Below, piece after piece: positions 1 through 24,286 of a stretch of 24,286 bases of DNA. The stretch comes from a virus. The stretch spans positions 1 through 24,286 of IMG/VR virus record IMGVR_UViG_3300036826_000062; one strand, written 5' to 3'. Below the pieces are notes generated by a model. It saw only the letters and a program-made list of their open reading frames with translations. It did no database searches and had not been told where the DNA came from. Positions within the stretch are counted from its first letter, which is position 1. The number at the start of each line of letters is the position of its first letter. Made by a program: the position numbers and the translations under genes.

Positions 1-969
1 GCGGTTGGCCTGACCGAGCACCTGGGCTTGCCTGAAGGGGTTGGCCTGTAGCTGAGAGGCAAGCTGCGCCAGGTTGAACTGCTGCGTATACGCCTGGTTC
101 TGCGCCGCCAGCGTCGCCGTGCCCGCGACGGTCGGGAGCGGGTTGCCGTTCGCGTCGTATCCTGGCGCGGTCCCGTAAATCTGCGCCTGCTGCGCGGCGA
201 TGTTGGCCTGCTGCAGACGGTTCGCCAGTGTAGTCTGGGGCGCGTTCTGGCCGTAGATATACTGCCGCAGCGAGTCGGTGGTGTACTGCCCGCCGGCGCT
301 GGTGACAGCGTTCCTGACCGCGCCAGTGACGTCGCGCAGCCAGTGCTCCGCCGCGGCCTGGACGTTGCCGCCTTCGGCCTGCATATACGTCGCCCGATCG
401 GAGTCGCTCGCCTTTGTGTTGAAGCCGTCCAACGCCAGATTGCCAGTGCCCTGGTTGGGGTTGGTGTAGTAGCCGGTGATGCCGGCTATCTGCGCGGCGA
501 TGTTGTTGGCCTGCAGGATCGCCGCCTGGGTGTCCTGACCGTTGTAGGTGCCGGTCAGCCCTGCCTGCTGGATCAGGTAGTTCTGATTGAACTGGCGGAT
601 GTTCTCGGCGAGTTGCTGCTGGTCGAGACCGAAGCGCGCGTCGAACTCGCGAATCTGCTCCTGGAGCGCCTTGGCGTCGCCCGCGGCTTGCGCGTTGAGG
701 ATGCGCTGATACAGCGCGTCCAGGTCGCTGGTGTTGCTCGACGTGCGATTGACCGTGTTGCTCGGCGTCCCGCCACCCGAGCTCCCGGTGTTGAAGGTCG
801 CGCCCTGCGTCGGCGCTTGCGTTCCCCCACCCTGGCCGACCTGACCGCTCGGAGTCTGATAGGTATAGCCGCCGCCGCTCGAGTTGCCTTCGACGTAGCC
901 GCCTTCGTTGCGGAAGTCGGCGCGACCTGACTGCGTATCCAGGTCATGCCCGTTGACGATGTTGGTCAT
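1..969 (-). CDS. Q/A/N/G-rich virion-type protein, C-terminus off the left edge
   Basis: This frame is open for 323 codons from an ATG at 969 to the window edge with no stop, so the gene is incomplete. GGAG lies 7 nt before the ATG, and that ATG overlaps the stop of the upstream gene as ATGA, which favours this start. Residues 1-65 are low-complexity Gly/Ser/Thr/Gln. Residues 70-165 look helical and Gln/Ala/Asn-rich. The end carries a YGTAPGYDANGNP stretch followed by a Gln/Ala helix (TLAAQNQAYTQQF), a pattern that in my experience recurs in phage structural proteins. It is the last visible gene of the late operon after the ejection-type protein, so a virion role is inferred from position and composition. 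I do not recognise a specific family. Confidence 0.75.
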   Translation of the reverse strand, partial: MTNIVNGHDLDTQSGRADFRNEGGYVEGNSSGGGYTYQTPSGQVGQGGGTQAPTQGATFNTGSSGGGTPSNTVNRTSSNTSDLDALYQRILNAQAAGDAKALQEQIREFDARFGLDQQQLAENIRQFNQNYLIQQAGLTGTYNGQDTQAAILQANNIAAQIAGITGYYTNPNQGTGNLALDGFNTKASDSDRATYMQAEGGNVQAAAEHWLRDVTGAVRNAVTSAGGQYTTDSLRQYIYGQNAPQTTLANRLQQANIAAQQAQIYGTAPGYDANGNPLPTVAGTATLAAQNQAYTQQFNLAQLASQLQANPFRQAQVLGQANR

Positions 970-2990
970 GCCTGCGCTCCGATGTAGAGGTTGACGGTCG
1001 GTGCCGGCGGTCGAACCTGCGGCGACGGCGCAATGAAGCCCGGCATCGGCGACGCCTGGACGGGAGCGACGCTGCGCCCTTCGGGGAGACCGCTCTGCTC
1101 GAACTGCGGTGCTGCAAACGTGCCCAGGAAATTCGGCGAGCCAGGAGCCACCGCGCCAGCGACCCCCGCGGGAGCCATCGCGTTGCCCGACGGCGCGGTG
1201 CCGTACACCTGGTCGGCGCGCTGCCACGGCGCGACGGTCGGCAGACCCTGCGGCTGGACTGGCTGGACGACGGGGTTCGGCGCGACCACGCCTCCCTGCG
1301 TCGCGGACTCGCGCGCTGCCTGCTGCGCCTGTACCGTCGGGTGCGCCTCGCCGGTGAGCTCCTGGCGCTTCTGGAGAATCTGGGTCAGGGCTGCGGTGGC
1401 CGCGGCCTGCATCGGTCCTGGCGCTTGCGGATTGACCGCCTTGACAGCGTTCGCCGCGGCGTCGAGCACGTCCTGACCGCCGAAGAGCGACGCGGTGTAG
1501 CCGGCGATGGCCGAGCCCATGCCGCTGACGTCTGGCGCACCGGCGTACAGCGGACGCTGCGACGCCGTTCGCATGACGTCCGAGAGGATTCCCTGCGCGC
1601 TTGCAGCGCGCTGCTGGAGCAGTCCTGCTCCCGTCTGCGCCGACCTGGACGTGTAGTCGAGCGCCGTGTTCGCGGCGTTGGCCTGGGTGACCATCGCCTG
1701 GTTCGCGGCGTCGATGATCGCCTTGGCCTCGTCTACCGAGATGTTGCCGTCGACAACGTGCCCGCTGAGTTGGCTCGCCAGGTTCTGCATCGCCTGGGAC
1801 GCCGTCACTCGACCTTCGTTGTCGATCCACTTGAGTTGCCCAGGATGGTCTGGGTCGGGAATCAGGATGCGCGGCGCGACGGTGTTGACCGCGGGCGGGT
1901 TGACCGTGTTCTGCGGCGCGACGTAGTTGTCGTTCGGGACGCTCTTGATCAGGTTGCCCTGACCGTCGTACCAGTTGAGCGTCTTCGCCGTGGTGTTAGT
2001 CTGCAGCGTGCCCGACTTCTGGACACCCGGCGGATAGACGTACTTGCCGCTGCCGTCCTCCCCCGTCTGGAGGATCATCGTGTTGCCGTCGGAGTCCTTG
2101 ATCTGCGACGGCAGCGGAGCGTCCGCAATCTTGACCAGCGCCTTCGTCGGGTCTTTCTCGTGCGGGTCGAAGCGATAGCTGACGCCGTCGATGACCTGGA
2201 GTTGATACGGCGTGTTCTGATCGACGTCGAAGAGCTTGGTGACCTTGTCCTGGTCGTCAACCGAGTAGACCGCGGTCGGCGTCTGGATCAGCCGCTTCTG
2301 GGTCGCGGGGTCGATCGAGACGGGGTGCCAGGAGTGGTCGCCAGTGTCGACCTTGGCGACGAGCTTCTTGTTGCCCGCGGTGTCGGTGACGTACTCGTCG
2401 GTGTAGCTGCCTGAAGGCTTGAGCGCCTTTTCGGTCGGCATCGGGCGGAACTGCGACGGGTCACCCTCATCGACGTAGCCAATCTGCTCCGTGGTCCCGT
2501 TCGCGTTGGTGACCGTGACCGGCACGTACTTGCCCGTCGGCGTCCTGGTCGGCGTGCCCTGAGCGTGGAGCTCGTTGTTCACCGGATCCCACTGGCCGAT
2601 GACCTGGGACGTCGGGTTGCCATTGGCGTCGCGACCAGTGACGGTGAGCCACTTCGACGGATCGGACGGCTTCTTGTCGCCCTGGTTGGGCGTGGCAGAG
2701 CCGCCGCTCAGGACGATGAGCGCCTTCGGCAGCGGCGCTCCGGGATCGGTATTCCAGACGTACGTGTCGTCGCTGGTGCCCAGGACGATCTTGTCGGGCT
2801 GGCCCGTCGGCGACTGGATCGAATACTCGACACCGTCCTGCTCGGCTTTGGTCTGCGGCTCGTTGGGCAGCGCGTTCGCCTGCGGCAGCACCTTGTAGTG
2901 GGGTTGCTGGCCGACGATCTTCCAGCCGGGTCGGATGTCATCGACCGCGGCCTGCGCGCTGACGTAGGTCTTCTGCTTGCTCTCAGCCAC
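966..2990 (-). CDS. Putative virion structural protein with repeated Asp-Gly-Asn hairpin motifs
   Basis: This 674-residue protein is not recognised. The start is GTG at 2990, with GGAGG 9 nt upstream. It overlaps the end of the 2785-residue gene by 8 bp, which implies coupling. Residues from about 110 to 405 carry a recurrent short turn motif: DANGNPT, NANGTTE, DTAGNKK, DSDGNTM, DGQGNLI, DNEGRVT. Each is flanked by alternating hydrophobic residues, as in beta-hairpin repeats of fibres or other elongated virion proteins. Residues of about 405-560 look alpha-helical and Ala/Gln-rich. The C-terminal 110 residues are Pro/Gly/Ala-rich and probably disordered. The position between the ejection protein and another Gln-rich gene supports a structural or tail-associated role, which is inference. 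No catalytic motif was seen. Confidence 0.75.
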   Translation of the reverse strand: MAESKQKTYVSAQAAVDDIRPGWKIVGQQPHYKVLPQANALPNEPQTKAEQDGVEYSIQSPTGQPDKIVLGTSDDTYVWNTDPGAPLPKALIVLSGGSATPNQGDKKPSDPSKWLTVTGRDANGNPTSQVIGQWDPVNNELHAQGTPTRTPTGKYVPVTVTNANGTTEQIGYVDEGDPSQFRPMPTEKALKPSGSYTDEYVTDTAGNKKLVAKVDTGDHSWHPVSIDPATQKRLIQTPTAVYSVDDQDKVTKLFDVDQNTPYQLQVIDGVSYRFDPHEKDPTKALVKIADAPLPSQIKDSDGNTMILQTGEDGSGKYVYPPGVQKSGTLQTNTTAKTLNWYDGQGNLIKSVPNDNYVAPQNTVNPPAVNTVAPRILIPDPDHPGQLKWIDNEGRVTASQAMQNLASQLSGHVVDGNISVDEAKAIIDAANQAMVTQANAANTALDYTSRSAQTGAGLLQQRAASAQGILSDVMRTASQRPLYAGAPDVSGMGSAIAGYTASLFGGQDVLDAAANAVKAVNPQAPGPMQAAATAALTQILQKRQELTGEAHPTVQAQQAARESATQGGVVAPNPVVQPVQPQGLPTVAPWQRADQVYGTAPSGNAMAPAGVAGAVAPGSPNFLGTFAAPQFEQSGLPEGRSVAPVQASPMPGFIAPSPQVRPPAPTVNLYIGAQA

Positions 2991-5900
2991 CGACCGCTTC
3001 CTCCAGTGCCGGACCTGGCGGCGCGCCCAGGTAGGTCGGCTCGATGTCGCGGTTCAATTTCATGCGAGCTTGCACCTGGTCCCGTCCCAACTGCCTCACA
3101 AATTGGTTGTTCGCCGATTCCGCCGCACCGCTCACCGCGGCCTGTAGTGCGCCGTTATACCTGGTGAGTGCGTCGGCGTAAGCGGGGCTGTTGCGCGGCG
3201 CAGTGTTGAGCGTTCGCTCGTACGCGGCGAAGCGCGGGTTCTGGCGCAGCTTGTCGACCGCGGCGATGATCGCCTGACCTCGAGACCGCTGCAGCCCCAC
3301 CCGCTCGTCTTCGGTCAGATCGACGCCGTAGCCCCGTCCGACCCCGACCGCCTTCGGCACCGCAGGCACCCCAACGTTGCCGAGCCGCAGCGCCTGGAGC
3401 GTCGGCTCGTCGCGTTCGACGTCGTACCGATACGGGATCAGCCGCCCCAGGCCGGTCGCGCCCTGCGTCCGCTCTTCGCCGAGCGGCGTCAGCGTCGGCG
3501 GGACATTCCCGCTCAGGCCGGGGTAGTTGGCCTCCATCGCGTCGATGAGACCGCGCAGCCCCTCGCGCGGGTTCCGCGACGCGACGCCGAAGGCTCGCTG
3601 CATCTCGCGGCCCAGGCTCGAGTAGGGACCGTAGCTGGCGACCAGCCCTTCGGCAAATTTCGAGCCCCGCCGCTGCGGGTCTTGCAGCGCGTCGATGAAG
3701 TCGCTCACGCCCTGCAAGAACGTGTTGTCGATGACGTACTTGCCGATGCCCGTCGCTGCCTGGCCGAGCGTGTCGGAGTCGCTGAAGATGTTCTTGCCCT
3801 TGTGCGTCGGATCGGTCGCGATTGCCGCCATCGCCAGCGGCATGCCCATCACGCCCAGGTTCTGCAGCGGGATGTAGTCGTAGCTCCCGTCGATCGGGTT
3901 CCGCAACCGTAGCGACCAGGGTCGCCAGCCTTGCGGGAGGGTCGACGCCTCCTTGGGGTCTTCGGGGTACGCCGCGGTCATCATCCCCGCCGCGCCGAGC
4001 GCGAGCCCGGCCCCGAGCAGACCTGTTCCAAGCATGGCTCGCGCCGCGCGCTCTTCGGCGAGCAGCGTCTGCCGACCCTGTGCGTAGCGTTCGGCACGCG
4101 TGCCGCGCGGCATCTCCCGAGCCCCCTGCATCGCCTCGAGCGCGCCGGCGAAGCCGAGCGGCGACATCGCGATGCCCTGCGCGGTGATGTTGGCCGGCGT
4201 CTGGACGAACGGCACCACCTGCTGGACCGCGGCTCGCCCCGCCCTGGTCGCCGCCGTGTCCTGGCCTGGGAACTGGCGCGGCAGCGGGATATTGCGCCGC
4301 TCCTGGTACACGTCTCGAGCCGCGGCATCGGCGACCTCTTTGGCGAGCTCGGGGTAATCCTCCAGGTTCTTGATGATCGAATTCGCGCGCCCCAAGACCG
4401 CCTTGCCGCGGAAGCCTTCGCGGATCGCCTCGCGCGTGGCAACCCTGGTCGCGTGATAGGCGGTCGCCCCGCCGCGGAACAGCACGTCTTCCGCGGTCAG
4501 CAGACGCAGCGGCATCTCGACCGCGGCATCCACGACCTCGTTGCCAGACTGGAAGCCCGCCCTGATCTTCGACAGGTCCGCGGCCTCGTTCGGATTGATG
4601 CCCGTCCGCAGCACCCGCACGGCGTTGCCGAGCGAGCCCAGGAAGCCAGGTCCATAGGCTTGCAGCGACGGCAGGAGCTCGCCAGCGTAGGCTTGCCGCT
4701 CGCCGCCGGTGACGGCTGCACGAATCTTGTCGATGCCGACCACCGTCGGTCTGACCGCCAGGTCTTCGATCAGCGCGCCCGCGGTGTTACCGCCCAGGTT
4801 GACCATGTGGGTGATCGGTGCCGAGACCAGGCCCGCGATACGGACGATCGCAGCGCGACCCCAATTCGTCTGCTTCGCCATGCCCTTCAGGAACTTGGCG
4901 GTCGCGCCCGGGTCCGGGTCGTTGAGCGTCGCCAGGAAGTTGCCGAGCACTTCTTTGGTGACCTCGCGACCGCCGATCGCCTCCAGGAGCCGCTCGGTTT
5001 TCTTCTGCTGGTTTACCCGTTCGTTGAGCGACCTGGTGAACTGCGCCGCGGCTTCCTTCTCGGCATTCTTGGCGGCGATGTTGGCGACCTTGCGCTGCTG
5101 CTCGATGTAAAGCTGGCCGCGGAAGTTGGTCCGCTTCTGCATGGCGTTCTCGAACGACTTCGAGTCCCAGAACGCCATCGTCTCCCAGGTATCCCGCCGC
5201 CTGGCAAAGTTGTCCTGCTCGGCTCTGAGCTCGTCCTGGAGCGCCTTCAGGAGCTCTTCGGGCGCGCCCCGCACGCGCGCCTTCCGAGCCGCAGCGCGTT
5301 TGGCGCGCTCGGCTTTGAGAGCGTCCTGGACCGCTGCCTTCTCGTGCAGCGTCATGGCGTTGTACTTGTCCAGGTCGTCGTATGCCTTGGCAATCTGGTC
5401 GATGATGTTCTTCGGCGCGCCCTGGCGTGAGGCTTCCGCCTTCGCCGTCGTCGCTTCGCGTTCGAGCTCGCGCCCCTTTGTCAGGACCGACGTCGCCTTT
5501 GCCGCGGCGCGCCGAGCCTGAGACGCCAACCGCTGCGCCGCGATGCGCTCATTCGACGCGGTGATGCCCTGCGCCTGGGTGCGGTCGAAGACGTTTTTGA
5601 GAGCATTGAGGGTGCGCCCCGCCGTGGTCCGACCGCCGCGGGCGACGGCGAGAATCTGCGTCGCGTCGGCGAGCCGCGCCACGCTGAACGCGAGCTCTTC
5701 GGGGGAGAGCTCGTCAATGCCACCCTTCGCCAGGATGTCGCGGCCCAGGTCTTCGAGCCGCCCCTGCTGCTCGATCGCCGCGGCCTGCAGCGCCACGAGC
5801 TCTTCGGGGTTGAAGCCTTGCCCGACCTTGGTCTTTTTCCAGTCCTCGAGCGACATGCCGACCCTGGTCGCCAGGTCATTCTTGAGCGAGTCCTGGCTGA

Positions 5901-8900
5901 TCCGCCCCTGCCGATACGCCTCGAACAGGTCGGGGTTGTCCTCGACCGCGCGCCGAATCTGCGCCGCGATGACCGGCTCGTCGCGGACCATCGAGTCCAG
6001 GTTGGGCATGTTGGCTTCGGTGCGCGCCGACGGTGGCGTGCCGACTGCTCTTTGCACGGCTTCAGCGTCGGTCAGCGCGGTGCCGACGATGCCGCCGCGC
6101 TGCCCGCTGATTTCTCCGCGGTCCTGCCGAATCGAGCCGCGCCCCTTGCTCAGGACAATCTCCTGCGCCGTACGCGCGCCTTCGTCTCGAGCGCCGCCCG
6201 CTTCGCCGACTGGCGCAGCCCCTGGCTCGGGCGGAGCGCCGGTATCGAAGGGAAGCTCAGTCGGAGCCGTCGCTCGCGCAGCTTCCTCGGCGCTCGTGAC
6301 GCGCACCAGGTTGGGCTCCGCCGGCGCGTTCGCCATCTGCGCGTGCGCCTGCTCGATCGCGCCGAGCTCGGCGTCTAAGAGTGTCCGCTCTCGCCTGAGC
6401 TCGGCTGGCGTCTGCTTCTTGCCCAGAAGCTCCTGGTTGCCGATCCAGCGCCCCTCACGCAATTCGTCGCGCACCTCGCCCGAGCCTTCCTCAAGACCGA
6501 CACGGTCGTACCAGCCCTCTTCGTAGGGGCTCGCGCCGTGCTCCCGAGCGATGTAGGCAATCTGCTTCTCGGTCAGCCCTGCGGCCCACCGCGGACGGTC
6601 GATCTTCTGGCCCGCGTTGCGGATCATCTCGTCCACCGTGTCGCGCTGGTTCTGGACCGCCTGGTAGCGGTCCTCCAGGTCGCTGGCGTAGCTCAGCATC
6701 TCGTCTGCCGACATCGGCGTTTCGCCGGGCGCGGCCTCGCGCAGCGCGTAGCGATTGGAATAGACCTCGCCCAGGGTGCGCGGCTCGCGACCGCTGACCG
6801 TGCGTGGAGGCACCTCACCTGGGCCTCCTGGAGGCTCCTGCGTCGTCGCTCTGAGCTCGAGCCCCTGTCGGGCCTCCGGAGCGCGAAACCCCTCAGAAAC
6901 GCGTCCTGGAGCGACCTCAGCGGGTCTGAGCGGGCCGGCCAGCCCGCGGGTGATGCCGTGCGTCGCTGCCAGCCCCGTCAGCGCGCCGAGCCCGATGTTC
7001 CTCAGCCGCTCTTCGGGAGACGCTCCTTCGGGAGTGGCGGCATTGCCGGCAATGCCTCCTGCGAGCCCACCAGCGGCATTGATGGCGAACGGAACGTTTG
7101 CCTCGCCGCGGGCTCTTCGCGCGACGGCAGCGCGGACGACGTCTCCGACGCCGGTGCCTGGGGGCTGCGCGGCGGGGAAGTCGGCCCCTGGCGCGTCGCG
7201 GAAGAGCGACGCTGCGAGCCTTTGACCACGAAGCTCGTTCCCTGCTGGTACACCCAATGGTCCTGCGGCGCTGGACTGATTCCGAGCGCCTCGAGCTCGG
7301 CCTGCTCCTGCGGTGTTAACGGCATGCGTCTCTCCCGAGTATGCAACGACGTTGGCCTGCGCGCCCTCATTCGCCAGCACGCGCTGGACCGCCTTCCCCA
7401 GAGCTCCGATCTTGCCTTCGGTCAGCGGCACGCGGATGCCCGTACCCGTCTGCTCGCGGATGACCGGCAGTCCCTCACCCTGCAGCGCCTGGGCGATGCG
7501 CGCCTGCTCCGCCTGCCCGGGCAAGCCGTCAATCGCGAGACCACCGCTGCCGCGGGCGTTGGGATCGGCATGGTTGAAGCTGTCTGCCCCGAGCCGCCGA
7601 CCGACGACGTGCGCCGCCTCGTCGCCGATGCCGACGACATTGACGTAGGTGTTCGGTCCGACCTTCTGTACGTCATGCTCGGGCACGAGCCAGGGAATCT
7701 TCCCGTTCTCGTCCAGGCTGATGTCGCCGCCGCGGACGCGCAGGATCGGCGAGTCGCTGATCGCCAGGTCGCGCAGCACCGCCGCTGGCCCGTTACCGAC
7801 GGGACGCCGCGGCCTGGTCGCGCTCGCACCGACCGTCTTGCCGTACTGGAAGCCCGACGGATCGAGTACCCCGCGCTGCTGCGCCGCGCTCTGGATCGAC
7901 GGGTGGTACAGCGCCCAATCCTGGATGGCGGTCGCCGTATCTGGCGGCGGCGTGTTGTGCGTTGCCGCCAGCGGGTTGCCGTTGGCGTCGACGGCGCGGC
8001 CAGCGATACGGTCGCGCACGTCGTTGATCTTGTTGATGGTCGGGTTCGTCCCGGGCGCGGCGTTGATCCGCGGACCAGCCACCTCCTGGAGCCCCGCGGT
8101 CGCCATCGACGGCGGGTGCAGCACGCCGCTGGCGTAGCCCTGGCGGATGGCGTCGCTCAATCCGATCGCGTCGGTCTTCAGCCCTGGACCGATGATGGGG
8201 TCGTTCCACAGCGTGCGGAAGACGGTCCAGCCCGCGGCCTGCGCCTGCCGTGGCGGAATGTTCATCTCGCGCGCAATCCAGTTGGTCAGCGAGTGCATCG
8301 AGCGGTACGCGGCGTCGTTCCCGCTCACGTCGGGTGTGCCCGGAATGACGTCAGCGCCCCTGGTCGCCGACTGCAGCCTCGAGCCGAAGAGCCGCCCCTG
8401 CCACACGTCCTGCGTCGAATACGGGTCGTACAGGTCGTTCAGCGCGTTCAGGAAATTCTGGGTGTAGCTCGACAGCTTGGCCCCCGACGGGACAGGAATC
8501 TCGCCGGTACGGTAACCGCGCATCACCCGAGCGAGCATGGTCCGATCGGCGTAGCCAGCGTCAGCCCCGACCAGCGCCTCGACGCGGGCGTACTCGGGAC
8601 TGGCCTGAATCTGCGGCACGGTCATGTCCTCGAAACCGCTCAGGTCTGGCTTCGCCCGCCGCATCGCGTCGAAGACGCTCAGCATGGCGTGGTAGTTGGC
8701 CTGGACGCCGGCGTTGCCACCGAAGGCCCCCATCAGGACCGCCGCCTCGCGCGGGTTGATGTCCTGGCCGGTGTCCTGACGTACCTGCTGGACGACCTCT
8801 TCGTACCAGCGCGCCGCGGGCATGCCCGCCTCGACCGCCTCGCGCACCTCGTTCAGGTCGCGCATGCGCGTGCCCTCGAGCCCTGGCAATTGCTGGAGCT

Positions 8901-11340
8901 CGGCCTGGGAGAGGTTCGGCGTCGGCGTGCCCTGGCGTCGCGCCGCATCCTGCAGCGCCTGGTCGGTAACGAACTCGGGCGTGCCAGGCTCGTACCCGGG
9001 TCGCGGAACCGCCATGCCCTCGAGCACGTCTGGCGGGTTGCCGCGCACCCTGGCGACGGCGTTGGGTACGCCGCCGAGCGCCGCGCCGACCTGAGCCTGC
9101 GCCGGTTGGCGGCTCCGCAGCGCCTCCTGCACACCAGGTCGCTCGGCCACCGAGCGGACGCCGCCGGCAGCGGTCGAGAGCCCGATATCGCCAGCCAGCG
9201 GACCGACGAAGCCGCCGACCAGCGGCGCGAACGGGCGCAGCCCTTCTGGGAGATTCGGCGCGCCCGCCTCGCCTGCCGCGGTGCCGAGCCCCTGCGCGGC
9301 TATCTGCGTCAGCGCCGTGACCAGCCCTCGCGCGGTCAGCCCCTCTGGACCCGCGGCGATGGTCATGATCACGTTCATCGGGTTGAGCGTCTGACCGAGC
9401 GCGGTGCGCGTGAACTGCTCCTGCTCGGGCGTCGGGTTCCAGCCCGCGGCCTTACCGCGCTGGATGATCGCCAGTGCCGCGGCGTCGCCCGTCCTGGCCG
9501 AGCCTTCCTGCCCCGCGGCCTCACCCGCAGCACCAGCCATGAGCCCGGTGCCCAGACCGAGCGTGTCCTGCTCCACCTGGCTGACCGGCACGCCGGCAAG
9601 GTCGGCGAGTTGCTGGCGTCGCCCTTCGGGGGTCTGCGCCTGAGCTCGCGCGGCCTGCACCTCTGGCGGTTCGGTGAACGCCGCGCGCGTGGCGCTGCCG
9701 AGACCGCTGAAGCCCTGGCCGATCGTCTCGCCAGCGGTGTCGAGTGCCTGGCGTGCGGGGGTGCCCGCGGCCAGCGGCGGCGTTTCCTGGGCGGCGTTGA
9801 TGCGGTCGCGCAGGGTGCTGATCTGATCCTGCAGCGCGTTCAACTGCTCGAGCGCCTGACGGTGGTCGATGACCAGCGGCTGGAGCGTCTCCTGGCCGCG
9901 GTCCAGCCCCGCCTGCAGGACGTCGGACGCCGCGCGCCTGCCGCCAGTGATCGCGCCGCCGACGGCGTCAGAGACCGCGGCGGGAGCGTTCTCGACTGCC
10001 TGGCCGACCTGGTCGCGGATGCTGGTGTACGTCCTGGTGACGCCGTCGACCCACCCCTGCGCGGGGTAACCAGGCTCGTCCACCACGTAGCCGGCCTGCC
10101 GTAGATCGTTGACGAACTGGACCGGGTTGTGGCGGTCGGCCCACGCCTGCGCGTAGCGCGGCGCGCCGCTCACCAGGTCTACGAATGCCTGGAACGACGC
10201 CGCCGGGGAGTCGTAGCCAGCCCACCTCGAGCCGTTCTGACCGTTGCCCTGGATCGAGAAGAGGTTGTTGAGCTTCTGCGCGTTCGAGCTCTGGCCCCAT
10301 CCCGTCTCCCATCCAGCGATGCTGGTGAGGATGGCGGGGTCGATGCCTGTCGCGTCGCCGACTTGCTTGGCGAGACCGGCCACCGAGTCGATGAAGGCAT
10401 CCTTGCCCTGGCCGACCCGATCGAGCGTTGACTGCAGCGGTGACGCCTGCGTCGGAGTTGGCGCGGTCGCGACCGCTGCGCCGCCAGGTTGCTTGGTGCC
10501 CTGCTCGTACGGGCGCGGGTCGATCAACTGGTTCAGCGGGTCGCCGCTGGCGGCGTTCTTGCGGACCTCGTAGTGCAGATGCGGCGAGCCTTCGGTGCCG
10601 CTCTCGCCCATCTCGGCGATGTGCTGGCCGCGCTGCACCTGGTCGCCGACCTTCACGTCGGCCTGCTGGAGATGCATGTACGCGTGCGTCAGCCCGTCCG
10701 AGTCCTGGACGTAGACGATCAGCCCACCAGCGCCGCCAGGGTCGCGGAAGACGTTGGTGACCGTACCCGGCGCGAAGGCGTCGACCTCCGTCCCGATGCC
10801 GCCGCCGTTGGCTGGCACCAGGTCGACGCCGCGGTGCGGCGTGCCCGTTCGGTAGTCGCCGGTGTAGGTCGCGCCGAAGTCGAACTGCGTCTTCCACTTC
10901 GAGCCCAGGCCCGTCACGTCGGTGCTGGTCGCTGGCTCGCTCGAGTGCGGCAGCGCCCCCGTTCCTGGCTGCGGCTGGCTCAGGTCGGTCGGCACCTGGT
11001 TGGTCTGCTGGTTCCCCTGGACGACCTGGTTAGCGTAGTCGGTGAGTTGCTTCTGGACGTTGGCGGCGTTGTTGGCCTGCTGCTGCGCCTGGTCTGCCGC
11101 GGCCTGCCGCGCGGCGTCTGCAGCCTGCTGTGCCTGGTTGTACGCCTGCGTCGCGTACTCGGATAGCTGCGCCTGGACGTCCTGGAGCGACGAGCGCCCC
11201 GCCCGCTGCAAGTCCTCGAGCGTGTCACCGACCGTCTGCTGGACGGGCTGCAGGATGTTCTGATTCAGCGAACGCGCGTAGCTCTGGAGTTGATCCTCGA
11301 TCGACCCCTGCAGATCGTCTTTGAGGATCGTTCCAGGCAT
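2983..11340 (-). CDS. Giant polyvalent ejection-type virion protein with M23 peptidase and glucosaminidase-like domains
   Basis: This 2785-residue protein starts at the ATG at 11340, 3 nt after the preceding stop. Residues 10-120 form a Gln/Ala helix. Residues about 165-280 are an M23 (LytM-type) endopeptidase with HRGVD (H169, D173), AYMH (H223) and the HLH pair (H254, H256). Residues about 305-445 resemble FlgJ-type glucosaminidases or lysozymes, with E345 in GWETGWG as candidate acid and an NNLFSIQG motif. Residues about 820-900 hold a small phage domain (ARWYEE, REAAVLMGAFGG). Residues about 1900-2120 are a charged coiled coil. The C-terminal third has the THMVN and PFVQTPANI motifs I associate with large polyvalent phage proteins, and a hydrophobic segment near 2445. 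The likely role is cell-wall penetration and DNA ejection, analogous to T7 gp16 or N4 internal virion proteins. The analogy is inference; the hydrolase motifs are visible. Confidence 0.88.
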   Translation of the reverse strand: MPGTILKDDLQGSIEDQLQSYARSLNQNILQPVQQTVGDTLEDLQRAGRSSLQDVQAQLSEYATQAYNQAQQAADAARQAAADQAQQQANNAANVQKQLTDYANQVVQGNQQTNQVPTDLSQPQPGTGALPHSSEPATSTDVTGLGSKWKTQFDFGATYTGDYRTGTPHRGVDLVPANGGGIGTEVDAFAPGTVTNVFRDPGGAGGLIVYVQDSDGLTHAYMHLQQADVKVGDQVQRGQHIAEMGESGTEGSPHLHYEVRKNAASGDPLNQLIDPRPYEQGTKQPGGAAVATAPTPTQASPLQSTLDRVGQGKDAFIDSVAGLAKQVGDATGIDPAILTSIAGWETGWGQSSNAQKLNNLFSIQGNGQNGSRWAGYDSPAASFQAFVDLVSGAPRYAQAWADRHNPVQFVNDLRQAGYVVDEPGYPAQGWVDGVTRTYTSIRDQVGQAVENAPAAVSDAVGGAITGGRRAASDVLQAGLDRGQETLQPLVIDHRQALEQLNALQDQISTLRDRINAAQETPPLAAGTPARQALDTAGETIGQGFSGLGSATRAAFTEPPEVQAARAQAQTPEGRRQQLADLAGVPVSQVEQDTLGLGTGLMAGAAGEAAGQEGSARTGDAAALAIIQRGKAAGWNPTPEQEQFTRTALGQTLNPMNVIMTIAAGPEGLTARGLVTALTQIAAQGLGTAAGEAGAPNLPEGLRPFAPLVGGFVGPLAGDIGLSTAAGGVRSVAERPGVQEALRSRQPAQAQVGAALGGVPNAVARVRGNPPDVLEGMAVPRPGYEPGTPEFVTDQALQDAARRQGTPTPNLSQAELQQLPGLEGTRMRDLNEVREAVEAGMPAARWYEEVVQQVRQDTGQDINPREAAVLMGAFGGNAGVQANYHAMLSVFDAMRRAKPDLSGFEDMTVPQIQASPEYARVEALVGADAGYADRTMLARVMRGYRTGEIPVPSGAKLSSYTQNFLNALNDLYDPYSTQDVWQGRLFGSRLQSATRGADVIPGTPDVSGNDAAYRSMHSLTNWIAREMNIPPRQAQAAGWTVFRTLWNDPIIGPGLKTDAIGLSDAIRQGYASGVLHPPSMATAGLQEVAGPRINAAPGTNPTINKINDVRDRIAGRAVDANGNPLAATHNTPPPDTATAIQDWALYHPSIQSAAQQRGVLDPSGFQYGKTVGASATRPRRPVGNGPAAVLRDLAISDSPILRVRGGDISLDENGKIPWLVPEHDVQKVGPNTYVNVVGIGDEAAHVVGRRLGADSFNHADPNARGSGGLAIDGLPGQAEQARIAQALQGEGLPVIREQTGTGIRVPLTEGKIGALGKAVQRVLANEGAQANVVAYSGETHAVNTAGAGRARGARNQSSAAGPLGVPAGNELRGQRLAASLFRDAPGADFPAAQPPGTGVGDVVRAAVARRARGEANVPFAINAAGGLAGGIAGNAATPEGASPEERLRNIGLGALTGLAATHGITRGLAGPLRPAEVAPGRVSEGFRAPEARQGLELRATTQEPPGGPGEVPPRTVSGREPRTLGEVYSNRYALREAAPGETPMSADEMLSYASDLEDRYQAVQNQRDTVDEMIRNAGQKIDRPRWAAGLTEKQIAYIAREHGASPYEEGWYDRVGLEEGSGEVRDELREGRWIGNQELLGKKQTPAELRRERTLLDAELGAIEQAHAQMANAPAEPNLVRVTSAEEAARATAPTELPFDTGAPPEPGAAPVGEAGGARDEGARTAQEIVLSKGRGSIRQDRGEISGQRGGIVGTALTDAEAVQRAVGTPPSARTEANMPNLDSMVRDEPVIAAQIRRAVEDNPDLFEAYRQGRISQDSLKNDLATRVGMSLEDWKKTKVGQGFNPEELVALQAAAIEQQGRLEDLGRDILAKGGIDELSPEELAFSVARLADATQILAVARGGRTTAGRTLNALKNVFDRTQAQGITASNERIAAQRLASQARRAAAKATSVLTKGRELEREATTAKAEASRQGAPKNIIDQIAKAYDDLDKYNAMTLHEKAAVQDALKAERAKRAAARKARVRGAPEELLKALQDELRAEQDNFARRRDTWETMAFWDSKSFENAMQKRTNFRGQLYIEQQRKVANIAAKNAEKEAAAQFTRSLNERVNQQKKTERLLEAIGGREVTKEVLGNFLATLNDPDPGATAKFLKGMAKQTNWGRAAIVRIAGLVSAPITHMVNLGGNTAGALIEDLAVRPTVVGIDKIRAAVTGGERQAYAGELLPSLQAYGPGFLGSLGNAVRVLRTGINPNEAADLSKIRAGFQSGNEVVDAAVEMPLRLLTAEDVLFRGGATAYHATRVATREAIREGFRGKAVLGRANSIIKNLEDYPELAKEVADAAARDVYQERRNIPLPRQFPGQDTAATRAGRAAVQQVVPFVQTPANITAQGIAMSPLGFAGALEAMQGAREMPRGTRAERYAQGRQTLLAEERAARAMLGTGLLGAGLALGAAGMMTAAYPEDPKEASTLPQGWRPWSLRLRNPIDGSYDYIPLQNLGVMGMPLAMAAIATDPTHKGKNIFSDSDTLGQAATGIGKYVIDNTFLQGVSDFIDALQDPQRRGSKFAEGLVASYGPYSSLGREMQRAFGVASRNPREGLRGLIDAMEANYPGLSGNVPPTLTPLGEERTQGATGLGRLIPYRYDVERDEPTLQALRLGNVGVPAVPKAVGVGRGYGVDLTEDERVGLQRSRGQAIIAAVDKLRQNPRFAAYERTLNTAPRNSPAYADALTRYNGALQAAVSGAAESANNQFVRQLGRDQVQARMKLNRDIEPTYLGAPPGPALEEAVGG

Positions 11341-11343
11341 GCG

Positions 11344-11832
11344 CTACATCCCTGGCAGCGTCGGCTGCACTGGCGGAGCCGCGGCGGGCGCAGGTAACGC
11401 CGCGGGCGGAGGCACCGCAGCGATTGGTGGAGCTCCGCCGACCGCCGCGGCTCCGGGAGTGGGAGTGGGGGGAGCGGCTATGGCGGCGTTCTGGGGGTTC
11501 TTGAGCGCCTGCTCGAAGGCGTCGGGCTCGATGCCCGTCGGCTTGCCATCCATGCCGAGCGGCGGGTCTGGCACGCCAATACGGTCGGTCACGTCCAGGA
11601 ACTGCTGCGGGTCGCGCTGCGCCTCCTGCATCAGGAAGTTGCGGTCGTTGCGGCGGTACGCGTCGGCATACAGCGCGTCGAGCTCGGCGTTGGAGACGCT
11701 CGCCATGTCAGGATGGCGCGCGTTGTTGCCGAAGACACCGTCGGCGATGGGCTTGGCGTCGCGGCTGATTTCGTTCTGAATCTCGTACTGGAACTGCTGG
11801 AGCTCGCCGCGCTTGGTGTAGCGGGTAGGCAC
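11344..11832 (-). CDS. Small virion-module protein with Pro/Ala-rich tail
   Basis: This 162-residue protein is unrecognised. It starts at GTG 11832, with GGAGG 12 nt upstream inside the end of the neighbouring mini-gene. It ends 3 nt before the giant ejection gene, so the two are surely co-transcribed. Residues 1-110 are polar and helical (KRGELQQFQYEIQNE and similar). Residues 115-162 are almost entirely Pro, Ala, Gly and Val, a disordered tail. Its place between portal and ejection protein fits a scaffold, head-completion or chaperone-like role, but nothing in the sequence decides between these. Confidence 0.75.
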   Translation of the reverse strand: MPTRYTKRGELQQFQYEIQNEISRDAKPIADGVFGNNARHPDMASVSNAELDALYADAYRRNDRNFLMQEAQRDPQQFLDVTDRIGVPDPPLGMDGKPTGIEPDAFEQALKNPQNAAIAAPPTPTPGAAAVGGAPPIAAVPPPAALPAPAAAPPVQPTLPGM

Positions 11833-11838
11833 GCCTTC

Positions 11839-11958
11839 TCAGTGCCTCCAGTTGTCACGCGCGGGGTCGCCGCCGAAACGTTGCGCCAGCCACAGCGCCA
11901 CCAGGAACAGCACAAAGAAGCCGGCCACGATGCCGCCGACAGCGAACGCGACCAGCAT
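11839..11958 (-). CDS. 39-residue single-span membrane protein, possible holin-like peptide
   Basis: The coding strand from ATG 11958 gives one uninterrupted hydrophobic helix (about residues 2-25: VAFAVGGIVAGFF and on), followed by a short charged tail ending DNWRH. GGTGA lies 7 nt before this ATG, overlapping the stop of the previous mini-gene, which is why I chose it. In-frame GTG 11964 and TTG 11979 are alternatives. GGAGG within its last codons serves the next gene. Small size, one membrane span and co-location with other hydrophobic mini-genes fit a holin or antiholin, but no family match is claimed. Confidence 0.55.
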   Translation of the reverse strand: MLVAFAVGGIVAGFFVLFLVALWLAQRFGGDPARDNWRH

Positions 11959-11965
11959 CAGCACG

Positions 11966-12103
11966 TCACCGCGGGTCAATCCCGAAGCGCCTGGCACGTT
12001 CGTCTTCCCACTCACGGATGCCCTTCGAGAATCGCCACCAGCCCCACACGAACAACGCGTCCAGCCCGAGCCACCCCACCAGCACCCACAGCCACCAGGT
12101 CAC
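11966..12103 (-). CDS. 45-residue tryptophan-rich membrane protein
   Basis: The start is GTG 12103, chosen because GGGGAGG lies 6 nt upstream and the GTG overlaps the preceding stop as GTGA. Residues 3-23 form a very hydrophobic helix (WWLWVLVGWLGLDALF). The remaining 22 residues are highly charged (KGIREWEDERARRF). Eight of 45 residues are Trp, which is extreme. The topology is one span with a soluble C-terminal tail. It could be a holin-type or other membrane-active peptide; its function is unknown. A longer in-frame ATG at 12223 exists, but it has no comparable ribosome site and would overlap two other mini-genes. Confidence 0.6.
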   Translation of the reverse strand: MTWWLWVLVGWLGLDALFVWGWWRFSKGIREWEDERARRFGIDPR

Positions 12104-12180
12104 GTCCAGCCTCCCCACGGACAGCCGCACGTATCCGAGCGGTGCGTCAGGACGTGGAGCAGCACGGCAAGCCAGGTCAT
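12100..12180 (-). CDS. 26-residue mini-ORF in the coupled cluster
   Basis: ATG 12180 is preceded by AAGGAG at 9 nt and overlaps the stop of the upstream mini-gene as ATGA. Its own stop overlaps the next start as GTGA. The product begins MTWLAVLLHVL and ends with two Cys and two Trp. It may be a real micro-peptide or mainly a translational relay that delivers ribosomes to the next start. The ribosome site and two exact overlaps are the only evidence. Confidence 0.4.
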   Translation of the reverse strand: MTWLAVLLHVLTHRSDTCGCPWGGWT

Positions 12181-12275
12181 ACGTAGCGACTCCTTGGGAA
12201 TCGAGTCCAGCGGTCGCAGCCATGCCACCACGCGTTCCACAGAATCCACTCGAGCAGCGTGTGCCGTCTCGCCAT
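12177..12275 (-). CDS. 32-residue Trp/Arg-rich mini-ORF immediately after the portal gene
   Basis: ATG 12275 shares one base with the portal stop (TGATG), a classic reinitiation arrangement. The product, MARRHTLLEWILWNAWW and on to SRYV, is a short amphipathic helix with five Trp and several Arg in 32 residues. There is no strong independent ribosome site, so expression would depend on portal translation. The stop overlaps the next mini-gene (ATGA). Function is unknown; membrane association is inferred from composition. Confidence 0.4.
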   Translation of the reverse strand: MARRHTLLEWILWNAWWHGCDRWTRFPRSRYV

Positions 12276-14260
12276 CAGTACCTGATGGTCTGCTGCGCGG
12301 GACCAACCCCGCCAGCCGGTACGCCGCCCTGCGCGCCCTGAACGACCGCGGGGTACGGCGGCGGAGCCACGCCTGCCCCGTTGGGCGCTGCAGCCAACGC
12401 TCCCAGGTCGGGCACGCCGCCCAGACCAGGACCGCCGCCCTCGAACACGCCAGGTTGCGGGGCTCCAGCCTGCGGCCCTGGCAGGGGCAGGTTGCTGTAC
12501 TGCGCGCGAGCCATCGCTTGCTGCGCCTTCTGGAGAAGGTCGCCGCGGCCCGCGTTCATGAACACCTCCTGGTAGAGCCACTGCTTGTACGCCGGGCTCT
12601 GGCGAATCTCGTCGCGGGCGATGCTGCGCCGAATCTCGTCAGGGTTATCGCCCATGTACGAGACCGCCTCGTCCTTGCCCCACGTTCCCGCGGCGAGCCG
12701 CTCGTGAGCGTAGCGCGCCATGATCATCTCGTCGGTCGGTAGCTGCGCCTGGACCTCCCAGGCAATGTGCATCGGGCGTTCCAGGTCTTTCGGCCCGAAG
12801 CCGATGTACTCCGCCTTGGCCTGGTTGCTGCCGTCGACCGCGTCGCCACCGCCGTAGAACACCCAGACCTTCTCACCGGCGTGCTCGCGAATCAGGCTCC
12901 ACATCTTCTCGGTCTGCCCCTTCAGGAGCGACTCGAGACCGTGCCGAACGGGGCCGATCCTGGTGCGCGTGTACTGCAGCACCTGGGAGATGGCGAAGCC
13001 AGCGCCTTCCATGCCCGAGAGCGTGGTCACTCGCGGCGACTCCAGGTCGCGGATGGCCCCGTCGATCAGCGCCATGTGCTTCTCGAGCGTGGCGGCGTCG
13101 GGGTACTGGATGCGCTGCAACTGCCGTCCGGGAGGCAGGTTCAGAATCTCGCCTGGATGCACGCTGGTCTGTGGCTCACGCGGCAGACCGTCGTCGCCGA
13201 TGACGCCCGCGGCGGGCGTATCACCGTAGGTCACCAGCGGCGACAGAAGGTCTCGAGCGACGTACTGTGCATGCATGGCGCGCAGGTACTGGCGGTACTT
13301 GACCAGCCACAGCTTCGTCCTGCCGATCGACCAGCCCACCTTGCGGTTGCGCCAGTGAGACATCGTCAGGCCCGGTGCATAGTCATAGGGAACGCCAAAT
13401 GGATAGCGATGGCGGTACTGTTTGACGACGTAGCCGGTGGCTTCCTGATGATAGTTTCGACCGACTACGGCCCAGGTCGCCCACTCTTCATCCCAATGCT
13501 CGTACAGATGCACCGTTGAGTTGGCGACGCGCCCGGCTTCAATCGTGTTGGTCTGCTGGCCGAGCTCCTGGGGCACGATATTGCCCTGCTTGTCGTACCC
13601 GAGCCGATAGCGTCGGAACGCGAAGCGGACGGGGAGCTCGCTGACCTCGAGCACCTCGCAGAGCTCGCCGCCCGACCACTGCGGATACACGCTCCGCGGG
13701 TCGACGTAGGCCCAGATGAACGGCGGACCGGCCTGCTTCTTGGCGTCCTCTGTGGCGCGGTCGTACGTGTCGTAGACCGCCTTCGACGCATTGCTGAGCG
13801 GAGCCTTCAGCGCGTACCTGGTCGCCCACAGGTCAGACGCCCAGAGCATCTTCGACCAGCCGCCGCCGTCGTTCAGGCACGCGTCCGAGACTTGCGTCAT
13901 CGTGTCCTGCCCTGGCGTGCGCGTCCCACAGTGCCAGAGCGTTTCTTCGGTGAAGTGCTCGAGCTTGCTGGCTACGGTCTGCGCCGTGTCGCCCTCGCCG
14001 CCGACGATCGACAGCCGCGGACGGTCCAGGGTCAGGATGGCGGTCTGCTGGAACGCCTCTTCGGTGATGTCGGGATCGCGCGGGTCGACGTTGACCAGGA
14101 CGTAGTCTTTGTCGGCCTCCTGCATCGCCGGCGTCCGCATTTCGCGCTGGTCGCGGAAGGCGTCGATATCCCGATCCTGCTGCAGGTACAGGTCGCCGAG
14201 CTCGGTGCCCAGGCTCAGCAGGTATTCGTCAGTCGGCGCGGCTAGACCGTCCTGCGCCAC
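12275..14260 (-). CDS. Portal protein
   Basis: This 661-residue portal forms the dodecameric ring at the capsid vertex through which DNA is packaged and ejected. It starts at GTG 14260, with GGAGG 6 nt upstream. Length and order (directly downstream of the large terminase) fit the family. Family-like features are a helical N-terminus (TELGDLYLQQDRDIDAF), a central mixed region rich in Trp and Tyr, and, near residues 395-440, the helical stem-type segment ALIDGAIRDLESPRV, then SGMEGAG and ISQVLQYTRTRIGPV, ahead of a long helix (LLKGQTEKMWSLI). The last 60 residues are a Pro/Gly/Ala tail, probably disordered. The portal call rests on pattern and position; assigning a subfamily would need a profile search. 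Confidence 0.85.
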   Translation of the reverse strand: MAQDGLAAPTDEYLLSLGTELGDLYLQQDRDIDAFRDQREMRTPAMQEADKDYVLVNVDPRDPDITEEAFQQTAILTLDRPRLSIVGGEGDTAQTVASKLEHFTEETLWHCGTRTPGQDTMTQVSDACLNDGGGWSKMLWASDLWATRYALKAPLSNASKAVYDTYDRATEDAKKQAGPPFIWAYVDPRSVYPQWSGGELCEVLEVSELPVRFAFRRYRLGYDKQGNIVPQELGQQTNTIEAGRVANSTVHLYEHWDEEWATWAVVGRNYHQEATGYVVKQYRHRYPFGVPYDYAPGLTMSHWRNRKVGWSIGRTKLWLVKYRQYLRAMHAQYVARDLLSPLVTYGDTPAAGVIGDDGLPREPQTSVHPGEILNLPPGRQLQRIQYPDAATLEKHMALIDGAIRDLESPRVTTLSGMEGAGFAISQVLQYTRTRIGPVRHGLESLLKGQTEKMWSLIREHAGEKVWVFYGGGDAVDGSNQAKAEYIGFGPKDLERPMHIAWEVQAQLPTDEMIMARYAHERLAAGTWGKDEAVSYMGDNPDEIRRSIARDEIRQSPAYKQWLYQEVFMNAGRGDLLQKAQQAMARAQYSNLPLPGPQAGAPQPGVFEGGGPGLGGVPDLGALAAAPNGAGVAPPPYPAVVQGAQGGVPAGGVGPAQQTIRY

Positions 14261-14279
14261 CGTTCACCTCCGAGAGCCA

Positions 14280-14423
14280 TCAGTACAGGTCCGTCCAGGT
14301 ACAGCCTGGTCGCTCACAGAACACCTCGCCATAGCCGCGGAAGCGCACCAGGTGACCGATCGCCGGCCAGAGCCAGTAATCGAGCCACGGCCAGCGACTG
14401 CCGATGTAGCAGCGCCAGTTCAT
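14280..14423 (-). CDS. 47-residue Trp-rich Cys-motif protein between terminase and portal
   Basis: ATG 14423 overlaps the large terminase stop as ATGA, with GAGG just upstream, and the gene ends 19 nt before the portal start. The product (MNWRCYIGSRWPWLDYW and on) has six Trp, a Cys near the N-terminus and a C-terminal FCERPGC pair. This layout, a short Cys/Trp helix followed by a Cys pair, resembles small zinc-binding proteins often seen in phage genomes. Zinc binding is inference from three Cys residues. Function is unknown. Confidence 0.55.
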   Translation of the reverse strand: MNWRCYIGSRWPWLDYWLWPAIGHLVRFRGYGEVFCERPGCTWTDLY

Positions 14424-15685
14424 CGCCTCGAGCCAGCAAATCCATATCTCGTCCGCGCAGCCGGGGTGCTGCGCTCGTGTTGCGAGCCAAGATACGCCAA
14501 AGAGAGCGCGGTGACGCAATCATCGTGCATTCCAGACGGAGCACCGTAACGCAGCATGCCGGTAGCACTGACCTTGGCCTCGTACGCCAGGAGCTCGCCC
14601 GACTGCGTCGCGTCGTCCAGGAGCGTGATCAGCCCCTGCTCGATGCCCAGGGAAAGCGCCTGGACCGCCGCCGCCTTGCTCGCGTTGGTCGCCGTCCAGG
14701 AGTAGACCGGCAGCGGTTGCCGCGGCGCGCCGATGACCCGCGGGTAGCCACGTTGCAGTCGCTCCACCAGCGGACCGCCCATACTGTTGGCCTCCGCCAC
14801 GATCTGCAGCGGCTTGTAAATCTCCGCCAGCTTGTGCAGCCGCTCGGTCTGGAACTCGTACTCGGTCTGCGAGTAGCGGTCGATGACGCGCTGTTCCATC
14901 AACGTCGCGTCCAGGACGCTCACGACCGTGTAGTCGTTCGTTCTGCCCCAATCAACGCCGAAGACGTGGACGTGCCCGCGGGTGGGGCCGGCTGGCTTCA
15001 GCCTCGAGACCGCCCCGACGCCGCGGAAGACGCCCGCTCCTTCAACCTGCAGGAAGCGCGCCTCGAACTCCTGCGCGTAGTCGCGCTCGGGCATCTCCTG
15101 CTTGGCCGCGGCGAGCTCGTCCTTGCGAATATGCGGATTGACCGCCGTCGGCATCTGCCACGACATCCAGTCCTGCTCCTGGTCATCCTGGCCGCGCAGG
15201 TACAGCACGTAGAAATCGTTCAACCCGCGGGGGGTGCTCAACCACCAGGACTGACCGCCCAGGTCGGCCAGCGTTGGCCGTAAGGCTTGATTCCAGATGT
15301 CCAACAGGTTGGGCACCATCGCCGCCTCATCGACCACGATCCTGGCGTACTTCCGACCGCGGGCGGGATCGCCAGTGTCCATCGACCAGCACTCGATCGT
15401 GCCGCCGCCGTACACCTCGAGCCGATGCTCCTGCTCGCTCTTGTTGGTCACCACCGGCCCCAGGAGCCGCTTGAGCTCGCGCCAGCTTTCCTCCAGGAGC
15501 TTGTACGTCGGCCCAAACCAGCCCGCCGGCTGGTGCTCGAGCGCCGTCCTGATCACGAGCTCGTGGCCCATCGTGCTCTTGCCCGACCGTCGCCCCAGAG
15601 CCACGACGTTGTGCCGCCGCGCCTCCCGCTGAATCTGCGCCTGAGCGTTGTGCGGTCTGGGCAGCAGGACGCTGAAATCAGGCAC
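14420..15685 (-). CDS. terL: Terminase large subunit (packaging ATPase and nuclease)
   Basis: This 421-residue two-domain motor translocates DNA through the portal and cuts the concatemer. Visible motifs are Walker A GRRSGKST (31-38), Walker B IVVDE (116-120), the coupling motif STPRG (150-154), and the RNase-H-like nuclease carboxylates D245 (FGVDWGR), E299 (AEANSMGG) and D386/D387 (HDDCVTAL). The set is complete, so both activities are expected. The start is GTG 15685; a weak AGG lies 8 nt upstream. This ribosome site overlaps the -35 box of the divergent plus-strand promoter. The gene is separated from the putative small subunit by a reverse-oriented cassette, so its mRNA must run antisense through that cassette unless a promoter inside it is used. 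Confidence 0.93.
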   Translation of the reverse strand: MPDFSVLLPRPHNAQAQIQREARRHNVVALGRRSGKSTMGHELVIRTALEHQPAGWFGPTYKLLEESWRELKRLLGPVVTNKSEQEHRLEVYGGGTIECWSMDTGDPARGRKYARIVVDEAAMVPNLLDIWNQALRPTLADLGGQSWWLSTPRGLNDFYVLYLRGQDDQEQDWMSWQMPTAVNPHIRKDELAAAKQEMPERDYAQEFEARFLQVEGAGVFRGVGAVSRLKPAGPTRGHVHVFGVDWGRTNDYTVVSVLDATLMEQRVIDRYSQTEYEFQTERLHKLAEIYKPLQIVAEANSMGGPLVERLQRGYPRVIGAPRQPLPVYSWTATNASKAAAVQALSLGIEQGLITLLDDATQSGELLAYEAKVSATGMLRYGAPSGMHDDCVTALSLAYLGSQHERSTPAARTRYGFAGSRR

Positions 15686-15715
15686 TTGACACGCCTAGTC
15701 TATGCGGCTTACAGT
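15686..15715 (+). promoter_or_regulatory. Sigma70-like promoter of the plus-strand cassette
   Basis: TTGACA at 15686-15691 matches the -35 consensus exactly. TACAGT at 15710-15715, after an 18-nt spacer, matches four of six -10 positions. Transcription would begin near 15721-15723, at the ATG of the first cassette gene. The match is visible; activity is inferred. Confidence 0.6.
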
Positions 15716-15722
15716 AAGCGGC

Positions 15723-15980
15723 ATGGTGCAATCCACTCTCGACTCCGCCCTCGACGCTGCGCTTGACCGCCACGTCGTTGAGCTTCGCAACGGCGCGACC
15801 GTCACGCTCTTCCGCGACCAGCACATCGTCCGCACCAAGAGCGGCCAGAAGCTGCACAAGTCGCATCCTGGCTCGAGCGTCACGTACTGCGGTCACTGGC
15901 TCAAGGTCGAATCGACGTACTTCAAGGTCATCCCGACCAACGTCACCCCCGCCCACGTCATGTGCGAGAAGTGCTTCTGA
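15723..15980 (+). CDS. 85-residue putative zinc-binding protein, first gene of the reverse-oriented cassette
   Basis: This small protein lies on the opposite strand to its neighbours. I chose ATG 15723 over the in-frame ATG at 15702 because the latter falls inside the promoter spacer and so would not be transcribed. There is no Shine-Dalgarno sequence, and the predicted transcript starts at or within 2 nt of the ATG, so translation may be leaderless. Residues 19-40 look like a beta-hairpin. YCGHW (C56, H58) and CEKC (C81, C84) could form a zinc site. Small phage and actinobacterial proteins with a CG-then-CxxC layout are familiar to me, but their function is not established. The next gene is coupled through TGATG. 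Confidence 0.72.
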   Translation: MVQSTLDSALDAALDRHVVELRNGATVTLFRDQHIVRTKSGQKLHKSHPGSSVTYCGHWLKVESTYFKVIPTNVTPAHVMCEKCF

Positions 15981-16204
15981 TGGAACAGCTTTCACTCTTC
16001 GCCTCACCCGACCAGGACGTCATCGCCGACGCCGAGTACCCCACCTCGTACCGCATCGAGCGCAACGGCTCGTTCGTCGTCACCGCAAACGTGCCCGGCG
16101 TCGGCAGGATCACCTCCCGCGGGCGCTTCCTGTGGGAGACCTACCAGGACTGCCGCACCAGGATCGCCCACGCTCTTCAGTCCAGGCCCGACGCGATGTT
16201 CTAG
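15980..16204 (+). CDS. 74-residue protein, second gene of the reverse-oriented cassette
   Basis: ATG 15980 shares a base with the stop of the previous gene (TGATG); an in-frame GTG at 15962 is an alternative. The product begins MEQLSLFASPDQDV, then has a likely beta-rich middle (SYRIERNGSFVVTANVPGVG) and an Arg-rich helical end. It is unrecognised, with no catalytic motif. Its TAG stop lies in a CTAG that is also the stop of the opposing gene. A strong terminator follows 23 nt later. Confidence 0.7.
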   Translation: MEQLSLFASPDQDVIADAEYPTSYRIERNGSFVVTANVPGVGRITSRGRFLWETYQDCRTRIAHALQSRPDAMF

Positions 16205-16662
16205 TCGGGCTCGAGCCCGTTGTCCTGACCGCCCTCCGTGGCGGTCTTTTCATGTCCGTTGCCAGACGGAAGCTCGTGATACGCGACCTCGATCGCTTCC
16301 TGGACCGCCTGACCCGTCACCCCGAGCGCCTCGTTGACGACGTCCTGGTAGCTCACCGTGATGCTCACCTGGTTGTCGACCGCCACCTCTTTGGTCGCGA
16401 CCACGCCCGCCCGATCGAGAATGCTTTCCGCCGCTTTGAGCCTGATGGCGTGGCTCTCACCGCGCAGCATCATCGTGCGAAGTGTCGAGACCGCCGGCAT
16501 CACGAGCTCGTCCAGCCGCTTGTTCGCGGCCTCCCGAATATGGCGCGTTGAGCCGCCGTGCATCCTGCACACCCGACCGCCTCTGATCGCCGGCGCTCGG
16601 CAGGGTTGCCCGTCGGAACGGTGCGCCTTACAGCGTAGCCAGCCGTCGGTATGGTCCGGCAT
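16201..16662 (-). CDS. Putative terminase small subunit (HGG-motif protein)
   Basis: This 153-residue protein starts at ATG 16662, 12 nt after the nuclease gene. Residues 8-40 carry a Cys/His motif (CKAHRSDGQPCRAPA, then VCRMHGG), which I know from phage proteins encoded beside the large terminase. A helical segment with SILDRAGV follows near residue 80, consistent with DNA binding or oligomerisation. The last 20 residues are polar and overlap the opposing terminator. The role, recognising phage DNA and loading the large subunit, is inferred from family habit and position. An alternative is a generic small zinc-finger DNA-binding protein. Unusually, the large subunit is not adjacent: a reverse cassette separates the two. 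Confidence 0.6.
   Translation of the reverse strand: MPDHTDGWLRCKAHRSDGQPCRAPAIRGGRVCRMHGGSTRHIREAANKRLDELVMPAVSTLRTMMLRGESHAIRLKAAESILDRAGVVATKEVAVDNQVSITVSYQDVVNEALGVTGQAVQEAIEVAYHELPSGNGHEKTATEGGQDNGLEPD
16227..16250 (+). terminator. Rho-independent terminator of the plus-strand cassette
   Basis: GACCGCC (16227-16233) and GGCGGTC (16240-16246) form a perfect 7-bp GC-rich stem around a 6-nt loop, followed by TTTT. The U-tract exists only in the plus direction, so it ends the cassette transcript. It lies inside the 3' coding part of the opposing terminase-like gene. A perfect 12-bp palindrome (16207-16218) lies just upstream. Confidence 0.75.
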
Positions 16663-16674
16663 GCGTGTCGATGC

Positions 16675-17577
16675 CTACTCAGAAGTGACCAGGCTTGTCC
16701 GTCCAGTGCCGCTCAGGTGAACTCTGGGTGCCCTGTACGGCGTCCGACAGACATGATCGTGGCCGAAGGGCTCGCCGCACTCCAGGCACGTACCGTGGCG
16801 CTTGGTGCAGTCGTAGTTTCCTTCGGCGACCGCCTCAGCGATGGCGTCGGCGACGTCGCTCAGCGCCTCCAGGTCACGCTCGAAGGCCCGCCTGCTTTGC
16901 CAGGTTCGATCGAAGATGTTGACCGCACCGCTCATACGGTTGAGCACCAGGTAGCGGAACGTTGGCACGACGTCGTAGGCCCTCACGTAGGCCCAACTGT
17001 ACAGCAGCGGTTGCCACGTTTCCTTTTCCGCCCTGGCCGAGCTCCACGCGCCGACCGTCGTCTTGAAGTCCCAGACCATCGGCCCATGCTGCGACCAGGG
17101 TGGACACCACAGGTCGACCGCGCCAACCAGGGGCCATGCGTAGCATCCGCTGCCGCGGACCCCCCAGGTCGTCGGGATGCTGATGCATCTCTCGCTGCGC
17201 GAGCGGCGGTCGCGGTTCAGGTCCATCGCCGCCACCTGGTCGATCTGGCGCAGCCCCTCGAAGTAGACGATGCCGTCCAGCGTCACGCCCTGCGGCTCCA
17301 GCAGCGACCGCGCCCTCTCGAATTCCTGGAAGTAGCGCGCCCTGGCACACTCGAGATGGTCCGTGTGCGGCCCCGCCGTCACCGGACAGCCGCCCCTTTG
17401 CCCCTGGAGTAGCACCTCCAGAGCAGTGTGAACCGTGTGTCCGAACAGCATAGCCAGACTTGGCTCGGAGACCACGCCGTCCACGTAGCGCGCTTTGTAC
17501 GCCTGCGGGCACTGCTCGAACAGCATGAAGCGGGAGGCAGACCAGTGCTCAGTCCCGTAGCCGTAGGGTGTCACCAC
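16675..17577 (-). CDS. PD-(D/E)XK nuclease of the RecB/Cas4-like family
   Basis: This 300-residue protein has the motifs of PDDEXK_1-type nucleases: SASRFMLFEQCPQAYKARY near the N-terminus (12-31), GHTVH (H50), GAVDLW (D155), VWDFKTT (D170, K172) and QPLLYSWAY (Q189, Y193). These supply the metal-binding and catalytic residues, so activity is expected. Cys residues C23, C257, C264, C267 and C277 recall the iron-sulphur staple of Cas4/AddB relatives, though the C-terminal spacing (CxxC, then 9 residues, then C) is not the canonical one and zinc is possible. The start is GTG 17577 or GTG 17574, with GGAGG 5 or 8 nt upstream. It lies downstream of the replication fusion and probably acts as an exonuclease in recombination or DNA-end processing. 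Confidence 0.85.
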   Translation of the reverse strand: MVTPYGYGTEHWSASRFMLFEQCPQAYKARYVDGVVSEPSLAMLFGHTVHTALEVLLQGQRGGCPVTAGPHTDHLECARARYFQEFERARSLLEPQGVTLDGIVYFEGLRQIDQVAAMDLNRDRRSRSERCISIPTTWGVRGSGCYAWPLVGAVDLWCPPWSQHGPMVWDFKTTVGAWSSARAEKETWQPLLYSWAYVRAYDVVPTFRYLVLNRMSGAVNIFDRTWQSRRAFERDLEALSDVADAIAEAVAEGNYDCTKRHGTCLECGEPFGHDHVCRTPYRAPRVHLSGTGRTSLVTSE

Positions 17578-17643
17578 GGTAGCCTCCCTACTGACCGCCG
17601 GCAGTTGTTCAGAACGACCACCGCGGTGACGCTGGTGTTGTAC

Positions 17644-20600
17644 TCAGTGCTTGTCTTCGTCGGCATAGCTCGCCACCTCTTCCGGGTCGCAGTGAACGAC
17701 CACTCCCTCGACCAGCGGCTGCATCGCCGCTTCCATGTTGCTCTTCAGCCACTGCTTGCAGAGCGCCACGTCGCCCTGGTCGCACTCGGCGATGAGCTCA
17801 TCGTGAACCATCATCACCAGCCGTGCCGAAGGCACGCTTGACCTGGTGTCGTAGAGCCGTGTCATCGCCAGCTTGAAGCCGTGCGCCTCGACCATCTGCA
17901 CCGGCGTGTTGGCCTTGACGTTGTTGCTGAAGATGCGCCGACGACGACGCCCCGAGCCGCTGAAGTCGATGACCTCCGCCTCGTCGCCCCACGCTCCCAG
18001 GCCGCGGTGCCAGGCTCGGATGCCTGGATAGGTCTTGAAGAACAGACTGCGCTGGCGCTTGGCCTCGTCCTCGCTCAGCACGATGCCGTTCTTGCGCTGC
18101 TCCCGCCGAAAGGTATCCGCGCCTGCGCCGAACAGGAAGCCGAAGTTGATCGCCTTCGCTTCCTGGCGCGTGCAGCCCACCGCGGCGGCGGTCGCCGAGT
18201 GAATGTCGCCGCCCGGCGTGTTCAGAATCTGGCGCATGGTGCGGTCCTCGCTCAGCCACGCCGCGATGACGAGTTGCAGTTGCGAGTAATCGGCGCGGAC
18301 AAAGGCGCGACCTGGTCCTGGCCGAATGCTCTTGCGCGCCAGCGTCTCGTGCGGCAGTTGCTGCAGGTTGGGGTCAGCGCAGCTTGTGCGGCCCGTCTGC
18401 GCGCCGATCGGGTTGAACGACGCATAGATGCGACCGTCTGGCGCGACTGAGCTCAGCGTCTTCCGGAGCAGGCCCATGCACGTCCCTGCCGAGCGGTACC
18501 CGAGCAACGCGTCGATGATCGGATCGTCCGACTGTGCCTCCATCAGCGCGTCGATGCCCGTCGAGACGAGCTCGAGACCGCGCTCCTGCAGGATCGGCAG
18601 CACCTGGCTCGGCGAGCGCCAGTTGACGTTCACCCCGACGCCAGCGATGCCGTTGAGCTCCTGCAGCCGATCGTCTACCAGCGCCTCCTGCTCGGCGATG
18701 GCGCGCTTCAGGATGCCGACGTCGCACGGCACGCCGGCTGACGCCAGCCACCAGGTCGCGGCCTGGACGTTGCGCTCGAGATTCAGGCAGGACACCAGCG
18801 AGTCGGCGTCGGGGTCGGCAAAGAGCGCATCCTCGAGCGCGACCGCCGCAGCGTAGGTGACCCGCGCGTCCTCCGCGGCGTACGCGAGCTTGGCGTGCCG
18901 AAGGCTTCCTGGTGGGACGTCCCAACCGCGCTTCTGCTCGGTCTTAGCGACGTGCTCGTGCAGATGCCGCTTGGCGATGCCCTGCAGCCGATAGTCGACG
19001 TGCGCCTCTTCCGACTCCAGGACCATCGCCATCGTCTTGACGTCCAGGATTTTGGATGGCTCGACGCTCAGCCCGACCTGGGCCAGGAACGCCAGGTCGA
19101 ACAGGTACGTGTGCATCCTGACCGAGCCGACCTCGTCCAGGTAGCCTTGCAGCGCCGACCAGGGGTCGTTCGTCGGACTGTTGTGCGCGACAGCCCAGAC
19201 GTCGATGACGACGTGCGTCGCGCCGTCGGACAGGTTGATCGTCCGCAGCTTGTCGCGATGCGCGTCCAACCCGGTCGTCTCAGTGTCCAGCGAGCATGCC
19301 GCGGTGCTGAGCAGCGAGACCGCTTCGCTGAGCTCGACCATGTCCAGCACCGTCAGGTACTCGAGCGTCGGCGCAGCCAGGTCCGCGGCCTCGAGCCGAG
19401 CGAGCTCGCGCGCCGCCTTCGCTTCCGCCAATTTCGCGACCGCTTCGGGTGTTTTGGCCTTTGCTGTTCTAGCTGTTCCCGAGTTCCCCCCTCTAAAGAG
19501 GGGGGGAGAAAACCCCGGAACAGCTAGGTTTTCCTCAACCCCCCTTAAGGGGGGTTGCTCCTGGACCTGTTCCGGAATTCCAGAACCCGCCGGAACAGGT
19601 GGAACAGGTGGAACAGGTGGAACAGCTTCGGCCTCGTGGGTGATATGCACCTGGAGCGGAAGCCAGTACACGATCGCCTGACCGTGCTTGGCACTCTTGA
19701 CGTCGCCGCTCACGACCATCACCTTCAGGTTTTCCGTTACGGCGGCTTTCTGCTTGCCGCTTTTGACGGTCACCTCCGCGGACGTCTTGCCGTTCGCCTC
19801 GTTGGTCGCGCCCAGGTCGCGCAGCGCCTGGAGGATGACGCCCTGCAACCGCTCTTCCCTGGACTGGACCGCGCCGATCAGCTTGTACCGCTCGGTCTGC
19901 TTATCGAGTTCGAGCGTCAGCGGCTCGATGCTCGCCGACATCCTCGAGCGGCAGCGCAGGATACGCAGGTTAGTGGTGTCTTCGTCGCCCTTGAACGGCT
20001 CAATCTGCAGCAGGAGGTCGCAGTAGCCGCTGATGGCCGAGCTCCCACGCCCGGCGTCGCCGACGTCGCCACCGCTCTTGCGCGAGTGGCGCAGGATCAG
20101 CACCGCGAACCCGGCGTTGGCTAACCTGCGAATCTCATGCATCACCCCTGCCGCCTTGCCGGAGTGATCCTCTTCGTCCAGCCCGGCGACGACGCTCAGC
20201 GTGTCCAGGACGATGACGTCCACGCCACGTTCCTGACCCTGCTCGATCAGGTCATTAACGATCTGCGGAAGGTCCACGCCCACCGGCGTCTCGAAGTCGA
20301 AGACGGTGTAGAAGCCGTCTGACTCGCCCAGGTCGCTCAGCCCGTAGCGCACCAGGTTCTGCTGGAACGTTCCCACGCCCTCTTCGGTGACGTAGCCGAC
20401 GCGGATCGGACGCAGGATCGCCTTGCCGCAGTAGCTCTCGTCACCGGCTATCGCCGCGCGCAACCCCTCCAGCGCGAAGGTAGTCTTGCCCATCTTCACC
20501 TTGGCGACGAGCTCGGTCATCAGCCCTTTGCTCAGCCAGTCCTGGATCAGCCACTCGACCTGTTCCGCCGCCATCGCCATGACATCCGGCACGGAGTGCC

Positions 20601-21555
20601 ACTTCAAACCGCTAACCCCCTTAAGGGGGTTAGAAACTGCGTCTCTAGCTGTTCCGCTGTTCCCACCCCTATAGGCGGAATTCCGGAACAGCTTGACGCG
20701 GATGGGTGGAACCGACCGCTGCGCGGCCTCGCGGTAGCGAAACGCGGCGTTCCGCCGAGTCGAATACTTGTGCCAGCCGAGCGCCTCGTCGCGCTCCTTG
20801 AGGATGCTGGCGACCGCCTCCAGGTCGTGCAGCCCGGCGTCCCAGACCATACGCCCGATGTCGATGAGACCCTGGCTGCGGTCCGCGGCAGCGCCGACGC
20901 CGAGCCAGACCTGTTGCTGCTGCGCGTCCAGGTCAAACGGCAGATCGTCGTCCCACGCCTCGAGCGGCTCGTCGTTCACCGATTCTCGCTCGGTCAGGTA
21001 CGCCGCCTGGAAGTCTTCGATCCACTCGGGAGCCTCGACCGGCAGGACGCGGTCGACCCACTCGTACCGACGCCCGCTCTCGTGCATCGACGGTGGCGCG
21101 ACGCAGTAGCCGTCGCTCAGGACGTCGTAGCGACCGCGCTGCGCGTTGCGGACCGCTGGCATATCGCCGCGGAGGTAGAGCCAGTGCTCGTGCCCCTCGC
21201 CGCCGCCAGAGCGGAAGTGCATCGTCCGCGGCAGGCCCAGGCCGACGAAACGGGTCCACCACTCGGTCGAGTCTGGCGCGACGTCTACCAGTCCCGCGGG
21301 GCCGAGCGCGATGCCGACGTTGCCGTCGGGGTGCAGCGTCCACCAGGTCGCGATGGTCGCCTTGTCGGTCGTCGCCGACTGGTGCGCTTTGGGGCAGAGC
21401 TCGCCGATAGGGTGCTTGCCTGGCTTGCACTTGCCAGCCAGCTTGTACTTGTCGGGGCAAGCGCACTTGCCGTCGATGATCGGATAGAGGATGAGAACGG
21501 GGTAGCCGGCGTCGGCGTATCCGAGCGCTGCAGACAAGCATGTGCTTGTCTTCAC
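17644..21555 (-). CDS. Primase-polymerase / RepA-like helicase / 3'-5' exonuclease / family-A DNA polymerase fusion
   Basis: One 1303-residue chain carries a near-complete replication engine. Residues 10-185: archaeo-eukaryotic primase-polymerase domain, with the Cys cluster (C31, C33, C43, C54) and GKHP, VDVAPD (D91), SGGGEGHEHW and an APPSMHESGRRYEW strand. Residues 330-520: RepA/AAA_25-type ATPase, with Walker A VKMGKTT (K357) and Walker B VIVLD (D451). Residues 566-632: winged-helix-like. Residues 755-910: proofreading exonuclease, D757/E759, D820, Y892/D896. Residues 925-1303: PolA with motif A D1089, motif B R1130/K1134/F1138 and motif C HDE 1251-1253. There is no 5'-nuclease domain. 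GTG 21555 is chosen because GAGGG lies 7 nt upstream; an in-frame ATG at 21588 has a weaker site. Both main linkers contain palindromic repeats. Position 1142 is Phe where E. coli Pol I has Tyr766. Confidence 0.93.
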   Translation of the reverse strand: MKTSTCLSAALGYADAGYPVLILYPIIDGKCACPDKYKLAGKCKPGKHPIGELCPKAHQSATTDKATIATWWTLHPDGNVGIALGPAGLVDVAPDSTEWWTRFVGLGLPRTMHFRSGGGEGHEHWLYLRGDMPAVRNAQRGRYDVLSDGYCVAPPSMHESGRRYEWVDRVLPVEAPEWIEDFQAAYLTERESVNDEPLEAWDDDLPFDLDAQQQQVWLGVGAAADRSQGLIDIGRMVWDAGLHDLEAVASILKERDEALGWHKYSTRRNAAFRYREAAQRSVPPIRVKLFRNSAYRGGNSGTARDAVSNPLKGVSGLKWHSVPDVMAMAAEQVEWLIQDWLSKGLMTELVAKVKMGKTTFALEGLRAAIAGDESYCGKAILRPIRVGYVTEEGVGTFQQNLVRYGLSDLGESDGFYTVFDFETPVGVDLPQIVNDLIEQGQERGVDVIVLDTLSVVAGLDEEDHSGKAAGVMHEIRRLANAGFAVLILRHSRKSGGDVGDAGRGSSAISGYCDLLLQIEPFKGDEDTTNLRILRCRSRMSASIEPLTLELDKQTERYKLIGAVQSREERLQGVILQALRDLGATNEANGKTSAEVTVKSGKQKAAVTENLKVMVVSGDVKSAKHGQAIVYWLPLQVHITHEAEAVPPVPPVPPVPAGSGIPEQVQEQPPLRGVEENLAVPGFSPPLFRGGNSGTARTAKAKTPEAVAKLAEAKAARELARLEAADLAAPTLEYLTVLDMVELSEAVSLLSTAACSLDTETTGLDAHRDKLRTINLSDGATHVVIDVWAVAHNSPTNDPWSALQGYLDEVGSVRMHTYLFDLAFLAQVGLSVEPSKILDVKTMAMVLESEEAHVDYRLQGIAKRHLHEHVAKTEQKRGWDVPPGSLRHAKLAYAAEDARVTYAAAVALEDALFADPDADSLVSCLNLERNVQAATWWLASAGVPCDVGILKRAIAEQEALVDDRLQELNGIAGVGVNVNWRSPSQVLPILQERGLELVSTGIDALMEAQSDDPIIDALLGYRSAGTCMGLLRKTLSSVAPDGRIYASFNPIGAQTGRTSCADPNLQQLPHETLARKSIRPGPGRAFVRADYSQLQLVIAAWLSEDRTMRQILNTPGGDIHSATAAAVGCTRQEAKAINFGFLFGAGADTFRREQRKNGIVLSEDEAKRQRSLFFKTYPGIRAWHRGLGAWGDEAEVIDFSGSGRRRRRIFSNNVKANTPVQMVEAHGFKLAMTRLYDTRSSVPSARLVMMVHDELIAECDQGDVALCKQWLKSNMEAAMQPLVEGVVVHCDPEEVASYADEDKH
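19469..19527. repeat. Palindromic element A1 inside the replication gene
   Basis: An 11-bp perfect inverted repeat, CTAGCTGTTCC (19469-19479) and GGAACAGCTAG (19517-19527), encloses a second 9-bp stem, CCCCCCTCT/AGAGGGGGG (19486-19505). It is read in frame as codons for about residues 677-696 (LAVPGFSPPLFRGGNSG) in the linker between helicase and exonuclease. The ends match those of the elements at 20647 and 22385, but the core differs. Confidence 0.8.
19536..19557. repeat. Perfect 22-bp palindrome A2 (C6TTAAG6 core)
   Basis: The palindrome is a CCCCCCTTAAGGGGGG core flanked by CAA and TTG, perfect over 22 bp. It is read in frame as part of QPPLRGVEE in the same linker. No U-tract follows on either strand and it is inside a gene, so it is unlikely to be a terminator. 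It closely resembles the palindrome at 20612. Confidence 0.8.
19565..19600. repeat. Inverted repeat A3
   Basis: ACCTGTTCCGG (19565-19575) and CCGGAACAGGT (19590-19600) are perfect 11-bp arms around a 14-nt loop containing AATTCC. The arms share the CTGTTCCGG core of the other elements. It is translated in frame as the linker segment GSGIPEQVQ. Confidence 0.75.
19592..19627. repeat. Four tandem 9-bp units (GGAACAGGT x3, GGAACAGCT)
   Basis: Four direct 9-bp repeats are identical except for one base in the last. On the coding strand they read as a Val-Pro-Pro repeat (VPPVPPVPPVP, residues about 644-654). The first unit is the right arm of the inverted repeat at 19565. The repeats may have arisen by slippage from an element end, or may be binding sites (iterons). 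Confidence 0.85.
20612..20633. repeat. Perfect 22-bp palindrome B1 (C5TTAAG5 core)
   Basis: A CCCCCTTAAGGGGG core flanked by CTAA and TTAG gives a perfect 22-bp palindrome. It is read as SNPLKGVS in the linker between the primase-polymerase and helicase domains. It is a close relative of the palindrome at 19536 but is read in a different frame. Confidence 0.8.
20647..20693. repeat. Palindromic element B2, 47 bp, in the replication gene
   Basis: Terminal 10-bp inverted repeats AGCTGTTCCG and CGGAACAGCT surround a core with CCCCTATAGG and GGAATTCC. It matches the element at 22385-22431 at 44 of 47 positions. It is read as KLFRNSAYRGGNSGTA (about residues 288-303), in the linker between the primase-polymerase and helicase domains. 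Confidence 0.88.
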
Positions 21556-21614
21556 ATTGCCACCCTCGTCAGGTGGTCTACTATGCATATGTCGGGCTCA
21601 ACCCAAGCCTTTCT

Positions 21615-21660
21615 AACGAAGCGTCGCTTCCACCTGCAAAGCAGGAGCGGCGCTTTCGTT
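21615..21660. other. Long imperfect hairpin upstream of the replication gene
   Basis: The 113-bp gap between the nuclease and replication genes holds arms AACGAAGCGTCGCT (from 21615) and AGCGGCGCTTTCGTT (to 21660), plus an inner CCTGC/GCAGG stem with an AAA loop (21633-21645). There are small bulges and one G-T pair. In the plus direction it is followed by TTCGTTTTG, which is terminator-like. On the minus strand, the direction of the flanking genes, it has no U-tract and lies in the 5' leader of the replication mRNA. It may be a leader structure or a terminator of antisense transcription. No gene was found in this gap. Confidence 0.5.
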
Positions 21661-21679
21661 TTGTAAAGATTTCCGCGGT

Positions 21680-22066
21680 CTAGCGTACTCCCGCGTGACC
21701 CCTGAACGTCGAGACAATCTCGTCTCGATCGCGGGGCTTCCAGACCTTCCAGTCCAGGCCCGCGGCGACCAGCAAAGCCCCCCATCGACGCTGGTTGGCA
21801 TCGGGGTACTTGCCCTCGCCCTTGAGCTCGCGAAAGAGGATTCGGTCGCCGCGGACGAAAACCCAATCCGGCCAGCCGTCCGAGTCGTAGTGGTCGTCAC
21901 CTTTACCCAACGCATGGACGCCTGTTACAGCGCCCTTCGAGAACGCGACGTGCCAGCCGCACCACCCGTACAGGTGCGCGGTCGTCACCACGAACGACTC
22001 GAGCGCGTGCTCGTCCGGCGAGCGCAGGACGATCCTGGTCGGTGGCTTGCGCCGCGCCAGCGTCAT
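21680..22066 (-). CDS. VRR-NUC domain nuclease
   Basis: This 128-residue protein of the PD-(D/E)XK superfamily VRR-NUC type begins at ATG 22066, which shares a base with the upstream stop (TGATG). Earlier in-frame starts would run through the lysozyme-like gene and are rejected. The domain spans residues 20-120: ESFVVTTAHLYGW, then GWPDWVF (catalytic Asp), then FRELKGEG (catalytic Glu and Lys), then NQRRWGALLVAAGL and VWKPRDRDEI. This order is typical of small phage VRR-NUC proteins, which process branched DNA or recombination intermediates. Placement before the replication fusion supports that role. A TAG stop ends the gene, followed by the hairpin-bearing gap. Confidence 0.87.
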   Translation of the reverse strand: MTLARRKPPTRIVLRSPDEHALESFVVTTAHLYGWCGWHVAFSKGAVTGVHALGKGDDHYDSDGWPDWVFVRGDRILFRELKGEGKYPDANQRRWGALLVAAGLDWKVWKPRDRDEIVSTFRGHAGVR

Positions 22067-22503
22067 CAGCAGCGCCTGGACGTGACCGGCCACCGACCAT
22101 AGCCCAGGTTCCTCACTCCCCACGCCATCGCGTCGATGCTGGCGATGGGATCGGTCCTGGACGCACCGGCCTTGCCCTGCGGCGTCTCGTACCAGGTCGC
22201 CAGGTCGAACTGCGCCAGCCCCAGGTACGGTCCTGACCGCGCCCACGGTAGCCACGAGCTCTCGCCCTGAATCATGCAGTCCAGCTTGCGCGCCTGCCGC
22301 GGGTAGGTCGCGTACAGGTACGCCTTCGGCGTCATCGGCGGCGGCTGGAGACGCTCGTCGTCCACGAGCTCTGGCTCGAGATCGACCTGTTCCGCTGTTC
22401 CAACCCCTATAGGCAGAATTCCGGAACAGCTATCTGAGCACTCGTCCACACCATCGGTCAGAGCCTGCCCGACCAGGAGCAGACCAGCGAGTAAGACTGC
22501 CAT
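22066..22503 (-). CDS. Secreted lysozyme / lytic transglycosylase-like protein
   Basis: This 145-residue protein has a hydrophobic N-terminus (AVLLAGLLLVGQAL, residues 2-15) that looks like a signal peptide or signal-anchor. A linker follows that contains a palindromic DNA element (residues 25-40). The lysozyme-like domain spans about 60-145. E81 in QGESSW is the candidate catalytic acid; GLAQFD (95-100), TWYETP and a final WGVRNLGYGRW segment match small transglycosylase-like proteins. C76 and C145 could form a disulphide, which would suit export. The start is ATG 22503, 9 nt after the previous stop, with a poor ribosome site. A phage endolysin or SAR-type enzyme is possible, but the gene sits in the replication module rather than beside a holin. 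Confidence 0.75.
   Translation of the reverse strand: MAVLLAGLLLVGQALTDGVDECSDSCSGILPIGVGTAEQVDLEPELVDDERLQPPPMTPKAYLYATYPRQARKLDCMIQGESSWLPWARSGPYLGLAQFDLATWYETPQGKAGASRTDPIASIDAMAWGVRNLGYGRWPVTSRRC
22385..22431. repeat. Palindromic element C, 47 bp, in the lysozyme-like gene
   Basis: It differs from the element at 20647-20693 at only three of 47 positions, and the terminal inverted repeat (CTGTTCCG/CGGAACAG) is conserved. It is translated as SCSGILPIGVGTAEQ, a different frame from the other copy, directly between signal peptide and catalytic domain. Confidence 0.88.
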
Positions 22504-22512
22504 CCGTCGACG

Positions 22513-22821
22513 TTAGCCGACCTTGCGCCGCCGCCGCCGACGCGGGGTCGCTGCGGCGTCATCGAACAACGACGCTACAAAGTCGCTCAGGAGCGTCTGC
22601 GCCCTCACGTTGAAGCGACGCAGCAGATCGTTCTGGCCGGCGTCCCACCCCGCCAGAAACGCCGGCAGCGCGTCGCGGTGCGCGCGGTGGTGGTCCTCGC
22701 TCTTCTCCCACATCTCCAGGTAGCGGAACTGGCACTCGTCGGGCAGCGGGTCGAAGACCGCGCGCACCTCGTCCGACATACGGTCCACGACTGCCTGGTA
22801 CGTATCACCCACGCTGTACAT
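22513..22821 (-). CDS. 102-residue hypothetical protein
   Basis: This protein is unrecognised. It starts at ATG 22821, with GGGG 9 nt upstream, and overlaps the methyltransferase end by 17 bp. The sequence looks wholly helical, with many acidic residues and His in the middle (WEKSEDHHRAHRD). It ends in a strongly basic stretch, PRRRRRRK, that may bind nucleic acid. It sits between a DNA methyltransferase and a lysozyme-like gene in the replication operon. No enzyme motif was seen. Confidence 0.72.
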   Translation of the reverse strand: MYSVGDTYQAVVDRMSDEVRAVFDPLPDECQFRYLEMWEKSEDHHRAHRDALPAFLAGWDAGQNDLLRRFNVRAQTLLSDFVASLFDDAAATPRRRRRRKVG

Positions 22822-23803
22822 GGCGTTGTTCCCCTTTGCGGAAGATCAGGTAGACCGCGCCGTTGTTGTAGGCGGTCATCTGTGGCCCCCAGGACGGGTC
22901 GATGAAGGCGTGCGACCGCACCTGGTAGACCTTGTCGTACGGCCAGTGCCCGACCGCGTCGCACACCAGCAGGCTCATGTCGTTGAAAACCTCGCCGTGG
23001 TTGTGGTCGGCAACCTTGACGACGATGCCCTTCGAGCACACGCGCCAGCATTCACGGGTGCCGTCCTCGATCAGCTTCTCGAGCGCGTCCTGGTCCTTGA
23101 CCGTGCCGAACCTGTTCGCCATCTCCGAGTCTTCGCCGCCGTCGGCGAGATGCGGCGGGTCGAACAGAACGACGTCGATGCTGGCGTCTTCGTAGTCCAG
23201 GTCTTCAACCAGCATCACCCCGTCGGGCGCGCGAGATTCCTCCTTGTCATGCGCGGTGACGGTGACGTGCGCGGTCCCGTCCCAGAAGTTGCCCTCGCCG
23301 TAGCAGGGGTCCAGCGCGGTCCGAGCGTCGGGGAACAGAATCCGCAGGATCAGCGTGACGATGGTCGCCGACGGCACCTCGTACATGAACCGCAGCAGCG
23401 GTCCGACCGGCGCAGCATCGACCTCGAGCGGCACCGCGGGCGGCACCGGCTTCGGTGGACGACGGTTGCGCTCCAGGAGCTTGACGTACTTGACCGCCGC
23501 GGTGACTGGCGTACCTGGCGGCAATTTCCGAATTTCTTCGGAATTTCGAGCCAGCCGCATGAAGTTTTCCGCCATGTCCTGGCCGAGCGGGAACACGCCG
23601 GTCTCGAGCCAGGGAAGCCACTCGCCGTGGCCGAGCGTGGCTTTGTGGTCGATCAGTGCCTGGCCCAGGTCGACCGCCATGTCCTTCGTCCGCTGCCACG
23701 CGGTAGCGAACTCCTGGACGAGCTCGGCGACGCGGCGCTCGGTGGGGGAATTGCCCCCCACCAGCACCAGGTCGCTTGAATCAGAACGGGGGGTCGTCGT
23801 CAT
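22805..23803 (-). CDS. DUF3102-like domain fused to a DNA methyltransferase-type domain
   Basis: This 332-residue protein starts at ATG 23803, which overlaps the upstream gene by 23 bp. A longer in-frame reading to 24082 is Arg/Ser-rich shadow sequence and is rejected. Residues 20-110 resemble DUF3102 (QALIDHKATLGHGEWLPWL, then AENFMRLARNSEEI), a helical region seen in phage and plasmid proteins. Residues 135-325 look like a Rossmann methyltransferase: LDPCYGEGNFW (163-173) as the SAM-binding motif and VLFDPPH (212-218) as the DPPY-type catalytic motif of N4/N6 amino-methyltransferases, here with His. It probably methylates phage DNA, perhaps against host restriction. The target sequence cannot be read from the protein. 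Confidence 0.8.
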   Translation of the reverse strand: MTTTPRSDSSDLVLVGGNSPTERRVAELVQEFATAWQRTKDMAVDLGQALIDHKATLGHGEWLPWLETGVFPLGQDMAENFMRLARNSEEIRKLPPGTPVTAAVKYVKLLERNRRPPKPVPPAVPLEVDAAPVGPLLRFMYEVPSATIVTLILRILFPDARTALDPCYGEGNFWDGTAHVTVTAHDKEESRAPDGVMLVEDLDYEDASIDVVLFDPPHLADGGEDSEMANRFGTVKDQDALEKLIEDGTRECWRVCSKGIVVKVADHNHGEVFNDMSLLVCDAVGHWPYDKVYQVRSHAFIDPSWGPQMTAYNNGAVYLIFRKGEQRHVQRG

Positions 23804-24286
23804 CCGCCGTCTCGTCTCCCATCGCTGCGAGCTCGGCCTGGAGCCGCGCCCTGCGCTCCGCCGCGGTCTCGCGGATCGCCTCACGCGCCATCCGATCGAC
23901 GCGGTTGGCTTCGACCGCCGCAGACGGCGCGACCGGCGTGCTGCCGTTGGTCTCGGGTGCTGCCGTCCGGGTCGCCGACCGCGGCACCGGGCGGAGCAGC
24001 GCGAACTTGAGCTTCTTGCTGCCCGTCTTGTCGTCGGTCTCGATCGTCCAGGATGCTCGAGCGCGCTTGCCGACCAGGGCACCGTCGAAGTTTTCGGCGA
24101 GCCGCTCGCACTCGTCGTCGGTGAGCTCGTGGCCCAGGAACGCCGAAGCCCAGAGCCGAGCCTTGGAGGGACCGCGCTTGCCCTTCGCCAGGGACATGCT
24201 CGAGAACTCGACCAGGTCGTAGGGAGACTGGTCGATCATGTTCAGGAACGCGACGCCGTTCGAGTCGAAGATGCGGACGTGCCACA
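23781..24286 (-). CDS. Partial gene resembling phage ssDNA-binding-type proteins, N-terminus off the right edge
   Basis: The frame stays open from the TGA at 23781 to the window edge (168 codons). The residues ahead of the internal ATG at 24239 (WHVRIFDSNGVAFLN) look genuinely coding, so the true start probably lies outside. KRGPSKARLWASAFLG, then ELTDDECERL, then GALVGKRARASWTIE resembles phage proteins of the early region that I associate with ssDNA binding: an OB-like core, then an acidic tail. The end, DETADDDDPPF, is a short acidic tail with a final Phe, as in many single-strand binding proteins that recruit partners through their tip. Position at the head of the replication module agrees. 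The family assignment is tentative. Confidence 0.65.
   Translation of the reverse strand, partial: WHVRIFDSNGVAFLNMIDQSPYDLVEFSSMSLAKGKRGPSKARLWASAFLGHELTDDECERLAENFDGALVGKRARASWTIETDDKTGSKKLKFALLRPVPRSATRTAAPETNGSTPVAPSAAVEANRVDRMAREAIRETAAERRARLQAELAAMGDETADDDDPPF

Follow-up and report, generated by a model that had tools for sequence, protein, structure and literature searches.

An exchangeable two-gene cassette between phage terminase genes encodes small proteins with a candidate motif for the host beta clamp

Two small plus-strand genes, p85 and p74, lie between the terminase genes TerS and TerL of a phage and are best explained as the contents of a cargo slot, whose proteins may dock on the host beta clamp and probably interfere with host replication or repair. 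We give this reading, which is drawn from sequence comparison, a probability of about 55%. The analysed stretch (the window) is an IMG/VR virus record of 24,286 bases with a GC content of 67%. All of its well-supported genes are held by the minus strand, the p85/p74 pair being the sole exception. The features of the locus are the following.

14420–15685, minus strand: TerL, left border of the slot (Terminase_6N/6C, phrog_2)
15686–15715, plus strand: promoter, TTGACA (15686–15691), 18-bp spacer and TACAGT (15710–15715), 7 bp from the p85 ATG
15707–15719, no strand: inverted repeat GCTTAC-A-GTAAGC spanning the -10 element, outer three pairs covarying
15723–15980, plus strand: p85, cargo gene 1, an 85-residue orphan (codon score, GC3 0.87)
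15980–16204, plus strand: p74, with homologues at the equivalent position in relatives (Q3, L4, F7, M73 and F74 invariant; AlphaFold2 model)
15986–16000, plus strand: codons of the candidate clamp-binding motif QLSLF (consensus in PMC11139829)
16201–16662, minus strand: TerS, right border of the slot (phrog_2538 terminase small subunit, 4e-5; phrog_3678, 1e-10; syntenic in relatives)
16227–16250, plus strand: intrinsic terminator, 7-bp stem and TTTT, within the 3' coding end of TerS

The two genes are coupled through TGATG, in which the TGA of p85 (15978–15980) overlaps the ATG of p74 (15980–15982), while the stop codons of p74 (16202–16204) and TerS (16201–16203) overlap in a CTAG. The coordinates and the minus-strand flanks thus confirm a preliminary description of this DNA, which had noted two TGATG-coupled small plus-strand genes opposing all of their neighbours. 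Both genes are coding-like by codon use. The codon score is positive for both and negative for their antisense and shifted frames, GC3 is 0.87 for p85 and 0.89 for p74, and the pair stands at the top when plus-strand ORFs of the whole window are ranked by score.

Elsewhere in the window, positions 2983–11340 (minus strand) encode a 2785-residue protein with Peptidase_M23 and glucosaminidase matches, the remainder having no Pfam match; this is a very large protein, either internal to the virion or polyvalent. A 425-residue ORF at 22805–24082 (minus strand) matches DUF3102 (E 6e-6). Palindrome-rich dispersed repeats of 50 nt occur at 19468–19517, 20644–20693 and 22382–22431, reading GGAACAGCT...GGAATTCC plus a CCCCCTTAAGGGGG pair; two of them sit within the DNA polymerase gene, and they are small REP/MITE-like elements.

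Relatives were taken from IMG/VR as TerL matches. With the near-identical loci L012–L015 counted as one, the cassettes amount to nine distinct alleles from one phage clade, a modest sample in which six alleles carry p74 and the p74 copies are homologous. These homologues (44–60% identical) lie antisense in the TerS–TerL gap of L002, L004, L005, L006 and L012–L015, other small genes occupy the gap in L009, L010 and L011, and TerS and TerL abut or overlap, leaving the gap empty, in L003, L007, L008 and L016. On the TerL tree the cassette is present in 12 of the 15 rows of one clade, the empty members being L003, L007 and L008, and the empty L003 is sister to the filled L004. In about 28 outgroup loci (TerL 58–64%) neither motif nor promoter was found in the gap where upstream sequence was available. 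Because the cassette is limited to one TerL clade and is missing from some of its members and from the outgroups, we read it from these comparisons as a derived accessory insertion. The presence/absence comparison proposed in the preliminary description therefore yields a cassette that is present, absent or replaced by other genes, and not universally conserved; the interruption of a terminase pair, which it had called unusual, is indeed seen in one TerL clade only. More distant TerL relatives that have no cassette, G008 (15735–16175) and G009 (23499–23966), encode large serine recombinases at these positions, and their branch is probably temperate.

The cassette promoter is the only sigma70-like site between 14300 and 17600, where 0.3 would be expected. 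Across the nine distinct alleles its only invariant parts are TTGAC and TACAGTA, and the distance from the -10 element to the ATG is 7–8 bp in all of them (7 bp in the window). Since this distance is so short, the cassette transcript is predicted to be leaderless. The geometry resembles that of known leaderless genes, which carry TANNNT some 12 bp ahead of the start codon and are frequent in Actinobacteria and Deinococcus-Thermus (PMC3160421). The inverted repeat over the -10 element has the form NNNTAC-A-GTANNN across the alleles, with outer arms that covary (every one of 54 cells is paired, with 11 double changes); in the controls, shuffles gave 0 of 500 and slid positions 24–48%. As the repeat lies upstream of the predicted start, it would have no role in the plus-strand mRNA, and it is therefore either an operator or a hairpin within the opposing, antisense TerL leader.

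The terminator stem-loop (16227–16246) reads GACCGCC-CTCCGT-GGCGGTC and is followed by TTTT. By the scan alone such terminator-like sites are not uncommon, 1.4 being expected, but the folding z is -2.5. An equivalent site with a differing stem is found in nine of nine distinct alleles, and none was found in the three empty alleles L003, L007 and L008. Chance occurrence of the promoter and the terminator is excluded mainly by the conservation of both in all nine cassette alleles. The consensus TTGACA with a plausible -10 and the perfect 7-bp stem with a U-tract, both proposed in the preliminary description, accordingly stand, the -10 being the TACAGT after the 18-bp spacer.

Comparison with the closest relative (TerL 99%, TerS 91% identical) places the borders of the exchanged segment at these signals. 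The DNA of the two is 94.5% identical until position 15725, the final base of the p85 start codon, similarity is then lost over the cargo, and it returns at 93.3% from position 16227, where the terminator stem begins. At the protein level, p74 is 53% identical as against 99% for TerL. The alignment shows that the cargo is exchanged en bloc between start codon and terminator, with promoter and terminator staying in place. Gene order varies as well. In L002, p74 comes first (53% identical) and is followed by a 78-residue zinc-ribbon-like protein, with TGATG between the two genes, and in L006 a zinc-type reading frame upstream continues into p74 with no intervening stop. The TGATG junction into p74 reads TGATGGAACAG in the window, L004 and L012. 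Since the identity breaks and the recurrent TGATG junctions sit there, the boundaries of gene exchange are the start codon, the stop-start junction and the terminator.

The N-terminal peptide of p74, MEQLSLFASPDQ, contains Q3, L4 and F7, which are invariant in the p74 alignment while most other positions have diverged. Homologues begin with MEQLSLF, MQLDLF, MQLELF, MEQLSMF or MEQLDLF, and MQLDLF also starts the first genes of L011 and L012. This corresponds to the beta-clamp ligand consensus QL(S/D)LF, generalised as Q-phi-x-[LM]-[FL] (PMC11139829). The motif is conserved as QLSLF, QLDLF, QLELF or QLSMF and lies in a predicted disordered segment, residues 1–10 of the p74 model having pLDDT under 50; in Hda the clamp motif is likewise carried on a disordered N-terminus (PMC11139829). 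Variants at the C-terminus are EQGSLF (L002 gene 2), KQGELF (L011 gene 2) and VQASLF (L010), each directly before the stop; they are considered weaker because G or A at position 2 weakens binding. The family that combines a zinc-type domain with the C-terminal motif occurs in L002 and L011 only, and no clamp motif was found in p85, the first gene of L004 or the gene of L009.

A terminal motif is present in 8 ORFs inside cassettes and in none of 1925 six-frame ORFs outside them (233 kb, eight contigs), which rules out occurrence by chance. The strict form QL[SDE][LM]F, counted anywhere in ORFs, falls inside cassettes in 8 of 9 cases, although cassettes make up about 2% of the bases. A scan with the promoter-plus-MQLDLF pattern gave no additional cassette, just an unrelated HNH-like ORF. 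In an unrelated AT-rich phage (L057, L058 and L059), a DNA polymerase ORF is adjoined by an HNH-like ORF that has MQLELF at its N-terminus and includes a zinc ribbon. The p74 proteins end with PxxMF (window 16181–16204), in which P, M and F are invariant among the homologues; this is possibly a second, weaker clamp-binding site that would make p74 bivalent. No beta clamp gene was found in these phage records, which may be incomplete, and the phage polymerase, a fused PrimPol/helicase/family-A polymerase, has no QLxLF-type motif. For both of these reasons the target would be the clamp of the host.

AlphaFold2 modelling of p74 from a seven-row alignment gave a disordered N-terminus followed by a beta-beta-beta-alpha domain (pLDDT 76). 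Pfam and NCBIfam contain no match to p74, and outside the clade a profile scan of IMG/VR returned just the known loci while INPHARED matches were at chance level. The C-terminal half of p85 is rich in Cys and His (CGH...CEKC), but no relative of p85 was found in Pfam, PHROGs, PADLOC, IMG/VR, INPHARED phages (best E 0.7) or PDB, and the model built from its sequence alone (pLDDT 52) cannot be used. Neither protein has a nuclease match in Pfam or PHROG, p74 has no invariant His or Asn, and the PADLOC defence models matched none of nine cassette proteins. The proteins diverge fast, with dN/dS of about 0.4–0.85 in most pairs. A host search with TerL against GTDB genomes gave distant matches only (Alicyclobacillus 35%, a Bacteroidetes MAG 43%).

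The promoter type is not confined to the cassette. TACAGTA occurs 15 times in 204 kb of phage contigs; in 13 cases TTGAC lies at promoter distance from it, and the four such promoters outside cassettes all precede a second operon of small genes. This operon is seen in L046 (12283–16252) and in G002 (about 18.9–20.8 kb), the G002 region having two leaderless-type TTGAC/TACAGTA sites; it is probably the early region, located beyond the end of this window. Promoter pairs from one genome are alike beyond the consensus, their own pairing scoring 67, the best of 24 permutations. Because its promoter type also drives the second operon and is matched to it within a genome, the cassette is a separate transcription unit that is probably under the phage's own control. 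The self-contained promoter-to-terminator unit of the preliminary description is thus borne out, but neither its independence of the phage's own programme nor a lysogenic role is supported so far. These comparisons do support leaderless transcription and a control matched to the phage.

From the motif and its setting we infer that p74 docks on the clamp. One lineage would have gained, between TerS and TerL and on the strand opposite to the packaging operon, a slot with its own promoter and terminator. The leaderless mRNA of this slot, made from a promoter type that the phage also employs at another site, would be phage-controlled and probably early. QLSLF on the disordered N-terminus of p74, perhaps together with the C-terminal PxxMF, would enter the hydrophobic pocket of the host beta clamp, with p85 as a translationally coupled partner, and in other alleles a similar motif would be presented by unrelated small proteins, often zinc-ribbon-like. 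The likeliest result of an occupied clamp would be hindered host replication or repair, that is, takeover, since the phage brings a PrimPol/helicase/family-A polymerase of its own but no clamp. The attached domains may vary through an arms race with the host. We put at even odds the broader proposal that cargo diversifies at this one locus, where unrelated families of small proteins convergently gained a clamp motif at either end, as dedicated anti-clamp cargo under phage-matched leaderless promoters. Counting against a clamp slot, some relatives have no cassette, some cassette proteins have no motif, the C-terminal variants carry binding-weakening residues, and Gp168, the known clamp inhibitor from a phage, does not act through the motif pocket (PMC11139829).

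The main rival, which we consider unlikely, is that the cassette genes are remnants or relatives of mobile homing-type elements, descended from a free-standing HNH-type gene in the TerS–TerL gap that lost its nuclease and kept the clamp motif and zinc ribbon as a targeting module. The HNH-like ORF of the unrelated phage mentioned above starts with MKGMQLELF and has a CxxC ribbon, transposases reach the clamp via QLxLF (PMC4549789), gene 1 of L011 has a DHCH-like stretch, and the presence/absence pattern would fit. Against such descent, p74 has no nuclease-like invariant residues and a beta-beta-beta-alpha domain, the cassette has its own promoter and terminator, and the swap points at these signals resemble homologous recombination. 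Equally improbable in our estimate is that the proteins help phage replication or packaging through the host clamp, which would serve phage proteins as a landing site on replicating DNA. A site between terminase genes, the clamp motif and a promoter type common to another phage operon would suit such helpers, but the cassette is dispensable in L003, L007 and L008, whose TerL is otherwise similar, the proteins diverge fast for helpers, and the strand is opposite to that of the packaging genes.

We judge slightly less probable still a classical lysogenic-conversion moron, expressed from the prophage for superinfection exclusion, defence or fitness, with an incidental clamp motif. It would account for the promoter-cargo-terminator layout, the presence/absence pattern and the cargo swaps; however, the records that carry the cassette (and may be incomplete) yielded neither a tyrosine nor a serine recombinase, no defence family matched, the promoter seems to be phage-regulated, and the enrichment of the motif is too strong for an incidental one. 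Spurious ORFs antisense to the TerS–TerL leader are highly improbable: many antisense ORFs arise in high-GC sequence, but codon score and GC3 fit the annotated frame and the p74 protein, the promoter and the terminator are all conserved. For p74 itself, the conserved protein rules this out.

A clamp-directed slot would replace the generic label of moron with a target that experiments can address, the sliding clamp of the host. If the proposal is true, nature would offer here a collection of small clamp ligands that evolve in one slot under one promoter type, of use for learning how host replication is stopped by phages and for work on clamp peptide inhibitors. The promoter/operator signature could also be used to map the genes co-activated by these uncultured phages. 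A partial literature search found no paper on terS–terL cargo with clamp motifs.

Phage morons (Hendrix 2000 and Juhala 2000, as described in PMC6814406) are likewise extra genes at a junction, with their own promoter and terminator, that are missing in relatives. The moron proposed in the preliminary description is thus borne out in organisation and variability, but the promoter is not idiosyncratic: here the type is matched with that of another phage operon, the slot is fixed with exchangeable cargo, and, unlike in a strict moron, the cassette-bearing records give no sign of a prophage state. Beyond that description, the clamp-binding motif suggests a candidate target. The p74 fold is similar in its beta-beta-beta-alpha arrangement to the HicB N-terminal domain and dsRBD (Foldseek probability 0.99, TM about 0.56; VIA Z 5.0–6.6), with an E-value below significance, and this resemblance of the model could be merely a common arrangement. 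Hda, polymerases and IS transposases (PMC11139829, PMC4549789) share with the cassette proteins a canonical pentapeptide at a predicted disordered terminus; in contrast to them, the cassette proteins are 73–82 residues long, belong to new families and have no polymerase, AAA+ or transposase domain. Twort Gp168, like p74 as proposed here, is a small phage protein directed at the host clamp, and it sits in the DNA channel rather than in the motif pocket (PMC11139829). Compared by published binding mode only, p74 differs in having a canonical pocket-binding motif, and a ligand of the motif pocket, if our reading is true, would be a different solution from the channel block of Gp168.

Follow-up and report, generated by a model that had tools for sequence, protein, structure and literature searches.

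The DNA analysed here, called the window, comprises 24,286 nucleotides of the IMG/VR virus record IMGVR_UViG_3300036826_000062 and carries on its minus strand a replication gene (rep) and a short lysozyme-like gene, as shown in Table 1. Palindromes were observed in the two linkers of the rep gene that flank its helicase part, and in coding-strand order linker 1 consists of elements A and B, while linker 2 consists of elements A, B and A', its element A reading on the coding strand as four TGTTCC words with a 9-bp period. In the entire window, the longest perfect inverted repeats fall mostly in 20612-20693 and 19469-19627, both within rep, and sliding folding scores along the gene likewise placed the best segments at the linkers (z about -6.2 and about -5.4). 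An Rfam search returned no family, with only sub-threshold chance matches to miRNA families.

Table 1. Features of the replication gene and of the lysozyme-like gene; nucleotide positions refer to the window, amino acid (aa) positions to the rep protein.
Feature	Position	Strand	Basis or distribution
rep gene, 1314 aa	17644..21588	-	Pfam, PHROG, structure models
rep Prim-Pol domain	aa 21-189	-	Pfam
rep AAA_25 RepA-like helicase	aa 341-506	-	Pfam
rep winged helix, predicted	19627..19881, aa ~575-650	-	AlphaFold pLDDT 85, H-S-H-H-S-S order
rep 3'-5' exonuclease	aa 747-918	-	Pfam
rep PolA domain	aa 976-1290	-	Pfam
Linker 1 element A, 47-bp dyad AGCTGTTCC...GGAACAGCT, core TATAGGGG	20647..20693	-	Other words at the same position in L007, L155, L175, L177, L179; also present in L005
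Linker 1 element B, hairpin CTAACCCCCTTAAGGGGGTTAG	20612..20633	-	Inverted-repeat scan, folding
Linker 2 element A, dyad: four GGAACA words, 9-bp period, plus one inverted TGTTCC	19565..19627	-	
Linker 2 element B, hairpin CAACCCCCCTTAAGGGGGGTTG	19536..19557	-	Inverted-repeat scan, folding
Linker 2 element A', CTAGCTGTTCC...GGAACAGCTAG around a C6/G6 hairpin	19469..19527	-	Inverted-repeat scan, folding
Exchangeable cassette: linker-1 sites, AAA helicase, winged helix, linker-2 sites	19469..20693	-	L155/L175 and L007/L179 differences
Lysozyme-like gene, short protein, hydrophobic N-terminus	22066..22503	-	No Pfam match itself
Extra copy of linker-1 element A in lysozyme-like gene	22385..22431	-	In L005; absent from L155/L175 homologues

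The 47-bp pair and the lysozyme-like gene

The first-pass annotation had reported that 20647-20693 and 22385-22431, which lie in rep and in the lysozyme-like gene, agree at 44 of 47 bases, and this was confirmed, with unrelated flanks and a likeness that ends at the palindrome ends. The rep copy reads AGCTGTTCCGCTGTTCCCACCCCTATAGGCGGAATTCCGGAACAGCT and the second copy ACCTGTTCCGCTGTTCCAACCCCTATAGGCAGAATTCCGGAACAGCT, the peptides are those originally read from them, and one core is translated in different reading frames in the two genes, in agreement with the proposal that the similarity exists at DNA level. BLAST of the region against its own record returned the pair with E=2e-16, which rules out chance. 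When folded as a single strand, the rep copy was equalled by none of 200 dinucleotide shuffles (z -4.3); the second copy, in which one outer pair is broken, folds more weakly (z -1.9, 9/200 shuffles). Both copies are therefore real, but the picture of only two was too narrow, since the rep linkers contain four further palindromes and several of the rep palindromes have AGCTGTTCC/GGAACAGCT in common.

Homologues of the lysozyme-like protein in L155 and L175 are 65% identical to it and are without 17 residues at the 47-bp site, and the near relative L005 shares the copy with the window. Most likely, therefore, the lineage of the window and L005 acquired this copy when linker-1 element A was duplicated within its palindrome bounds. 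The more distant homologue in L007, which matches PF06737 Transglycosylas, had diverged too far (30%) for a presence/absence comparison, and L155 and L175 were used in its place. An in-frame insert, as originally described for both genes, was thus upheld for the lysozyme-like gene, where element A of linker 1 has a stray or auxiliary second copy. It was not upheld for rep, where the palindromes of the relatives show it to be a position-conserved site, not an insertion. Among other viral contigs (IMG/VR), the exact 17-bp core of the 47-bp unit was found in L005 only; its 26-bp core gave 0 matches in genome_contigs, and a protein search of genome_contigs found no relatives.

Linker sites of relatives and exchange of the helicase cassette

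Relatives were obtained from IMG/VR protein searches and comprise L005 (96%), L006/L007, L140, L155, L175, L176, L177 and L179/L180. A palindrome was observed in linker 1 of every relative in which that linker is readable in full (L005, L007, L155, L175, L177 and L179), and the palindromes in linker 2 of the relatives follow the A-B-A' order of the window. The linkers represent the strongest folding signal of the rep gene in the window, L005, L007, L155, L140 and L175, and the signal is weak in L176, L177 and L179. The half-site words differ among lineages: AGCTGTTCC in the window and L005; ATCTGTTCC in L007; CCTCTTCC in L140; GGTGGTWCC in L155, L175 and L176; GTTTCYTCTC in L177; and AGCCGTCC in L179. 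Each phage has its word concentrated in its own linkers, with 0 occurrences in the linkers of other word groups; all occurrences of GGTGGTWCC in L155 (6/6) and of GTTTCYTCTC in L177 (5/5), and 9 of the 11 of AGCCGTCC in L179, lie inside the phage's own linkers. When k-mer sharing between linker 1 and linker 2 was scored, the true within-phage pairing was the best among 720 reassignments, with 168 against a reassignment mean of 98 for 6-mers and 129 against 54.5 for 7-mers.

Several phages share the linker-1 core TATAGGGG with minor changes, and it is conserved as DNA and not as protein, because its peptides (NSAYRGGNSGTA in the window, PNIGVGTGE in L155 and PPMGMGTG in L007) come from different frames. 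Counterparts of linker-1 element B were observed in L007 (CAACCCCCGGAGGGGGTTG), L155 (CTACCCCCTTCGGGGGTAG) and L175 (CAACCCCCTACGGGGGTTG), and the B hairpins of several phages have a similar triloop and a changed stem. Arms stay complementary although the pair type changes at 52/54 and 68/80 pairs, a comparison that describes covariation and is by itself no proof of hairpins, because the arms were picked by eye. Tandem direct repeats are also present, of 9 bp in linker 2 of the window and of 12 bp in linker 1 of L179. The TGTTCC word was followed beyond the clade: generic direct arrays of it were rejected as a signal as their scan matches many low-complexity genes; inverted arrays are located near primase-helicase genes; and annotated phages whose Prim-Pol/RepA proteins are distant (L156-L159) have no TGTTCC clusters. 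Because the words of other clade members differ, the sharing of TGTTCC is possibly a coincidence and was kept out of the evidence.

Two pairs of relatives, L155/L175 and L007/L179, show mostly 90-100% DNA identity outside the cassette. Between L155 and L175 the DNA identity falls at nt ~960, the outer end of linker 1, and returns at ~2215, the outer end of linker 2; at residue level the two are 99% identical in the primase, 97% in the polymerase and only 51% in the AAA core. L007 and L179 exhibit the same break points independently. Since the divergence covers exactly the two linkers and what lies between them, the sites, the helicase and the winged helix are swapped as one cassette, and these break points indicate that the sites go with the helicase cassette, not with the primase or the polymerase. 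L155 and L175 have retained similar words, and those of L007 and L179 differ. The primases of the window and of L007 are of different types.

Candidate reader and competing readings

The 75 residues preceding linker 2 model as a winged helix (AlphaFold pLDDT 85), with a best Foldseek E of 2e-3 against solved structures and VIA-align Z up to 11.5 for PDB winged helices; the model of the whole helicase region is poor (pLDDT 53), and the winged helix alone is usable. Winged-helix identity is 51-87% in same-word pairs and at most 39% in all different-word pairs, whereas the identities of the AAA part (77% for L140-L155), the primase (95% for L007-L179) and the polymerase (90% for L007-L179) do not track the word. 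The winged helix adjoining linker 2 is accordingly a candidate that, from these identities, probably reads the word. It stays a lead because, in a Mantel test covering six lineages and linker 1 only, the similarity of the linker-1 elements did not significantly follow winged-helix identity (p ~0.1), and the AAA part equals or beats the winged helix in that test with 5-mers.

Taken together, the sequence comparisons favour, at a probability of roughly 0.6, the reading that the phage's own replication protein recognises the 47-bp palindrome as a DNA site, and that the A dyads and B hairpins in the two linkers flanking the helicase part are sites of the same kind; because these sit in both linkers around its helicase part, the rep gene would carry its own initiator-binding sites, most likely a replication origin. 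The winged helix before linker 2 would bind the palindromes, the protein on the sites would then load its own RepA-like helicase part, and priming could take place at the C5/G5 hairpins when these become single-stranded. Counting against an origin, the curve of cumulative GC skew runs past rep without an inflection, and the linkers, whose GC dips only to 55-61% against 67%, are not strongly AT-rich. A tentative further reading combines the private word of each lineage with the exchange: the linker palindromes might serve the enclosed helicase/winged helix as recognition sites and at the same time be swap joints of a self-contained, exchangeable specificity cassette, and the palindrome might also copy itself as a hairpin-bounded unit into another gene, such as the lysozyme-like gene.

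An operator function, in which the winged helix on the palindromes would control transcription of its own gene and not the start of replication, is unlikely. Repressors commonly have winged-helix folds, and the concerted words and the cassette exchange would suit any DNA-binding reader; the sites, however, are placed far inside rep, flanking the helicase part in both linkers and not at a promoter, the winged helix is fused to a replicative helicase and a primase, and the B hairpins would be superfluous for an operator. It is rather improbable that the palindromes belong to a mobile or recombinogenic family of the Rickettsia-palindrome or tiny-MITE type inserted in frame into genes, the origin that the first-pass annotation had favoured. 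Although such a family would account for the exact palindrome bounds of the lysozyme-gene copy, its absence from the L155/L175 homologues and an in-frame tolerance like that of Rickettsia palindromic elements (RPEs) (PMC2229807), no dispersed high-copy family was found: a single copy in the window lies outside rep, there is none in genome_contigs, and L005 is the one other viral contig with the exact 17-bp core. The rep positions, moreover, are fixed across lineages while the sequence changes completely and in concert, which is the opposite of a spreading family. Initiator recognition sites are preferred over a mobile palindrome because the sites are concerted, position-conserved and linked to the cassette, and the odd repeat in the lysozyme-like gene would be explained as a copy of the rep linker sites.

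RNA hairpins in the rep mRNA, which would act in processing, in autoregulation or in pacing translation where domains meet, the DNA itself having no role, are a very unlikely explanation: compensating arms at interdomain borders and the recurring B triloop with its changed stem would suit them, but such hairpins would need no common word in the two linkers and no tandem repeats of 9 and 12 bp, and no Rfam family matched. Mutational homogenisation alone, by quasi-palindrome correction and gene conversion in linkers that are tolerant recombination joints without function, fits the exchange of modules and the differing primase types of the window and L007 at the linkers, yet is highly improbable as it leaves unexplained the fixed positions, the kept A-B-A' order and the joint exchange of both linkers with the helicase. 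Under the preferred reading of initiator sites within rep, a replication start and a site-reading domain are predicted for an uncultivated phage clade, L155/L175 and L007/L179 would be natural domain-swap pairs for a joint change of initiator and origin specificity, and the rep protein would be a clear case of a fused replication protein whose linkers are shaped by signals at DNA level.

Comparison with known replication and palindrome systems

No description of such an arrangement of linker palindromes was found in the open-access literature, and four known systems were compared. RPEs measure 105-146 bp, are dispersed over many genes and lie as palindromes in frame inside genes (PMC2229807). 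The window palindrome is also found in frame within genes; it differs in its 47-bp length, in having one stray copy without dispersal in many unrelated genes, and in its position-conserved sites of changing sequence, and of the two genes only the lysozyme-like one shows an in-frame insertion missing from homologues.

The origin of the Prim-Pol plasmid pRN1 (ORF904) is a stem-loop whose symmetry is important, with little sequence conservation among relatives; there, an SF3 helicase and a winged helix occur in the replication protein, and one 100-nt stem-loop lies downstream of the gene (PMC4234260). The same N-terminal primase family occurs in the window, L155 and L177, and a winged helix is likewise predicted, but the helicase of the window is AAA_25 and not SF3, so that the combination of Prim-Pol, SF3 helicase and winged helix is not found, and its palindromes are intragenic, with no single large stem-loop 3' of the gene. 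The RSF1010 replicon comprises RepC iterons, the RepA helicase, ssi hairpins and the RepB' primase (PMC4234260), and the window resembles it in repeated sites, a RepA-type helicase and small hairpins with a putative priming role. The likeness of the window helicase to RepA is at domain level only (AAA_25), and in the window the functions are fused in one polypeptide and the sites are intragenic.

In phage lambda, ori is situated within gene O, at its middle, and in Stx phages additional iterons make the O protein longer (PMC7466680). Lambda has repeated initiator sites, and the window repeated putative ones, within the coding sequence of a replication protein, and several copies of one word inside rep, as in a lambdoid-type intragenic origin, were observed; the AT-rich unwinding region beside the iterons of that type has no counterpart at a GC of 55-61%. 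In contrast to lambda, the protein of the window is a Prim-Pol/RepA-like helicase/PolA fusion, its sites are large dyads and C-G hairpins in two linkers that flank the helicase, and the word changes completely between relatives of the clade. An origin function like that of lambda ori in gene O is, by this analogy, the most likely role of the linkers, and the best reading appears to be that the linker sites belong with the intragenic phage origin/initiator-site modules, of which lambda ori is the precedent.

Exchange within the replication gene

The Prim-Pol of the window (20700-21588) and the N-terminal primase module of its relatives L007 and L179 (L007:7005-8000) are unrelated, with about 19% identity, and the junction between L007 and the window lies immediately ahead of linker 1, an interdomain stretch of the replication gene. 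On sequence comparison, the N-terminal primase appears to be a second exchangeable module of this gene. In linker 2, a GGCTCC-TAC-GGAGCC hairpin was observed in the relatives L177 (~L177:5023-5166) and L179 (~L179:4949-5110), whereas other members carry CAACCCCC-TAC-GGGGGTTG at this position; as the stem was swapped and the TAC triloop left unchanged, a loop-dependent role is suggested for the hairpin.

Lysozyme-like gene and host

The window's lysozyme-like gene (22066-22503) has a family member in L007 (L007:5938-6423) with a match to PF06737 (Transglycosylas). This domain is typical of Actinobacteria, a hint that the host is actinobacterial.

TGTTCC arrays in other viral contigs

Long TGTTCC arrays of 9-bp period were observed in L013, L018, L025, L039 and further viral contigs, encoding repeats of the (CSG)n, (FLL)n or (QPE)n type. 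Inverted arrays, with the architecture (TGTTCCnnn)3 - ~70-100 bp - (GGAACAnnn)3, were found in unrelated viral contigs.

Positions of inverted TGTTCC/GGAACA arrays
Contig	Position
L057	4662-4782
L068	1441-1570
L103	7839-7980
L129	2851-2974
L131	6633-6756
L137	6571-6698
L138	2420-2550

Of the inverted arrays checked, most have a primase-helicase gene (DUF5906, VapE, DUF927) no more than about 100 bp away, and that of L057 falls inside a Prim-Pol/D5 gene, at its C-terminal end. These inverted arrays look like iteron origins sharing a recurrent word.
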